DNA of 64,000 bases, from contig NZ_ABCK01000003.1 of the NCBI RefSeq assembly GCF_000170755.1, positions 248,001 through 312,000 on the forward strand. Reading direction: 5' to 3'. Of this stretch, positions 1 to 64,000 are shown one piece after another. The DNA is from Lentisphaera araneosa HTCC2155 (GTDB lineage Bacteria; Verrucomicrobiota; Lentisphaeria; Lentisphaerales; Lentisphaeraceae). The position numbers and the translations under genes are program-made. Numbering within the stretch: position 1 is the first letter of the stretch; each line of letters opens with the position of its first letter. The notes below the pieces were generated by a model. The model was not told where the DNA came from and made no database searches. It was given only the letters and a program-made list of their open reading frames with translations.

Positions 1-196
1 ATTTCTCTTTTTGTGGGTACATGTGTGGCGGAATATAGCTTTCTTGATCAATGGCAATGCATATTCTTTGAATCGGATCTTCAAAAGAATCATGCAAGTT
101 AAGGTGCGCGCGTTTTCTAGCTGATTTATTTGCAGCGACTTCAAGTTTAATCAAGTCTTCTTTACTAAGCGATTTCCTGTTTCTAAATTTTAGAAT
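1..196 (-). pseudogene. WbuC-like cupin, partial, probable 5' frameshift
   Basis: The minus strand encodes an open frame that runs off the left edge. It contains ARKRAHLNLH, DPIQRICIAI and SYIPPHMYP, which match the conserved core of the WbuC cupin-fold metalloprotein family found with surface polysaccharide genes. The frame is closed upstream by a TGA at 197-199, and no ATG or GTG lies between that stop and the conserved core; TTG at 152-154 is the only common alternative. An ATG at 198-200 in a different frame (MNSK...) would join the cupin frame if one A were removed from the AAAA run just after it. I therefore read this as a one-base frameshift, a sequencing error, or a weak TTG start. 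The 3' half is outside the window. Confidence 0.55.
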
Positions 197-199
197 TCA

Positions 200-770
200 T
201 CTCTCGTCCATAACTTTCAACTCAGCGCTAAGCGCGTTTCCTTAGCACGAAGTGCGTTTTCTCAGCCTGACCTTACCAAAATTATTTAATCTTTTTTAAT
301 TAATTGATGACGACTTCGACGATTTTATAGGGGCTAAAGCTCTGAAAGAAGCATGAGTTTAACCACAGATCATGCAGATTTAACTTTTATACTTAGCAGG
401 GTCTGACCAATGGCGCTTGCGAAGTAGGAAAATAAAATCTGTGGTAGAGGTTTTTGCTTTCATTCAAATCGAGAATTAAAGATTCATAATTATTTTATTT
501 TGTGAAAACTAGGCAGGCTCCGCATGAAAAATGGAGCGGGCATTTTTCATTAACTTTGTGCTTGATGACTACTTGTGACTATAGCTTGTTTTAAATGGCA
601 ATGAAATAGGTGGATATTAAAAAAATATGATTATCTAATTCATACTTAAGTTTGTGATTAATCAAAAAGCGCAAATCGCGTAAGGATTAAGGGTATAATT
701 AATTGATAATTATTTTTTGTGAGGGGCATACTTTTTGGAGAGGTGTTTTTTATGTAATAAGTTTAGGTAA
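200..770. other. intergenic spacer, no gene seen
   Basis: AT-rich spacer between the divergent wbuC-like and usp genes. It holds one or two decayed copies of the palindromic 20-bp unit (CTCAGCGCTAAGCGCG near 231, and a GCACGAAGTGC palindrome near 246). A perfect TATAAT at 694-699 could be the -10 of the usp gene, but no good -35 is present at the right distance. No supportable coding frame. Confidence 0.5.
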
Positions 771-785
771 ATGAGGAGCATGCAA

Positions 786-1667
786 ATGAAAAATATAGAA
801 ACCATAATTGTTGGCGTTACTTCAAAGAAACAATTCAGTTTAGCTGTGCGAGAAGCGCAAAAGTTAAGTGAACTCTTCGGAGTGCTGATCTACCCCGTAC
901 ATATCATTGAGCCGCTGAGTGTGAAATTACTCCACCCCACATCTACTGATGAGACAATAGATAAAATGATGATGAAACTGAGTGATGAAATACAGCGACT
1001 CTACCCCGATTATGGACATCATAAAATTGAGGCACCACTCATCAGTGTGGGTAATACGGCAAAAGAGCTTGCGCATATCGCAAAAAAAATTGGTAATTCA
1101 CTCATTGTTGTGGGGCGTCATAGTAGTGGTTTTAGGCATATGCTTGGCAAGAGTCATGCCGAACGCTTAGTGAAATACGCCGAGGGACCCGTGTGGATTC
1201 ATCCCGATAAAGCTTTTACTGGCATCCCCAAGAAAATTTTATGCCCCGTAGATTTTACCACGTCATGTCAAAAAGCGGCGGCGGAAGCCTTATCTTTTGC
1301 GGAACAAACAGGGGCGAAACTCGAGTTTGTGCATGTGCTTCCCGAAGTGATCAATTACTCAGATTTTGATGGCTACCTTAGCACAAATAGTGGGGTGACA
1401 GAAATTACCGATGACGTTTTCCGGAAAGAGGCTGAGACGCAGTTCCGTCGCCTCTACAATTTATTGAATATCGATGAAGAACGCCACCCTCAGCACGTGC
1501 GTTTCGGTGATCCCTCCGCACAGATTCATATTTTGGCAAAAGAAATGAAAGCGGATTTGATTGTCGTGAGTTCCTCCTCCAATCATAAACTCGAAAAGAT
1601 GATTACGGGTAGCACAGTACGCCACATCATTCATGATGCTAAAGTTGATGTCCTCGTTGTGAAATAG
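786..1667 (+). CDS. Universal stress protein, two tandem UspA domains
   Basis: Cytoplasmic stress protein made of two UspA folds in one chain. Domain 1 covers roughly residues 3-145 and domain 2 roughly 148-293. Each opens with a beta strand of the type ETIIVGVT / KKILCPVDF and ends with the nucleotide-loop region: VVGRHSSGFRHMLGKS in domain 1 and VVSSSSNHKLEKMITGS in domain 2. The first loop resembles the G-x2-G-x9-G-(S/T) ATP motif. The second has S in place of the first glycines, so ATP binding there is doubtful. I chose ATG 786 because AGGAG lies 7 nt upstream; an in-frame ATG at 771 overlaps that ribosome site and is less likely. A palindromic repeat array starts right after the TAG stop. 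Confidence 0.85.
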   Translation: MKNIETIIVGVTSKKQFSLAVREAQKLSELFGVLIYPVHIIEPLSVKLLHPTSTDETIDKMMMKLSDEIQRLYPDYGHHKIEAPLISVGNTAKELAHIAKKIGNSLIVVGRHSSGFRHMLGKSHAERLVKYAEGPVWIHPDKAFTGIPKKILCPVDFTTSCQKAAAEALSFAEQTGAKLEFVHVLPEVINYSDFDGYLSTNSGVTEITDDVFRKEAETQFRRLYNLLNIDEERHPQHVRFGDPSAQIHILAKEMKADLIVVSSSSNHKLEKMITGSTVRHIIHDAKVDVLVVK

Positions 1668-1927
1668 TTTACGCGCTTCGCGCTGAGTTTACGCGCTTCG
1701 CGCTGAGTTTACGCGCTTCGCGCTGAGAATACACGCTAGGTGCTGAGTTTACGCGCTTCGCGCTGAGTTGACGCACTGCGTGCTGAGTTTACGCGCTTCG
1801 CGCTGAGTTTACGCGCTTCGCGCTGAGTTGACGCACTGCGTGCTGAGTTTACGCGCTTCGCGCTGAGAATACGCACTGCGTGCTGAGTTGACGCACTACG
1901 CGCTGAGTTTACGCGCTATGCGCTGAG
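1668..1927 (+). repeat. Palindromic 20-bp tandem array, 13 units
   Basis: Thirteen head-to-tail units of consensus TTTACGCGCTTCGCGCTGAG, with variants whose arm is GCAC...GTGC and loops TTC, TGC, TAC, AGG or ATG. Arm changes are often matched on the other side of the loop, so the hairpin is kept. The first unit begins at the base after the usp TAG stop. The array ends with TGAGTTATTAT just before the ribosome site of the S23 gene. It has no start-to-stop reading frame worth calling. Confidence 0.95.
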
Positions 1928-1945
1928 TTATTATAGGAGGGGAAT

Positions 1946-2284
1946 ATGAATTTTGAAGATTTAGAAATTTGGAAGCGCTCGGTGAAACTGAGTATTGCTA
2001 TTTACAAGGAGACTCTGAATCTAAAGGATTATGGTTTTAAAGATCAGATTACACGTTCGTCACTCTCAATACCAAGTAATATTGCGGAAGGAATGTTAAG
2101 GGACTCTGTTAAAGAGACTCAGCATTTTCTATCTTATTCAAAAGCATCTTGTGCTGAATTACAAACTCAGATCATCATTGGTAAAGAAGTCGGATTCTTA
2201 AAGGAGGGATTTTGTCTAAGTTCCTACCAGGAATGTAAAGAGCTTATACAAATGATTTCTTCATTTTCAAAGAAGTTAAATTAG
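1946..2284 (+). CDS. S23-family four-helix bundle protein
   Basis: 112 residues, the usual size for the 23S-rRNA-intervening-sequence / four-helix-bundle family. The N terminus MNFEDLEIWKRSVKL and the centre SSLSIPSNIAEG are signatures of the family. A strong AGGAGGGG lies 5 nt before the ATG. Members are small helical proteins, sometimes encoded inside rRNA insertions; the Avd protein of diversity-generating retroelements shares the fold. Their function outside retroelements is not established. This copy is not in an rRNA gene: it sits between two palindromic repeat arrays (13 units before, 20 after), and its TAG stop directly abuts the second array. Nucleic-acid binding is inference from the family. 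Confidence 0.85.
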   Translation: MNFEDLEIWKRSVKLSIAIYKETLNLKDYGFKDQITRSSLSIPSNIAEGMLRDSVKETQHFLSYSKASCAELQTQIIIGKEVGFLKEGFCLSSYQECKELIQMISSFSKKLN

Positions 2285-2684
2285 TATACGCACTGCGTGC
2301 TGAGTTTACGCGCTTCGCGCTGAGTTTACGCACTGCGTGCTGAGTTTACGCGCTTCGCGCTGAGTTTACGCGCTTCGCGCTGAGTTTACGCGCTTCGCGC
2401 TGAGTTTACGCGCTTCGCGCTGAGTTTACGCACTGCGTGCTGAGTTTACGCGCTTCGCGCTGAGTTTACGCGCTTCGCGCTGAGTTTACGCGCTTCGCGC
2501 TGAGTTTACGCGCTTCGCGCTGAGTTTACGCGCTTCGCGCTGAGTTTACGCGCTTCGCGCTGAGTTTACGCACTAGGTACTGAGTTTACGCACTAGGTAC
2601 TGAGTTTACGCGCTAGGTGCTGAGTTTACGCGCTTCGTGCTGAGTTTACGCGCTAGGTGCTGAGAATACGCGCTTCGCGCTGAG
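2285..2684 (+). repeat. Palindromic 20-bp tandem array, 20 units
   Basis: Twenty exact-length units on the plus strand starting immediately after the S23 stop codon. Most are the GCGC-TTC-GCGC type; others are GCAC-TGC-GTGC, GCAC-TAG-GTAC and GCGC-TAG-GTGC. It ends at TGAGTTATTATTTTAGCT, where the orientation of the repeats flips. Confidence 0.95.
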
Positions 2685-2699
2685 TTATTATTTTAGCTT

Positions 2700-3144
2700 A
2701 GAAGCTTCGCTTCGTTCACTCAGCGAAGCGTCAACTCAGACCTCCGGTCGTCAACTCAGACCTCCGGTCGTCAACTGAGACCTCCGGTCGTCACCTCAGG
2801 GACTTGTTCCGTTAACTTAGAAGCTACGCTTCGTCAACTCAGAGGCTCTGCCTCGTAAACTCAGGAACTTGTTCCGTCCACTCAGCGAAGCGTCAACTCA
2901 GACCTCCGGTCGTCAACTCAGACCTCCGGTCGTCCACTCAGACCTCCGGTCGTCACCTCAGGAACTTGTTCCGTTAACTTAGAAGCTACGCTTCGTCAAC
3001 TCAGAGGCTCTGCCTCGTAAACTCAGGAACTTGTTCCGTTAACTTAGAAGCTACGCTTCGTCAACTCAGAGGCTCTGCCTCGTAAACTCAGGAACTTGTT
3101 CCGTCCACTCAGCGTAGCGTAAACTCAGGCCGAAGGCCGTCAAC
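2700..3144 (-). repeat. Opposed palindromic array with mixed stems
   Basis: The same repeat architecture read on the minus strand. Each unit has a T-T/G-x-A-C flank, a self-complementary core and TGAG or TAAG. The cores are of several sequences: GACC-GGA-GGTC, GAGGC-AGA-GCCTC, GGAAC-AA-GTTCC, GAAGC-GTA-GCTTC, GGCC-TTC-GGCC and short GC-TTC-GC. Higher-order blocks of three or four cores recur in the same order (about 2800-2900, 2950-3030 and 3030-3110). On the minus strand the series starts at the TAA stop of the 3145-4077 gene. Confidence 0.9.
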
Positions 3145-4077
3145 TTATTTCCTAAGAAGTTGCTTAAGCTCTTCATGAATCCTGGGAGTTTTTGGCTCAA
3201 TGCCACACATGAGCTGGGCGAAGTTATCGGAAATGGTTTCTTCGGGGTGGATGATGTAATGGGTATTGTTGCCGACTTGCTGGAAGAGTGAAGTGGCGAT
3301 GTCTTCGACGGGGATAATGTTTTCGATAGTAGTTTTTGTCGTGAGGTCAATTTTGACGAAGCCCAATTGCATATGGCGGAAGACGACGTTTTGATCGACT
3401 TCTTTGAGGGACTTAATTTTGAGATGTAGAAAAGGGATGGCAGGGAACTTCTTGCCTGATTTATCTGTGAGCACGATGTAGTGTTCGTAGATGGGGGCAT
3501 CGGGATTGGTGATGCGAATGCGTTTTAAGTTTGCGGCTTCCGCAATCTTGCCACAGTAGTGAAAGCCAATGATTTTGTAGAGTTCGGTGCTCAAATCAGG
3601 ATTGTAGCGACTGAGGATATGAAAGAGTTCGTGGGCAAGTAATTCTTTCATTTGGGCGACATTTTTTTTAAGGCTAAAGTCGGGGAAGACAATGAAGTTC
3701 TTGCGGGTGTAGGGGGCGCCTTCCTCATTACCATTGGTCTTCAAATAATAGATTTTCTTGGGAAAATTGAGCTGATAATCCCGAAAAGTGATTTCGAGTT
3801 CTTGGGAGGCTTGATTGAGTAGGGTGATTTCCTTTTCAGTGAAATCGAGGATGGATTCTTGCGCTCGGCGCAAATAATCAGCCTGGGTAACGGGTTCTTG
3901 GCTATTGAGTCGTTGGGCGCGCTCGAGTCTTTGCTGAAGTTTGACGTAGTCATCGACTTGGCCAATGATCTCTTGAGCTTTTGCGCCCTGCGCAAAATCA
4001 AAAAGACAGCTTGAAGTCAAGCTGCCTTGGGGCCATGCACTCAAGCATAGAAAGAAAAAACATAAAAGTTTAGTCAT
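3145..4077 (-). CDS. Secreted HExxH metallopeptidase-like protein
   Basis: 310 residues with an N-terminal hydrophobic signal (MTKLLCFFFLCLSAW), so exported. Near the middle LLAHELFHILSRY carries HELFH, the zincin HExxH zinc site. A later DNFAQLM stretch could carry a downstream ligand but I cannot assign it. I do not recognise a named peptidase family, so proteolysis is inferred from the motif alone. It is the last gene of the operon that begins with the pseudopilin cassette, 13 nt after the coiled-coil protein gene. This suggests it processes or releases cassette proteins, or works on the same surface structure. A palindromic array starts right at its stop codon. Confidence 0.6.
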   Translation of the reverse strand: MTKLLCFFFLCLSAWPQGSLTSSCLFDFAQGAKAQEIIGQVDDYVKLQQRLERAQRLNSQEPVTQADYLRRAQESILDFTEKEITLLNQASQELEITFRDYQLNFPKKIYYLKTNGNEEGAPYTRKNFIVFPDFSLKKNVAQMKELLAHELFHILSRYNPDLSTELYKIIGFHYCGKIAEAANLKRIRITNPDAPIYEHYIVLTDKSGKKFPAIPFLHLKIKSLKEVDQNVVFRHMQLGFVKIDLTTKTTIENIIPVEDIATSLFQQVGNNTHYIIHPEETISDNFAQLMCGIEPKTPRIHEELKQLLRK

Positions 4078-4090
4078 TTATGAGGGTGTG

Positions 4091-4564
4091 TTATTTTTTT
4101 TTAATTAAGTGATTTAATGATTCACTTTCTAGATTCGGAAATCTTTCACCTGTTTCGGTTTGATACGCATCTTTAAGTTTTGCTAAGATTTCTTCATGTT
4201 TATCGACGTTCTTATAGTTTTTATTGAGCTTCTCCTCAAGGTGCTTTTTGAAAGTTGTAGTATAAACAATGATTATTTTTTGAGCTTTTATGTTTTTAAG
4301 TATCGTATCATACTCTGCTTTACGTGCTTTGTATGATTTTGAATTTTTACTTAACTTGGCCAATCCAGCTTCATATCGTTTTTTTTCTTTTTCCAAATTA
4401 GATAATTCTTTTTTGGCTTTTGGTACATATTTTTTTTCAAGAAGTTTGAGGCTAAGGATTTCAACATTGTGTTGATTGAATTCATTCCCTTTCTTCTTGG
4501 CCTTTTTTTCTTGGGCATTTAGGATGATCGAAAAACTTATTAGAATATAAAAAAATATTTTCAT
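4091..4564 (-). CDS. Exported lysine-rich coiled-coil protein, unknown function
   Basis: 157 residues beginning with a cleavable-looking signal, MKIFFYILISFSIILNAQ. The rest is highly charged and predicted helical (long K/E runs around ELSNLEKEKKRYEAGLAKL), so a periplasmic or surface coiled coil is likely. It lies 5 nt downstream of the large pseudopilin-cassette gene and 13 nt upstream of the HExxH gene, clearly in the same operon. I do not recognise the family. A structural or chaperone role for the pseudopilin products is only an inference from position. Confidence 0.6.
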   Translation of the reverse strand: MKIFFYILISFSIILNAQEKKAKKKGNEFNQHNVEILSLKLLEKKYVPKAKKELSNLEKEKKRYEAGLAKLSKNSKSYKARKAEYDTILKNIKAQKIIIVYTTTFKKHLEEKLNKNYKNVDKHEEILAKLKDAYQTETGERFPNLESESLNHLIKKK

Positions 4565-4569
4565 GGTTT

Positions 4570-7242
4570 TTACCTTAAAATTCTTACACGGTAGCGATCA
4601 TCGCTAGGGTCGTGAGGGGTTGCAGATGAGTCTGAGCTATCTTTGGCATCGTCAATGAGCTCTCTTAGTAAATATTGCTGAGTACAAGGGATACCTGTGG
4701 CTCTGGTTCCGTCATCTGCTGAAGTAGATGTGGCATCAACAGCTAAAGAAGCGATATAGTAGTTGCGATTAACACTTACGAAACGACGTGTGTTACAGAG
4801 GAGGACTTCGGCTTCTCTGTCATTGAGATTTGTCGCTTTTTTAAAAGGAATGCCATAACTTGGAGGGTTGTTTTTTAAATTTTTGAACCAAAGCGGATCA
4901 AAATATCCGATGCTAGGAAAGTCGTCCCCGCCTCCATGGTAAGGTAAGTTTGTGCGGCTTGAGTTAATGCCTGGAAATTGTGATATTAGTTGCATTATAT
5001 CAGAGTCTAAGATGGTAGTTCCCGAAACACCGACTCTATCCGTGTTTGATCCGGGATGATCAGCTGATATACCATAAAATAAAGCTTTTAGTACTGAGGG
5101 ATGGTTAGTGTTGGGGTTGATTCGTCCCTGATTCGGAGTGGTTTCTTCTAAATCACCAGTAGTTGAATTAGTTCCAACAGAGACATAGTCTAAAATCGAT
5201 CTATCACCTCCATTGCTTAGACTTTCAAATGTTTTCGCTGAGTTGTAAAGGAATTCTCCGTTGCTATTGGTGTAGTTTCCAATTTTTTCAGGTGTTTCAG
5301 TATTGAATTCAATAAGGTTGAGTGTTTGGTAGGGGACACCGCGATGGATGTAGCCTAGTTCGTGAAGGTTTAAAATGACATTGTTGCGGATATAATTTGT
5401 TGATAAATCTTTTGGGTCTGTAGCATCCTCTCTATCCATGTTACCTGATGGGATGTATGTTGTATTGATGAATGATGGCCCCGTCATTGTATTGGTTGCA
5501 AGTGTTGCAAATGTTGTTGCTCCCGTAGTGGTTGACCATTGATTTGGGTCGTGATTTAATTTGGGTTCAGCACACTGGAAAGCTAGATAACGAGGTGCCG
5601 TGTTTATTGTCGCCTGAGTATATTCTCCAGAACCGTTATCTATTTGTGCAACATCCCAAGTATCACCAGTTGAACCAGTAAAAGTAATTGGGCTAATGTT
5701 GCTTATTGTAAAGTTTTTTACCTGTGTGTAGATTGCATTTATATCTGTGTAAAAATATGATTGGTCGAGAGAAGGCGATATAGATGATGATGTGGTGTTG
5801 ATGTATGAGGGCGTGCTAAAAGAGTTTCCGCTTGTATCTATGGTAAAAGTGTGTGTCGCAGTTGATACATCTTTATGATTCCCTTTCCAACCATCCCATA
5901 GTGTGTATGAAATGTCTGCTGTAAAGGTGATTGTACCACCAGTGATGCTTGGACTGATAGTGTACATGTTTAATAATTCAGTAACGACATCTGCTGTAAA
6001 TGTATGTGTAATTTCTCCAGATGAATGAGACCAAGAAAAAGATAGATCAAACTGTAACTCATTGATAACGGGTACTTTCTCATTTCCCATATAGGTAAGT
6101 GTTGCTCGGTTCGATCCGTCATAATCTGTTGACGGGGTATCGTCAGCATCAATATAATCTATAAGGTTAGCGGCAATTTGTAAACGTTGTGTTTCTGGTA
6201 CGGTAGATGTTGCATCAGAGAGGTAGATTATTGGTTTGCTTCCCGAATTACCTGCGATAACCTCGGGGGTTATGGTGTTGTCAGTATATATTTCACTTAA
6301 ATCAAATAAAGTGATAGGAGATTCAGTAGAATGCATGGTTAATGATTTGTCTGTTTTTTCAAGGACATCTGATTCATTCAGCATCTCAAAGGTATACTTA
6401 CTGGCCAGAGGGAAAAAGCTGAAATAAGCACTGTCATCAAATGAACCAGAGTCGGCATCACGGAGTGCGTCTTGAAATGTAGGTAAGGCACTTGTTGAAT
6501 TTAAACTAACAGCTGCTCGAGCTAAGCCATTTGTGATAAAGTTAGATACGCTAACTTCAGATATATTTTCTCCATTCGCCTTGAGTGCTGTCAAGCTAGT
6601 TCCAGATGTAGCTGTATCAACGTGGCTTGGATCAAGCCGTCCAGACATGCCTATGAGAGCCCACGTAGAAATGGCGTAGACTTGGTTGTTTTCATCAATG
6701 TGTTCTTGCCAACCTAGGGCCCCATTGGTAGGGTCGTTGGGCGAAGTGAATACATCCGGATCTATGTAGGAAGCCGCATCAATGTTGTCAGCGTTTGCAT
6801 CATAGACAGTGAAAAGGATTTCGTCTGCTTTGACATAGTGTAATGGATCTGTTGATTCGATTCCCCATGCAGCATAATGAATGTCTGTTGTCGTATCTGG
6901 CTTTTGGAGAGTACTATCGCTACTGTCGTTAATAGTGGAGGCTCCATAGAATTTGGAGGGTGCTCCTTCGGGCATGGATGCTGCATAATAATCTGAAGCC
7001 GCACCTGAATATTCGCCTTCAACGTCAAATCCACCTTTGAGAGCTAGGCGAATTTGATAGATTAAAACATCCTCAATGTCCTTGTTAACTTTGAAATCTT
7101 TTTGGTATTCGGCAGCTCGGCGAATATTGCTCATATAGGCGGAAAAACCCATGCCGAGAACTAAAAATACAGCCATCATCATAAGAGAGAACATGATAGC
7201 AATGCCTGAGTTTTTTTCTTTAAGATTAAGTAGTTTTTTCAT
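4570..7242 (-). CDS. Verru_Chthon cassette protein A-like large pseudopilin
   Basis: 890 residues. A short basic leader is followed by the hydrophobic segment SGIAIMFSLMMMAVFLVLGM (about residues 12-31) and then a very large Ser/Thr/Asp-rich extracellular part. It lacks the Glu-5 of normal pilins, like PilX/GspK-type minor pseudopilins. Position after three pilin-like genes and its size fit the A protein of the four-gene cassette described in Verrucomicrobia (Verru_Chthon cassette). GspK-like proteins sit at the tip of a pseudopilus; that role here is inference. Its start codon shares one base with the stop of the preceding gene, so translation is probably coupled. No assembly ATPase, platform protein or prepilin peptidase is nearby. 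Confidence 0.7.
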   Translation of the reverse strand: MKKLLNLKEKNSGIAIMFSLMMMAVFLVLGMGFSAYMSNIRRAAEYQKDFKVNKDIEDVLIYQIRLALKGGFDVEGEYSGAASDYYAASMPEGAPSKFYGASTINDSSDSTLQKPDTTTDIHYAAWGIESTDPLHYVKADEILFTVYDANADNIDAASYIDPDVFTSPNDPTNGALGWQEHIDENNQVYAISTWALIGMSGRLDPSHVDTATSGTSLTALKANGENISEVSVSNFITNGLARAAVSLNSTSALPTFQDALRDADSGSFDDSAYFSFFPLASKYTFEMLNESDVLEKTDKSLTMHSTESPITLFDLSEIYTDNTITPEVIAGNSGSKPIIYLSDATSTVPETQRLQIAANLIDYIDADDTPSTDYDGSNRATLTYMGNEKVPVINELQFDLSFSWSHSSGEITHTFTADVVTELLNMYTISPSITGGTITFTADISYTLWDGWKGNHKDVSTATHTFTIDTSGNSFSTPSYINTTSSSISPSLDQSYFYTDINAIYTQVKNFTISNISPITFTGSTGDTWDVAQIDNGSGEYTQATINTAPRYLAFQCAEPKLNHDPNQWSTTTGATTFATLATNTMTGPSFINTTYIPSGNMDREDATDPKDLSTNYIRNNVILNLHELGYIHRGVPYQTLNLIEFNTETPEKIGNYTNSNGEFLYNSAKTFESLSNGGDRSILDYVSVGTNSTTGDLEETTPNQGRINPNTNHPSVLKALFYGISADHPGSNTDRVGVSGTTILDSDIMQLISQFPGINSSRTNLPYHGGGDDFPSIGYFDPLWFKNLKNNPPSYGIPFKKATNLNDREAEVLLCNTRRFVSVNRNYYIASLAVDATSTSADDGTRATGIPCTQQYLLRELIDDAKDSSDSSATPHDPSDDRYRVRILR

Positions 7243-7970
7243 TAGTCGTTATATCCCAGTATAAATTGTTGAGTTATAGTACGGCGATTTTTGTCTTCCA
7301 AGCCAGTAATCCCAATGACATCTTTATCATTTAAGGCCATTTGTATCGTGACGGAATCGGGCTTTGTCGTTAATGCGCTTCCTGACGAGGGTACATTGCT
7401 ATAACGAAGGTTACTGAAATTGCTGTTGCTAGTTAGAACTGAAGCCGTAAAAGTTTTAAAATTTCCTGCTTCATAAAAAACTAAATCAAAGGCCTCTACA
7501 CCCTCTAATATGAGTGCCCCATTAGTACTGGTTTCTATGTTATTAAAATTGGCTATTTTATCTGAGCCATCTAGAGTTATGGCGCCATAGGTAGTTTCAA
7601 AATCACTCACACTTTCAACATAGCGAAATATTTCTTTAGTACTAAAATCATAGATATAGCTAACTAGTATGGGGACTGTAGAATCAACACTAGTGTTTTC
7701 GTCGTAGCCTTCGCTAATAAATCGTAAGTATGTTTTTCCTGAGCGATTTGTATGGTATTCGAAAGGGCTGTCAGTTCCGTTGACGGATAAACCTTTTAGA
7801 TCTTGTTGCAGCAATGATGAAATAATACTCGCTTCGTAAAGTTTAGTGGCGCGGTTATTCTCTCTGCCGAGTAGATCAGTTGAAATACTAAAAAAGTTCA
7901 TGAGAAGTAGCATCATAAAGGCAAAAATACCCATGGCGACAAGGAGTTCTATGAGGGTATATTTTTTCAT
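7242..7970 (-). CDS. Verru_Chthon cassette protein C-like pseudopilin (GspJ type)
   Basis: 242 residues with a type IV prepilin N terminus: leader MKK, then YTLIELLVAMGIFAFMMLLL with Glu at +5 and a hydrophobic helix. The globular part follows to the end. The position before the usual cleavage site is Lys, not Gly. The arrangement and length match the C protein of the four-gene cassette and GspJ-type minor pseudopilins. It overlaps the upstream gene by an ATGA-type junction (7967-7970) and the downstream gene by one base. Confidence 0.75.
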   Translation of the reverse strand: MKKYTLIELLVAMGIFAFMMLLLMNFFSISTDLLGRENNRATKLYEASIISSLLQQDLKGLSVNGTDSPFEYHTNRSGKTYLRFISEGYDENTSVDSTVPILVSYIYDFSTKEIFRYVESVSDFETTYGAITLDGSDKIANFNNIETSTNGALILEGVEAFDLVFYEAGNFKTFTASVLTSNSNFSNLRYSNVPSSGSALTTKPDSVTIQMALNDKDVIGITGLEDKNRRTITQQFILGYND

Positions 7971-8674
7971 GGTTTTTTACTCACAATTTTTGTCGTTTTA
8001 TAAAAATTGCCCATGGCAATACGTCTTTGGTATTGCATTTGAGGTGGCCAAGAGATTTCAATAGTAAAGATTATATCTTCGTCCCCAGCTTCTGGCTCAA
8101 GTGCAGTTTCGACTGTGCCCGATGTTGTTGCTAATTCAGTTTCTCCGTACCAAACGCGTACGCCATATTCAGCTTCTGTTACACCGTCAGCTGCGAGGCC
8201 TTTGTAGTAACCTCCAAACAAATCAGGGTAAGTCGCGGAGCCTGTACCATATAGAGTGAACTGGCTAAGGAATGGATCATTTGCGATATTTGCGTTAATG
8301 CCAGAAAATGTTGAAGAGGGAAAGCCAGATTGTAAGTTAAGGACTTTAAAGCTACTTGGGTCTGCTATGTTTGTGGATCCTGTTATTGCTACATTTATAT
8401 CATGGTGGGCAGCACTATACTGTATGTCGACATCGCAAGTGTCCCAGTAATTGTCCCAGTTTGTGCCACTTTCATCACCGTTAAGTAAGTGAGTTAAAAT
8501 GGTGCCAAAACCATCGGCAACTATCGGGGCATAAGTGGCGTGTTCGGTATCTTCAGAGTTTTGAAGGCCTGCAGGCAGGAGGCCGACAAGAGTAAACATG
8601 GCAATGGTCAGTATGCCAAGAGCAATGATGACTTCGACCATGGTGAAAGAGTGTTTTTTACTGTGCGTTCTCAA
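7967..8674 (-). CDS. Verru_Chthon cassette protein B-like pseudopilin (GspI/PilV type)
   Basis: 235 residues. Leader MRTHSKKHS, then FTMVEVIIALGILTIAMFTL with the prepilin Glu-5 and hydrophobic helix, followed by LVGLLPAGLQNSED. The LLPAGL continuation is typical of the B protein of the cassette as I know it. The residue before the cleavage site is Ser rather than Gly. It overlaps both neighbours by 4 nt, showing tight translational coupling in the D-B-C-A order. Confidence 0.75.
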   Translation of the reverse strand: MRTHSKKHSFTMVEVIIALGILTIAMFTLVGLLPAGLQNSEDTEHATYAPIVADGFGTILTHLLNGDESGTNWDNYWDTCDVDIQYSAAHHDINVAITGSTNIADPSSFKVLNLQSGFPSSTFSGINANIANDPFLSQFTLYGTGSATYPDLFGGYYKGLAADGVTEAEYGVRVWYGETELATTSGTVETALEPEAGDEDIIFTIEISWPPQMQYQRRIAMGNFYKTTKIVSKKP

Positions 8675-9243
8675 AATGACACCATGCCAGTAAATTTATT
8701 AACGTAGATACGCATGTCGCCCTTGATGTAGTTTCCGCCACTGTCATAGCCACGTCTGTCGTAAATGTTGATGCTGTACTTGCCGGAATTAGTCCCGAAC
8801 GACGTAGAGTTAACTCCACCATTGGGATGAAAGCTAATATAGGTGGTAGTAAGGGCGTTAGGGTCGGAAGTTTCTATATCATTTTCATGAAAAGTTGAAG
8901 ACCCTTTGTTTAGGTAAATAGTAGTTGAGCCGGGGATAGTTTTTTGTGAATCAAGTGTTAATAAAGCACTGTCAGTATATATGGCAATGGGTTGTACCTC
9001 AACAAAGGATTTGTTGAGTTGTGCTTGTGTGACACGGAGAACAGTATACTTTCTTTTGGATAGGGCATAGGAGCGTGCTTTGTTGATGGCGCCGGAGATT
9101 TCGCGAGTCGCTGAGTTGACGGGGTCGGGCTTCATGGCGGCGCCGACAATGGCGATGAGCATCGACATGATGGCAATTACTGCCAGCAGCTCGATAAGGG
9201 AAAAATTCTTTTTAAAACTTTTTGTGGACATAGAGATTCTCAT
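8671..9243 (-). CDS. Verru_Chthon cassette protein D-like pseudopilin (GspH type)
   Basis: First gene of the cassette operon. It has a prepilin N terminus with NFSLIELLAVIAIMSMLIAI: Glu at +5, a hydrophobic helix and Asn instead of Gly before the cleavage point. This is followed by a GspH-like region (REISGAINKARSYALSKRKY). The longest frame starts at 9243, but ATG 9231 (MSTKSFKKN...) has GAGAA about 6 nt upstream and gives a more normal leader, so I favour 9231. Upstream lies about 150 nt of AT-rich spacer and then a palindromic array; the operon promoter should lie between about 9245 and 9400. Confidence 0.75.
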   Translation of the reverse strand: MRISMSTKSFKKNFSLIELLAVIAIMSMLIAIVGAAMKPDPVNSATREISGAINKARSYALSKRKYTVLRVTQAQLNKSFVEVQPIAIYTDSALLTLDSQKTIPGSTTIYLNKGSSTFHENDIETSDPNALTTTYISFHPNGGVNSTSFGTNSGKYSINIYDRRGYDSGGNYIKGDMRIYVNKFTGMVSF

Positions 9244-9398
9244 TTAATATATACGATCAGAACTATCTAAAATATATGATTAAAGCTCTAGGCAAGCAAG
9301 TTGTGAGTGATGAGTGCTCTTGCTTGGAGAGCTGAGAAAATGCCGAAAAACTTACATTTCCAAATTAAAATGGTCATTTGAAAAATAATTAAGGGGGT
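9244..9398. other. Spacer with probable pseudopilin operon promoter
   Basis: AT-rich, no reading frame. It lies directly upstream of the minus-strand cassette operon and must hold its promoter, but I cannot place -10 and -35 hexamers with confidence. Confidence 0.3.
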
Positions 9399-10080
9399 GT
9401 TACGACCTTTGGCCTAAGTTGACGGAACGGAGTTCCTGAGTTTACGCGCTTCGCGCTGAGTTTACGCGCTTCGCGCTGAGTTTGCGCACTTCGTGCTGAG
9501 AATACGCGCTTCGCGCTGAGTTTGCGCACTTCGTGCTGAGAATACGCGCTTCGTGCTGAGAATACGCACTTCGTGCTGAGAATACGCGCTTCGCGCTGAG
9601 TTGACGCGCTTCGTGCTGAGAATACGCACTTCGTGCTGAGAATACGCACTTCGTGCTGAGAATACGCACTTCGTGCTGAGAATACGCACTTCGTGCTGAG
9701 AATACGCACTTCGTGCTGAGAATACGCACTTCGTGCTGAGAATACGCACTTCGTGCTGAGAATACGCACTTCGTGCTGAGAATACGCGCTTCGCGCTGAG
9801 TTGACGCGCTTCGTGCTGAGAATACGCACTTCGTGCTGAGAATACGCACTTCGTGCTGAGTTGACGCGCTTCGCGCTGAGTTGACGCGCTTCGCGCTGAG
9901 TTGACGCGCTTCGCGCTGAGTTGACGCGCTTCGCGCTGAGTTGACGCGCTTTGCGCTGAGTTGACGCGCTTCGCGCTGAGTTGACGCGCTTTGCGCTGAG
10001 TTGACGCGCTTCGCGCTGAGTTGACGCGCTTCGCGCTGAGTTGACGCGCTTCGCGCTGAGTTGACGCGCTTCGCGCTGAG
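9399..10080 (+). repeat. Palindromic 20-bp tandem array, 32 regular units plus two variants
   Basis: Two variant units (core ACCTTTGGCC near 9403 and GGAAC-GGA-GTTCC near 9423) lead into 32 exact 20-bp units from 9441 to 10080. The left half is mainly AATACGCACTTCGTGCTGAG (GCAC/GTGC stem). The right half is TTGACGCGCTTCGCGCTGAG (GCGC/GCGC stem). Minus-strand open frames of 95-146 codons (Ser/Arg/Ala/Tyr/His-rich) cross it only because the 60-nt triple repeat lacks stops. I do not call them genes. Confidence 0.95.
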
Positions 10081-10113
10081 TTCTATTATTAATGTATAAA
10101 CTTTATTTTAGCT
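10081..10113. other. AT-rich junction between opposed arrays
   Basis: TTCTATTATTAATG followed by TTTATTTTAGCTC separates plus-oriented units on the left from minus-oriented units on the right. A very similar junction (TTATTATTTTAGCTT) lies at 2685-2700 in the other opposed pair. Confidence 0.6.
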
Positions 10114-10272
10114 CAGGAACTCCGTTTCGTTAACTCAGCGCAGCGTCACCTCAGGCTTTGGCCGTCAACTCAGACCTGCGGTCGTTCCCTAAGGAACTCC
10201 GTTCCGTAAACTCAGAGGCTCCGCCTCGTCAACTCAGGCTTTAGCCGTCAACTCAGACCTGCGGTCGTCTAC
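10114..10272 (-). repeat. Opposed palindromic array with mixed stems
   Basis: Minus-oriented units with stems GGAAC/GTTCC-like, GC/GC, GGCC-like (GGCTTTGGCC, GGCTTTAGCC), GACC-GCA-GGTC and GAGGC-GGA-GCCTC. On the minus strand the series starts at the TGA stop of the kinase gene (TGAGTAGACGACC). The stems overlap in kind with the block at 2700-3144 but the loops differ. Confidence 0.9.
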
Positions 10273-12453
10273 TCATTTTGTATAGGTGATTTTGATTTTG
10301 CTGGGGATTTGTTGTAGGGATTGCGGGGGGAATTGGTCGTAGTTGACGATGAGTTCTTGGAGGTGGGGCATTTCGTCGAGGGGGCTCAAGTTGGTGACGA
10401 GGGTGTTGGAGATGTTGAGTTGGGTGAGTTCTAGGTTTTGAATTTGCTGAAGGTCAAAGAAATCACTCTGGCTGAGGTCGAGGGATTTGAGCTTGAGGTA
10501 AGTGAGGAAAGAGAAGAAAATCTTGCTATCGACTCCGCGCGCAAGGTGACTATGAACACCCAAGTTTATGAGGTTGTCACCATGGATTTTGAGGTGTTTC
10601 TTGGTTTTGTCAAAATGAAAGTTTTCTGAGTTCCAGCGATGGTTGTGGTGGAGGATCGTTTCACGAACGAAAATGCTATGATCTTCAATGTTTTTTCGGA
10701 CAGCACCATCGTAGGAAACCATTTTTCCAGAGACGTTCCTAAAGTGGCCATAGGGAACGGTTTTAGCTCGTTTGAAAAATTCAGGGATAGCTTCGGGCCT
10801 TAATAGTTCGTTTTTCATTGGCAAATCAAGGCTTAGTTCAACGATTTCTTTGACACCACCAAATTGTGAACTGGCTTGGGAGGCAAGTTGGAATTTTTGC
10901 TGAATAAGATAGATATAAGATTTCTGCTGAGTGAAAACTTCTGGGGTGGCTTCTTTGTGAGAATCTTCGGTTTGTTTGATAGTCTTAAGTGCTAAGTTAA
11001 GGGATTGAACAGGATAGACGTAAACATCAAAATCAGTTAATTTATAAATGTGGATCATGAAGCGTCGACTGGCGTCTTTTAGGTAGCTATTACGCTGGTT
11101 TTTCTCTGCCTCATAAAGACTTATGGCCTTCTCCGCCTTTTCTTTTTGGGCTTCAAAGAGTTTCATGCTCTCGACACTGCGTTCGTTGGCACGTTCGGCT
11201 AAGCTGAGGGCTTCTTGACTGCGGGAGCTCTCTCGTTCGGCAATTGCCTGCGCCTCACGACTTTCTTGGCTGGCACGTTCGGCGATTTCGCGAGCCTGGA
11301 GTTCACTATAAATGCTCTTGTTGAGGTTTTTGATGAAAAGGCTAGTGCCCGTAATTACAATAAAGATGAAGCAGAAGGCGAGGCTGCAGGTGATTTTGTG
11401 GCGTTTGATAAAGAGCTGGAGTTCTTTTGCGGGTCCCGCATTTTCAGCTTTTGTGGAAAAGCCTTTTAAGTACTGGTCGATTTCCTGTTTTAGTTCGTGA
11501 ACGGATTGATAACGGTCTTTGGGTTCGAGTGAAAGTGCTTTTTCACTGACGGCAATGAGGCTATGGGGGATTTTTGTTTGAGAGCTATTCTGCACTGCTA
11601 GGTCGAGGTCACCCTGACGAGTTCGTTCAATCATTTCTTCTTTCGAGCCACTCAATGGGGGTTGGTAGGTGAGTATGCTATGAAGGATTGCACCGAGTGA
11701 GTAGATATCGCAGAGGGGGCTTTTGTCGCCGTTTTTCTCGGTTTGCTCGGGGGCCATGAAACCCAAGGTGCCTTTGATTTGACCTGTCAAAGTAATGTCG
11801 TTGAGGAAATCGGGATTGAGCATGAGGTCTTCGTAATTATTAAAAACTGTATTGCCAATGACTTTTCCGAGTCCCCAATCGCAGACGAGTACTTCGCCGT
11901 AAGTTCCAATTTGAATATTGCCGGGTTTGAGATCGAGGTGAATGACGGATTTTGAATGGGCATAGGCGACCGCATCACAAATCTTTATAAATATATTGAG
12001 AAGATCATGAAGGCTAAATTTCTGGACGTATTCACTTTGTTGATTGTGGAGTGATTGGATGATGTCTTTTAATGAATCACCCACTTTAAGCTCCATGGTG
12101 AAGTAGGGCTCATCTTTTGAATTGAGGCCAATATCATGGACAGATATGATGTTGGGGTGCTCGAGTAAAGAGGTGAGACGTGCTTCAAGTAAAAAATTCT
12201 CATAGATTTCTACCGGGATTTCGTCTCGTAAACGAGCGAGAGCCACATGGCGCCCTGTTTTTTTATCAAAGACTTTGAAGATGTTTTTCATGCCGCCGGT
12301 AGCAATGAGGCAGTAGTCGGTGTAGCGCTTTTCGTCCTCAAGTAAGCTATGGAAAAAGGGGTTTTCTTTTAAAACTTCGCTTTCCTCCTCAAAGCTCTCT
12401 TCAAAGAGTGAGTGCAGGAGATCGTCTTCGCTAGGCTGTAAATCTGGATTCAT
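10273..12453 (-). CDS. Membrane Ser/Thr protein kinase with C-terminal leucine-rich segment
   Basis: 726 residues. Kinase domain about 48-335: glycine loop GGMKNIFKVF (53-62), C-helix Glu90, catalytic HLDLKPGN (172-179, Asp174), DWG with Asp192, and GFMAPEQ. The beta-3 VAIK motif reads VALA, so the usual Lys is Ala73 with Arg74 next to it; the HRD Arg is Leu173. A transmembrane helix follows at about 350-372, then a charged coiled coil with repeats of AERA/AERES type, and a C-terminal leucine-rich region (LKSLDLSQ, LTQLNISN). The long C-terminal part is probably extracytoplasmic. Its start overlaps the sigma factor stop by 4 nt, so the two are co-translated. A signalling pair in which the kinase modifies or senses for the sigma factor is inferred. 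Confidence 0.85.
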   Translation of the reverse strand: MNPDLQPSEDDLLHSLFEESFEEESEVLKENPFFHSLLEDEKRYTDYCLIATGGMKNIFKVFDKKTGRHVALARLRDEIPVEIYENFLLEARLTSLLEHPNIISVHDIGLNSKDEPYFTMELKVGDSLKDIIQSLHNQQSEYVQKFSLHDLLNIFIKICDAVAYAHSKSVIHLDLKPGNIQIGTYGEVLVCDWGLGKVIGNTVFNNYEDLMLNPDFLNDITLTGQIKGTLGFMAPEQTEKNGDKSPLCDIYSLGAILHSILTYQPPLSGSKEEMIERTRQGDLDLAVQNSSQTKIPHSLIAVSEKALSLEPKDRYQSVHELKQEIDQYLKGFSTKAENAGPAKELQLFIKRHKITCSLAFCFIFIVITGTSLFIKNLNKSIYSELQAREIAERASQESREAQAIAERESSRSQEALSLAERANERSVESMKLFEAQKEKAEKAISLYEAEKNQRNSYLKDASRRFMIHIYKLTDFDVYVYPVQSLNLALKTIKQTEDSHKEATPEVFTQQKSYIYLIQQKFQLASQASSQFGGVKEIVELSLDLPMKNELLRPEAIPEFFKRAKTVPYGHFRNVSGKMVSYDGAVRKNIEDHSIFVRETILHHNHRWNSENFHFDKTKKHLKIHGDNLINLGVHSHLARGVDSKIFFSFLTYLKLKSLDLSQSDFFDLQQIQNLELTQLNISNTLVTNLSPLDEMPHLQELIVNYDQFPPQSLQQIPSKIKITYTK

Positions 12454-13034
12454 TGCTCTAGCTCAGTGCGCAATCTTTTGATTTCACGAACTAAGTATTT
12501 TTTGACGCGATTTTTTAGGGTGTAGGCCGACTCGGGGGTGATGTCGAGTTCGGCGCAGATATCCTCAATGCTCTTTCCCTTGAGTGAGAGTTTGAACACA
12601 TCCATGGCTTTGCCTGTGAAGCGTTGGCTAATATTATCGAGTGCGAGGCGAGAGATATGGAGTTCCCATTCCTTTTGCACCATTTGGTCGAGTTCCGCCT
12701 GATTGGGTTCGGCCTGAGGTTCGAGTTCTTTGCGGATTTTATTTTGCTTGAGCTCTTTTTTGATCTGGTTAAGGACAGTGTTGCGAACCAAGATTGAGAG
12801 CCAGGTGCGGAATTTGGCGCGCTCTTTATCAACTTCAAAACGGGGCAGGCTGCGCCAAATTTCGAGGAGAACCGCTTGTAGGAAATCTTCCGATAAGCTG
12901 GTGCTGGAGTTGATTTTGTAAATCACGACTTTGAGGAATTCACGGTAATAGGAGACAAATTCTTCCCAAGCAACTTGGTCATTGGGGTCTTTGGCCCGCA
13001 TGAGCAAGGTCTGTCGAGTATTCCATTTGTCCAT
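12450..13034 (-). CDS. ECF-like sigma factor coupled to Ser/Thr kinase
   Basis: About 194 residues from MDKWNTRQTLLMRAKDPNDQ. Region 2 includes EDFLQAVLLEIWRSLPRFE and FRTWLSILVRNTVLNQI; region 4 includes DVFKLSLKGKSIEDICAEL, an HTH. This is a sigma-70 family factor of extracytoplasmic-function type. The open frame extends 20 codons further to 13094, but ATG 13034 has AGGA 6 nt upstream and begins at the conserved start, so I chose it. Sigma factors adjacent to Ser/Thr kinases are a known group in Planctomycetes and relatives; phosphorylation of the sigma factor by the kinase is the proposed mechanism there. The stop overlaps the kinase start. Confidence 0.85.
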   Translation of the reverse strand: MDKWNTRQTLLMRAKDPNDQVAWEEFVSYYREFLKVVIYKINSSTSLSEDFLQAVLLEIWRSLPRFEVDKERAKFRTWLSILVRNTVLNQIKKELKQNKIRKELEPQAEPNQAELDQMVQKEWELHISRLALDNISQRFTGKAMDVFKLSLKGKSIEDICAELDITPESAYTLKNRVKKYLVREIKRLRTELEQ

Positions 13035-13121
13035 CGAGAATCCTATAATTAAGTGGAAAGGCTTTAAAATGACCACAAAGCAGGGCGAGTGCAAGACGAG
13101 AGATAATTTTTAATTATAATT

Positions 13122-13381
13122 TTAACGCGCTACGCGCTGAGTTGACGCGCTACGCGCTGAGTTGACGCGCTACGCGCTGAGTTGACGCGCTACGCGCTGA
13201 GTTGACGCGCTACGCGCTGAGTTGACGCACTACGCGCTGAGTTGACGCACTACGCGCTGAGTTGACGCACTACGCGCTGAGTTGACGCACTACGCGCTGA
13301 GTTGACGCACTACGCGCTGAGTTGACGCACTACGCGCTGAGTTGACGCACTACGCGCTGAGTTGACGCGCTACGCGCTGAG
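13122..13381 (+). repeat. Palindromic 20-bp tandem array, 13 units
   Basis: Thirteen units TTGACGCGCTACGCGCTGAG, six of the central ones and one later with GCAC in the left arm only. The change gives a G-T wobble on one strand and an A-C mismatch on the other. The array lies in the divergent region between two sigma factor genes, so unlike several others it does not follow a stop codon. Confidence 0.95.
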
Positions 13382-13498
13382 TTTATGGTGAAGTTTAGGA
13401 TTATTTTGAATTTTAAGCGAAAGGTTTTAGTTTTGGAGGTGAATAGTTATAGATTCGCTACGCTCCAATTATAAATTATGAATGTTAAATTCTTAATG
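13382..13498. other. Spacer between arrays
   Basis: AT-rich spacer, no gene. It contains a lone GATTCGCTACGCTCC palindromic word near 13452, similar to cores of the arrays. Confidence 0.4.
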
Positions 13499-13610
13499 AA
13501 TCAAGAATCAAGAATCAAGAATCAAGAATCAAGAATCAAGAATCAAGAATCAAGAATCAAGAATCAAGAATCAAGAATTAAAAATTAAAAATTAAAAATT
13601 AAAAATTAAA
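13499..13610 (+). repeat. Heptad tandem repeat, 11 AATCAAG + 5 AATTAAA
   Basis: Sixteen perfect 7-bp units: eleven AATCAAG (13499-13575) followed by five AATTAAA (13576-13610). The array ends 6 nt before the GTG start of the sigma factor gene, leaving no room for a normal ribosome binding site except within the repeat. The 7-bp unit is prone to slippage, so copy number may vary between cells. Confidence 0.95.
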
Positions 13611-13616
13611 TCCCCT

Positions 13617-14156
13617 GTGAGTCGAGATATGAAAGATCAGTTATTACGTGAAGCATTTAGGCATCATAATGCTTTGATTTCTTATGCTTACAGTATTCTG
13701 AGGGATTGGGATTTGGCGGAAGATGCCGTTCAAGAAGCGATGGTGACTGTGAATCAAAAAGCAGATGATTTTGATGCAACGAAAAAAGTTCTGCCTTGGG
13801 TTAAGGGCATCGTGCGTTTTAAGTGTTTGCAGATCATACGCTCTAGAAAGAAAGAAGCCTTTTTTAAAGATGAAGACTTACTAGATCTCGTCGAGCAACG
13901 TGTGACGCAGTTTATCGATGATCAATTTATTCAGCGCAGGGAGGCGCAGGGACGTGCCTTGAAGCACTGCCTAGCCAAGCTCAATCCGCAGTCACTTGAT
14001 TTAATTACAGCGAGTTATCGCGATAAGGAGAGTTCTGAATCATTAGCATCGCGTTATAAACGCAGTGTGAATGCCATTTATATAACGTTGACGCGAATTC
14101 GTCAGCAATTGCGTAAGTGCACACGCTCCTATGAAAATCTCCCGGAGGCCGAATAA
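13617..14156 (+). CDS. ECF-type sigma factor for the sulfatase locus
   Basis: 179 residues. Region 2 covers YAYSILRDWDLAEDAVQEAM and PWVKGIVRFKCLQIIR; region 4 covers LAKLNPQSLDLITASYRDKE and the HTH SLASRYKRSVNAIYITLTRI. It resembles the sigma-70 subfamily described from Rhodopirellula and Verrucomicrobium. The start is GTG 13617 or ATG 13629; neither has a clear Shine-Dalgarno, and the heptad repeat ends 6 nt upstream of the GTG. It overlaps the next gene by 1 nt (TAATG). The pair with a FecR-domain membrane protein, just before sulfatases, suggests it directs their transcription. Confidence 0.85.
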   Translation: MSRDMKDQLLREAFRHHNALISYAYSILRDWDLAEDAVQEAMVTVNQKADDFDATKKVLPWVKGIVRFKCLQIIRSRKKEAFFKDEDLLDLVEQRVTQFIDDQFIQRREAQGRALKHCLAKLNPQSLDLITASYRDKESSESLASRYKRSVNAIYITLTRIRQQLRKCTRSYENLPEAE

Positions 14157-15688
14157 TGGATGTGGAGCAATTAGCCGATTTATACTTGAGAGATGAGCTT
14201 AGTGAAGAACAGAAAAGTGAGCTTAAGATTCTCCTCGAAAATGATGAAGAGCAAAGCCGTGTTTTCACTGAATACCTCTATGAAACGGGTCAGTTACTCA
14301 ATGCGGCGGATCAGCTCGCGGAAGTGAGTCCTCAGCTCGATGCCTTGGGTGACATGATGGCTGAGCAAGAGAGTAAGCGTAATTGGTTTCTTCAATTTGG
14401 GGCCATGGCGGCGCTACTGATTGCGGCCTTCGCAATTTTTTCTATGATTCAAAAAGCGGAAAATGGTGATCTTGTCGTTGAACAGGAAATAATAGTACTC
14501 AATACACCTATTTTGGCTCGGGTGCATTCATCTGAAAATAAAGAGTTTAGTTCGGGTCAGTGGTTAGAGAAAGGGGAGTATGCTTTTAGCGAAAAATTGG
14601 CTTTGACTCTAGATTCTGGTGTTGAACTCAATATAGAAACGAGATCGCAGCTCGAATTGATAGGGCCCAATAAAGTACGTGTGATCAAAGGCAAAGTGCA
14701 TGCCTATGTGCCGCAGGTCGCTATCGGTTTCGTTTTAGAAGTGCCAGGTGGAGAAGTTCTAGACCTAGGAACTGAGTTTAAGGTGGCAGTTGATGAAAAG
14801 GGGACTTCTGATATAGAAGTAATGAGCGGCGAAGTTGAAGTTATTTCTTCGGAGACTTCTTATGAACACGTTGCACTGAGTCAAGGACAGAGCACTCGAC
14901 TCAACAGTGATGGCAGTCCGGCTAATGGACAAACTTTTCAGGTGACGCAATCCTTGCCCAATTTACTTGAACAACGTGACTTAAGTTATGTGCATTGGCC
15001 TTTTGATTCGGCGCAGTTGGGCTGGACTCCTACTTCTTCCGGAGGGGATTTTCACGACCGATTTAAGGCGGAACTCAAAGGCAAAGGGGGAGAAGATGGG
15101 CCGCAGTTTATTGAAGGTGCCTATGGTTATGCTTTGGATTTCGATGGCGAAAATGATTTTGCTAAGACAGATTTTAAAGGGATATCTGGTTCCCGCCCAC
15201 GTACGGTTTCCTTTTGGGTGAAAATCCCAGTTGATGCCAAGCAGAAAGAAAACTATTCCTTTGTTTCTTGGGGGAATAGTATGGAAACAGGTCAAAAATG
15301 GCAAATTGGCTGGAATGCATTACCTGAGAGTGGGACACTGGGTGCTATTCGAACAGAATTTAAAAATGGATATGTAATAGGTGAAACCGATCTGCGTGAT
15401 GGGCGTTGGCATCATATTGTCAGTCTTTTTATAGGTGGAGACGATGCAGACGTGGCCACACATGTTCGTCATTATGTAGATGGACGCCTGGAGGCTGTGA
15501 GCGGCTTTAAGCGAAAAAAGGTGTCGACCAACGTAGACTCAATTGATTCTAAGCCAGTGACCTTTGGGCGTAAAATGGATGGCAGCAAGTGGTACTTAAG
15601 AGCTAAGCTAGACGAACTTTATATCATCGACGCCGCCATTACTCCTGGTCAGGTTCGTCGCTTAATGGATAAAAATTCTCTCTATTAA
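14156..15688 (+). CDS. FecR/LamG domain membrane protein, probable anti-sigma regulator
   Basis: 510 residues. The N-terminal 75 residues are helical and acidic and should be cytoplasmic. One transmembrane helix lies at about 79-97 (LQFGAMAALLIAAFAIFSM). Next is a FecR-like region of about 120-245 (VEVPGGEVLDLGTEFKV-type motifs, SDIEVMSGEVEVIS). Then comes a LamG/concanavalin-like jelly roll at about 275-505 (YALDFDGENDFAKT, RTVSFWVKIP, DGRWHHIVSLF, LDELYIID). This domain order is common in Lentisphaerae, Verrucomicrobia and Planctomycetes next to sigma factors. Inference: the outer LamG part binds a glycan and the inner part controls the sigma factor encoded just upstream. There is no terminator before the first sulfatase 72 nt downstream. 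Confidence 0.8.
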   Translation: MDVEQLADLYLRDELSEEQKSELKILLENDEEQSRVFTEYLYETGQLLNAADQLAEVSPQLDALGDMMAEQESKRNWFLQFGAMAALLIAAFAIFSMIQKAENGDLVVEQEIIVLNTPILARVHSSENKEFSSGQWLEKGEYAFSEKLALTLDSGVELNIETRSQLELIGPNKVRVIKGKVHAYVPQVAIGFVLEVPGGEVLDLGTEFKVAVDEKGTSDIEVMSGEVEVISSETSYEHVALSQGQSTRLNSDGSPANGQTFQVTQSLPNLLEQRDLSYVHWPFDSAQLGWTPTSSGGDFHDRFKAELKGKGGEDGPQFIEGAYGYALDFDGENDFAKTDFKGISGSRPRTVSFWVKIPVDAKQKENYSFVSWGNSMETGQKWQIGWNALPESGTLGAIRTEFKNGYVIGETDLRDGRWHHIVSLFIGGDDADVATHVRHYVDGRLEAVSGFKRKKVSTNVDSIDSKPVTFGRKMDGSKWYLRAKLDELYIIDAAITPGQVRRLMDKNSLY

Positions 15689-15760
15689 TTTCATTTTTGG
15701 TGAAAGAACCCGCAAGTTTCCGTCAATAGCTTTTGACTGAAAAATAAATAAGGGTTTAAA

Positions 15761-17131
15761 ATGAAGTATATTTCTGTATTCGTCTTTCTTATGTTTGCGG
15801 CCAATAGCGCTGATAAACCAAATATTATTTTCATCATGTGTGATGATATGGGCTATGGTCAGCTGGGTTCATACGGCCAGAAAATGATCAAAACGCCTCG
15901 GCTTGATCAAATGGCCAAAGAAGGACTTCGTTTGACTGATTATTACGCAGGGACAGCAGTTTGTGCCCCCTCGCGCTGTTCATTGATGACAGGTCAACAT
16001 GTGGGGCACACTTATATTCGAGGGAATAAGGAATACCCCACTGGTCAGGAGCCTATTCCTGCAGAGACAATTACAGTGGCTGAAAAGATGAAAGAAGCTG
16101 GTTATGCTACTGCATTGATTGGCAAGTGGGGTTTAGGTTACCCAGGCAGTGAAGGTGAACCAAATAAACAGGGCTTTGATTACTTTTTTGGATATAATGA
16201 CCAAAAGCATGCTCATAATCATTTTCCGAAATTTCTTCTTAGAAATGAGGAAACCCTTACTCTTAAAAATAATTCCGGCAAAGAGATCGAGTACAGTCAA
16301 TATATGCTAACAGACGAAGCTAAAGGCTTCATTAAAAAGAATAAAGATAATCCGTTTTTTCTCTACTTGGCTTATGTGATTCCCCACTCAAGGCTTCAAA
16401 TTCCCGGAGATGATGAATGTTACCTTCAATACAAGGATGAATCCTGGCCTGAGAAACAGAAAAAGCATGCGGGTATGATTAGTCGCCTGGATAAAGATGT
16501 GGGATCAATTTTAGATCTGCTGAAAGAAATGAACTTAGCTGAAAATACACTGGTCGTTTTTACCAGTGATAATGGAGCTCATAGAGAAGGTGGAGCTCGA
16601 CCTGAATTTTTTAATGACAGCGGCCCCCTAAGTGGTATTAAACGCAGTATGTATGAAGGTGGGGTTCGTGTTCCATTTATTGCTCATTGGCCAGGTGTTA
16701 TTAAACCAGGACAAGTCAGTAATCATATCGGAGCTCACTGGGACTTGATGCCGACAGCCTGTGAGTTGGGTGGAGTTCAGCCACCAGAGGGAATTGATGG
16801 GATTAGCTATGTTCCCTTATTGAAAGGAAATATGGAAGAGCAGGAAAAACATGATTATCTGTACTTTGAGCTGCATTGGCCGACTAAGCGTGGCGTGAGA
16901 AAGGGCGATTGGGTTGCCTTGCAGTCGAAAACAAGCGCAATAGATCCGAATAAGGACACCATAAAATTATTTAATTTAAAAAATGACCTTGGACAGAAAA
17001 AAGATTTAGCGACGCAGTACCCGGAAAAGGTTGAGGAATTTAAAAAAATATTTTTAGAGGCGCATACTCCAGCTCCTTTATTCGAATTCGGTCAAGCTAA
17101 GCCTAAACGAAATAAAAAGGGTAAAAAATAA
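15761..17131 (+). CDS. Secreted arylsulfatase, CAPSR type
   Basis: 456 residues with a signal peptide (MKYISVFVFLMFAANSA). Formylglycine-dependent sulfatase: metal-binding Asp28-Asp29 in IMCDDMGYG, formylglycine motif CAPSR at 68-72, GKWGLG near 121-126, His209 in PHSR, and Asp270-Asn271 in FTSDNGAH. It ends in a lysine-rich tail (PKRNKKGKK). It hydrolyses sulfate esters outside the cytoplasm, probably from an algal or animal polysaccharide; the substrate cannot be read from the sequence. First of five sulfatases in a row; its TAATG stop/start overlaps the next gene. Confidence 0.9.
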   Translation: MKYISVFVFLMFAANSADKPNIIFIMCDDMGYGQLGSYGQKMIKTPRLDQMAKEGLRLTDYYAGTAVCAPSRCSLMTGQHVGHTYIRGNKEYPTGQEPIPAETITVAEKMKEAGYATALIGKWGLGYPGSEGEPNKQGFDYFFGYNDQKHAHNHFPKFLLRNEETLTLKNNSGKEIEYSQYMLTDEAKGFIKKNKDNPFFLYLAYVIPHSRLQIPGDDECYLQYKDESWPEKQKKHAGMISRLDKDVGSILDLLKEMNLAENTLVVFTSDNGAHREGGARPEFFNDSGPLSGIKRSMYEGGVRVPFIAHWPGVIKPGQVSNHIGAHWDLMPTACELGGVQPPEGIDGISYVPLLKGNMEEQEKHDYLYFELHWPTKRGVRKGDWVALQSKTSAIDPNKDTIKLFNLKNDLGQKKDLATQYPEKVEEFKKIFLEAHTPAPLFEFGQAKPKRNKKGKK

Positions 17132-18549
17132 TGAAGATATTATTTACGGTATTAACACTCATCTCGATGCCTTTACTGGCTCAAATGAAACCCAACATCA
17201 TTTATATTTTATGCGATGATCTCGGTTATGGTGAGGTTGGTTATAATGGTCAGAAAATGATTCAGACTCCCGAGCTGGATAAACTCGCTTCCAAAGGCAT
17301 GCGCTTTACGGATCATTATTGTGGGAACGCAGTTTGCGCACCATCGCGAGCTTCCCTAATTACAGGGAAACATCCTGGGCACGCTTTTATTCGTGCAAAT
17401 AGTCCTGGTTACCCCGATGGGCAAACACCCATTCCAGCTGATTCAGAAACGCTAGGTAAGCTCATGAAGCGTGCGGGTTACGCAACGGCTTGTATCGGTA
17501 AATGGGGACTAGGTGGTTTTCACAATGCGGGCAATCCCCATAAGCAGGGTTTTGATCATTTTTACGGTTATACAGATCAGCGTAAGGCGCACAATTATTA
17601 TCCTGAATACCTTTGGCGTAACGGCGAAAAAGAAATGCTCAATAATAAGAATGGCGAAGAAAATGATTACAGTCACGACCTGATGACAGTGGATGCATTG
17701 AAGTATATTGAAGAGAAGAAAGACCAGCCTTTTTTCCTTTACCTCGCTTACCTCATTCCCCACGTGAAATATCAGGTGCCAGATTTGGCGCAGTACAAAG
17801 ACAAAGATTGGCCCAAAGAAATGAAAATTCACGCCGCGATGACTTCGCGTATGGATCGCGATATTGGCACAATTGCACGTCGTTTAGAAGAACTGGGCAT
17901 TGCCGACAATACCTTAATCATGTTTAACAGTGATAATGGGGCTCATGGTAAATCGAATTCTGAGAAGTTTTTTAATACCTCAGGTGATCTAAAGGGTTTA
18001 AAAAGAAGTATGTATGATGGAGGGGTGCGTTCACCTATGATCGCTTATTGGCCAGGTACCATTCAGGCGGGAAGTGTGAGTGATCATATCTCGGCGTTTT
18101 GGGATATGATGCCAACCTTTTCGGAGCTCACCGGTGAGCCTTTTAAAGGAGAGACAGATGGGATTTCCATGTTGCCAACATTATTGGGAAAAGATTCTGA
18201 ACAGAAGCAGCATAAATACCTTTACTGGGAGCTTTATGAGAGTAATAAGCCGAATTGTGCGATTCGCTTTGGGAAATGGAAGGGCGTTGTGCTCGATAGA
18301 CGCAAAGGGCTCAATATAGAGCTCTATGATATGAGTGGAGATCAAAGCGAGTCAAAAAATCTAGCTGCACAATACCCTGAAGTTGTGGATGAAATCCGCA
18401 AAATGATGGTCGAAGCCCACGTCAAAAGTCCCTATTGGGATAAAGACTTTAAACCACTTTATAATGCCAAAGCAGCATGTGAAGATACTGGTGTTAAACC
18501 CATGCCTAGACAAAAATCTAAAAAGAAAAAAAGTTCAAAGAAAAAGTAA
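17131..18549 (+). CDS. Secreted arylsulfatase, CAPSR type
   Basis: 472 residues with a signal peptide (MKILFTVLTLISMPLLA). Metal ligands Asp29-Asp30 (ILCDDLGYG), formylglycine motif CAPSR at 69-73, GKWGLGG, PHVKYQ, and NSDNGAHG. It is clearly a paralogue of the preceding sulfatase over its whole length, suggesting tandem duplication followed by divergence. The C terminus is KSKKKKSSKKK. It overlaps the upstream gene by 1 nt. Confidence 0.9.
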   Translation: MKILFTVLTLISMPLLAQMKPNIIYILCDDLGYGEVGYNGQKMIQTPELDKLASKGMRFTDHYCGNAVCAPSRASLITGKHPGHAFIRANSPGYPDGQTPIPADSETLGKLMKRAGYATACIGKWGLGGFHNAGNPHKQGFDHFYGYTDQRKAHNYYPEYLWRNGEKEMLNNKNGEENDYSHDLMTVDALKYIEEKKDQPFFLYLAYLIPHVKYQVPDLAQYKDKDWPKEMKIHAAMTSRMDRDIGTIARRLEELGIADNTLIMFNSDNGAHGKSNSEKFFNTSGDLKGLKRSMYDGGVRSPMIAYWPGTIQAGSVSDHISAFWDMMPTFSELTGEPFKGETDGISMLPTLLGKDSEQKQHKYLYWELYESNKPNCAIRFGKWKGVVLDRRKGLNIELYDMSGDQSESKNLAAQYPEVVDEIRKMMVEAHVKSPYWDKDFKPLYNAKAACEDTGVKPMPRQKSKKKKSSKKK

Positions 18550-18609
18550 TTCTGCTGTTAAGATCGAGATTTGATAAATGAGTAAAATTTATAACTTTAG
18601 GAAAAAAAT

Positions 18610-20091
18610 ATGATTATAAAAATTCAATGTGCTCTTGTGTTCTTCTTGGCGCTAGCTGGTTTCGCAGCAGAGAAGCCCCACATTATTCTCATCAACATAG
18701 ATGATCTCGGTTGGACTGACCTCAGCTATCAGGGGAGTAAATATTATGAGAGTCCAAATATTGATGCCCTTGCTAAGAGCGGGATGATTTTTGATCAGGG
18801 TTATGCCGCCGCAGCCAATTGTGCTCCTAGTCGTGCTTCTTTGATTAGTGGCCAGCAGAGCCCACGTACAGAAGTTTATACTGTGGGTAATCCTGCCCGA
18901 GGAGCTTCTAACAAGCGTAAATTAATTCCGAGTCCTAATATTGACTTTGTCGATGCGGATAACTTTACCATCGCAGATGCCATGAACAGTGCGGGCTATC
19001 TCACCGCTACACTCGGTAAGTACCATGTGGCCAAGGATCCTTTGACTCACGGTTGGAAGATTAATGTCGGTGGTCGCGAGTTCGGAGGCCCCTATAATGG
19101 CGGTTATCATAGTCCTTATGAATACCCTAATTTAAAAGAGACAGAGAAGGGGCGTTACCTTTGTGATCATTTAACTGATGAGGCGATTGGGATTTTTAAA
19201 GAACATGGCGCTCAGCAGCCGATCTTTATGTATTTTCCTTATTACACGATTCATGCACCGATTCAGGGGCACCCCAAGTTTGAGCCTAAATATAAGGCTA
19301 AAGCAAAAACTAAGGGCCATTTTAATCCTAAATATGCGGCAATGATTGAAGCTCTGGACCATAATGTTGGGCGCTTGGTCGCAGCTTTGGAAGAACAAGG
19401 TTTACGTGAGAAAACTTTGATTATGTTTACCTCTGATAATGGGGGGCACATGAAGTTCAGCCGCCAGGAGCCTCTTCGAGCTGGTAAGGGGAGTTACTAT
19501 GAGGGCGGGATTCGCGTACCATTTTTTGCTTCATGGCCGGGTGTGATTGAAGCAGGAAGTCGCAGTCAGGTTCCTGTCACTGGTTTAGATTTCTATCCTA
19601 CTGTCTGTGAGTTGGCTGGTGTCGAGCTGCCTGATGATAAGGTCGTCGATGGCAAGAGTTTTTTACCGCTGCTTAAGAGTGAAGTTGATGAGGATTTGAA
19701 GAACCGAGCACTTTATTGGCACTTTCCTATTTATCTCCAGGCCTACCTGAAGCCAAACGAGAAACCCGAGAGCCGCGACCCACTTTTCCGAACTCGTCCG
19801 GGCTCGGTTATTCGACACGGCAAGTGGAAATTGCATCACTACTTTGAGGATGATGGTGTGGAACTGTACGATATTAACAGTGATCGATCTGAAAAAAATG
19901 ACTTGAGTTCTGAGTACCCTGAGGTAGTTAGCAAACTTCGCAATAAACTAGATTCTTGGAGAAATGGAATCGGAGCTTTTATTCCCACTGAATTAAATCC
20001 AGATTTTGGGAAACAGCAGTCAGACTCAAAGCCTAAGAAGATTAAAAAGAATAAGAAGAAAAAAAGTTCTGTAAAGAAAACGACGATTTAG
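18610..20091 (+). CDS. Secreted sulfatase, CAPSR type
   Basis: 493 residues, signal peptide to about Ala20. Asp31-Asp32 (NIDDLGWTD), formylglycine motif CAPSR at 71-75, GKYHVA, IHAPIQGHPKF, and TSDNGGH followed by GKGSYYEGGIRVPFF. It differs from the first two in substrate-loop regions, so it probably acts on another linkage. The C terminus is very basic (KKIKKNKKKKSSVKKTTI). AGGAAAA about 6 nt before the ATG is the ribosome site. A 60-nt gap separates it from the upstream gene. Confidence 0.9.
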   Translation: MIIKIQCALVFFLALAGFAAEKPHIILINIDDLGWTDLSYQGSKYYESPNIDALAKSGMIFDQGYAAAANCAPSRASLISGQQSPRTEVYTVGNPARGASNKRKLIPSPNIDFVDADNFTIADAMNSAGYLTATLGKYHVAKDPLTHGWKINVGGREFGGPYNGGYHSPYEYPNLKETEKGRYLCDHLTDEAIGIFKEHGAQQPIFMYFPYYTIHAPIQGHPKFEPKYKAKAKTKGHFNPKYAAMIEALDHNVGRLVAALEEQGLREKTLIMFTSDNGGHMKFSRQEPLRAGKGSYYEGGIRVPFFASWPGVIEAGSRSQVPVTGLDFYPTVCELAGVELPDDKVVDGKSFLPLLKSEVDEDLKNRALYWHFPIYLQAYLKPNEKPESRDPLFRTRPGSVIRHGKWKLHHYFEDDGVELYDINSDRSEKNDLSSEYPEVVSKLRNKLDSWRNGIGAFIPTELNPDFGKQQSDSKPKKIKKNKKKKSSVKKTTI

Positions 20092-20147
20092 CAGTCACTT
20101 CAAAAGATTTTTAGTGTTGTTTAATAAAAACTATTTAAAGGAAATTT

Positions 20148-22010
20148 ATGCATAAGTTACTATTATTATTTTTTGCGCTGCTAGGCGTGCAGACCTGGGG
20201 CTCAGATAGACCCAACATTCTTTGGCTTACGAGTGAAGATAATAACGTGACTCATATAGGCTGCTATGGTAATGAACATGCGGTGACGCCTAATATTGAT
20301 AAATTGGCTTCCGAAGGTTTTCGCTACACTCATTGTTATTCAAATACGGCGGTTTGTTCGGCAACTCGTACTTCTTGGATTACGGGTATGAATGCGGTTT
20401 CTATGGCGGGGCACAATCATCGTAGCAGCGTCAGTGTACCTGAAGACAAAGTTATTTTTTACCCGCAGATGCTTCGCAAAGCGGGTTACTACGCGGTGAA
20501 TACGGGCAAGACAGATTATAATACCCGGAAAGATCCACGTTTAAGAACCATGTGGAGTACGAGCAAGTTAAATTGGAAAAGTTTGAAAGAAAATCAGCCC
20601 TTTTTTCAAGTGATTAATCATGTAGATTCTCACGAGAGTCGTGCTATGGGGAAAGACTATAACTATCCTCAGGACAAGGTGAAAATCCCTCCTTATCATC
20701 CCGACACCAAAGAAGTGCGTGCCAATTATGGCCACTATTACAAAAATGTCACCAAGATGGACGCTGCGATTGGCAAAGCTTTAGCTGAACTCGAAAAGCA
20801 GGGCTTAGCGGAAAACACAATTGTTATCTACAATTCAGATCATGGTGGGCCACTTCCCCGCGGCAAACGCTACATGTATAATTCTGGAACGCATTGCCCC
20901 ATGATCATACGCATCCCCGAGAAATATAAAGACCTTTGGCCTGCAAATAAGCCAGGGTCCACAGTGGATCGTTTAGTGAGTTTCATTGACATGCCAAGCA
21001 CTTGGCTCTCTTTGGCGGGGGCTAAAATTCCAAGCAACTATCAAGGAGAAATCTTCTTAGGAAAAAATCAAAGCAAAGAACCCGAGTTTGTTTTTCACTT
21101 TCGTGGCCGCAATGATGGAAAAATAGAGAATGCACGAGCTATTCGCGACAAACAATTTCTTTATGTTCGCAATTACATCCCTTATGTAGCTCGTGGTCAG
21201 CATCTGCCATACCAATGGAAAATCCCCATGCAACGCGATTGGGAGAATGATTTCAAAAATGGTACACTCGATGCAGATCAAAGCCGTTTCTTTAAGCTTA
21301 AGCCTAAGGATGAGCTCTATGATGTGAGTAAAGATTCTTTTTGTTTGAATAACCTCGCCCAAAGTCCTGAATATAAGCAAGTCGTCGAAACAATGAAGAA
21401 GAAGTTGGACACTCGCCAACGTCAATACACTGATGCCGGACTTATTTCTGAATCAGAACTTAATCAACGTGCGGCTCAAAATGCCATTACGCCTTACGAA
21501 GTGATTCATAATCAAGAGCTCTACGATCTCGATGCTTATATGCAGGCTGCGGCGATCGCTCTAGAACAGAAAACGGAGTATTACTCGCAGCTTCAAGGCT
21601 TACTCAAGAGTAAAGATAGCGGCGTTCGCCACTGGGCCGTATGCGGTTTGTTCATGTTGAAAGATAAAGTTGATGTTCTTTCCGATGTAGAGCCTTTGCT
21701 CACAGATTCGAGTGACACGGTTCGAGCTATGGCTGCCTGGGTAGTGATAGAAATTAATCAGGCTCCTGCAGCATATAAGGTTTTTGAGGACTTACTGCAG
21801 TCAAATACTTATGCGGAATTAGAAGTTTTAAATTATATTGATTGGATGGGTAAAGAAAATAATACTGCCCTTATCCCCTTTGTGAGAAAATATAAAATTA
21901 AGGACTCCAAATTGAAACCCTTTCACGATTATCTGGTGAAGGGGATGTCAGCTCTAGGTCCAAAACAAAAGATCAAAAAACAAAAAAAGAACAAAGGTAA
22001 GAAATCATGA
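20148..22010 (+). CDS. Secreted sulfatase with C-terminal HEAT-like region, CSATR type
   Basis: 620 residues, longer than its neighbours. Signal peptide MHKLLLLFFALLGVQTWG. Metal site SEDN at 29-32 (Glu-Asp in place of Asp-Asp), formylglycine motif CSATR at 70-74 with Ala for Pro, and NSDHGGP. The SEDN form is typical of the heparan N-sulfatase-like branch, so an N-sulfo or related substrate is possible. From about residue 480 to 595 a helical HEAT-like extension follows (LLKSKDSGVRHWAVCGLFML, DSSDTVRAMAAWVVIE). The tail is lysine-rich (KIKKQKKNKGKKS). AGGAAAT precedes the start, and the stop overlaps the next gene by 4 nt. Confidence 0.88.
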   Translation: MHKLLLLFFALLGVQTWGSDRPNILWLTSEDNNVTHIGCYGNEHAVTPNIDKLASEGFRYTHCYSNTAVCSATRTSWITGMNAVSMAGHNHRSSVSVPEDKVIFYPQMLRKAGYYAVNTGKTDYNTRKDPRLRTMWSTSKLNWKSLKENQPFFQVINHVDSHESRAMGKDYNYPQDKVKIPPYHPDTKEVRANYGHYYKNVTKMDAAIGKALAELEKQGLAENTIVIYNSDHGGPLPRGKRYMYNSGTHCPMIIRIPEKYKDLWPANKPGSTVDRLVSFIDMPSTWLSLAGAKIPSNYQGEIFLGKNQSKEPEFVFHFRGRNDGKIENARAIRDKQFLYVRNYIPYVARGQHLPYQWKIPMQRDWENDFKNGTLDADQSRFFKLKPKDELYDVSKDSFCLNNLAQSPEYKQVVETMKKKLDTRQRQYTDAGLISESELNQRAAQNAITPYEVIHNQELYDLDAYMQAAAIALEQKTEYYSQLQGLLKSKDSGVRHWAVCGLFMLKDKVDVLSDVEPLLTDSSDTVRAMAAWVVIEINQAPAAYKVFEDLLQSNTYAELEVLNYIDWMGKENNTALIPFVRKYKIKDSKLKPFHDYLVKGMSALGPKQKIKKQKKNKGKKS

Positions 22011-23542
22011 ATTTATTCAGATCTACGGGAGTCCTACTCCTTTCGCTCTGCGCGAGTTTAACGGCGGCGGAAAAGCCGAATATCGTTTTTATCTATGGCG
22101 ATGACGTCGGTTTTGGTGATGTGGGCGTTTATGGTTCAGAAAAGATCCCAACGCCGCATATCGATAAGCTCGCCAAGGGCGGGATCCAATTCACCGACGG
22201 TCACTGTTCAGCTGCGACCTGTTCGCCGTCGCGTTTTGCCATGCTTACAGGTGTTCACGCCTTTCGCCATGGAGTGAATATCCTTCCTCCGAATGCACCG
22301 CTTAGTATTCCAACAGATATCCCTACGCTTCCCAAAATGCTCCGTGAAAATGGTTATGTAACGGGTGTCGTGGGTAAATGGCATTTAGGTATTGGTGCTA
22401 AGGGTGTTGAAACTGACTGGAATGGCGATGTGAAGCCTGGTCCTTTAGAGATTGGTTTTGATCAAATGTTTTTATTGCCATCAACAAATGATCGTGTTCC
22501 CTGTGTTTACTTAGATGGCCATCGCGTTTACAACTATGATCCTAATGATCCTATTTATGTTGGTAGAACTTTGGAATCAGTCAACAAGCCAGGGTCAACT
22601 CAATATGGTGATGCAAGAAAGAATCCTGAATTGATGACCTACTACCCCAGTACACATGGCCATAATAATTCTGTGATCAATGGTATTGGTCGTATCGGTT
22701 TTATGTCGGGCGGTGAAAAAGCTCTGTGGAATGACGAAACAATGGCCGATGTCTTTGTGGAAAAAGCTTCTGAATTCATCAAAGAAAAAGCTAAGGGCGA
22801 TAAGCCTTTTTTCCTTTACTTTGCCTCGCAAGATATTCATGTGCCTCGTGCACCGCACCCACGTTTTCAAGGTGCAACCAAATTAGGTAAGCGCGGTGAT
22901 GCCATGGTTCAATTCGATTGGTGCACTGGCGCGCTCATGAAAGCGCTTGATGAAGCGGGTGTGGCTGATAATACCATCGTCTTCTTCTCAAGTGACAATG
23001 GACCAGTTTATGATGATGGTTATGCCGATGGTTCAGTGACAAAAACGTCCTCAAAAGAAACGGATCATGGTCATGACGGTTCCGGTATCTACCGCGGTGG
23101 CAAGTATCAGATCTACGAAGGTGGAACACGTGTGCCTTTCATTATCAGCTGGCCGGCAAAAATTAAGCCAGCTGTTTCTGATGCGATGGTGAACCAAGTG
23201 GATCTCTACACTTCATTTGCAAAATTAGTTGGTCATGACCTACGCAAAGAAGAAGCGATTGATAGTCGCGATACGCTCGCAGCTTTCCTTGGTGAAGAAT
23301 CACAGGGCTTGGATTACATGTTCAATGAGGCAAGAAAAACGGATCATGCCGTTCGCCAGGGTAAATGGAAGTTTATCTCTAAAGGTGGTAAGAAAAAGAA
23401 AAAATCTAACGACGAACTTTATGACCTAGAGGCCGACCCAAGTGAGCAAAAGAATGTCGTTAAAGAATTTCCTGAAGTTGCGGGAGATATGAAAAAGCTT
23501 CTCGAGCAAGTTCGCAAGTCATCTGGATTGCGTTTCGACTAA
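22007..23542 (+). CDS. Secreted arylsulfatase A-like enzyme, CSPSR type
   Basis: 511 residues with signal peptide (RSTGVLLLSLCASLTAA). Asp32-Asp33 in YGDDVGFGD, formylglycine motif CSPSR at 72-76, GKWHLGIG, SQDIHVPRAPHPRF, and SSDNGP, followed by YRGGKYQIYEGGTRVPF. It looks like the arylsulfatase A/N-acetylgalactosamine-6-sulfatase branch. Unlike the other four its lysine cluster (GGKKKKKS) is internal, shortly before the LYDLEADPSE motif. ATGA overlap with the upstream gene; a strong terminator follows. Confidence 0.9.
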   Translation: MNLFRSTGVLLLSLCASLTAAEKPNIVFIYGDDVGFGDVGVYGSEKIPTPHIDKLAKGGIQFTDGHCSAATCSPSRFAMLTGVHAFRHGVNILPPNAPLSIPTDIPTLPKMLRENGYVTGVVGKWHLGIGAKGVETDWNGDVKPGPLEIGFDQMFLLPSTNDRVPCVYLDGHRVYNYDPNDPIYVGRTLESVNKPGSTQYGDARKNPELMTYYPSTHGHNNSVINGIGRIGFMSGGEKALWNDETMADVFVEKASEFIKEKAKGDKPFFLYFASQDIHVPRAPHPRFQGATKLGKRGDAMVQFDWCTGALMKALDEAGVADNTIVFFSSDNGPVYDDGYADGSVTKTSSKETDHGHDGSGIYRGGKYQIYEGGTRVPFIISWPAKIKPAVSDAMVNQVDLYTSFAKLVGHDLRKEEAIDSRDTLAAFLGEESQGLDYMFNEARKTDHAVRQGKWKFISKGGKKKKKSNDELYDLEADPSEQKNVVKEFPEVAGDMKKLLEQVRKSSGLRFD

Positions 23543-23563
23543 GAAACTTTCATCTTCTTTTCT

Positions 23564-23596
23564 AAAAGCCTTTGCGATTTCCGCAAAGGCTTTTTT
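23564..23596 (+). terminator. Rho-independent terminator of the sulfatase operon
   Basis: AAAAGCCTTTGCG and CGCAAAGGCTTTT pair around an ATTTC loop and are followed by T residues. This ends the sigma/FecR/sulfatase transcription unit. Confidence 0.95.
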
Positions 23597-23639
23597 CTTG
23601 GTTAGATGAATTTCTTACTTTCGTTAAAGCTACGCGATT

Positions 23640-23670
23640 CTGAAACCTGAAACCTGAAACCTGAAACCTG
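23640..23670 (+). repeat. Heptad tandem repeat CTGAAAC x4 before rarA
   Basis: Four perfect CTGAAAC units plus CTG, ending 5 nt before the rarA ATG. No Shine-Dalgarno is present. It parallels the longer heptad array before the sigma factor at 13617. Confidence 0.9.
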
Positions 23671-23675
23671 CATTT

Positions 23676-24968
23676 ATGTCCTTATTTGATCATCCACGTG
23701 TCGAGCCTCTTGCGGCGACTTTGCGTCCTGAGGGCTTTGGCGACTTCTTTGGCCAAGGACATCTAACGGCAGAAGGCTCACTTTTGAGACGATCGATTGA
23801 GAATGATTGTTTTAGTTCGATCATTTTTACTGGGCCTCCAGGCACGGGTAAGACCAGTTTAGCTTCGATTATTTCCAAGCATACTGAAGCCGATTTTATT
23901 GCGCTCTCCGCAATTGATAGCTCGGTTAGCGAAGTTCGCAAAGCGGTGAAAGCTGCGGATGAGGCGCGCAAATTTAGCGGGCGCAAGACGGTTCTCTTTG
24001 TTGACGAGATTCATCGTTTTAATAAAGCTCAACAGGATTCCTTGCTCAAGGATATCGAAAATGGCACGGTGCGTTTTATCGGTGCCACTACCCATAATCC
24101 GGGTTTTTATTTAACTCCTGCACTCTGCTCGCGTTCATTGATTTTCACTCTCAAGCCTTTGGAAGCCTCGGCAGTCAAATCTTTGTTAGAAGCAAAAATG
24201 ACCAAAATCATGAAGGCTCTTGAAGCTGAGCTTCAATTTGATGAGGAAGGCTTGAAGTTTTTGAGTGAAAACTGTGAAGGCGATGCACGACGTGCCCTCA
24301 CCGTGATTGAACTCGCAGTGAAAACAGCTCAGTCGGATAAGATTGGCCTCGAAGAATTGCGGGAATGCCTCCAAGTGAAGTCCTATAAATATGATGCGGA
24401 TGCGCACTACAATGCAGCCAGTGCTTTTATCAAGAGTATGCGCGGCAGTGATCCCGATGCAGCAGTGTATTGGTTGGCGTACATGCTTGAAGCCGGGGAA
24501 GATATTCGCTTTATTGCACGCAGAATTATGATTTTTGCCTCTGAGGATGTGGGCAATGCCGATCCACGAGCCCTACAGTTGGCGGTGTCGGCATCTCAGG
24601 CAGTGGATATCGTGGGCATGCCCGAGGCGCGAATTATTTTATCTCAAGCAGTGACTTATTGTGCGACAGCGCCCAAGAGTAACGCGGCTTACAAAGCGGT
24701 GAATTTAGCTCTTGAAGATGTGAAAAATCAACGATCACAAGTCATTCCGATGCATTTGCGGGATCCGCGAAGTTCTGGTTATAACCCGGAAGAAGGTGAT
24801 TATGTTTACCCGCATAACTCTAAAGAAGCCTATGTGAAACAGGAATATATCGGGGTAGAAAGCAAGTATTACCAGCCTGTTGAGCGGGGCTACGAAACAA
24901 AAATTAAAGAGCGCATGGATTATTGGCAGAGCCTGCGAGGTGAAGATGACCGAGAAGAGAGCTCTTAG
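23676..24968 (+). CDS. rarA: Replication-associated recombination protein A (AAA+ ATPase)
   Basis: 430 residues, full family length. Walker A GPPGTGKTSLA, Walker B VDEIHRF, sensor IGATTHNP and arginine-finger CSRS are all present, with the C-terminal MgsA region (AYMLEAGEDIRFIARR, ASEDVGNADPRAL). RarA acts at stalled replication forks, with single-strand binding protein and the clamp-loader-like ATPase fold. The start has no Shine-Dalgarno and follows a CTGAAAC heptad array. The last 23 nt overlap the cyclo-ligase gene. Confidence 0.93.
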   Translation: MSLFDHPRVEPLAATLRPEGFGDFFGQGHLTAEGSLLRRSIENDCFSSIIFTGPPGTGKTSLASIISKHTEADFIALSAIDSSVSEVRKAVKAADEARKFSGRKTVLFVDEIHRFNKAQQDSLLKDIENGTVRFIGATTHNPGFYLTPALCSRSLIFTLKPLEASAVKSLLEAKMTKIMKALEAELQFDEEGLKFLSENCEGDARRALTVIELAVKTAQSDKIGLEELRECLQVKSYKYDADAHYNAASAFIKSMRGSDPDAAVYWLAYMLEAGEDIRFIARRIMIFASEDVGNADPRALQLAVSASQAVDIVGMPEARIILSQAVTYCATAPKSNAAYKAVNLALEDVKNQRSQVIPMHLRDPRSSGYNPEEGDYVYPHNSKEAYVKQEYIGVESKYYQPVERGYETKIKERMDYWQSLRGEDDREESS

Positions 24969-25491
24969 AAAATTGATTCGGCAGCAAATTGCTGAAGGAC
25001 TTTGGGAGAATGAAGATCTCTCCAATATTCCGCAACACTTGCAAGATTTTGCGGACTTTGCAAGCAAATCAGTGGCTTTGTATCAGGCGGATCCCCAAGA
25101 AATTTCATTAATAGACTTTTTTGTTGAGAGCCAAATTTTACTACCTCGTTTCAGTCCTGAATCAAAACTTTACGACTTTTCCCTGTGGTCAGGTGAGCTC
25201 AATGAGCTCCAAAAAGGTCCTTACGATATTCTTGAACCTAAGCTTTGTCGTGAGCTTCCTGCCATTGATTTTTGTTTCATCCCAGCTCTAGCTTTTGACC
25301 GTAGAGGAAATCGCCTTGGAAGAGGTGGAGGATTTTACGATCGCTTATTGGCAAAATATTCCATCGGCGTTAAAGTCGGAGTGTGTTATGATTTTCAATT
25401 GATAGGAGAAGTGCCAAAAGAAGATCATGACTTTACAATGGATTTTATTTTAAGTCCCTCGGGACTGCTTAAATGTGATAGGAAAAATTAA
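24946..25491 (+). CDS. 5-formyltetrahydrofolate cyclo-ligase
   Basis: 181 residues from MTEKRALRKLIRQQIAEG. Converts 5-formyl-THF to 5,10-methenyl-THF with ATP. The signature GRGGGFYDRLL is intact, with IPALAFDRRGNRLG before it and the basic N-terminal RKLIRQQ typical of the family. A longer frame begins at 24880, but those 22 codons are inside rarA and lack family features; ATG 24946 has GAGGTGA just upstream. It overlaps rarA by 23 nt and lies 5 nt before the RNase Y homologue, so all are probably co-transcribed. Confidence 0.9.
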   Translation: MTEKRALRKLIRQQIAEGLWENEDLSNIPQHLQDFADFASKSVALYQADPQEISLIDFFVESQILLPRFSPESKLYDFSLWSGELNELQKGPYDILEPKLCRELPAIDFCFIPALAFDRRGNRLGRGGGFYDRLLAKYSIGVKVGVCYDFQLIGEVPKEDHDFTMDFILSPSGLLKCDRKN

Positions 25492-25496
25492 TTCGA

Positions 25497-27020
25497 ATGA
25501 ATGATTATATATATTTAATAACGGGTCTAGTGATCGGTTTTATCATAGGGAGCTTGCTGATTAAAAGTAAGTTTCGCAAGTTAGAGAAAGACCAAGAGGG
25601 TCTACTCGCGGAAGCTAAGTTGCAGGCGGCTGAACTCAAGTCACAAGCAATCAAAGAAGCTGACGAAGAAATTAAAGATTTAAAAGCACAAGCTAAGAGC
25701 GCTTTTGACGAAACGCTCAAGAAGCAAGACCTCGAGCGTGAAGGTCTTCAAGCGGAGCGGGCTAAGCTAGAGAACCTGCTCGAGTCCACTCAGGATCGCC
25801 TCGATCAACTCGAAGAAAAACAGCAGGAAGTGAATGAAAAAAGCTTAAGTCTTGCTCACCAAGATGAAGGTTTAGCTCTGCGTGAAGCCGAGCTCGCCTC
25901 GCTCACAATTGAAGAAGCCAAGGAGCAGATCATTCAGAAGGCTGAAGATCAATCCAAAGCTCAATGTGCTCGCATCTACAAGCAGGCGCTCAAGGAAATG
26001 AAGAGCCAAGCATCAGAAGATGCCCGCGATATTTTGTTATCAGCCATGCAACGCTATTCAGCCGAATGCGCGAGCGATCGTACGACGACAACAGTTTATT
26101 TGCCGAGCGATGAAATTAAAGGTCGCATTATTGGTCGCGATGGTCGCAATATTCGTACTTTAGAATCATTGACTGGCGCCAATATTATTATTGACGATAC
26201 TCCAGAAACAGTGGTGATTTCTTGCTTTAATTCCTATCGTAGAGAGATGGCGCGCATTGCCCTTGAGCAGCTCATTGATGATGGACGTATTCACCCCAAC
26301 AGAATTCACGAAGTTATTAGCTCAGTGACAGAGCAAATGGATCGCGACTTAGAGCGTTCGGCAACTTATCTCTGTGAAGAACTTAACGTGGGCGTGGTCA
26401 GTACAAATATTTACCGCCAACTCGGGATGTTGAAATACCGCTTTAATGCCTTCCAGAACCTTATGCAATTTTCTCGTGAAGTTTCGAGCCTCATGGGGAC
26501 CATTGCCGCGGAAATTGGCTTGGATGTGCGCCAGGCAAAACGCTTAGGTCTTCTGCATGCGATTGGTCAGAGTTTTGATGAGTCAGCAGAAAATAATTCG
26601 GCTCAAATGGGGGCCGACTTCTTGAGAAGAGAAGGTGAAGATGAAGAGCTTTGCGTAGCAATTGAAAACTATAAAGATACTTACACCCTTTCAAATGGTA
26701 TGGACCGCTTATTGCATGTGGCCGTACAGCTGAGCAAGAACCGTCCAGGAACGGCCGATGAAGCCATGGATTCCTACGTTCATCGCCTGCACCAAATCGA
26801 GTTCATGATGAAAAACATGGACGAAGTTTCTGAATGTGTGGTCATGCAAGCGGGACGTGAAGTGCTCGTTTCCATCAAGCCAGAAAAAGTTAAAGACAAT
26901 GATATGCCCATGTTGGCCCAAGAAATTGCTGAAAAAATTGAACAAGAAATGACTTTGCCAGGGGCTGTTCAACTCATTTTATCTAGAGATTTACGAGTTG
27001 AAGCTACTGCGCAACCTTAA
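25497..27020 (+). CDS. rny: RNase Y homologue with degenerate HD active site
   Basis: 507 residues in RNase Y order: N-terminal membrane helix (4-22), long coiled coil (about 25-195), KH domain about 198-265 with intact GRIIGRDGRN, then the HD-domain region. RNase Y cleaves mRNA through a metal-binding HD site. Here each ligand position I can align is lost. The first His (HSxEVA) is Phe325, the HD pair is His354-Ala355, the SHVEIG His is Ala369, HHGD is Tyr392-Lys393, and the late AAD Asp is Gln411. The C-terminal part (VMQAGREVLVSIKPEKV) remains conserved. It is therefore probably a non-catalytic RNA-binding scaffold, or one of two rny copies. It sits between the cyclo-ligase and argJ. Confidence 0.9.
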   Translation: MNDYIYLITGLVIGFIIGSLLIKSKFRKLEKDQEGLLAEAKLQAAELKSQAIKEADEEIKDLKAQAKSAFDETLKKQDLEREGLQAERAKLENLLESTQDRLDQLEEKQQEVNEKSLSLAHQDEGLALREAELASLTIEEAKEQIIQKAEDQSKAQCARIYKQALKEMKSQASEDARDILLSAMQRYSAECASDRTTTTVYLPSDEIKGRIIGRDGRNIRTLESLTGANIIIDDTPETVVISCFNSYRREMARIALEQLIDDGRIHPNRIHEVISSVTEQMDRDLERSATYLCEELNVGVVSTNIYRQLGMLKYRFNAFQNLMQFSREVSSLMGTIAAEIGLDVRQAKRLGLLHAIGQSFDESAENNSAQMGADFLRREGEDEELCVAIENYKDTYTLSNGMDRLLHVAVQLSKNRPGTADEAMDSYVHRLHQIEFMMKNMDEVSECVVMQAGREVLVSIKPEKVKDNDMPMLAQEIAEKIEQEMTLPGAVQLILSRDLRVEATAQP

Positions 27021-27029
27021 GAGGTAACT

Positions 27030-28202
27030 ATGTATAAATTTGACGAAACTCCAGTGATGCCCAAGGGCTTTAGCTGTGCGAGTCGTAATTGCGGTATTAA
27101 GGAAGAGGGCGATGACCTTGCACTCTTTTATTCCGAAAAAACTGCCGAGGCTGCCGCCGTGTTTACACGCAACCTTGTACCAGGAGCGCCAGTTATTGCG
27201 GGGCGCGAAATTATTAAAAAATCTAAGCTTCAAGCCGTGGTGGTCAATTCACGTGTCTCAAATGTGGGGACGGGTGACGAGGGTGTGAAACGTGCTTATC
27301 GCATGTCTGCGGCCGCCGCAAAAGAATTGAACTGCAATGAAGATGAAGTAATCATGTCTTCAACAGGCGTGATTGCCGTGCCACTTCCCGTTGAGAAAAT
27401 TGAGTCAGGTCTCGTGGGGATGAAGGCGGATCTCTGTTCGGATCCACTTATTGGTGCCAGCGGAATTATGACGACGGATACTTATGCTAAGGCGATTTCG
27501 ATTTCCTGTGACGATTATACTTTGACTATTGTCGGCAAGGGCTCGGGCATGATTGAACCCAATATGGCGACCATGCTCGTTTATGTTTTTACCGATGCTG
27601 CGGTCTCCGCAAAAGATCTTGACACGGTACTTCGTGTTGGGGTTAATAAGTCCTTTAATATGCTCTCCGTTGATACGGATACCTCCACTTCCGACACAGT
27701 GATTGCCATGGCTAATGGGCTCTCGGAAAAAGAAGTTGACCTCGATGAGTTTCAGCAACGTTTCTCAGCGGCGTGCATTCGCATGACCGAGATGTTGGCG
27801 CGCGATGGTGAAGGGGCAACGAAATTATTAAAGATCCTTGTTGAAGAAGCCATCGATGAAAAGCAAGCCAAAATCTATGCTCGTGCGATGGTGAATTCTC
27901 CTTTGATCAAAACTATGGCTCATGGTTGTGACCCCAATATTGGTCGTATGCTCATGGCCTTAGGCAAATGTTTTGATAATGATTTAGACGTGGCAAAACT
28001 CGAACTCATTGTCAATGGAGTGACTGTTTTTGCGGATAGCGTCAAAACAAATTTTGATGAGAAAGCCCTGCGTCAGTCAATCGATTCTGACGAAGTCGTC
28101 TTTCAAGTCAAACTCGGCCTAGGTAGTGGAGAAGCCACTGCTTATGGATGTGATTTAACTCATGGATATGTGGATGAAAATGCAGCTTACTATTCTTCGT
28201 AA
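27030..28202 (+). CDS. argJ: Glutamate N-acetyltransferase / ornithine acetyltransferase
   Basis: 390 residues. ArgJ cycles the acetyl group between N-acetylornithine and glutamate in arginine synthesis. The autocleavage and nucleophile site is present as KGSGMIEPNMATMLVY, with Thr181 the expected nucleophile after cleavage at Ala180. SSTGVIAVPLP at 110-120 corresponds to the TGVIG oxyanion region. The usually invariant NSGNANACTG reads NSRVSNVGTG at 73-82, a marked departure. AGAGGTAAC just upstream of the ATG is the ribosome site. It may be acetylornithine-specific or bifunctional; this cannot be told from the sequence. Confidence 0.9.
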   Translation: MYKFDETPVMPKGFSCASRNCGIKEEGDDLALFYSEKTAEAAAVFTRNLVPGAPVIAGREIIKKSKLQAVVVNSRVSNVGTGDEGVKRAYRMSAAAAKELNCNEDEVIMSSTGVIAVPLPVEKIESGLVGMKADLCSDPLIGASGIMTTDTYAKAISISCDDYTLTIVGKGSGMIEPNMATMLVYVFTDAAVSAKDLDTVLRVGVNKSFNMLSVDTDTSTSDTVIAMANGLSEKEVDLDEFQQRFSAACIRMTEMLARDGEGATKLLKILVEEAIDEKQAKIYARAMVNSPLIKTMAHGCDPNIGRMLMALGKCFDNDLDVAKLELIVNGVTVFADSVKTNFDEKALRQSIDSDEVVFQVKLGLGSGEATAYGCDLTHGYVDENAAYYSS

Positions 28203-28776
28203 TATTTTATTAAGCCTGCTGGTTGGCTTTTTATTCTCTTGTGCGAGTCAAAAAGAGATTGATGTTTCTGGTAGCCCTTTTGGTCGAGCACCAACGGCAA
28301 AACTCATTGTGCCCGCCCATTTTTTGGTGAAGTCAGTTAATAAAGAACGTATACAAATGCCTTTTTTAGCCAATGGCAACGTGACTTTGTTGATAGCTGA
28401 GGGCGATAATGAAATCGAGGTGATCTTTGAATATATTTATGAAGTGATGAATCAAGATGATTATACTCGTGTAACTTCTGAAAGCTTTTATGCGCTTATA
28501 TCAGATGTGAAAGAAGGTGAAGTTTACACTTTCGATTTGGAGCTACCCGATAATCGCGAGAAAGCTAAGCAACGCTTAGAGGATAAAAGCAGCTTGGGCA
28601 ATATTATTCGTAAGTCAGATAATAATACTTACCCATTGACTTCGGAAGAGCACAACCGCAAATCAATTCGCGATTACATGCGCGAAAATGACCCTTACGT
28701 GCAGTTGACTCATTGGTGGGAGAAGGCGAGTGCTGAACAAAAAGCTCGCTTTAAAAAAGAAGTCATGGAAAAATAA
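28180..28776 (+). CDS. Probable lipoprotein, unknown function
   Basis: About 198 residues from MQLTILRNILLSLLVGF. The signal ends in LFSC followed by ASQKE, a plausible lipobox, so a lipid-anchored envelope protein. The rest has beta-rich stretches and a C-terminal helical part with THWWEKASAEQ. I do not recognise a family. Starts at 28162, 28174 and 28180 are in frame; GGA 5 nt before 28180 favours that one. It overlaps the argJ end and is followed by a terminator. Confidence 0.6.
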   Translation: MQLTILRNILLSLLVGFLFSCASQKEIDVSGSPFGRAPTAKLIVPAHFLVKSVNKERIQMPFLANGNVTLLIAEGDNEIEVIFEYIYEVMNQDDYTRVTSESFYALISDVKEGEVYTFDLELPDNREKAKQRLEDKSSLGNIIRKSDNNTYPLTSEEHNRKSIRDYMRENDPYVQLTHWWEKASAEQKARFKKEVMEK

Positions 28777-28803
28777 ACTTCCCGACTCGCCTAAGAATTT
28801 AAG

Positions 28804-28841
28804 TGCTATTGAGCTGAAATAAGCTCAATAGCATTTTTTTT
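28804..28841 (+). terminator. Rho-independent terminator
   Basis: TGCTATTGAGCT and AGCTCAATAGCA pair around a short loop, followed by eight T residues. It ends the rarA-to-lipoprotein unit just before the rRNA promoter. Confidence 0.95.
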
Positions 28842-28885
28842 ATTCTCAATGTCTAGAAAAATGAGAAAAAAAGCTAAAAAGTGAT

Positions 28886-28913
28886 TTGCGCAATTTAGCT
28901 CTCGTTGTATTAT
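28886..28913 (+). promoter_or_regulatory. Promoter of the tRNA-23S-5S operon
   Basis: TTGCGC (28886-28891) and TATTAT (28908-28913) with a 16-nt spacer form a good sigma-70 promoter about 90 nt before tRNA-Ala. The leader holds GTCGC...GCGAC (28921-28939) and a TTTAAGT...ACTTAAA inverted repeat (28965-28986), perhaps processing or antitermination structures. Confidence 0.65.
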
Positions 28914-29002
28914 CAAACCCGTCGCCGAAAGTGTGCGACAAAACAAGTTCATTGAAGCCGATTTTTTAAGTGAGCAATTACTTAAAGAAAAAGCGTTAAT
29001 AA

Positions 29003-29076
29003 GGGGCCTTAGCTCAGCTGGCTAGAGCGCCGCCCTTGCAAGGCGGAGGTCATGGATTCGAATTCCATAGGCTCCA
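29003..29076 (+). tRNA. tRNA-Ala (UGC)
   Basis: Cloverleaf with acceptor GGGGCCT/AGGCTCC including the G3-U70 pair that marks alanine tRNA, anticodon TGC and GGATTCGAATTCC T-arm. The 3' CCA is not encoded. Confidence 0.97.
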
Positions 29077-29084
29077 CTTATGAT

Positions 29085-29161
29085 ACGCGCATAGCTCAGT
29101 TGGTTAGAGCGCATCGCTGATAACGATGAGGTCCCAGGTTCAAATCCTGGTGCGCGTACCA
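29085..29161 (+). tRNA. tRNA-Ile (GAU)
   Basis: Acceptor ACGCGCA/TGCGCGT, anticodon GAT in CTGATAA, T-arm CCAGGTTCAAATCCTGG, with the 3' CCA encoded. It lies between tRNA-Ala and 23S; the order Ala-Ile is reverse to that in E. coli. Confidence 0.97.
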
Positions 29162-29389
29162 GAATTTAAGCATTCCCGAAAGTGGGAAAGAGCTTTAGAT
29201 CTTTGAAAGGAAGAAAACAATAGAATGAAAGAGTCAAAGTATAATTGAGGTCTTTTAACTTTTATAAGTTAAAGGAACCAACCAAAAAACAATTTATACC
29301 AAGATCGCAAACCAAAAGAATACAAGACAAAGAAAGACTTAGTAGAGATTAGGTGTGTCGCTGAAAATGTTATTTTTAATATTTTTGGT

Positions 29390-32306
<2,917 letters not shown>

Positions 32307-32430
32307 CCTCTTTTTTAGTTGTCATCACTTGATGCCACCTAAAAAAGATAATAAGCACACACACTAACTCATACTAAGTTAGGTCTTGCGATCTTATCTT
32401 TCATCACTAAGTTTTCTTCCCAACATTTTC

Positions 32431-32548
32431 CGGCTGGTAACCACAGCGGAGGAGCCACACCCGATCCCATCCCGAACTCGGTAGTTAAGACCTCCAGCGC
32501 CGATGGTACTGCAGTTAAGACTGTGGGAGAGCAGGTCGTTGCCAGCCT
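32431..32548 (+). rRNA. 5S ribosomal RNA
   Basis: About 118 nt closed by the GGCTGG/CCAGCC stem, with the conserved core CCCATCCCGAACTCGG and AGCGCCGATGGTACTGC. Eight T residues follow directly. It lies about 125 nt after 23S. Confidence 0.95.
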
Positions 32549-32628
32549 TTTTTTTGCTGCCGTAGGGGCGGATAATTCTACTAGATAGTTTTATTTCCCT
32601 ATAGCTAGGCTTCAAGCCGAAATTTTTA

Positions 32629-32993
<365 letters not shown>

Positions 32994-34241
32994 TTATTTG
33001 ACGAGGGCGAGGTCGTTCCAAGAGGTGGTGTAGCGGGGGGAGAGGCGAGCACCGCGGGAGAATTCTCGTTTACCTGAACTGAGGAAGCGTAAACTTCCCT
33101 TGCCAAACTTTTGATTAATGGAGTCGAATTGCTGCATGAGGGTGTTTTGCTTTTGATGATCTCGTGGGAGAGAGAAGAAGTCTTGTTGCCAAGCATTTTT
33201 GGATGAGAAGTGATGGAGGGTGACGCCCGCTTTGCGGATTTCGCAATGATGAAAAAGTTTTTGGCCACTAAGTTCCACCGCGTGAATAAAGTCTGGGGTA
33301 TAATCTGATGGTGAATCCAGATAAAAGCGCGTCGAGCGATGTTTGCGTGTGGGGTAGGGGCCTTCTATAAAAGTATCGACATAGAGGGCTTTTTGTTGTT
33401 CTTGGCGTAATTTTTGGCAAGCGCGGTCCGCGAAGAAGCTGAGTTGCTGAAGCAAGCTATCGAGGTCGTGTACGCTTTCAGGGAAAGTGCGAGAGACGCG
33501 AATGCTTTGTTTAGCTTCTGGTGAGTTTTCTAAGGCTAGACTGGGGATGCCACGGAGTTCATGACTAGTTCTGAGCATGCAGACGCCAAAGCGTTTGAGT
33601 AAGTATTGCTCATCGGCCATGGCGAGTTGCCAAGCCGTGCGAATTCCGCAATTTTGGAGGCGTTTACTGAGGCGTCGACCAATTCCCCATATGTCTTCAA
33701 TAAGAGTGTTTTCGAGCACTTGTTGACGGTTTGCTTCTTGGATTAAAAAAGTTCCGCGTGATTTCTTGGCTAATTTTGAAGCGATTTTTGCCAAAGTTTT
33801 TGTGGAGGCAATGCCAATGGAGATGGGGATGCCTGTACATTGTTGTACTTGCTCTTTAATGCTAGTACAATAGCTTTCTGGGCAGTGAGTTGTGGGTAGA
33901 GTGAAAAAGGCTTCGTCAATCGAATAAAATTCAATTTCTTGTGCATGTACATGGAGTAATTGCATGACACGAGCGGATAGGTCGCCATAGAGGGGGAAAT
34001 TTGAGGAATAAGCCAAGACTCCATGCATTTCGACTAAGGGGCGGATCTCAAAGAAAGGGACACCCATTTGGATGCCGAGTGCTTTAGCTTCAGCGGAACG
34101 GGCAATGACACAGCCATCATTATTGGAGAGGATAACAATCGCTCGACCGATGAGTTGGGGGTTGAAGCATCTTTCGCAAGAAGCATAAAAATTATTGCAA
34201 TCAGCTAAGGCAATCCATTCATTTGTATTTGCGGACGACAC
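32994..34241 (-). CDS. umuC: Translesion DNA polymerase V subunit UmuC
   Basis: About 415 residues, close to E. coli UmuC. Y-family polymerase for replication past damage. The active site is intact: LADCNNFYASCERCF at the N terminus and EFYSIDEAFF with the catalytic Asp-Glu. The IGIASTKTLAKIASKLAKK and IWGIGRRLSKRL helix-hairpin regions follow. The open frame reaches 34448, but those codons are the other frame of umuD. The first reasonable start is GTG 34239-34241 (then SSANTNEWIAL), overlapping umuD by 23 nt. Works with cleaved UmuD, encoded just upstream. Confidence 0.92.
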   Translation of the reverse strand: MSSANTNEWIALADCNNFYASCERCFNPQLIGRAIVILSNNDGCVIARSAEAKALGIQMGVPFFEIRPLVEMHGVLAYSSNFPLYGDLSARVMQLLHVHAQEIEFYSIDEAFFTLPTTHCPESYCTSIKEQVQQCTGIPISIGIASTKTLAKIASKLAKKSRGTFLIQEANRQQVLENTLIEDIWGIGRRLSKRLQNCGIRTAWQLAMADEQYLLKRFGVCMLRTSHELRGIPSLALENSPEAKQSIRVSRTFPESVHDLDSLLQQLSFFADRACQKLRQEQQKALYVDTFIEGPYPTRKHRSTRFYLDSPSDYTPDFIHAVELSGQKLFHHCEIRKAGVTLHHFSSKNAWQQDFFSLPRDHQKQNTLMQQFDSINQKFGKGSLRFLSSGKREFSRGARLSPRYTTSWNDLALVK

Positions 34242-34602
34242 CAGTGACGACTCCCCATATTTCGATGTTGTCACATTCAATAGGAGCATAAGCCCGATTA
34301 GCGGCAATAAGGCGTGGTTTGCCATGCTGATTGAACTTGAGCTGTTTGACGGTGAATTCACCCTCGATAATGGCAATGACGATATCGCTTTTTTGTGCTT
34401 GGAGTGAGCGATCGACCACGAGGATATCGCCAGGATAAATACCTGCACCTTTCATCGATTCTCCGCCCACACGCAAGAAAAAGCTAGCACAAGGGTGCTT
34501 AATGAGATGGTCGTGGATGTTGAGTTGCATCTCGACAAAATCATCTGCGGGTGAGGGAAAGCCAGCGTTAACGGAATGAAGGAGTAGTGGGCAGGTGTTC
34601 AT
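34219..34602 (-). CDS. umuD: UmuD, self-cleaving S24 peptidase-like polymerase V subunit
   Basis: 127 residues. Cleavage site AGFPSP (Ala13-Gly14), catalytic Ser49 in GGESMKGAGIYPGD and Lys86 in FTVKQLKF: the LexA/UmuD Ser-Lys dyad. On DNA damage, RecA filaments trigger self-cleavage and UmuD' activates UmuC. It precedes umuC with overlapping frames. I could not identify a convincing SOS box in the AT-rich 34603-34755 region. Confidence 0.92.
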   Translation of the reverse strand: MNTCPLLLHSVNAGFPSPADDFVEMQLNIHDHLIKHPCASFFLRVGGESMKGAGIYPGDILVVDRSLQAQKSDIVIAIIEGEFTVKQLKFNQHGKPRLIAANRAYAPIECDNIEIWGVVTGVVRKYK

Positions 34603-34782
34603 TTTTATTTTCTATAATTAATTTAAATAGCTATTAAATATAAGCTTAAAATATTTCGTATTCAAGACAGTTTTTTGCTTTCTATGGAAAAAATCTGAGA
34701 GGGTGATAAAGTGCGCAAAATGCTCTAGCTTTATCTTAAAAGCTTTTAGAGAAAAATGATTGAAAGCTTCGAGGTTAAAGCA

Positions 34783-35205
34783 ATGGATAAACAAAAAGGT
34801 CGCGGTAAGGATAAAACATCTGAGCGTCAAAAGTTAAAGTTTTTAGACGAGTTACGTCGGACACGAGATAAAACACTCGCATCTAAAGTAGTGGGAGTGG
34901 ATCTGGTGAAGATTCGCAGTTGGCGTCAAACAGACCCGGTGTTTAATACCAAGTACAAAGCTTTGGTAGTGGGCGATGATGATGCGCGTAAAAAAGAGAA
35001 TAAAAAAGAACTCGTACTCAAGTTTCTAAAGATGGGCTGTTCGCAACGTATGGCTTGTGACAAGGCCTACGTTTCCACCTTGAGTTTTCGTACTTGGAAA
35101 AAAGTTGATGAAGAATTTAAAAATGAAGTAAATCGCGTTCGTCAATCATTTGGATCAATGAAGCGTGGGGGCTATAAACCCAAAGATGATGAATGGGATA
35201 GTTAA
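34783..35205 (+). CDS. Basic helical protein, possible DNA-binding, unknown
   Basis: 140 residues from MDKQKGRGKDKTS (frame open from 34756). It is highly basic and helical. KFLDELRRTRDKTLASKVVGVDLVKIRSWRQTDPVF and LVLKFLKMGCSQRMACDKAYVSTLSFRTWKKVDEEF look like two copies of a helix-turn-helix of the kind seen in phage terminase small subunits and Hin-like domains. I do not recognise the gene. It is divergent from umuD, so it could share a damage-responsive regulatory region. GAGG lies 9 nt before ATG 34783. Confidence 0.55.
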   Translation: MDKQKGRGKDKTSERQKLKFLDELRRTRDKTLASKVVGVDLVKIRSWRQTDPVFNTKYKALVVGDDDARKKENKKELVLKFLKMGCSQRMACDKAYVSTLSFRTWKKVDEEFKNEVNRVRQSFGSMKRGGYKPKDDEWDS

Positions 35206-35338
35206 AATATCTTTCAAAACTTGAAATTCCGTAATAAAAGTGAAAGAGAAAACTCGCAAAATTTTCGTATTGCGTTACTTTACTGGCCTTTAAAGGCTTA
35301 GGCCGCAAACTAGAATAAGAATTTACAGGAGATACTTA

Positions 35339-35554
35339 GTGTCTGAAGAGACGATTAAAGCAGACGGCGTAGTGAAAGAATTGCTTTCAAACGGCCTATA
35401 TAGAGTAGAGCTAGAGGGTGGTCACCAAGTGACAGCTCACGTGAAAGGTAAGATGAGAATGTTTAATATACGTATTCTTGCTGGCGATACAGTATCTATT
35501 GAGATGTCGCCTTACGATTTGACTAAGGCTCGTATCGTTTTCCGCAAAAAATAA
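35339..35554 (+). CDS. infA: Translation initiation factor IF-1
   Basis: 71 residues, GTG start with AGGAGA 7 nt upstream. OB-fold protein binding the ribosomal A site. ADGVVKELLSNGLYRVELEGG, VTAHVKGKMR, IRILAGD and SPYDLTKARIVFR are all family signatures. Followed by a terminator. The position away from ribosomal protein genes is not unusual outside Proteobacteria and Firmicutes. Confidence 0.95.
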   Translation: MSEETIKADGVVKELLSNGLYRVELEGGHQVTAHVKGKMRMFNIRILAGDTVSIEMSPYDLTKARIVFRKK

Positions 35555-35573
35555 TCTCCTGTTGTAGATTTTC

Positions 35574-35602
35574 AAAAGACCAGATGTTCTCTGGTCTTTT
35601 TT
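35574..35602 (+). terminator. Rho-independent terminator of infA
   Basis: AAAAGACCAGA and TCTGGTCTTTT pair around TGTTC, followed by T residues. Confidence 0.93.
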
Positions 35603-35726
35603 GCGTTGGGGGCATGGCGACCTACTTTTTCAGGGAAGCTTGTCTGATACGCAATTATTAATTTTAAATGTTTAATTCTAAATTTTGGATTGAGAGTTAA
35701 ATAAACTTGAACCCTAGAATCTGAAT

Positions 35727-38700
35727 TTAGTTGAGCAGGCTGGCGAGATCGCTCATTTGGAGCTTGCTTGAGGCTTTGAACTCGTCTTGCTCGATGATTT
35801 CATCAAAGAGTTTCTGTTTCTCAGCTTGTAGTGCCGCGACTTTTTCTTCCACGGAATCAGCACTAATCATGCGATAGATAATGACCGGGTTATCCTGACC
35901 AATACGGTGGCTTCGGTCAATGGCCTGATTTTCGGCTGCGGGGTTCCACCAAGGGTCGAAAATAAAGACATAGGAAGCGCGAGTAAGGTTGAGGCCTGTG
36001 CCGGCTGCTTTGAGTGATAAGAGGAAGACTGACGCGTCTGGACTCTCACTAAATTCATCGACAATTTTGGAGCGTTTTTGGCTCGGTGTTTCACCTGTGA
36101 TCATGTGAGTTTTGATATGTTCATTATGCAGTTCTTTTTCAATTTCTTTGAGGATTCCCGTGAACTGAGAGAAGAAGAGGCAGCTATGCCCTTCGGCCAT
36201 GAGGTCTTTAGCTTTCTCAATGAAAGCAGCTGCTTTGGGAGAGCGTTGAGCTAAGGGGAGATCCGGATCAGGGCGATATTCTTCTGGGCAACCAAAAGCG
36301 GAGTGACAAGACAGTTGGCGCAAACGCGTCAACGAAGCCAGGACATTCATCGCATTGCCCGCTTTGAGCGACTGACGAGCTTGGCGCATTTCGCGTTGGT
36401 AAAGATCGATTTGGACTTCTGACATAGGAATGTCGAGGGGGATAAATGTTTTTGGTGGAAGCTCGGGAGCTGCCATTTTTTTCGTACGACGCAACATGAA
36501 GGGCTTGAGGCGCTTGATCACGAGTGAGGCGGAGTCACCTTGGCAGAGAAGGCGGAAATCTTCTTTGGAACCATTGAGCCCCGGATTGAGGAATTCCATG
36601 ATGGACCACAAGTCGTCCGCGGAGTTTTCGATGGGCGTACCACTGAGAGCAATGCGGCGTTTGGATTTGAGTTGACGGACTGCGCGAGAAACTTGTGATT
36701 CAGAATTTTTGATCTGTTGAGCTTCGTCGAGTACGATGTGTTCAAATTTTAATTTCTTTAGTGTATTGAGGTCGTTGCGTACGAGTGAATAAGAAATGAT
36801 GAAGAGGCCTTTTTTCTGCTCAAAGTTTTCGTAGACTTCGCCGCGCTTATCGAGATTGCCACGAATGATGTGAGTTTCGAGGTGAGGAGTGAATTTTTGA
36901 GCTTCTTTCTGCCAGTTGTCGAGTAGTGAGGAAGGACAGACAATGAGGTTGGCCGCTTGAGAATGGCTCATACTCGCCAAAGTTTGCACAGTTTTACCTA
37001 GGCCCATGTCATCGGCTAATAAAGCGCCGCATTGATTTTGAGCGAGAGAGCTTAAGAACTGGTAGCCTTCCACTTGGTATTTGCGCAGTTCGCAATTGAC
37101 TTTTGCGGGGGGCGCTTCAGAGCTCTGATACCTTTGGATAATACTCTGGAGAGCATCTTTTGAGTTGGGGCTTACGGGTAAGTCATCGAGCGGGAGCTGA
37201 GCAATATTGAGTGGATGAATGCGTGGGCTTCCTGCGGGGGAAATGCCGTATTCTTCGAGTAATTGTGTGTGAGAATTTAAATGTTCTTTATCGAGGTTGA
37301 ACCAATCGCCGTTCGAACTACGAAAGAAAGAACCAGAACTTTGGGCCGCGTGTTCGAGGTCGCGTGAACTGATGCTTTGTCCTGAAATATTCCAGTGAAC
37401 TTCAAGTCTCTGGCTACCATCGCTATTATCAATGATTGAGAACTGTTTTTGGATACTTTGCGGTTCTCGCAATTTTTGTAAGGAGCGATCGAGTTGAGCA
37501 GAAAGCGGCCAGGCATCGAGAAATTGTTCGAGCTTATTTTGATTGAGTAAGATAGAGAATTCGTCGGCGTTGATATTTTCTCCCTTGAGCTTGTTTTTGA
37601 GCTCGGGAAAATGGCTATTGGGGAGTTTGCCTTTGACGATGAATTTACCGTTTTTCAGCTGAAGTTTCGTGGAACTGATCTCTTGTGTGATAATGATGCG
37701 TTGTTGCTCGAGTCGAGCTTTGAGAGGGGCTTCTTCTTGGCCTTGTTGACTGACAAATTCCCCAGATAAAACTTCTGTATGACCCTGGAGAAGTTCAGGG
37801 AGGAATTTACAGGCTTGGTCAAGGGGGATCGTGGGGACTTTTGAACTCTTAAAACAATGGAGCAGGACTTTCATTGGCACGTGACAACGGAAAGGAATAT
37901 TGCCACCGCCAAGCGCTAAAGTTTCGCGATCTTTGAATTTGCCGACGTAGTGATGGAAAGTCTTGGCCTGTTCGCGGTTGGGGCCAATGAGGCAGTGAAG
38001 ACGAACTTTTTTGTCGTTGATTTCAGGTTCGATAAAAGCGCGGAATTCGCAATGTGTTAAAACCGCATCGCCCGTGAGGCGGTCAATGAAACGTCCGGGA
38101 AACTCCTTCCAAGTGTTCAGCCATTCATCGAGTTTTTTACGCGTGATTTTAAGGAGTTTTTCTTGGCTTCTGTAAATGCGGTAGGGTTTAACTTGGTCAA
38201 AGAGCCAGCCTAAGAAACGTGCATCGAGGGTTTCGAGTTCGGAAGCGATGCCGCGCTTGTTGTAGCATTGAGCTGAAAAGTTATAGAGATTTTGCATGAC
38301 GCAGAGTTTGCGATCGTTGTCAAAATCTTGGTAAAAGCGAATAGCCGCCTGAGAGTCACTGTAGTTTCTTTCGATCTCAACCGTGAGTTTCCACTTTTCA
38401 AATTTTACAGGAGTGGGAGAGCTAGGACGTTCCGCATTAGATTGGGGGAGCGTGGCTTGGTAGCGATTTTGCGCTGGCCGCGGTGAGGCAGAAACTTTTT
38501 TACGGAAATCGGGAACTTGGAACTTCTTGCCGAGTAATTTGTCTACTTGATTAACGAGGATGTAGGAGTGGAGACAAAAAGATTTTCCGGGTTGGCAAGT
38601 ACAGGATTGCTTCCATTGCTCATCAATCCATGACCAACGACAAACGTAGCGCCCTGCAATAGTAAGGCTAATGAGCTTGGCTTCAGCTTTAAAGAGGGTG

Positions 38701-38834
38701 ATCTTGAGGGCTGCGGGCCCTAAGCGTCTGATCATTGAAGGGAAAGAGCGGGGGAAAGAAGAGGAGAATCCTTGGATGCCGGGCCAGTCTTTGGCCCATG
38801 GGAGGTCGTCGTTTGCCGGGGTATCAGAAGCCAT
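35727..38834 (-). CDS. SWIM zinc finger SNF2-family helicase
   Basis: 1035 residues. The N terminus carries a SWIM zinc finger, CxC then CxH at Cys78, Cys80, Cys87 and His89. A long middle region follows. The SNF2 motor has Walker A DDMGLGKTVQT (about 608-618), motif II LDEAQ, SGTPIEN, SGxxxGLNLT-like SLKAAGTGLNLT and HRIGQDNPV. SNF2 proteins translocate on double-stranded DNA and remodel protein-DNA complexes; the bacterial SWIM group is often linked to transcription or restriction, but no such partner is nearby. It stands alone, with AT-rich spacers on both sides. Confidence 0.9.
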   Translation of the reverse strand: MASDTPANDDLPWAKDWPGIQGFSSSFPRSFPSMIRRLGPAALKITLFKAEAKLISLTIAGRYVCRWSWIDEQWKQSCTCQPGKSFCLHSYILVNQVDKLLGKKFQVPDFRKKVSASPRPAQNRYQATLPQSNAERPSSPTPVKFEKWKLTVEIERNYSDSQAAIRFYQDFDNDRKLCVMQNLYNFSAQCYNKRGIASELETLDARFLGWLFDQVKPYRIYRSQEKLLKITRKKLDEWLNTWKEFPGRFIDRLTGDAVLTHCEFRAFIEPEINDKKVRLHCLIGPNREQAKTFHHYVGKFKDRETLALGGGNIPFRCHVPMKVLLHCFKSSKVPTIPLDQACKFLPELLQGHTEVLSGEFVSQQGQEEAPLKARLEQQRIIITQEISSTKLQLKNGKFIVKGKLPNSHFPELKNKLKGENINADEFSILLNQNKLEQFLDAWPLSAQLDRSLQKLREPQSIQKQFSIIDNSDGSQRLEVHWNISGQSISSRDLEHAAQSSGSFFRSSNGDWFNLDKEHLNSHTQLLEEYGISPAGSPRIHPLNIAQLPLDDLPVSPNSKDALQSIIQRYQSSEAPPAKVNCELRKYQVEGYQFLSSLAQNQCGALLADDMGLGKTVQTLASMSHSQAANLIVCPSSLLDNWQKEAQKFTPHLETHIIRGNLDKRGEVYENFEQKKGLFIISYSLVRNDLNTLKKLKFEHIVLDEAQQIKNSESQVSRAVRQLKSKRRIALSGTPIENSADDLWSIMEFLNPGLNGSKEDFRLLCQGDSASLVIKRLKPFMLRRTKKMAAPELPPKTFIPLDIPMSEVQIDLYQREMRQARQSLKAGNAMNVLASLTRLRQLSCHSAFGCPEEYRPDPDLPLAQRSPKAAAFIEKAKDLMAEGHSCLFFSQFTGILKEIEKELHNEHIKTHMITGETPSQKRSKIVDEFSESPDASVFLLSLKAAGTGLNLTRASYVFIFDPWWNPAAENQAIDRSHRIGQDNPVIIYRMISADSVEEKVAALQAEKQKLFDEIIEQDEFKASSKLQMSDLASLLN

Positions 38835-39120
38835 GGTAAAATGAGTTGTTTTTAAATTTGAATCTTATAGGACACTAGAAAGTCGGGGATTTCCAAGCTT
38901 TCTTGACGAAAAACGATAAAAAAGCTTGCTATGGGTGATTTTAGCTTGTTCAATAGAAGTTCTAAAATCTTCTTGGAGAGAAAGATAAATCAAGTATAGA
39001 TCAAGAGTCGACTAAAATTCAGTTAAAATCCTTGCTTTGTACTTAAAATGCTTGAGATTTTGGGGTAAGTGCCTACATTAAACTTAATATAATTTTAACT
39101 AGATCAACAGAGATTAACTT
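38835..39120. other. Divergent promoter region
   Basis: About 285 nt between the SNF2 gene (minus) and the zinc-ribbon gene (plus). AT-rich, no reading frame; must hold two divergent promoters, which I cannot place with confidence. Confidence 0.3.
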
Positions 39121-39459
39121 ATGACCCGTGGTCCATATACAACACTTTTAAAAATTCAAGAACTTGAATTGGTTCTCAAAGAGAGTCAAGCCTTGCATGG
39201 AGAGGAAAAAGAAGCTCAGGAATTATCTGAGAAAATTGACGCTCTAAAAAGTGATGTGCCTGAGCGTACATTAAAGCATTTTGATCGCTTTAGAAAAAAT
39301 GGTGTGGGTATAACAAAAGAAGTGGACGGTCGTTGTAGAGCATGCAATATGGTAATTCCTCAGGGGACACTTAATCGCATGAATTCAGGTAAAGAAGAAC
39401 CCGTGTGCCCCACTTGCCAAGTCTATCTTTATTTAAGCGTGTATAACTGGGAAAACTAA
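39121..39459 (+). CDS. Coiled-coil protein with C4 zinc ribbon
   Basis: 112 residues. The N-terminal 60 residues are helical (IQELELVLKESQALHGEEKE). The C terminus has CRACNMVIPQGTLNRM and CPTCQVYLYL, a four-cysteine zinc ribbon. This resembles the short form of the DUF164-like helical hairpin plus zinc ribbon proteins, whose role is not firmly established. One nucleotide separates its stop from the PTS IIA start, so they are co-transcribed. Confidence 0.7.
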   Translation: MTRGPYTTLLKIQELELVLKESQALHGEEKEAQELSEKIDALKSDVPERTLKHFDRFRKNGVGITKEVDGRCRACNMVIPQGTLNRMNSGKEEPVCPTCQVYLYLSVYNWEN

Positions 39460-39460
39460 A

Positions 39461-39925
39461 ATGGATTTAACACGACTTTTACCCGCAGGTCACTGCGTTC
39501 TTAATCTCAGCACAACTTGCTACAAAGAGGCTATTCGCGAAACGATGCAGCCTCTAGTTGATAGTGGGATTGTGACTGATGCCGAAACATTCAATAACCG
39601 CGTTCTCAAACGCGAAGCTCAAATCACCACAGCTATTGGCGGTGGTGTGGCTGTTCCTCACGCTCGTTCGAGAGACGTGACGCGTTTGGGTCTAGCAGTG
39701 GGCGTTTTAGATGAGCCGATTAAATTTAACGAAGAAGGAGATGAGGTTTCAATTATTTTCTTGATTTCGATTCCCTCTTTTGCACCAGTAGCTCACATGC
39801 CTTTGCTTCAGCATTTGGCGAGTTTTGTACGCTACCCGAAAAAAGTTGAAAAACTTTTGGGAAGTAAAACTCCGGCAGCTGCCGCCAAATACCTCTGCTC
39901 GTATAAAGCACGCGCTAAGAAGTAG
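39461..39925 (+). CDS. PTS IIA domain protein (PtsN-like)
   Basis: 154 residues, EIIA-Fru/Ntr fold. Phosphorylated histidine His67 lies in AIGGGVAVPHARS. FLISIPSFAPVAHMPLLQHL is conserved. With no PTS permease nearby, a regulatory EIIA-Ntr type is more likely than sugar transport. Directly follows the zinc-ribbon gene and ends at a terminator. Confidence 0.88.
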   Translation: MDLTRLLPAGHCVLNLSTTCYKEAIRETMQPLVDSGIVTDAETFNNRVLKREAQITTAIGGGVAVPHARSRDVTRLGLAVGVLDEPIKFNEEGDEVSIIFLISIPSFAPVAHMPLLQHLASFVRYPKKVEKLLGSKTPAAAAKYLCSYKARAKK

Positions 39926-39944
39926 TTTTTTTTATTTTTTTATT

Positions 39945-39976
39945 CCGGCCTAAATTCTTTTAGGGCGGTTTTTTTT
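39945..39976 (+). terminator. Rho-independent terminator
   Basis: CCGGCCTAAA and TTTAGGGCGG pair with one mismatch around TTCT, followed by eight T residues. Confidence 0.9.
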
Positions 39977-39998
39977 ATTCTATATACAGGATTTGTTT

Positions 39999-42761
39999 AT
40001 GGGGATTTTTGATTTTTTACGCAAGAAAGAGAGCGTTATCACGCCGAGTCAATCACATCATTCCGTCGCGGAAAAAATGTCGGATGTTGAATTTATTTTA
40101 GAGAGCTTAGCTAAGCAAGAAGATGAGCTTGCCGTGCGCAATGCAATCAACTCTTACACCGATAAAGATAGTTTAAAAACCATTTCTGAGAAGTCCACAG
40201 ATTTAGCCAAAAAGCTTGCGAAGCAAAGATTAAAAGAACTCACTTTTGATGACCTGATCAAAGGTCGTCAGACAGAATGTGATGCGGACTTTTTAGGCGA
40301 TTTGACTGATAAAGAAAGATTGAAACTCATTCGTGCTTGTCATGGTGAACCTTGGGCAGAGCAATCTCTGGCTTTAATTTCCGATCAAGAAAACCTCAAG
40401 CACGCTGCTTGTGTTGAAAACGCCAAGCTCGGCCGCTTGGCTGTAGAGCGCTTAGAAGCTAAAACTGAGCTCGAGTATGTAGCGCAGCATGCGCTGATTG
40501 GTAATGTTCGCAACTATGCCAAACGTCATTTAAGAGAAAAGTTCCCCGATAAAGTTGAGGCAGTTAAAGATAATTTCGATCATTCGACGCATAAAGCCAA
40601 GAATGTGATCAAATCTCTTCATGCGATGGAGATGTTGGGTAAATGGGAAGATTTGGAAAGTGAATTTGAAGCAAACTGCAAAACTTGGGAACAGCTCGCA
40701 GTATCTGATGAAGAGTTATGTAAACAATTCGACAAACATTATCAGGCATGTTCAGCAGGCTTAGAAGTTTGGCGCCAAGAAAATGCGGCGAGACTTGAGC
40801 AAGAAAAAGCTCAGCAAGAGGCTGTATCGCAACGCGAAGTACTTATTGCGAAACTCGCAGAAGAGATTGAGAGCTTTGAGGTCTTGGATGCTCTTCAAGA
40901 AGAGTGGAATGCCCTCACTGATTTAGATGATTCTGAGCTCAATAAGGAGTGGAAGCATCAATGGAATGAAGCCGCTAAGCAAGTAACAATGGCTTTACAG
41001 AAATTAGCTCAAGCAGAGAAAGATAAAGAGCATGCGGGTCAAAATATCGAAGCTGTGATGGGTAAGTTACAGGATTGGTATGAATCGAAAAAAGTTCTTC
41101 CATCAAAGCTTCATCACCTCAAGGAGGAATGGAAAAAGATTGCGGCTTACGCAAGTCATGAAGCTACCGATAGCTATAACAAAGTTTTAAATGATTATCA
41201 GGTTTTTTGTGATCAGGCGGCCGAAGCTGAAACTGAGCAGCGAGCTCGAATTGATGAGTTGATTAAACGTATCGAAGAAATGGATGAGGCGTCTAAATCT
41301 AATACGGATCGCGTCAAATCCGCACGTAAAGAAGTCTTGGAATTGAGTAAGAACTTAAGTGATAAAAGAACAATTTCCGATGTCTTGCGCAAAGCTGAAG
41401 ATAGGTATTACAAACTCGTCGAAGAGTCGCACGAGGGTGATGCATTTTTAGAGATGGATAACGAGAGTAAGGTTGAAGATTTATTTGATCAAGCTCGTGA
41501 ATGGTTAAGTCTTCCAGCAGATGGTAAGCTTTTTAATAAGTTAAAAGATTTCCGTCAGCAATGGCAAGCCCTACGTCCTTTGCCCAAGAGCCGCTTCGCA
41601 AAAATCAAAACTGAATTCGAAACTTTAGCTGATGCGACTTTCGCAAAATGGAAAGAGTTTAACGAAGAAGAAGACAAGCGTCGCGATGCAAATCTCGAAG
41701 TAAAAAAGACTTTGATTGAAGAGCTCAATGAAACTCTTAAAGAGTGGACAAATATGAGCGAAACGATGAAGAAGGTCAAAGATCTACAGAAGCGTTGGAA
41801 GGAATCAGGTCCGGTTCGCCGTGAGTATGCCGATCAAGTTTGGCAAGAGTTTAATGGCAAGAGTCAGGCGTTTTATGATGAAGCGCATAAAATCATGGAG
41901 AAAGCTGAAGAAACTAAGACTCAGCTCCTCGAGCAAGCGACTCAACTCGCAGAGAATTTAGATAAAGCGACGAATGCGCGTCAAACGGTTCTCGATTTAC
42001 GCACTAAATGGAAAGAAATCGGATTTGCGGGTTATAAGGCCGAGAAGGCTTTATGGGATAAGTTTAATACTTCCTGCAACGCCGTGTTTGAAGTGGTGAA
42101 TGCTCAGAAAAATCGTTTGCACGAAGGTTTAGATAAAGCGGATGCGGAACGCAAAGCTTTTATTGATCAGGCTTTTGAATTAGCGAAGGAACTCAGTGAA
42201 AAAGAGGGCGTTCGTTCAGCTGAATCATTCGTTCATTTTAATCGTATAACTTTATCGGACTTCAATCGCGGCCATCGCAAAGAAGACGATAAACTCTATG
42301 CCATGATCGATGAGAAATTAGCCGACTTCAAAGGTCAAAAATATGAAGAAGCGGATGATAAGTATGTGCAGCTCCTCAAAGATGTTTTAGCGGGGAATTG
42401 TGAGTTCTCAGTTGACCTTAAACAATTTAGCCCTGCAGAGAAGCGCGTTAATCGCATTAACCGTGCTTGCCAGGAGATGGAAAAACTTTCTCGCCAGCCA
42501 GTTCAGTACGAAGAAGAAGCGGACTTTGATTTAAAGAATGCGATCAAAGGCTTGGCATTTGCGATGACTGCAAGCTCGGCTGATGATGAAGAGAAACTTC
42601 CACCAGTGAACTCAAAACGTGCCAAACAACTGCTTTGGACCAATAGTCTGCGTCTCTTTGTTGAGCTTCAAGCAGAATCGGAAGAGAATCAGAGCAAGTA
42701 CGCCGAACGCTTTTTGAAAGCAGTCGAAGTATTTACTGAGGCAGCGCAAGCTAAAGAGTAG
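39999..42761 (+). CDS. Large DUF349 repeat protein
   Basis: 920 residues from MGIFDFLRKKESV. Almost entirely charged alpha-helix with repeated W-containing modules of the DUF349 kind: LKEEWKKIAAY, FRQQWQALRPLPKSRF, LQKRWKESGPVRREYADQVW and LRTKWKEIGFAGYKAEKALW, each followed by F-x3-C/A-x-A-F/V helices. Cytoplasmic; function of the family is not settled. The ATG at 39999 has AGGA 8 nt upstream and is preferred to the TTG two codons earlier. Stands alone after a terminator; the next gene follows by 20 nt. Confidence 0.8.
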   Translation: MGIFDFLRKKESVITPSQSHHSVAEKMSDVEFILESLAKQEDELAVRNAINSYTDKDSLKTISEKSTDLAKKLAKQRLKELTFDDLIKGRQTECDADFLGDLTDKERLKLIRACHGEPWAEQSLALISDQENLKHAACVENAKLGRLAVERLEAKTELEYVAQHALIGNVRNYAKRHLREKFPDKVEAVKDNFDHSTHKAKNVIKSLHAMEMLGKWEDLESEFEANCKTWEQLAVSDEELCKQFDKHYQACSAGLEVWRQENAARLEQEKAQQEAVSQREVLIAKLAEEIESFEVLDALQEEWNALTDLDDSELNKEWKHQWNEAAKQVTMALQKLAQAEKDKEHAGQNIEAVMGKLQDWYESKKVLPSKLHHLKEEWKKIAAYASHEATDSYNKVLNDYQVFCDQAAEAETEQRARIDELIKRIEEMDEASKSNTDRVKSARKEVLELSKNLSDKRTISDVLRKAEDRYYKLVEESHEGDAFLEMDNESKVEDLFDQAREWLSLPADGKLFNKLKDFRQQWQALRPLPKSRFAKIKTEFETLADATFAKWKEFNEEEDKRRDANLEVKKTLIEELNETLKEWTNMSETMKKVKDLQKRWKESGPVRREYADQVWQEFNGKSQAFYDEAHKIMEKAEETKTQLLEQATQLAENLDKATNARQTVLDLRTKWKEIGFAGYKAEKALWDKFNTSCNAVFEVVNAQKNRLHEGLDKADAERKAFIDQAFELAKELSEKEGVRSAESFVHFNRITLSDFNRGHRKEDDKLYAMIDEKLADFKGQKYEEADDKYVQLLKDVLAGNCEFSVDLKQFSPAEKRVNRINRACQEMEKLSRQPVQYEEEADFDLKNAIKGLAFAMTASSADDEEKLPPVNSKRAKQLLWTNSLRLFVELQAESEENQSKYAERFLKAVEVFTEAAQAKE

Positions 42762-42781
42762 TTCCTCGAGCTTAGGTAAAG

Positions 42782-43375
42782 ATGATTTATCTCTTGCCAG
42801 GAATGGGTGCCAATCGAGAAATGTATAAGGACTGGGAACAGCCTGGTAGATACACTTTTTTAGATTGGCCTCGATTTCACAATGAGGCAAGTTTGAGTGA
42901 AGTTGCGAAGAGAATTATCGAAGAGAATGACATACGATCTTCTGATCTGGTGGGAGGCTCCTCTCTCGGCGGAATTATTGCCATTGAAATTGATAAGTTA
43001 TTAAATAATCCGAAAGTGATTCTTTTAGGCAGCGCAATTGATCTATCTGAAATTAATAGTCTCTTGCTCAAATTGAGTGCTCTCAGTGATTACGCTCCAG
43101 TAAAATTAATTCAGTTGTTGACGGGGAAATACGACAATAGCTTATTGAATATGTTTTCTGAGAGCGATCCAAAATTTATTAAAGCTATGTGTAAACTCAT
43201 TGCCTCTTGGGAGGGCTATTTAAGTCTACCTGATAAACTCATTAGAATTCACGGTACTCAGGATCTCGTTATTAACTGTCCTCAAGTGGGCTGTGAAAAA
43301 TTGAGTGCGGGTCATTTAATTGCCATGAGTCACCCTAAGCAATGTCAGGAGCTTATAAAAAAGCAGCTTGGCTAG
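42782..43375 (+). CDS. Alpha/beta hydrolase-like protein
   Basis: 197 residues. Nucleophile elbow GGSSLGG, oxyanion region LLPGMGANREMY, IHGTQDLVI for the acid and AGHLIAMSHP for the His give a complete catalytic triad. Small cytoplasmic serine hydrolase or thioesterase; substrate unknown. 20 nt after the DUF349 gene, and convergent with the degenerate sulfatase gene with only 4 nt between stops. Confidence 0.75.
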   Translation: MIYLLPGMGANREMYKDWEQPGRYTFLDWPRFHNEASLSEVAKRIIEENDIRSSDLVGGSSLGGIIAIEIDKLLNNPKVILLGSAIDLSEINSLLLKLSALSDYAPVKLIQLLTGKYDNSLLNMFSESDPKFIKAMCKLIASWEGYLSLPDKLIRIHGTQDLVINCPQVGCEKLSAGHLIAMSHPKQCQELIKKQLG

Positions 43376-43379
43376 TTTC

Positions 43380-44786
43380 TTATTCCGCTGCAGGAGCTTC
43401 GACTTTAGGGTCGAAGAGCGAGGGGGCATTTGGATGTACTGTGTGTCGGGCATCGGCAGACTGGAGTAAAGCTTTGGCTTCTTCTGCTTTTTCTTCGGCA
43501 ATATTTTTTTCTTCTTTTGGATCAGTACTTAGATCAAAAAGTTGTAGGGAAGAGGGGGTTAGCAAAGATTGTTTTTGAATGAGTTTCAAAGGACCTTTGC
43601 GAATAGCGCGATAGCTTTGGTCTTCCCAATAAAGTTCATTTTTGGGAAGGAATACGGGCTTGTTTTCATTTTTTGCAATGGAGAGAATGCTATTGAAAAT
43701 ACTAGCTTGAGAACTGAGGTCTTCATTCTTACTTTTTGGAGTCAAAATTTTTGGCCAGTGCGCTAAAAAAGGGACAAGTAAACCACCTTCGTAGTACGTG
43801 CCTCTCATGCCCCGTTGTTCTTGAAGAGAATTAAAAAAGTTGATGTCGCGTCCACCGGCATCAGAAAGAGCGTTGGGGGAAGTAAAAATAAAGAGTGTTT
43901 GCTCAAAGATTTCTTGGCTTTTGAGCAAGGTAACAATTTCACCTAAGTGACGGTCGATTTCTTGCATCAGTGCGAGTTGATTGGCGCGAGGTGCGTACAG
44001 GGGCAAAAAGCCTTTCTGGCCTGAGTAGGGAATGTCGGGGATCTTGCCGAGGAAGTTTTTGTAGTCATCTTCCTTAGCATTGAGTCCGGGCTGAAGCCCT
44101 GTATGGGCATAGTGTAGGAAGAACTTGTTCTTGTCTTCTAGTTTTTTCTGGATGAAATTGAGGGTGGTCTCGTGTAAGAGTTCGGGCGCATAAGTTTGGC
44201 CTCTAAACGCCTTATAAGAACTGGGATTATCAATATCGGTGCCAGGAGGGAAAGTGTAGTGGGCGGGGATGTCGGGGTTTTCGAGCTCAATGAGTTCATT
44301 GGAAATCAGCACAGATTTTGGGAAGCGGTGATCTTGTGAGGGACTCTGACTCAATTGGCCACTAAAAAATTCGAAGCCCATTTTAACAGGTGTATAATTC
44401 TCGTTAGCGCCATAGGGCCAAGTGCCGACAAAATTAGTTTGATAACCCAGTTTTTTGAGCTCGCCAGCTAGAGTGAGGGTCGCTTCGGGAAGTGTAGGGA
44501 GAGTTTTGCTTTTATGTCGTAGGGCAAGTTGGCCGCTATCCTGACCTGTGTACATGGAGAGGAAAGCCGTTTGGCGTCGCGCTGAAGTGGAATAGAAAGA
44601 TGTGTAACGAGCAGACTGATCTTTAAGTTCAGAGAGGTTCGGGAGAAGAATGCGATCTTGGTCGAGATCACCAATTCCGAAATTTTCGACGGTAAATAAG
44701 ATGATCGCTCGGGGTTCTTGCCCCCGAGCGGATTGGAAAAAACCAAAACAAAAGATTGCGAAGAACGCAAAAGTGATTTTTTGCAT
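43380..44786 (-). CDS. Sulfatase-like secreted protein with lost active site
   Basis: 468 residues from MQKITFAFFAIFCFGFFQSA, a signal peptide. The sulfatase scaffold is clear: SMYTGQ after the usual formylglycine site, FVGTWPYG for GKWGLG, YYEGGLLVPFLAHWPKI, and LFDLSTDPKEEKN. However, the catalytic positions are gone: Asp-Asp is Glu34-Asn35, the formylglycine Cys aligns to Arg71 and its motif Arg to Phe, PH is TG, and SDN is SPN. It should not hydrolyse sulfate but could bind a sulfated or phosphorylated ligand. The open frame reaches 44828, but M at 44786 begins the signal peptide. Last gene of the frr-cysS-purD unit, 14 nt after purD. Confidence 0.85.
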   Translation of the reverse strand: MQKITFAFFAIFCFGFFQSARGQEPRAIILFTVENFGIGDLDQDRILLPNLSELKDQSARYTSFYSTSARRQTAFLSMYTGQDSGQLALRHKSKTLPTLPEATLTLAGELKKLGYQTNFVGTWPYGANENYTPVKMGFEFFSGQLSQSPSQDHRFPKSVLISNELIELENPDIPAHYTFPPGTDIDNPSSYKAFRGQTYAPELLHETTLNFIQKKLEDKNKFFLHYAHTGLQPGLNAKEDDYKNFLGKIPDIPYSGQKGFLPLYAPRANQLALMQEIDRHLGEIVTLLKSQEIFEQTLFIFTSPNALSDAGGRDINFFNSLQEQRGMRGTYYEGGLLVPFLAHWPKILTPKSKNEDLSSQASIFNSILSIAKNENKPVFLPKNELYWEDQSYRAIRKGPLKLIQKQSLLTPSSLQLFDLSTDPKEEKNIAEEKAEEAKALLQSADARHTVHPNAPSLFDPKVEAPAAE

Positions 44787-44800
44787 TGGTTTATATCCTT

Positions 44801-46063
44801 TTACTTGAGGCGTTCGAGTGCGCGCCAAGCAATATCATTGCGGTAGAAAGCGTCTTTCCAACTAATTTTCTTTGTCGCTTCATAAGCTTTTTCACGAGCT
44901 GTGACAATATCAGCAGCACGAGCTGTGATACCGAGAACACGACCGCCAGTATTGACGAGCTTGCCATCTTTTAAAGATGTACCAGCGTGGAAAACCATAG
45001 CGCCGTTTTCTTCAGCGGCTTCGATACCAGTGATTTCGTGACCTTTCTCATAAGAAGCAGGGTAACCACCAGAAGCCATTACCACACAAAGTGCTTGATC
45101 GTCAGAGAATTTCATATCAACTTCAGCGAGTTTGCCTTGAGCTGTTTTGAGTAGGGCGTCAGCGAGGCTGCTTTCCATGCGGATAAGCACAGATTGTGTT
45201 TCGGGATCGCCGAAACGTACATTGAACTCGAGAACCTTAGGGCCATCTTCGTCAATCATGAGACCGATGAAAACGATGCCACGGAAGTCGAGGCCTTCTG
45301 CTTGAACACCTTTGAGGAATTTCGTGAGGACTTCGTCTTTGATGAACTGTTCCATTTCGGCATCAACAACTGGTGCCGGAGAATAAGTACCCATGCCGCC
45401 AGTGTTTGGACCTTTGTCGCCTTCGTAAGCACGCTTGTGGTCTTGTGCAGAAGCCACAAATTTAATCGTTTCACCATCGAGGAAAGCAAAGATTGAAGCT
45501 TCTTCACCGACGAGACATTCTTCAATAACAACGCGAGCACCAGCAGAGCCAAATGCGCCATCGAAGCAATCTTTCACAGCCGCAACAGCTTGTTCCATTG
45601 TGTCGGCAACCGTCACGCCTTTACCAGCAGCAAGGCCATCAGCTTTAATCACAATCGGAGCGCCTTGCGCTTCGAGGTAAGTAAGTGCGTCGGCTTCGTT
45701 GTCGAAAGTGCCGCTAGCTGCCGTTGGGATCTCGTACTTATCCATAAAAATATTGGCGTAAGTTTTTGAACCTTCGAGTTGAGCTGCGTCTTTGTCTGGA
45801 CCAAAAACGTCAAGACCTTTGTCGCGGAAAATATTGACGATGCCTTCGCAGAGGGGTACCTCGGGGCCGACCATTGTGAGGGCGATATCATTTTCTTTTG
45901 CGAAGTTCGCAAGTTCGTTGTGATCTGAAATGTCGATGCATTCGATGTCTTTCATGCCTGGATTGCCAGGTGCGCAGTAGACTTTAGTGACTTCTGGGTC
46001 CTGAGTCATTTTCCATGCAATAGCGTGTTCGCGACCACCGCCGCCAATTACTAAAACTTTCAT
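44801..46063 (-). CDS. purD: Phosphoribosylamine-glycine ligase
   Basis: 420 residues, ATP-grasp enzyme for the second step of purine synthesis. MKVLVIGGGGREHAIAWK at the N terminus, IKADGLAAGKGV, PNTGGMGTYSPAP and EFNVRFGDPETQ are all intact. It begins 3 nt after cysS in the same operon; linking purine and cysteinyl-tRNA genes has no known logic. Confidence 0.96.
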   Translation of the reverse strand: MKVLVIGGGGREHAIAWKMTQDPEVTKVYCAPGNPGMKDIECIDISDHNELANFAKENDIALTMVGPEVPLCEGIVNIFRDKGLDVFGPDKDAAQLEGSKTYANIFMDKYEIPTAASGTFDNEADALTYLEAQGAPIVIKADGLAAGKGVTVADTMEQAVAAVKDCFDGAFGSAGARVVIEECLVGEEASIFAFLDGETIKFVASAQDHKRAYEGDKGPNTGGMGTYSPAPVVDAEMEQFIKDEVLTKFLKGVQAEGLDFRGIVFIGLMIDEDGPKVLEFNVRFGDPETQSVLIRMESSLADALLKTAQGKLAEVDMKFSDDQALCVVMASGGYPASYEKGHEITGIEAAEENGAMVFHAGTSLKDGKLVNTGGRVLGITARAADIVTAREKAYEATKKISWKDAFYRNDIAWRALERLK

Positions 46064-46066
46064 AAA

Positions 46067-47485
46067 TTATCCTTTTTTAACTTTTGGCCCAGCGGGAGTG
46101 TCTTCGATGACCCATCCTTGAGCTTTTAACTGATCGCGTATCTCGTCGGAGCGGCCCCAGTTTTTGTCGGCGCGTGCTTGTTGGCGTTCTTCTGCGAGAG
46201 CTAAAATCTCGGCGGGAACATCATTGTCAAGGTCAAATTTCATGACATCGAGAATACGGTTGAAATATTTGAGGGTGTTGAGTAAAGCCTCTTGATTCAC
46301 AGTTTCATTAGAATCGAGGATGCGGTTGCCTTCGCGGATGAAGTCAAACATTTTACCGAGTGCACCTGAGATATTGAGGTCGTCATTGAGTGAATCGAGG
46401 AATTCATCTTGTGCTTTAGCACAGAGTTCCGAGAGTTCAGAGCTGAGTTCACCATCGGCTTTGTCCTTGATGCGCTCGATAAAGTTCTGCAAACGGGTGA
46501 TTGCGGCTCTCGCATTGCTTAAGCTCTCAGATTTCTCAGCTCCAGTTTCCACAACAAAGTTTAAACCAGCGCGGTAATGAGTGGCTAAAAGCATATAACG
46601 AACTTCTGCTCCAGCCCAACCTTTTTCCGTGAGTTGAGCGAGGGTGTAGAAGTTGCCGAGAGATTTTGACATTTTTGCATTGTTGATACGCAAATGTGCA
46701 CAGTGCATCCAGTAATTCACATATTTGCAACCATTAGCAGCTTCACTCTGAGCGATTTCATCTTCGTGGTGAGGGAACATATTGTCAACGCCACCCGTGT
46801 GCATGTCGAAGTGATCGCCGAGAGTTGCTTTGGCCATGGCCGAGCATTCAATGTGCCAGCCTGGACGGCCTTCGCCCCAAGGGCTATCCCATTTGACGTC
46901 ACCATCAGCTTTATCCCAAGCTTTCCAGAGAGCGAAGTCAGAGACGGACTCTTTTTCGTACTCATCTGTTTTGACTCGAGTACCAGACATTTGATTGTCA
47001 CGGTCAATTTTTGCGAGGCAGCCATAGTGTTCGAACTTATCGATTGAGTAGTAGACGCATTTGTCATCAGCTAAGTAAGCGTAGCCCTTGTCGACGAGAG
47101 TCTGGATCATATCAATCATCTGAGGGATGTGATCCGTAGCCGCGGGGTAGTGTTCCGCAGGTTCGACGTTGAGTTTTTCTAAGTCTTCGAAAAAAGCTTT
47201 TTTGTAGATCGCAGTGAAGTCATTAAGACTCATGCCAGCTTTCTGAGAGTCGCGAATCGTTTTGTCATCGACGTCAGTTAAGTTCATGACTTGAGTGACT
47301 TTATAATCGTTGAGCTTGAGAACTCGACGCAAAAGGTCTTCGAAAACATAGGCACGGAAATTGCCAATATGAGCATAGTTGTAAACAGTAGGGCCACATG
47401 TGTAGAGCCTAGCTTCACCCTCATTGATGGGAGTGAATGGCTCGGCTTCACGAGACATGGTGTTATGGAAGGAAAGTTTTCTCAT
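46067..47485 (-). CDS. cysS: Cysteinyl-tRNA synthetase
   Basis: 472 residues, class I synthetase. Zinc and HIGH region LYTCGPTVYNYAHIGNFR, WHIECSAM, HHEDEIAQSE, and KMSKS as AKMSKSLGNF. The frame opens at TTG 47494, but ATG 47485 (MRKLSFHN) is the natural start. 14 nt after frr and 3 nt before purD. Confidence 0.96.
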   Translation of the reverse strand: MRKLSFHNTMSREAEPFTPINEGEARLYTCGPTVYNYAHIGNFRAYVFEDLLRRVLKLNDYKVTQVMNLTDVDDKTIRDSQKAGMSLNDFTAIYKKAFFEDLEKLNVEPAEHYPAATDHIPQMIDMIQTLVDKGYAYLADDKCVYYSIDKFEHYGCLAKIDRDNQMSGTRVKTDEYEKESVSDFALWKAWDKADGDVKWDSPWGEGRPGWHIECSAMAKATLGDHFDMHTGGVDNMFPHHEDEIAQSEAANGCKYVNYWMHCAHLRINNAKMSKSLGNFYTLAQLTEKGWAGAEVRYMLLATHYRAGLNFVVETGAEKSESLSNARAAITRLQNFIERIKDKADGELSSELSELCAKAQDEFLDSLNDDLNISGALGKMFDFIREGNRILDSNETVNQEALLNTLKYFNRILDVMKFDLDNDVPAEILALAEERQQARADKNWGRSDEIRDQLKAQGWVIEDTPAGPKVKKG

Positions 47486-47499
47486 TATTTTCAAATGAC

Positions 47500-48066
47500 T
47501 TAAACGGTCATTAAATCCTTTTCTTTGGCAGCGCTCAATGAAGCGATTTCATCGATCTTTTTGTTAGTGAGATCTTGGATGTCAGTTACGAGACCCTTTT
47601 GGTGGTCTTCAGAAAGCTCGTGGTCCTTGAGAGCTTTTTTGAGGTAATCATTACCCTCGCGACGGATATTACGGATGTTGATCTTGTGTTCTTCACCTTT
47701 ACCCTTGAGGTCTTTAACCATGTCTTTACGACGATCTTCAGTAAGTTCAGGAATAGGGAGGCGAATGAGCTGGCCGTCATTCATTGGAGTGATACCGATG
47801 TTCGCCATCATCAGAGCTTTTTCGATATCGGGAAGAATTGTTGCATCGTAGGGCTGGATAGCGATTGTACGAGCATCAGGAGTACTGATGCCGGCTGTTT
47901 CTTTAAGGCGCATTTTTGTGCCGTAAGCATCAACCATGATATCTTGAACGAGGGCGGGAGTCGCTTTACCCGTGCTATAAGCATCAATTTGAGATTGGAA
48001 GTGGGCAATTGCCTTATCCATTTTTTCAGTGATTTCGTCAACAACTGTGTCTACTGTATAAGCCAT
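47500..48066 (-). CDS. frr: Ribosome recycling factor
   Basis: 188 residues from MAYTVDTVVDEITEKMDKA. Splits post-termination ribosomes with EF-G. RTIAIQPYDATILPDIEKAL, IRLPIPELTEDRRKDMVK and NIRNIRREGNDYLKK are signatures. The frame extends 17 codons upstream to 48117 without family features; AAGG lies 9 nt before ATG 48066. First gene of its operon. Confidence 0.96.
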   Translation of the reverse strand: MAYTVDTVVDEITEKMDKAIAHFQSQIDAYSTGKATPALVQDIMVDAYGTKMRLKETAGISTPDARTIAIQPYDATILPDIEKALMMANIGITPMNDGQLIRLPIPELTEDRRKDMVKDLKGKGEEHKINIRNIRREGNDYLKKALKDHELSEDHQKGLVTDIQDLTNKKIDEIASLSAAKEKDLMTV

Positions 48067-48336
48067 GATGTGTACCTTGGATTTAATTAATAATAAAAGC
48101 ACAGAAATAGACTGCAAAAGTGCTTATTTTCAACAAGAAAATCTAGAGAGCGGGTCATAGTTTTTCTTCTTGAGAAGAAATCTATGGCGAGCTGATTGAA
48201 ACTGTGCTCATATAAAATGAGAAGAAAGTACCTTATTTATCAATAAAAGTGCTTCTGCGTGGATCTTCTGTGAGTTTAAAAAGACTTTTGATCATGCATT
48301 TTATGAAGATGTTTAATTCGAGGAAGTAAAGGGTTT

Positions 48337-48672
48337 ATGAAAGTTGAAAATTTTGATCAATTAGCGCTTAAGAATGTGGCTCATAAATGCGATGTGAAAC
48401 GTCAGCGCTTTCTGGAGAAAGGCGATATTCCTTTCTTAACTAATTTCTCTCGTGCTTTTTTTGAAGTGGGGCAAAAAGTTGAGGCTCACGTTCATGAGGA
48501 TATGCACGAAGTTTTTTTCGTGTTAAAGGGTGAAGGAGAAATGGAGGTCGATGGTGAAGTCTTTGAAATTAAATGCAATGATGCGATTTGGATTGAGGCA
48601 GGGGAAAGTCATCAAATTCAAGCCTTAAGTCCTTTGGAATTACTTTATTTCGGCCTTGAAGAAAAGGAATAA
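48337..48672 (+). CDS. Small single-domain cupin protein
   Basis: 111 residues. Cupin motif 1 AHVHEDMHEVFFVLKGEGEM and motif 2 IWIEAGESHQI supply the His/Glu/His metal ligands. Function unknown; such proteins bind small molecules or isomerise sugars. Stands alone; 270 nt upstream is a divergent region shared with frr. Confidence 0.8.
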   Translation: MKVENFDQLALKNVAHKCDVKRQRFLEKGDIPFLTNFSRAFFEVGQKVEAHVHEDMHEVFFVLKGEGEMEVDGEVFEIKCNDAIWIEAGESHQIQALSPLELLYFGLEEKE

Positions 48673-48860
48673 ATGACTCCTTGAATTTTGGGAAGTTACA
48701 TTTAATGTTATAAAATATGTTAAAATTTGATTAGTGCATTTTTAAAATTATGCAAATAAAGCATATTCAAGCATCGATCAGTCTTGTAAATGACTTTATT
48801 CTCATCAGAATGAGTCTATGAATTTGTTAGATTAAACTAAAAAAGAAATAGGAAAACAAC

Positions 48861-49817
48861 ATGAGTGTTTTAGACAGCTTAAAATCAAAAACAACTGTGG
48901 TAGCCGATACAGGTGACTTCGAGGCAATGAAAACTTACTTGCCGACAGATGCGACGACCAACCCTTCTTTAATTTATGCCGCTTCACAGATGCCTCAGTA
49001 CGCATCATTAGTTGATGATGCAATTGCTTACGGCAAAGGGAAATCAAGTGATAAAGCTGTTCAGCTTGATTTAGCAATGGACAAGCTCTCAGTGAATTTT
49101 GGCCTCGAGATTTTGAAAATCGTTCCTCGTTATGTTTCAACTGAAGTTGATGCAAGATTATCTTACGATATGCAGGGTACAGTGGATAAAGCACGTGAAC
49201 TCATTGCTCTCTATGAAGAGGCGGGCATTTCTAAAGATCGTATTTTGATTAAAATTGCGTCCACTTGGGAAGGCGTAAAAGCTGCAGAAGTTCTTCGTAA
49301 AGAAGGCATTCGTTGCAACATGACTTTACTCTTTAGTTTTGCTCAGGCCGTGGCTTGTGCTGAAGCTGGCGTTTACCTCATCTCTCCTTTTGTTGGTCGT
49401 ATTCGCGATTGGTACATGAAGGATACGGGTTTGGAATATGGTCCTGAAGAAGATCCTGGTGTGATCTCTGTACGTAATATTTATAATTACTACAAAAAAT
49501 TTGGCTACGAGACAGTAGTGATGGGTGCATCATTCCGTACAGCTGATGAAGTGATGGCTTTAGCGGGGTGCGATTTATTGACAATTGCACCAAAGCTTCT
49601 TAAAGAACTCGAAGAGCGCAACGAAGATTTGCCTACTCACCTCTCTGAAGAAACCGCAGTAGATAAATGTGAAAATGAAAAGATTGAACTCGACGAAAAA
49701 TCTTTCCGTTGGATGCATAACTCAGATGCAATGGCAGTAGAAAAACTTGCTCAAGGTATCCGCGGTTTTGCGGCGGACTTAGAGAAATTAGAAGCCTACA
49801 TCGCTGAAAAACTCTAG
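48861..49817 (+). CDS. tal: Transaldolase
   Basis: 318 residues, pentose phosphate pathway. Schiff-base Lys in [29 protein letters not shown] at the N terminus, [21 protein letters not shown], and [16 protein letters not shown] just before the start; terminator follows. Confidence 0.96.
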
Positions 49818-49837
49818 AGTTTAAGCTAAAGATTTAA

Positions 49838-49868
49838 GAGCCCGTTCATTTGATGGACGGGCTTTTTT
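49838..49868 (+). terminator. Rho-independent terminator of tal
   Basis: AGCCCGT and ACGGGCT arms with an inner CA/TG pair, followed by six T residues. Confidence 0.93.
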
Positions 49869-49904
49869 GTGTTTTGGAGATGTGGGATGATGAATCGCCT
49901 CACT

Positions 49905-49985
49905 CCGGCGGGGAGGTGTTGCCGCACGGGCGGATAAAGGGCAGGTGCTGCCACACGGGCGATACTGCCGTATGGGCGGATGAGA
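49905..49985 (+). repeat. Three related G/C-rich short repeats
   Basis: TTGCCGCACGGGCGGATAA, GCTGCCACACGGGCGATACT and ACTGCCGTATGGGCGGATGA are imperfect copies of one roughly 20-nt GCC...GGGC palindrome. A fourth copy (GCTGCCGTAGGGGCGGATAA) lies after 5S at 32557-32576. Confidence 0.7.
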
Positions 49986-50085
49986 AGAGGGGAAATATTT
50001 GTGAAGGTCTTGGGAGCTCTGATCGATAAATTTTGTTTATTTGGAGAATGGCTCTAAGTTTATTTAAAGACAAATGAGAGAGTTT

Positions 50086-51120
50086 ATGTTTTTTCAAAAA
50101 ATTAGTTTACTAAGTGCTTGTTTGATGTGCTTGTCAGGTTTTGCTTTAGAGCCTTTCCGTGGAGAAAAACTTTGGGGTTTTAAGGATGATAAAGATAAGC
50201 TTGTCGTGGAAGAGCAGTTTCTTGAAGTTCGTTCTTTTGTAAGGAAGCTAGCGGCGGTGAGAAATGAAAACGGCTGGGGTTTCATCAATGATAAGGGCAT
50301 CTTAATCTTAGAACCTCAAGCCGAGGAAGAGCCCAAATCTTTGGGCGGACGTACGTATTTTAAAGTTAAGAAGCAAATGGGCATGGTCGATAATGCCCAA
50401 GGGCTTTTGGTCTTTCCCGCACAGTACCAAAGTATTAAAAAATTTGGCGATAAACTTTACCTTTTAAAAAAGGGTGATTTATGGTATGCCTCGGATGATA
50501 AAGGACAATTTGTCTTAAGCTCGGGTTTTAGCCTCGTTTATAAAATTAATGAAAGTTTTCTAGCCTTTAAAACCGATAAGGGCTGGGGAATTATTGATCA
50601 AACGCCCTCAATTGTCACTCAGCCCTTTGCAGAAAAGATTGATGCTCCCAAGGGTGGAATGATGCGCTTTAAGAAAAATGGGCTCTATGGTTTTATGGAT
50701 AATGCAGGGCAGTTGATCATAAGTGCAGAATACGAAGATGCGACAGAGTTTACTGATTCGGGAGTGGCTTTTGTGAAAAATGGTCAGATGTGGGATAAAA
50801 TAGATCGTCAAGGCAATGTCTTGAATCAGAGTTCGAGTGCAGCGCAAGAAGATCCGGTTGATTTGGTGGCGCGTTTATTCAAGCAAGATAAAAAAGATAC
50901 GAAAGTCGAGATCTATAATAGTAATAACTACCATCGTTATAACTATGCATATCCTTATGTTTACCGCCGTGCTTACATGCGTCCAGTTCCTTATAAACAC
51001 CCGAGATACAATAAACGCTACCCAAAAACAAGTTTTGGTTTGGGGACTCATCTTTACTTTAGAGATGGTAAGATTCGTGTCGGTGGTGGTCCCAGTATGG
51101 GTGTGGGTTGGAGACTCTAG
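50086..51120 (+). CDS. Secreted WG-repeat protein
   Basis: 344 residues from MFFQKISLLSACLMCLSG, a signal peptide. Three or more WG (KWG) repeats: NGWGFINDKGILILEPQ, KGWGIIDQTPSIVTQP and LYGFMDNAGQLIISAEYED. The C terminus is Tyr/Arg-rich (YNYAYPYVYRRAYMRPVPY) and ends in SFGLGTHLYFRDGKIRVGG. Probably an outer-surface beta protein; function unknown. ATG 50086 has GAGAG 5 nt upstream; ATG 50074 is an alternative. Confidence 0.75.
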   Translation: MFFQKISLLSACLMCLSGFALEPFRGEKLWGFKDDKDKLVVEEQFLEVRSFVRKLAAVRNENGWGFINDKGILILEPQAEEEPKSLGGRTYFKVKKQMGMVDNAQGLLVFPAQYQSIKKFGDKLYLLKKGDLWYASDDKGQFVLSSGFSLVYKINESFLAFKTDKGWGIIDQTPSIVTQPFAEKIDAPKGGMMRFKKNGLYGFMDNAGQLIISAEYEDATEFTDSGVAFVKNGQMWDKIDRQGNVLNQSSSAAQEDPVDLVARLFKQDKKDTKVEIYNSNNYHRYNYAYPYVYRRAYMRPVPYKHPRYNKRYPKTSFGLGTHLYFRDGKIRVGGGPSMGVGWRL

Positions 51121-51249
51121 TCAAGTAAGGTGATGAATTTTAGCTTGCCTAAGTCTAATAAACTTAAATAAATTGGCGAAGTCTTTGCGAGCTCTTGTGG
51201 CTCTTTGCTCCTTATGAGTTATTTTTGAAGTAATTTTTTAGGAGAATGT

Positions 51250-53175
51250 ATGAAATTTTTTACTTTACTTACGCTTTGCTTCAGTTTTATTCTGAGTGCG
51301 GAGCATGCTTCGGATCGCGCTTTAGATTCCTTAGTAACAATAATTGATTCCGGGGCTCAGAGAGATCAGGTCGATCGTTTCTTTATGGAACCCAAAGCTG
51401 ATTTAGATTTACAGAAGTTTTCTCAGGTGCTCAAGCGCATTCAGTTGCATGAGATCGAGGCAATGGTTGAAGGACCAGTTGTTTACTATCCCATCAACGA
51501 AGCAGCTATTTACATGTTGGAAACAGAGAGCGGCTGGAAGTTTGCGCCTTCCGCAACGCGCCATTTTGACGATATTTATCAGGCGGCTTTCAAGTTTTCG
51601 AGCCCAGAGAAGACGATTGAGTATTATTTAGAAAGTATTTTAGCCAAAAACTATAGTGAATCACTCTCCTGCATTATTCGCGGTAAAGAAAATTTTCAGT
51701 ACCTAGAAGGCAAATTGCCCGAGTCGTCGGCGTTTGCTCTAGAAAATTTTGCTGTATTTATGCAGGCGAATCCTTTAGATACTTTGCAGGCGGATTCCTA
51801 TGAAGTCGATGTCTTGCGAACTTACAATACAGATTTAGGTGAAATCAACTTCGTACTCGATCGTGGTGATTGGCTGATAACTTCCTCCACCTCAAAGAAT
51901 TTGATTCGCGATCATTTTGGTCAAGAAAATATCAATGATTTGAGTGAAGTTCTTCCCGATGAATTGAGCGGAGTTGTTTTGATGCTGCGCAAAATGCAGT
52001 GGCTCTATATCGTCGTTGTGTTATTCTTCGGCTTTGCCTTGCAATGGATTCTGACTAAGATTCTTCGCCGTACAATTGTCAGGAAATTTGAGCGTCATGG
52101 CAAAGTCATTTCCAGTAAGAAGAGTAATAAGTTCTTGGGTGTTTTCTCGATGGCGATTTCATTTTACTTATTGATTCCCTATGTGGCGGAACCTTCCGAT
52201 ATTCTCCTGAAGAGCCGTAAAGTTGCCTTTATTATAGCGCTGATTGCAGGCATTATGGTGCTTTCGAAGGTTCTCGATTTAGTCATGAATGTTTTTTATG
52301 ATAAGGCGCAGGGAACTCAGACGAAAGTTGATGACGTACTCATCCCCATGGTGCATAAAGTTTTTCGCTTTATTTTGTTTTTTGTGGGCTTCTCTTTTGT
52401 CGCTAGCAATATGGGGGTCAATGTTACCAGTATTATTGCCGGTTTAGGTATCGGTGGTGTGGCTCTTGCGCTCGCCGCAAAAGATACTGTAGAGAACGTT
52501 TTCGGCTCGATTACTTTGCTCTTTGACCGTCCCTTTGAAGTGGGCGACTGGGTGGTGATTAATAATGTTGAGGGCACGGTGGAATCGATTGGCTTGCGTT
52601 CGACTCGAGTGCGTACTTTCTACTGTTCCTTAGTGAATGTGCCCAATGCGAATTTGATTCGTGCTAATGTGGATAACTTTGGTCGTCGTTCTTACCGCCG
52701 CATTAAAACAGTTTTAAGCATTACTTATGATACGCCGCCAGAAAAGATTGAAGCTTTTTGTGAGGGGGTACGCGAAGTGATTCGCAATCATCCGACCACA
52801 CGCAAAGATTATTATCACGTGTACCTAAATCAGTTTAATTCTTCCTCCCTAGATATTCTTTTGTACTGCTTCCTCGACGTGAGTGATTGGGCAATTGAGC
52901 TACGTGAACGTCAGCGTTTATTTTTAGATATCATTCGCTTGGCCAATCGCCTTGGTGTCTCTTTTGCCTTCCCAACTCAAAGTCTACATATGGTGAAGCC
53001 AGAGGATTTATATGAACCCGAATTGGCAACTAAAGTGGAAAATATCGAAAATTCATATATAGGTGCAAGGCAAAAAGCTAATCAAGTGATACAAGAAAGT
53101 GGTAGTACTCGTTCCCATCCCGGAGCTATAAACTACAAATCAGGGAATGACTACGTACTTTCTGAAAAAGGTTAA
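51250..53175 (+). CDS. MscS-family mechanosensitive channel with periplasmic domain
   Basis: 641 residues. Signal peptide, about 230-residue periplasmic region, then four or more membrane helices from about 255. The pore-lining helix is GLGIGGVALALAAKDTVENV, followed by the beta domain (DRPFEVGDWVVI, VESIGLRSTRVRTF) and the cytoplasmic vestibule. It releases solutes under hypo-osmotic shock. AGGAGA 5 nt before the ATG. The aminotransferase gene starts 2 nt after its stop. Confidence 0.9.
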   Translation: MKFFTLLTLCFSFILSAEHASDRALDSLVTIIDSGAQRDQVDRFFMEPKADLDLQKFSQVLKRIQLHEIEAMVEGPVVYYPINEAAIYMLETESGWKFAPSATRHFDDIYQAAFKFSSPEKTIEYYLESILAKNYSESLSCIIRGKENFQYLEGKLPESSAFALENFAVFMQANPLDTLQADSYEVDVLRTYNTDLGEINFVLDRGDWLITSSTSKNLIRDHFGQENINDLSEVLPDELSGVVLMLRKMQWLYIVVVLFFGFALQWILTKILRRTIVRKFERHGKVISSKKSNKFLGVFSMAISFYLLIPYVAEPSDILLKSRKVAFIIALIAGIMVLSKVLDLVMNVFYDKAQGTQTKVDDVLIPMVHKVFRFILFFVGFSFVASNMGVNVTSIIAGLGIGGVALALAAKDTVENVFGSITLLFDRPFEVGDWVVINNVEGTVESIGLRSTRVRTFYCSLVNVPNANLIRANVDNFGRRSYRRIKTVLSITYDTPPEKIEAFCEGVREVIRNHPTTRKDYYHVYLNQFNSSSLDILLYCFLDVSDWAIELRERQRLFLDIIRLANRLGVSFAFPTQSLHMVKPEDLYEPELATKVENIENSYIGARQKANQVIQESGSTRSHPGAINYKSGNDYVLSEKG

Positions 53176-53177
53176 TT

Positions 53178-54395
53178 ATGAAGAAAATCGGTAAATCCTC
53201 TCATTTAGAGTCAGTTAAATATGAGATTCGCGGACGTGTTGCGAAAGCCTCTGAGCGCCTTCGCTTAGATGGCGTCAACGTTCTTGAACTCAATATTGGC
53301 AACCCAGGTGTTTTCGGATTCAAAGTTCCAGATACAATGAATATGGCTTTGATCCGCAACCTTGAAAAATCGGCCGCCTATTGTGCGTCGAAGGGGATTT
53401 ATTCGGCGCGTGAAGCCATTGTTGTGGATACACAAAACCAAGGCGTAAAAGGACTCGATATTGATCGCGTGTATTTAGGAAATGGTGTGAGTGAACTCAT
53501 TCTCATGGCTATGGAAGGTTTACTTAACCTTGATGATGAAGTTTTATTGCCTTCACCCGATTACCCTTTGTGGAGTGCTGCAGTGAAAATTTCTGGTGGT
53601 CAGCCGGTTTATTATCCCTGTGATTCTAAAAATGATTGGATGCCCAATCTGGAAGCGATGGAAGCAAGTGTTACGAGTAAGACTCGTGGACTTGTGGTGA
53701 TTAACCCTAATAATCCAACGGGTGCGGTTTATTCTCGCGAGATACTAGAAGGCATCGTTGACATTGCTAGAAGACATAACTTGATCATTTTTTCAGATGA
53801 AATTTATTCGAAAGTTCTCTATGATGAGAATGAATTTATTCCTATGGCAACGCTTGCCGAAGATATCCTCATCGTCAGTTTCAATGGCCTGTCAAAATCC
53901 TATCGTGCTTGCGGTTTCCGCTGCGGTTGGATGTATTTAACGGGTGCAGTTGATATGGCGGAATCCTATCTCGAAGGTTTAGATTTATTGGCTTCCATGC
54001 GCCTGTGTTCAAATGTTCCAGCTCAGTGGGCCGTACAAACGGCACTTGGCGGATATCAATCTATTTTTGACCTTTGTTCAGGTGGGGGTCGTTTGAAGAG
54101 GCAGCGTGACCTCTGCCACAAAAGGCTCAATGCTATCGAGGGGGTTTCAGCTGTAAATGCTGGAGGGGCTCTTTACTTGTTTGCCGAAATTGACTTAGAT
54201 ATTTATAAGTTCTCTAATGATGAAGATTTTGTTTTGCGATTCTTAGAAGAAGAGCACGTGCTTTTGGTACATGGTTCGGGTTTCAACTACGAACGTTCTG
54301 CAGCTTTCCGCGTGGTATTCTTGCCTTATGAAGAGGATTTACAACGCGCCTTTGATCGCCTCGAAAAATTCTTAGCTCGTCATCGTCGTAAGTAA
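53178..54395 (+). CDS. alaA: AlaA-type PLP aminotransferase
   Basis: 405 residues, fold-type I class I/II. PLP-binding Lys in SFNGLSKSYRACGFRCGW, NPNNPTGAVYS and DEIYSKVLYD are intact. Closest in feel to AlaA/YfbQ, making alanine from glutamate and pyruvate; other small neutral amino acids are possible. Co-transcribed with the MscS gene (2 nt) and the MBL gene (0 nt). Confidence 0.88.
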   Translation: MKKIGKSSHLESVKYEIRGRVAKASERLRLDGVNVLELNIGNPGVFGFKVPDTMNMALIRNLEKSAAYCASKGIYSAREAIVVDTQNQGVKGLDIDRVYLGNGVSELILMAMEGLLNLDDEVLLPSPDYPLWSAAVKISGGQPVYYPCDSKNDWMPNLEAMEASVTSKTRGLVVINPNNPTGAVYSREILEGIVDIARRHNLIIFSDEIYSKVLYDENEFIPMATLAEDILIVSFNGLSKSYRACGFRCGWMYLTGAVDMAESYLEGLDLLASMRLCSNVPAQWAVQTALGGYQSIFDLCSGGGRLKRQRDLCHKRLNAIEGVSAVNAGGALYLFAEIDLDIYKFSNDEDFVLRFLEEEHVLLVHGSGFNYERSAAFRVVFLPYEEDLQRAFDRLEKFLARHRRK

Positions 54396-55163
54396 ATGTT
54401 TGAACTGACGTCTTTGGCCAGTGGCTCAAAAGGTAACTGTACGCTTATCGAGAATGATACTTCGGCCTACATCATTGATTGTGGCTTAAGTTTTAAGAAA
54501 CTCTGTGAAAAAATGAAGGCTCTTGGCAAAGATTTGGGGAAACTCAAAGGTATATTTGTCACTCATGAACACGCTGACCACGCCTCTGGTGTTCGAATCT
54601 GTGCCGATAAATTGGATATTGCGGTTTACGCAAATCACGATACGGCTCTTATGCTCAAGCAAAAAAACCGCATGGGCAAAAAATGTGTGATTTTTGAAAA
54701 TGGTCAAGAGATCTTTTTAGACGGAATGTGTTTTCAGCCTTTTTCAGTTCCACATGATGCGGTGAATACGGTGGCTTACAAAGTCGAATGCGAAGGTCGC
54801 AAAATTTCTGTTCTAACTGACTTGGGGAGTGTGACTGAGCTCGTTGTTAATCAAGTTCAGGGCAGTGAAGTTCTCATCTTAGAATGTAACTACGATCAGG
54901 ATATGTTGATGAATTGTGGTCGTCCCTGGCGTACAATTCAACGAATCATGAGTCGTCATGGTCATTTAAGTAATGAGCAGGCCATGGAGCTTTTAGAGCG
55001 TCTCATGCACCCAGGACTCAAAGATTTGTATATCGGTCACATCTCTGAAGATACCAATGACTACGCCTTGGTTTATGATGTTGTTACGAAGACTTTGGAT
55101 AAGTTGGGGCGCAACGATATTAAACCGCAGATTTTAAGGCGTCACGGCCTCTTAGAGGCCTAA
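54396..55163 (+). CDS. MBL-fold hydrolase, YycJ/WalJ type
   Basis: 255 residues. Metal site THEHADHASG; SLASGSKGNCTLIE at the N terminus and LEVNYD-like LECNYDQDML and IGHISEDTNDY later are typical of the YycJ/WalJ exonuclease-like group. Start codon follows the alaA stop with no gap. Nuclease activity is inferred from the family. Confidence 0.85.
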   Translation: MFELTSLASGSKGNCTLIENDTSAYIIDCGLSFKKLCEKMKALGKDLGKLKGIFVTHEHADHASGVRICADKLDIAVYANHDTALMLKQKNRMGKKCVIFENGQEIFLDGMCFQPFSVPHDAVNTVAYKVECEGRKISVLTDLGSVTELVVNQVQGSEVLILECNYDQDMLMNCGRPWRTIQRIMSRHGHLSNEQAMELLERLMHPGLKDLYIGHISEDTNDYALVYDVVTKTLDKLGRNDIKPQILRRHGLLEA

Positions 55164-55190
55164 AAAAGCCGCTTGTTGATAAGCGGCTTA
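55162..55190 (-). terminator. Terminator shared by convergent genes
   Basis: AAGCCGCTT and AAGCGGCTT pair around GTTGAT. The T-run is on the minus strand, so it mainly ends the response regulator gene, with the hairpin also serving the plus strand. Confidence 0.85.
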
Positions 55191-55212
55191 ATGAATATTT
55201 ATTGAGTGGCTT

Positions 55213-55590
55213 CTAGATAAGGAGTTTATCGAGCTCGTCAATTACATCTTTACATGAGAAGGGTTTTCGTACTGTCGCGTCTGCTCCAAATACTTTAGCT
55301 GTTTCGAGGTTGTCAAAACCAGAGGAATAAATTTTTCCTGTGATGGCAATGATTTTAACCTCGGGGAAGAGCTGGCGCATCTTGGTAATGGTTTCGAGAC
55401 CTTCCATATTGGGCATGACGATATCAGTAATGATTCCAGCAGGGACGAAATCTTCCACTAAATTAACAGCTTCTAGACCATCGTCAGCTGTTTTTACTGT
55501 GTAGCCTTCTTTGTTTAGACAGTCCTTTAGGATTTCTAGAACGACTGGATTATCATCAATCACTAAAATATTTTTATTTGACACTTCCAT
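55213..55590 (-). CDS. Stand-alone response regulator receiver
   Basis: 125 residues, CheY-like. Acidic pair Asp12-Asp13, phosphorylated Asp56 in IITDIVMPNMEG, Thr in IITGK and Lys109 in VRKPF. No output domain, so it acts by protein contact. No kinase nearby; its partner cannot be named. Confidence 0.92.
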   Translation of the reverse strand: MEVSNKNILVIDDNPVVLEILKDCLNKEGYTVKTADDGLEAVNLVEDFVPAGIITDIVMPNMEGLETITKMRQLFPEVKIIAITGKIYSSGFDNLETAKVFGADATVRKPFSCKDVIDELDKLLI

Positions 55591-55778
55591 ACAGTAAATC
55601 TCTTGCTAAATGTTTACTTTAAAATAAAGACCCTTTCATTGCTATACAATCAAAAAACTTCCTCTGAGAGAGAAAAGCAAGTAAAAAAAATCAAAAATTA
55701 ATGATCAGGCGAATAAAACAAAAAAATAGCTAAAGAGAAGGCTCTCTTTAGCTATTATACGTGCCTGTCTATAGTTTG

Positions 55779-57053
55779 TTATTTAACTAGACCTTCGCGT
55801 ACAGTGAAATAGTCAGGGAAGGTTTTTTTACAGCAGAGAGGATCAAGGATGGTGATCTCTGTTCCGAGACTGAGAATCGCAAATGCCATAGCCATACGGT
55901 GATCATCATAAGTTTCGATTTCGCAGTTTAAGATTTTTTCTGGTGGATTGATGACGAGGTAGTCAGGTCCTTCTTCAACACTTGCACCCGCTCTTTTGAG
56001 CTCTGTTGCAACAGCCGTGATACGCTCGGTCTCTTTAACCTGCCAGTTGGCAATATTGCGAATAGTTGTAGTTCCTTTTGCGAACATCGCAACAACAGCG
56101 AGAGTCATGCCTGTGTCTGTCATGGTGTTCATATCGATGTCGATACCATTAAGTGTGCCATTAGATTTCACTTCGATGAAGTTATCGCCGTAAGTCACTT
56201 CAGCGCCCATTTGGCCCATAACGCCAGCAAAACCAGATTCACCCTGGATGCTATCTTTACCGCAGCCGTAGACTTTAACGTGGCCGTTTATCGCTGCTGC
56301 CCCTAGGAAGTAGGAAGCTGAGCCAGCGTCACCTTCGACAATGAAGTTGCAGGGGTTGATGTATTTTTGTGGAGCTGGAACAGTGAATGTTTGGTAATTG
56401 TCGTTGGTAACGTCGACGCCAAATTTTTTCATGAGGCCAATGGTCATATCGACGTAAGGCTTAGACGTGAGCTCACCATCGATGTTGATAGTTACTGTGT
56501 CTTCGGCTAAAGGAGAGGCGAGAAGCAGGGCGGTGATGTATTGACTAGAAACAGAACCGTTAACGCTTGTTACGCCACCTTTGATGCCATTAGCTTTGAT
56601 GTTCAGTGGGGGACAATCAGTGTTGAACTCGTAAGAGATGTCGATATTGAGCTTTTGTAGTGCATCAACAAGATCTTTAATTGGGCGTTCGCGCATGCGA
56701 GCGTTACCGTCGATAACGTAGTTGCCTTTACTAGCGCAAATGGCGGCACTCATGCTGCGGACAGCTGTACCAGCGTTTTCTAAATAGAGATTAAAGTCGC
56801 CATTGGGGAGCGGTCCTGCACAGCCTTGGAGTTCTACAGTTCTTTCTTCCACATTGCGACTGCAGGGGATGTTGAGAGTTTGTAGTGCTTCGAACATGCG
56901 GTCCACATCATTACTGGAAAGGACGTTCTCTAAAGTGATTTGGCCTTCGCCGAGAGCAGCGAGGAGTAGGCTACGGTTAGATATACTCTTGGATCCAGGA
57001 AGTTTTACTGTGCCCTGAATAGAGCTGATTTTCGGAAGGGTAATTTTTTCCAA
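55779..57053 (-). CDS. aroA: 3-phosphoshikimate 1-carboxyvinyltransferase
   Basis: 424 residues, sixth step of the shikimate pathway. LPGSKSISNRSLLLAAL, YLENAGTAVRSM, SSQYITALLLASPL, ETYDDHRMAMAF and the C-terminal CCKKTFPDYF are conserved. Stands about 50 nt after the rplT terminator region; probably its own promoter. Confidence 0.96.
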   Translation of the reverse strand: MEKITLPKISSIQGTVKLPGSKSISNRSLLLAALGEGQITLENVLSSNDVDRMFEALQTLNIPCSRNVEERTVELQGCAGPLPNGDFNLYLENAGTAVRSMSAAICASKGNYVIDGNARMRERPIKDLVDALQKLNIDISYEFNTDCPPLNIKANGIKGGVTSVNGSVSSQYITALLLASPLAEDTVTINIDGELTSKPYVDMTIGLMKKFGVDVTNDNYQTFTVPAPQKYINPCNFIVEGDAGSASYFLGAAAINGHVKVYGCGKDSIQGESGFAGVMGQMGAEVTYGDNFIEVKSNGTLNGIDIDMNTMTDTGMTLAVVAMFAKGTTTIRNIANWQVKETERITAVATELKRAGASVEEGPDYLVINPPEKILNCEIETYDDHRMAMAFAILSLGTEITILDPLCCKKTFPDYFTVREGLVK

Positions 57054-57077
57054 GGTGCGGTTCTCCTAATGGGTAAA

Positions 57078-57107
57078 TAAAAAAAGGCGGGAATAATCCC
57101 GCCTTTT
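57078..57107 (-). terminator. Terminator of the infC-rpmI-rplT operon
   Basis: GGCGGGA/TCCCGCC hairpin with T-runs on both strands; on the minus strand it follows rplT directly. Confidence 0.92.
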
Positions 57108-57125
57108 ATAAAACTTGAATGTAGC

Positions 57126-57482
57126 TTACTTAGCTACAGCAGTTTTAGCTTGTTCTACGAGTGCGTTGAAAGCAGCGCGATCGTTGATGGCCATGTCAGC
57201 GAGGACTTTTCTGTTAAGCTCGATGTTGAGCTTTTTAAGACCGTCGATGAAGCTTGAGTAGTTGCTGTCCTGTTGACGGCAAGCAGCGTTGATACGCGCA
57301 GTCCAGAGTTGACGGAACTGACGTTTCTTTTGCTTACGGCCTACATAGGCGTGTTGATTTGCTTTGTCGACAGCGTCCATAGCGTTTCTGATACGCTTTG
57401 AAGCACAGCCGTAAAAACCTTTAGCAGCCTTAAGGATGCGTTTTCTTCTAGCTCTTGAAGCTGGGGAATTAGTTGATCTCAT
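57126..57482 (-). CDS. rplT: Ribosomal protein L20
   Basis: 118 residues. [36 protein letters not shown] and [22 protein letters not shown] are family signatures. 17 nt after rpmI. Confidence 0.97.
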
Positions 57483-57499
57483 TTATAAATCTCCTTAAA

Positions 57500-57703
57500 T
57501 TATTTGAGGCCGTAGGGAAGGGCAGCTTTAACAGCGTTGAGTTCACAGTCTTTAAGAACTGTAGAAGTACCGAGTCTAGCCTTTCTCTTTGGAGATTTTT
57601 TAGTGAGGATGTGGCGCTTACCTGCGCGACAACGAATGAATTTACCAGTTCCCGTCTGCTTGAGACGTTTGGCAACGCATTTGCGAGTCTTTTGTTTGGG
57701 CAT
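57500..57703 (-). CDS. rpmI: Ribosomal protein L35
   Basis: 67 residues from MPKQKTRKCVAKRLKQTG. The frame extends to 57820 but AAGGAGA 5 nt before ATG 57703 fixes the start. KRLKQTGTGKFIRC and HILTKKSPKRK are typical of L35. Confidence 0.96.
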   Translation of the reverse strand: MPKQKTRKCVAKRLKQTGTGKFIRCRAGKRHILTKKSPKRKARLGTSTVLKDCELNAVKAALPYGLK

Positions 57704-57834
57704 CGTTTTCTCCTTGATATTAGAGTTATACGTAATAATGGCTGATACGGCAGATGCCAGCCGTATGCAGACCGAAAAATTGAGCGGTAAAGTAGTGTGG
57801 AATTGTTTATCCACAAGCATTAATTTCTAAAAAA
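57704..57834 (-). promoter_or_regulatory. infC-rpmI spacer with hairpin
   Basis: 131-nt gap inside the operon with an ATACGGC/GCCGTAT stem (57745-57766). L20 in other bacteria represses this operon by binding such RNA; whether this is that site is a guess. Confidence 0.4.
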
Positions 57835-58359
57835 TTAAGCTTTTTTTGAGCCCGGTGATAATTGCATGGACATGTTACGTCCCATGAGCTTGGGTTTAGC
57901 CTCAATCGTGACTGTTTCACCGAGTGTTTCAATGATTCTCTCCATGAGCGCATCACCGAGTTCTGGGTGAGCCATTTCACGAGCGCGAAACTGTAAAGTG
58001 ATCTTGAGCTTGTAGCCTTTAGCAACGAATTCGCTAGCGTGCTTGAGCTTAGTCTGGAAATCGTGATCGTGGATATTGACGTGAAATTTAAGTTCTTTAA
58101 CCTGATTGTTATTCATTTGCTTTTTACGAGCATCTTTTTGTTGCTTCTTCTTTTCGTAAATGAATTTACCATAGTCCATGATACGGACAACAGGTGGTTT
58201 TGCATCAGGGGCGAGTTCTACAAGGTCAAGGCCTTCTGAGTCCGCATTTGTAACGGCAACAGAAAATGGAACAATAGCAACTTCTTGACCTTTGCTATCG
58301 AGTAAACGAACTTTTTTGCCAGCTAGTGAGTCTGAGCCCGGCGAGTTAATTAAACGCAA
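57835..58359 (-). CDS. infC: Translation initiation factor IF-3
   Basis: 174 residues. KVRLLDSKGQEVAIVPF, VVRIMDYGKFIYEKKKQQKDARK and KFRAREMAHPELG-like ITLQFRAREMAHPELG are conserved. A TAA stop immediately precedes TTG 58359, and no in-frame ATG occurs before residue 60, so initiation must be at TTG (codon 1) or ATT (codon 4). A non-AUG start fits the known autoregulation of infC, in which IF-3 rejects its own start codon. GGAG lies 10 nt before the TTG. Confidence 0.95.
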   Translation of the reverse strand: MRLINSPGSDSLAGKKVRLLDSKGQEVAIVPFSVAVTNADSEGLDLVELAPDAKPPVVRIMDYGKFIYEKKKQQKDARKKQMNNNQVKELKFHVNIHDHDFQTKLKHASEFVAKGYKLKITLQFRAREMAHPELGDALMERIIETLGETVTIEAKPKLMGRNMSMQLSPGSKKA

Positions 58360-58457
58360 TTAGATATATCTCCAGTTTTTAAAAATGTATTCCCTAAACT
58401 TACTCAAGACAAAAACTTGTCAAAGTAATTGGTGCTCAATCACCTTAAAAAAGTAAG

Positions 58458-61400
58458 TTATTTTGATTTAGAGGCTTTCTTACCCTTATTCCATTGGAAA
58501 AAGGGGAGTAAACCGATAAGGCTGAGGCCTGTGAAAGTGACAACGGCAAGCATGACATAGAAAGCTGCCTGACTCGTGAAGCCATAGCTGTGTAAACCAA
58601 TTGAGAGTTGGTTAACGCCGAACCATGACCATGTCGTCACCGCACCGCCAAAGATTGAGAGCAAAGCGATGCCACGTGATCTAGCGATACCAGCCATTTT
58701 AGCGTGAAGGATAATGGCACACCAAATGACGATGAGTAAGGCACCGTTTTCCTTAGGATCCCAGCCCCAGAAGCGACCCCAAGAGTCGTCCGCCCAAAGG
58801 CCACCGAGAATCGTGCCGATGAAGCTGAAGAAAATCGCGAAGGCAATCGTTCCGTAAATTGTTGAATTGAGGATTTTGAATAATTCTTTGTTTTCTTTTT
58901 CAGATTTGAAAAGTGCGTAAATCAAAGAAATAATCCCCGCCATGGCAGCGATGTAAGTTGCGGCATAACCCATGTTGATGGTGATTACGTGAGTCATGAG
59001 GAAGAATTTGGTATCGAGAACTGCCTGCATCATCTGCATTGTGTCGCCATCCAAAGAAAGAGCGTTGGCAATATTTAGTGTGAGGAAGCCGCAAACAGCC
59101 GCAATGATGTTACCGATGCCACGCTTGAAGAGCGCTTCGATAATCAGTGCCGAGACAACAATCATCCAGCCAATGAAAATGGCAGTGGAGTAGAGGTTGG
59201 TGATCGGTGGGTAGTCAGAGATGTATACACGTGCAATGAGGCCCCAGGTGTGCAATGCAGCTAGTACGGTGAGGAAATGCAAGTTACAGCGATTGATCCA
59301 AGGCTTACGGAAGAGCCACGAGAGGGCGCAGAGAACAAATGCAAGGCCATACCAGTGATAGAGACCAAAAGGATTGATTTTGTTGAAAGTGATTTCAAAA
59401 CTCGTTTTGCTTTCAGCGGTTTCCCAAACTTGAAGCTCACCTTCAAGGCGGTGTTCTTGTGAGCTGAGTTCAGTTAGCTTCGTATCTTTCTCATTTTTAC
59501 TGAGCTCATTATTCGCTTTAGTCTTGGTGAATTCCGTTCTACTCTCTTCGAGTTCTGATTTAATCGCAGTGAGGCGAGTTTGGCGAATTTCTTTGTTGAT
59601 CTCTAAGAATTTGTCGATGGCTTCGTTGAATTCTTTGTGCTTGTCATCGTAAAAATAGTAGAGAGAAACGGCGAGTTGTTCAGTGTTATCGTTGAGACCT
59701 TTTCCTAACATGAGGTTAGAGGAAATCGAGTGTGCGAGAGTATCCCAATCGTTTTTATCACTGTTTTTGATGACGAGCGGTGGATTGAACTTCAGAATGT
59801 TTTTGTTCATGGCATGATATTGATTAATGCCCTGAGCCGTGTTGGAAAAGCTTGTAGAGAAAGCATTGGTCATGAGGTGGAAAGTTTGAATTCGTTGCTC
59901 AAAGTCCACGAGAGCGGTTTGATAGGAGTCACGTTCGCCCGCTTTGAGGTTGCGGAGTTTTTCCATGTCCCCTTGTAGGTCCTTGATTTTGTCGGCGAAT
60001 TCAACGAGGGCATAACGGAAGCGGTGACGTTTTTGGTCGAGTCCGAGTTTCTCAATCAACTGAGGATGAGTGATACGGAAGACGCGATGTTCGTAGGCAG
60101 TCGGTTTCGCTGAAATTACTTCAAGGAAAAATTGTACCGGCGGGCGGCTTTCGAATTTTTTGTATTTTTCTTCAACTTCTTTATCGCCATCTTTGACTTC
60201 GACTTTAAAAGTTGCGCTCTCGCTTAAGAAAACGAGGAAGTTCTGCGCTACAGTATGAAGGGGTTTTGTACGGCCTTTGTATACCATAGGTATGGTGGCA
60301 GCCTTCTCGTAGTTGAACTCTTTTGTTTCATCAACTTCTTTAGTTTTTGTGCTGCGCGATAAAGTCATGAACAGACCAAAGATAAGAAGTGCGGAGATCG
60401 CAAATTGCCATGCTTTGAAACCTGTAGGGGCAGAATCACGATTAAAGAAGCCTTTGAGGAATTTGACGAGAATGAGTAGGAAGTGAATCATCATGCCTAC
60501 TGCCGCCATTGTACAAGAGATGTAAGGTAGCATCCAGCCACTATTACGCACGACTTGAAGAACGGTTGTGGATTCATCTTGGCTGAAACTCTGTTGATAA
60601 AAAGTTTTTCCATCGAAACGAAGCGGATTATTCATCCAAATTTTCACTTCGCGATCGATGCCGTTTTCTGGATCTTCGAGGCGAATGAGGCTCGAATAGT
60701 TTCTTGGAGTATTTGTTCCCATATAGCGATCAAAACTGAAATCAATAAGGCTGATCGTTGCAGTGTTTTGGCTGTCGCCTTTGAGGTAGGAACGCTTATT
60801 TCTGAGCATGAGGCGGTATTTTTTGCCATCCACTTCCATTTCTTCGTAACGGTTAGGGAGATTACGGCTTGTGAAGTTTGAGTAGAAGTAGAGTGAGAAA
60901 GCGCGTGTGCCCAAATCTTTGCCGTCATTTGATGTGAACTTAAAGAGGCCAGCTGGAACGTCTTTGCTACTTCCGAGGCCATCGCTGACTTCGCTGCCGT
61001 AGATATGATGAGTGAGTCCGTTACCAGCGGTGGCACCTTCTGTGGGAGAAGGTTGGGTGCTCATCTCGGAGTTTTTGAAGAATTTTATCGTTTCAATCGT
61101 GAAGGGGAGTGATTCATGTTGGATCTTATCGCCCGCAGAATTGAACATGGACATGGGAATTGCTGTCGTTTTATTCTGATCGGCATCGAGTTTTTCGATT
61201 ACGGCGAGTTCGTACTCAATATTGTTGTCGAGGTAAGAAGTGCTTTGGCCTTCAGGAATCACCATAGTGGATTCTATGGCGTCAAGTTTAGTGACCAGTT
61301 CTGCAATGAGAAGTAAGAAGACAGAGAAGTGGATGAGGACAACGGCCGCTTTTTTCTGTCCGTAGAGGAACCAGCAGGCAATGAACATAAACAGAGAGGG

Positions 61401-61853
61401 CAGTAGGCCTTGTGCTAAGCGGTAGACGACTCGCATGTAGGCGGCGCCCACAGTGGAAGAAACTTCTTCGTGGAAATAACCTTTGACAATGGCGAAGGTG
61501 AAGATGAGGGAGATGACCGTGAAGATTGCGCCAATCGCAAGGTGCTTTTTGTTTTTGACGAGTTTGAACTTAACGAGGTAAGCAGAGGTGAGGTTGATAA
61601 AAAGGCCGGCGCCAATTAAAAAACCACCAGGCATGTAGATGTAAGCCTTGCTGAGAAAGCCAAGGTCCCAGGCTCGGGGGAAGAAGAGCTTGAGCTCGAT
61701 TTTTGTGAGGTATGAGCGGAAGATTTCGTCAACAACAGTCCAAATACCGTCGTCCATTTGAGCAAGTGTTCCTGCAAGTACGAGGAACATTGAAAGAGAA
61801 AATAGCGTAATGGTTATTTTTAACGACGCTAAATTTTTAATAATTTTTTCCAT
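58458..61853 (-). CDS. ccsBA: Fused CcsB-CcsA cytochrome c synthetase
   Basis: 1131 residues. N-terminal ResB/CcsB part (about 1-480) with membrane helices and a periplasmic loop; a helical linker domain (about 500-830); C-terminal CcsA part with membrane helices and the heme-handling WGWDPKENGAL tryptophan-rich motif near residue 1020. The fused protein exports heme and attaches it to CxxCH motifs outside the membrane (system II). The linker region is unusually long and charged. It shares one base with the stop of the upstream partner gene, so the two are co-translated. Confidence 0.92.
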   Translation of the reverse strand: MEKIIKNLASLKITITLFSLSMFLVLAGTLAQMDDGIWTVVDEIFRSYLTKIELKLFFPRAWDLGFLSKAYIYMPGGFLIGAGLFINLTSAYLVKFKLVKNKKHLAIGAIFTVISLIFTFAIVKGYFHEEVSSTVGAAYMRVVYRLAQGLLPSLFMFIACWFLYGQKKAAVVLIHFSVFLLLIAELVTKLDAIESTMVIPEGQSTSYLDNNIEYELAVIEKLDADQNKTTAIPMSMFNSAGDKIQHESLPFTIETIKFFKNSEMSTQPSPTEGATAGNGLTHHIYGSEVSDGLGSSKDVPAGLFKFTSNDGKDLGTRAFSLYFYSNFTSRNLPNRYEEMEVDGKKYRLMLRNKRSYLKGDSQNTATISLIDFSFDRYMGTNTPRNYSSLIRLEDPENGIDREVKIWMNNPLRFDGKTFYQQSFSQDESTTVLQVVRNSGWMLPYISCTMAAVGMMIHFLLILVKFLKGFFNRDSAPTGFKAWQFAISALLIFGLFMTLSRSTKTKEVDETKEFNYEKAATIPMVYKGRTKPLHTVAQNFLVFLSESATFKVEVKDGDKEVEEKYKKFESRPPVQFFLEVISAKPTAYEHRVFRITHPQLIEKLGLDQKRHRFRYALVEFADKIKDLQGDMEKLRNLKAGERDSYQTALVDFEQRIQTFHLMTNAFSTSFSNTAQGINQYHAMNKNILKFNPPLVIKNSDKNDWDTLAHSISSNLMLGKGLNDNTEQLAVSLYYFYDDKHKEFNEAIDKFLEINKEIRQTRLTAIKSELEESRTEFTKTKANNELSKNEKDTKLTELSSQEHRLEGELQVWETAESKTSFEITFNKINPFGLYHWYGLAFVLCALSWLFRKPWINRCNLHFLTVLAALHTWGLIARVYISDYPPITNLYSTAIFIGWMIVVSALIIEALFKRGIGNIIAAVCGFLTLNIANALSLDGDTMQMMQAVLDTKFFLMTHVITINMGYAATYIAAMAGIISLIYALFKSEKENKELFKILNSTIYGTIAFAIFFSFIGTILGGLWADDSWGRFWGWDPKENGALLIVIWCAIILHAKMAGIARSRGIALLSIFGGAVTTWSWFGVNQLSIGLHSYGFTSQAAFYVMLAVVTFTGLSLIGLLPFFQWNKGKKASKSK

Positions 61854-63436
61854 TATTCGAACCTCGCACTAGTGATCAAAGACTTAAATTCTGATAGGGC
61901 TTCTTCTGCTTGGCTTGCAGGACCTTGAACTTTAAAAAATATTTTGCTCGTTCCTTGGAATGAGGCTGAAATTAAAATTTCTTTGTCATTACTAATTTTA
62001 ATTAAGTCGAGATCTTTGTTGTCAGAACTTTTTACTTTTTCAATGTAGTCATTAGGATCTTGGCCTTTGAGACCCATTTGATCGAACCACATATTATAAA
62101 CTCGTTCCATGGGCATGGGGCCCTGCATCTGGGTGATGCTTAAGCCATAAGTTGAATCATTGAGCTTCATTTCGTATTTTCCAAGTGACATGCCATCTGC
62201 AGCCGAAAGCTGTTTCCATTTGTCAGAAGGATTGAGTTGGAGAGTTTCGAGTTTTGCCTCATTGCTTTTGTGTTGATCTTTACTCGCGCAGTTTTCGCAA
62301 TTGGCACAGTCTTCTTTTTCACTTACTTTTTTGGCTACTGGTGCTTTGGGGGCTTCTGGAGCCTTTTCAACTTTTTTGTTATCGTTGATCAGTTTGACGA
62401 TGTGGATCGTGTTACCTTGGATGTTGAAACTCTTGATTTCATTTTCTACTTTAACTTGAGTGTCGAGCCCGATTTGACCTTTCCAGCGGGAGACATTGGC
62501 ATCGATATTTTGTTTTGGGCCTAATTTGATGAGGCTGATGTCCACTTTACCAGTTTTGTAAGAGGCAATGCGCATGCTTGAAGATGATGGAACTTCTTTC
62601 CAGTCAGTAGGGACAGGATATTCGAGTTTGCCTTCAGCAGTGAAGCTATGAGCACCTATAACTGTAATGATATTGTCGGCTTGGACGCGAACTTCTTGAG
62701 CGGGGCCAATGAGTTTTAGGAACCAGGTGGCGTCAGGACGTTCAATGATAGCGGCCATGATGGAGTTGGCGTCATCAGCGACGGCAGCCATTCCGGATGC
62801 GAAAGGTGCTGAGCTAGAGTGAGGGCTCTGTGAGGATTTGCTTTCTTTAGGTGCCTTCATGTCTTTTCTGTCTTCATTAAAGAGGATGACGCGGTGCCAG
62901 TTTTCTTTGACTTCGCTTAACTCTTCTTCTGTGGGATCACCACTGAGTCCGATTTGTTTTTTCCAACGAACGACATTAGCATTGAGGCTTTGACCTGCAG
63001 GGAGTTTAGAGAATGAGATATCAACACCGCCTGGAGCATCAAAGCTTGCGACGCGCATGGATGAAGCCTGCTTTTTGGTCCAATCTTTGGGGATATCGTA
63101 GTGCAAGTGATCACCGTGAGAGAGGTCGAGTGTTTTAATGACGAGGTCGAGGTTGTCGACTTGTTTCTTAACTGCTTGGTATGGACCGATGATTTTGACG
63201 AACCATGTGTACTTGGGGGTATTTGCGATGAGCGCAATAAGTCCGCCGTTTTCAGCTTTGGCTTGGCTCATCATAGAAGGGGCTCTTGGCGCGGCGGAGG
63301 CATTTGCTTTTGGCGCATCTAGGTTTTGATCAGTTTCTATATATGTAGTTATTTGATCTTTACTGGTAAAGAGCTTGGGTGAGATGACGATAAGAATGAC
63401 GACAATCGCAGAAATAGTGTAAATTAAGTTTTTCAT
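61853..63436 (-). CDS. Exported repeat-domain partner of cytochrome c synthetase, unknown
   Basis: 527 residues with an N-terminal membrane anchor (4-20). A recurrent module is built from W-F-x-K-x-x-G-P (78-85, 238-245, and KIFFKVQGP 498-506) and a DW...MR-A-S...N-x-x-RW-x-x-QIGL segment (118-164, 278-324, and a diverged 406-456 ending QMGL). A CxxCxxC cluster, Cys377, Cys380 and Cys383, lies in a charged linker before the third copy; it has no His so is not a normal heme site. I do not recognise a named family. Overlap with ccsBA suggests a role in cytochrome c maturation, perhaps thiol or metal handling. Confidence 0.65.
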   Translation of the reverse strand: MKNLIYTISAIVVILIVISPKLFTSKDQITTYIETDQNLDAPKANASAAPRAPSMMSQAKAENGGLIALIANTPKYTWFVKIIGPYQAVKKQVDNLDLVIKTLDLSHGDHLHYDIPKDWTKKQASSMRVASFDAPGGVDISFSKLPAGQSLNANVVRWKKQIGLSGDPTEEELSEVKENWHRVILFNEDRKDMKAPKESKSSQSPHSSSAPFASGMAAVADDANSIMAAIIERPDATWFLKLIGPAQEVRVQADNIITVIGAHSFTAEGKLEYPVPTDWKEVPSSSSMRIASYKTGKVDISLIKLGPKQNIDANVSRWKGQIGLDTQVKVENEIKSFNIQGNTIHIVKLINDNKKVEKAPEAPKAPVAKKVSEKEDCANCENCASKDQHKSNEAKLETLQLNPSDKWKQLSAADGMSLGKYEMKLNDSTYGLSITQMQGPMPMERVYNMWFDQMGLKGQDPNDYIEKVKSSDNKDLDLIKISNDKEILISASFQGTSKIFFKVQGPASQAEEALSEFKSLITSARFE

Positions 63437-63515
63437 AAAAAATAAGATGTTTTAAATTAATTCAATGCCCCTATATTACTCGAGTCACCTTTAAAGACAA
63501 AGAGATTGAAAATTA

Positions 63516-63689
63516 ATGTTTAAAAAAAAGCACGAAAAGTCAGGTGTTAGCATGAGTGATGTCATAAATCACAAGAAGAGTCTACTGCCAGAGCACCGAG
63601 AAAGGCGATGGGTGGTGCAGTGGGTTTATTTCACGGTCCTTTTTTTGTTTATATTAATGATTTATACGCTCATCGACTACTACCGCTAA
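63516..63689 (+). CDS. Small membrane protein, 57 residues
   Basis: MFKKKHEKSG..., a basic N terminus with KKSLLPEHRERRW, then one membrane helix (VVQWVYFTVLFLFILMIYTL) and DYYR at the end. Divergent from the ccs genes. No strong ribosome site. Unknown function; a cytochrome-maturation or respiratory accessory peptide is only a positional guess. Confidence 0.5.
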   Translation: MFKKKHEKSGVSMSDVINHKKSLLPEHRERRWVVQWVYFTVLFLFILMIYTLIDYYR

Positions 63690-63953
63690 TAAATGATAAT
63701 TGTATGATTATAAGTTTGTGGTGTATTTTTAATTCTGTGGGTATAATTTTATGCGAGAAATAAAGTCAAACAAGTACAATCTAATTTTTCATGGTGTCTC
63801 CTAACAATAAACTGATTCGTTATATAATTGTGCTAACAATTACTTAGATGACAGTTCTGTTTAATGAAATCTTCAATTTGTAAGCTCATATATTCAAAAT
63901 AGTTTTTACTCAATAAAGATTTAAAATTTTAAAAAGAAAAAATATTTACATCT
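63690..63953. other. AT-rich spacer
   Basis: No gene or clear structure seen before the decayed copy at the right edge. Confidence 0.4.
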
Positions 63954-64000
63954 AGGTGTGGGCATGAGTAATGCCATAATTACATGAAGAGTATACTGCT
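63954..64000 (+). pseudogene. Decayed copy of the small membrane protein 5' part
   Basis: 47 nt aligning to 63542-63589 with roughly 80% identity and one single-base deletion, e.g. GGCATGAGTAATG against AGCATGAGTGATG. Translation hits TGA after MSNAIIT. The copy runs off the window. Confidence 0.55.

Follow-up and report, generated by a model that had tools for sequence, protein, structure and literature searches.

The Locus and Its Genes

The window considered here, namely the whole stretch of 64,000 nucleotides analyzed from the genome of Lentisphaera araneosa (6.02 Mb in 81 contigs), contains an open frame for a sulfatase homologue in which nearly all key active-site residues are replaced, hereafter called pseudo-sulfatase. 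The frame lies behind three genes of a presumed housekeeping operon on the reverse strand, and was compared among three Lentisphaera genomes, those of L. araneosa, L. marina and a third species taken as L. profundi; these are the three named species of the genus at NCBI. The features of the locus are as follows, orthologue identities being those in the two congeneric genomes.

47500..48117, reverse strand: frr, at the head of the presumed operon (ORF; orthologues 93% and 90% identical, syntenic)
46067..47494, reverse strand: cysS, upstream of the pseudo-sulfatase (ORF; orthologues 94% and 88% identical, syntenic)
44801..46063, reverse strand: purD, upstream of the pseudo-sulfatase (ORF; orthologues 96% and 92% identical, syntenic)
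44787..44800, reverse strand: spacer of 14 nt between purD and the pseudo-sulfatase (sequence of three species)
43380..44786, reverse strand: pseudo-sulfatase, predicted to be exported (open frame, PF00884 E=6e-22, AlphaFold model)
44721..44786, reverse strand: predicted Sec signal peptide MQKITFAFFAIFCFGFFQSARG (approximately residues 1-22, judged by eye)

The frame runs from an ATG at 44786 to a stop at 43380 and encodes 468 amino acids with no internal stops. The Pfam profile Sulfatase (PF00884) matches residues 28-371; for comparison, the intact sulfatase encoded nearby at 15761 scores 4.3e-59. The N-terminal segment shows, by eye, a Lys, a hydrophobic core and A-R-G ahead of Q23, with no lipobox. 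The preliminary description of a full-length, predicted exported sulfatase homologue with an intact frame is thus borne out, its coordinates being exact. A sequencing or assembly artefact was rejected as the source of this gene because three independent genomes show the same pseudo-sulfatase, and its presence in all of them likewise excludes chance.

The gene at 44801..46063 is named purD after its presumed product. The order frr-cysS-purD-pseudosulfatase, in which the last place had been assigned to the pseudo-sulfatase, is real, with intergenic gaps of 5, 3 and 14 nt, and from this gene spacing we infer co-transcription of the four genes. The spacer behind purD measures 14 nt in all three Lentisphaera genomes, and the ribosome-binding sequence AAAAGGA adjoins the purD stop in L. 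araneosa and L. marina, a weaker AATAAGG being present in the third species. Gene order is conserved more widely among the three genomes, encompassing an SNF2-type helicase, a DUF349 protein, an alpha/beta hydrolase, the pseudo-sulfatase, purD, cysS, frr, tal and beyond. The convergent alpha/beta-hydrolase-like gene that adjoins the pseudo-sulfatase (window 42782-43375) diverges fast, its frame measuring 197, 179 and 135 aa across the three species (relatives at L035:7184-7723 and L036:7298-7705). In the sister genera checked, purD has neither the pseudo-sulfatase downstream nor cysS-frr upstream; placement behind purD is therefore specific to Lentisphaera among these genomes. A promoter and terminator scan of the locus gave no excess over shuffled sequences, and so no claim is drawn from it.

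Replacement of the Active Site

Active-site residues were read from an alignment of the pseudo-sulfatase with 37 intact-looking sulfatases, which located the following former sites, all on the reverse strand.

44682..44687: E34-N35, in place of the metal-binding Asp pair (E-N in each of the three species)
44562..44576: R71-Q-T-A-F75, in place of the formylglycine motif CxPSR (Arg for Cys in each of the three species)
44415..44423: T122-W-P124, in place of GKW with its active-site Lys (T and P in each of the three species)
44091..44096: L231-Q232, in place of the PH motif (His position occupied by Glu in the third species)
43872..43877: P304-N305, in place of Asp-Asn of the SDN motif (Leu in L. 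marina at P304; Asn kept)
43803..43805: R328, in place of the GLK active-site Lys (R in each of the three species)

Within the former formylglycine motif the alignment equates Cys with R71, Pro with T73 and Arg with F75. The pseudo-sulfatase has the alkaline-phosphatase-type fold of S1 sulfatases, as indicated by the PF00884 match and by a structural match to an S1 enzyme at TM 0.80, and carries R-Q-T-A-F where active S1 enzymes have the formylglycine motif C/S-x-P/A-S/x-R. Its calcium site and catalytic Lys and His residues are changed too (DD to EN, Asp to Pro or Leu, Lys to Thr, His to Gln or Glu, Lys to Arg). Nine of the 13 active-site positions checked (E34, N35, R71, A74, T122, P124, L231, N305 and R328) hold the same residue in the three species, and the other four differ; most of the altered residues are thus fixed in relatives, a check that the preliminary description had proposed. 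Its wording of a uniformly erased active site is sound in that nearly all key residues are replaced, but slightly too strong, because N305 is the ancestral Asn of the SDN motif and because a few other, otherwise intact-looking sulfatases of L. araneosa, within the genome survey presented below, likewise have Glu for the first Asp.

Origin and Fold

The closest solved structures, by sequence as well as by fold, are BT1622 and BT1636, two S1_20 galactose-3-sulfatases of Bacteroides thetaiotaomicron. BT1622 (PDB 7ANA/7ANB) matches the pseudo-sulfatase with E=2.8e-35 and BT1636 (PDB 7AN1/7OQD) with E=3e-23 and TM 0.76. The AlphaFold model, computed from a nine-sequence alignment, has a pTM of 0.83 and a mean pLDDT of 77, and 7anb is its best PDB match (S1_20, TM 0.80); as modeled, the protein retains the sulfatase fold. 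The two-domain sulfatase architecture is common to the pseudo-sulfatase and both S1_20 enzymes, and the stretch PYxGQxGxxP is found in it and in BT1622; unlike these enzymes, it has the catalytic and calcium residues replaced, with the exception of the SDN Asn. Judged by these top sequence and fold matches, the ancestor of the protein would be an S1 exo-sulfatase that most resembled subfamily S1_20.

No orthologue was found outside Lentisphaera in the sister genera of the family, in a class sample of 119 genomes or in a phylum sample of 388 genomes. Matches outside the genus are approximately 30% identical, and every one examined at residue level is an intact sulfatase. The viral contigs searched contain no orthologue, and every match in the plasmid search lies below 60% identity.

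Enzymes of the alkaline phosphatase superfamily are catalytically promiscuous, and a fold that appears intact in the model, together with metal contacts that could persist through E34 and N305, might suit a formylglycine-free chemistry based on different residues, for instance that of another ester hydrolase. However, Arg occupies the nucleophile position in all three species, and Lys, His and the SDN Asp are lost, so that we consider a continued enzymatic function improbable.

Conservation and Selection within the Genus

The orthologues of the pseudo-sulfatase in the two congeneric genomes are 76% and 71% identical to it. All three have 468 codons and align without gaps or frameshifts, 299 of the 468 positions being invariant and residues 245-280 nearly so throughout. 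Rates were estimated by the NG86 and maximum likelihood (ML) methods, since YN00 failed in many pairs with saturated dS, and one ML value (for the KWG gene) was left out as a plain fitting failure. The pseudo-sulfatase has a dN of 0.15-0.21 and a dS above 2, and because this dS is saturated the resulting omega of approximately 0.02-0.07 is only rough. It is nevertheless far below 1, and the dN/dS check suggested earlier therefore indicates strong purifying selection. The corresponding dN values are 0.11-0.14 for an intact sulfatase trio and 0.02-0.07 for the operon neighbours; in terms of identity, the pseudo-sulfatase evolves faster than these neighbours (76% vs. 93-96%).

In a protein tree of 50 sulfatases the three pseudo-sulfatases form one clade with a support of 100/100, whose stem measures 2.91 changes per site against 0.04-0.27 for the crown branches; since no branch in the tree is longer than this stem, the exact attachment of the clade is unsure. 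We read the long stem and short crown as a single burst of rapid change, after which constraint resumed. By the time the three Lentisphaera species split, almost the entire catalytic site had been replaced, and purifying selection has since held the gene, without indels, directly behind purD. The combination of lost catalytic residues and purifying selection, which is expected of a pseudoenzyme, is present in the sequences of all three species.

The faster evolution of the gene with respect to both its operon neighbours and intact sulfatases might suggest a pseudogene in slow decay. Yet the three species show no stop, frameshift or indel, dN is at most one tenth of dS and the active-site replacements are mostly fixed, which makes decay very improbable; frameshifts and relaxed selection in relatives, named beforehand as evidence against retention, are not seen in the genus. 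A different view is that the protein has no binding role and keeps its foldability because misfolding or jamming of an exported protein is costly when the housekeeping operon that encodes it is expressed at a high level. Its position 14 nt behind purD, its pace relative to the neighbours and the lack of an evident functional pocket agree with such a view, but had the exported protein been useless, one or more of the three species would be expected to have lost it through a stop codon, and neither the gap-free alignment nor the near invariance of residues 245-280 fits it well. We regard it as unlikely.

The distribution of invariant sites differs between the two kinds of protein. The invariant fraction in the former active-site blocks is 0.56-0.77 in pseudo-sulfatases versus 0.87-1.00 in the intact trio, and outside these blocks it is 0.64 versus 0.72. 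In 11 active relatives, 72 sites are invariant; the pseudo-sulfatase retains the residue at 40 of them and differs at 32, and 56 do not vary among the pseudo-sulfatases. These alignments indicate that constraint has shifted relative to intact sulfatases.

Possible Function

The sequence comparison gives good support to a retained non-catalytic role. All three species of the genus keep the protein intact within one housekeeping cluster, so that it has probably been co-opted for a task other than catalysis. Our overall explanation, to which we assign a probability of about 0.7, is that of a genus-restricted, exported pseudoenzyme derived from an S1 sulfatase, maintained by purifying selection for non-hydrolytic binding in a housekeeping envelope role. 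The operon context suggests growth-linked constitutive rather than glycan-induced expression. The cell would produce the protein constitutively as it grows, from the transcript that carries frr, cysS and purD, and export it by the Sec pathway via its predicted signal peptide. The protein would adopt a sulfatase fold that lacks both formylglycine and catalytic calcium, and would act through binding instead of hydrolysis. Most likely it has a housekeeping role in the envelope, as a scaffold, a sensor or the binding subunit for a protein partner or for a polymer of the wall or surface.

The closest functional precedent, by analogy, is the pseudo-hydrolase domain of YejM/PbgA (LapC), a periplasmic sulfatase-like fold in which canonical catalytic residues are reported absent and the role is regulatory, not hydrolytic (PMC13125744), even if another paper reports YejM as a metalloenzyme (PMC7576196). 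Both proteins present a sulfatase-like fold for the envelope without the canonical catalytic residues, and the envelope role of the pseudo-sulfatase is most likely comparable in kind. YejM differs by its lipid A motif and by a transmembrane domain at the N-terminus, whereas nothing beyond a signal peptide is seen by eye in the pseudo-sulfatase. It therefore lacks the N-terminal transmembrane plus periplasmic sulfatase-like arrangement of the YejM/PbgA family, and its similarity to the family model NF038282 is marginal (21.6 bits against a cut-off of 825).

The preliminary description had named ligand binding, with glycans in view, as an example of a retained non-enzymatic role. Retention stands, given the absence of frameshifts and indels, purifying selection and fixed replacements; glycan binding finds no support in any of the computations. 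S1_20 sulfatases read galactose (O4) through a conserved His (PMC10154612). In the segment aligned with this residue the three Lentisphaera species have no His in common, and MAFFT places Gln151 of all three opposite a His that 11 active relatives share without exception, with an alignment uncertainty of 1-2 residues. The galactose-reading His is thus probably lost, and the sulfate subsite no longer exists. The old pocket shows no more than average conservation (9 of 13 vs. 299 of 468 sites invariant), so that nothing points to a ligand there. These features speak against the binding of sulfated galactose in the former active site. The data agree just as well with a structural or regulatory role, or with one that involves a protein partner, as with ligand binding. 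One possible but doubtful variant is that two arginines invariant in the three species, Arg71 in place of the nucleophile and Arg328 in place of the Lys, turn the former sulfate pocket into a metal-free anion site that could hold a sulfated or phosphorylated polymer uncut, the protein serving as a growth-coupled envelope sensor or lectin that is expressed alongside the genes of translation and purine synthesis.

Lentisphaera has hundreds of sulfatases, and sulfatase counts serve to infer diet; at least one homologue now appears to be fixed for another purpose in a housekeeping operon. With its long stem, short crown and many intact paralogues for comparison, it offers a clean natural conversion of enzyme to pseudoenzyme, and a test case for the repeated recruitment of the sulfatase fold to envelope binding or sensing, as in YejM. 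The word 'pseudosulfatase' is absent from the literature searched.

Other Sulfatases and Features of the Window

The survey of L. araneosa sulfatases covered 94 stretches plus the window, equivalent to 1.88 Mb or approximately 31% of the genome and picked for sulfatase density; frames of at least 350 aa were counted and those flagged as cut were left out (n=244). The formylglycine Cys is kept in 240 of these 244 frames, and its loss is therefore not ordinary drift in a large family. The remaining four comprise two frames that begin at stretch edges and therefore are without an N-terminus, the pseudo-sulfatase behind purD and a second pseudo-sulfatase only weakly similar to it (contig C1:298609-300327, L152:13609-15327, reverse strand). 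The latter consists of a zinc ribbon (CPSC..CPYC), an acidic linker, a transmembrane segment and then the sulfatase domain, in which DD has become EG and CxPxR has become E-A-S-S-H. Its orthologue in the third Lentisphaera species (61%) is also without the formylglycine motif, none was found in L. marina and a more diverged relative is present in genome G003. It sits behind genes presumably of DUF1552/DUF1592 type.

Four further sulfatases of L. araneosa have CxPxL for CxPxR, with other key residues intact (L058:8513-14309 and L089:15791-17074). They agree with the SulfAtlas remark that Lentisphaerae and Planctomycetes have putatively inactive S1 sulfatases in which the Arg of CxPxR is changed to Leu or Ile (PMC5066984). 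Those sequences resemble the pseudo-sulfatase in being putatively inactive S1 proteins from the same phylum, but are described as losing the Arg, whereas the pseudo-sulfatase is without nearly all key residues.

Elsewhere in the window, ECF sigma factor-like and FecR-like genes are followed by five sulfatases (13617-23542), all five with the Cys of the formylglycine motif. A 20-bp tandem unit (AGTTTACGCGCTTCGCGCTG and variants) forms intergenic arrays of up to 32 copies at 1666-3104, 9436-10082 and 13125-13383, and a 9-bp unit, ATAGGACTT, is repeated 18 times at 32684-32847, downstream of a UmuC-like polymerase gene.
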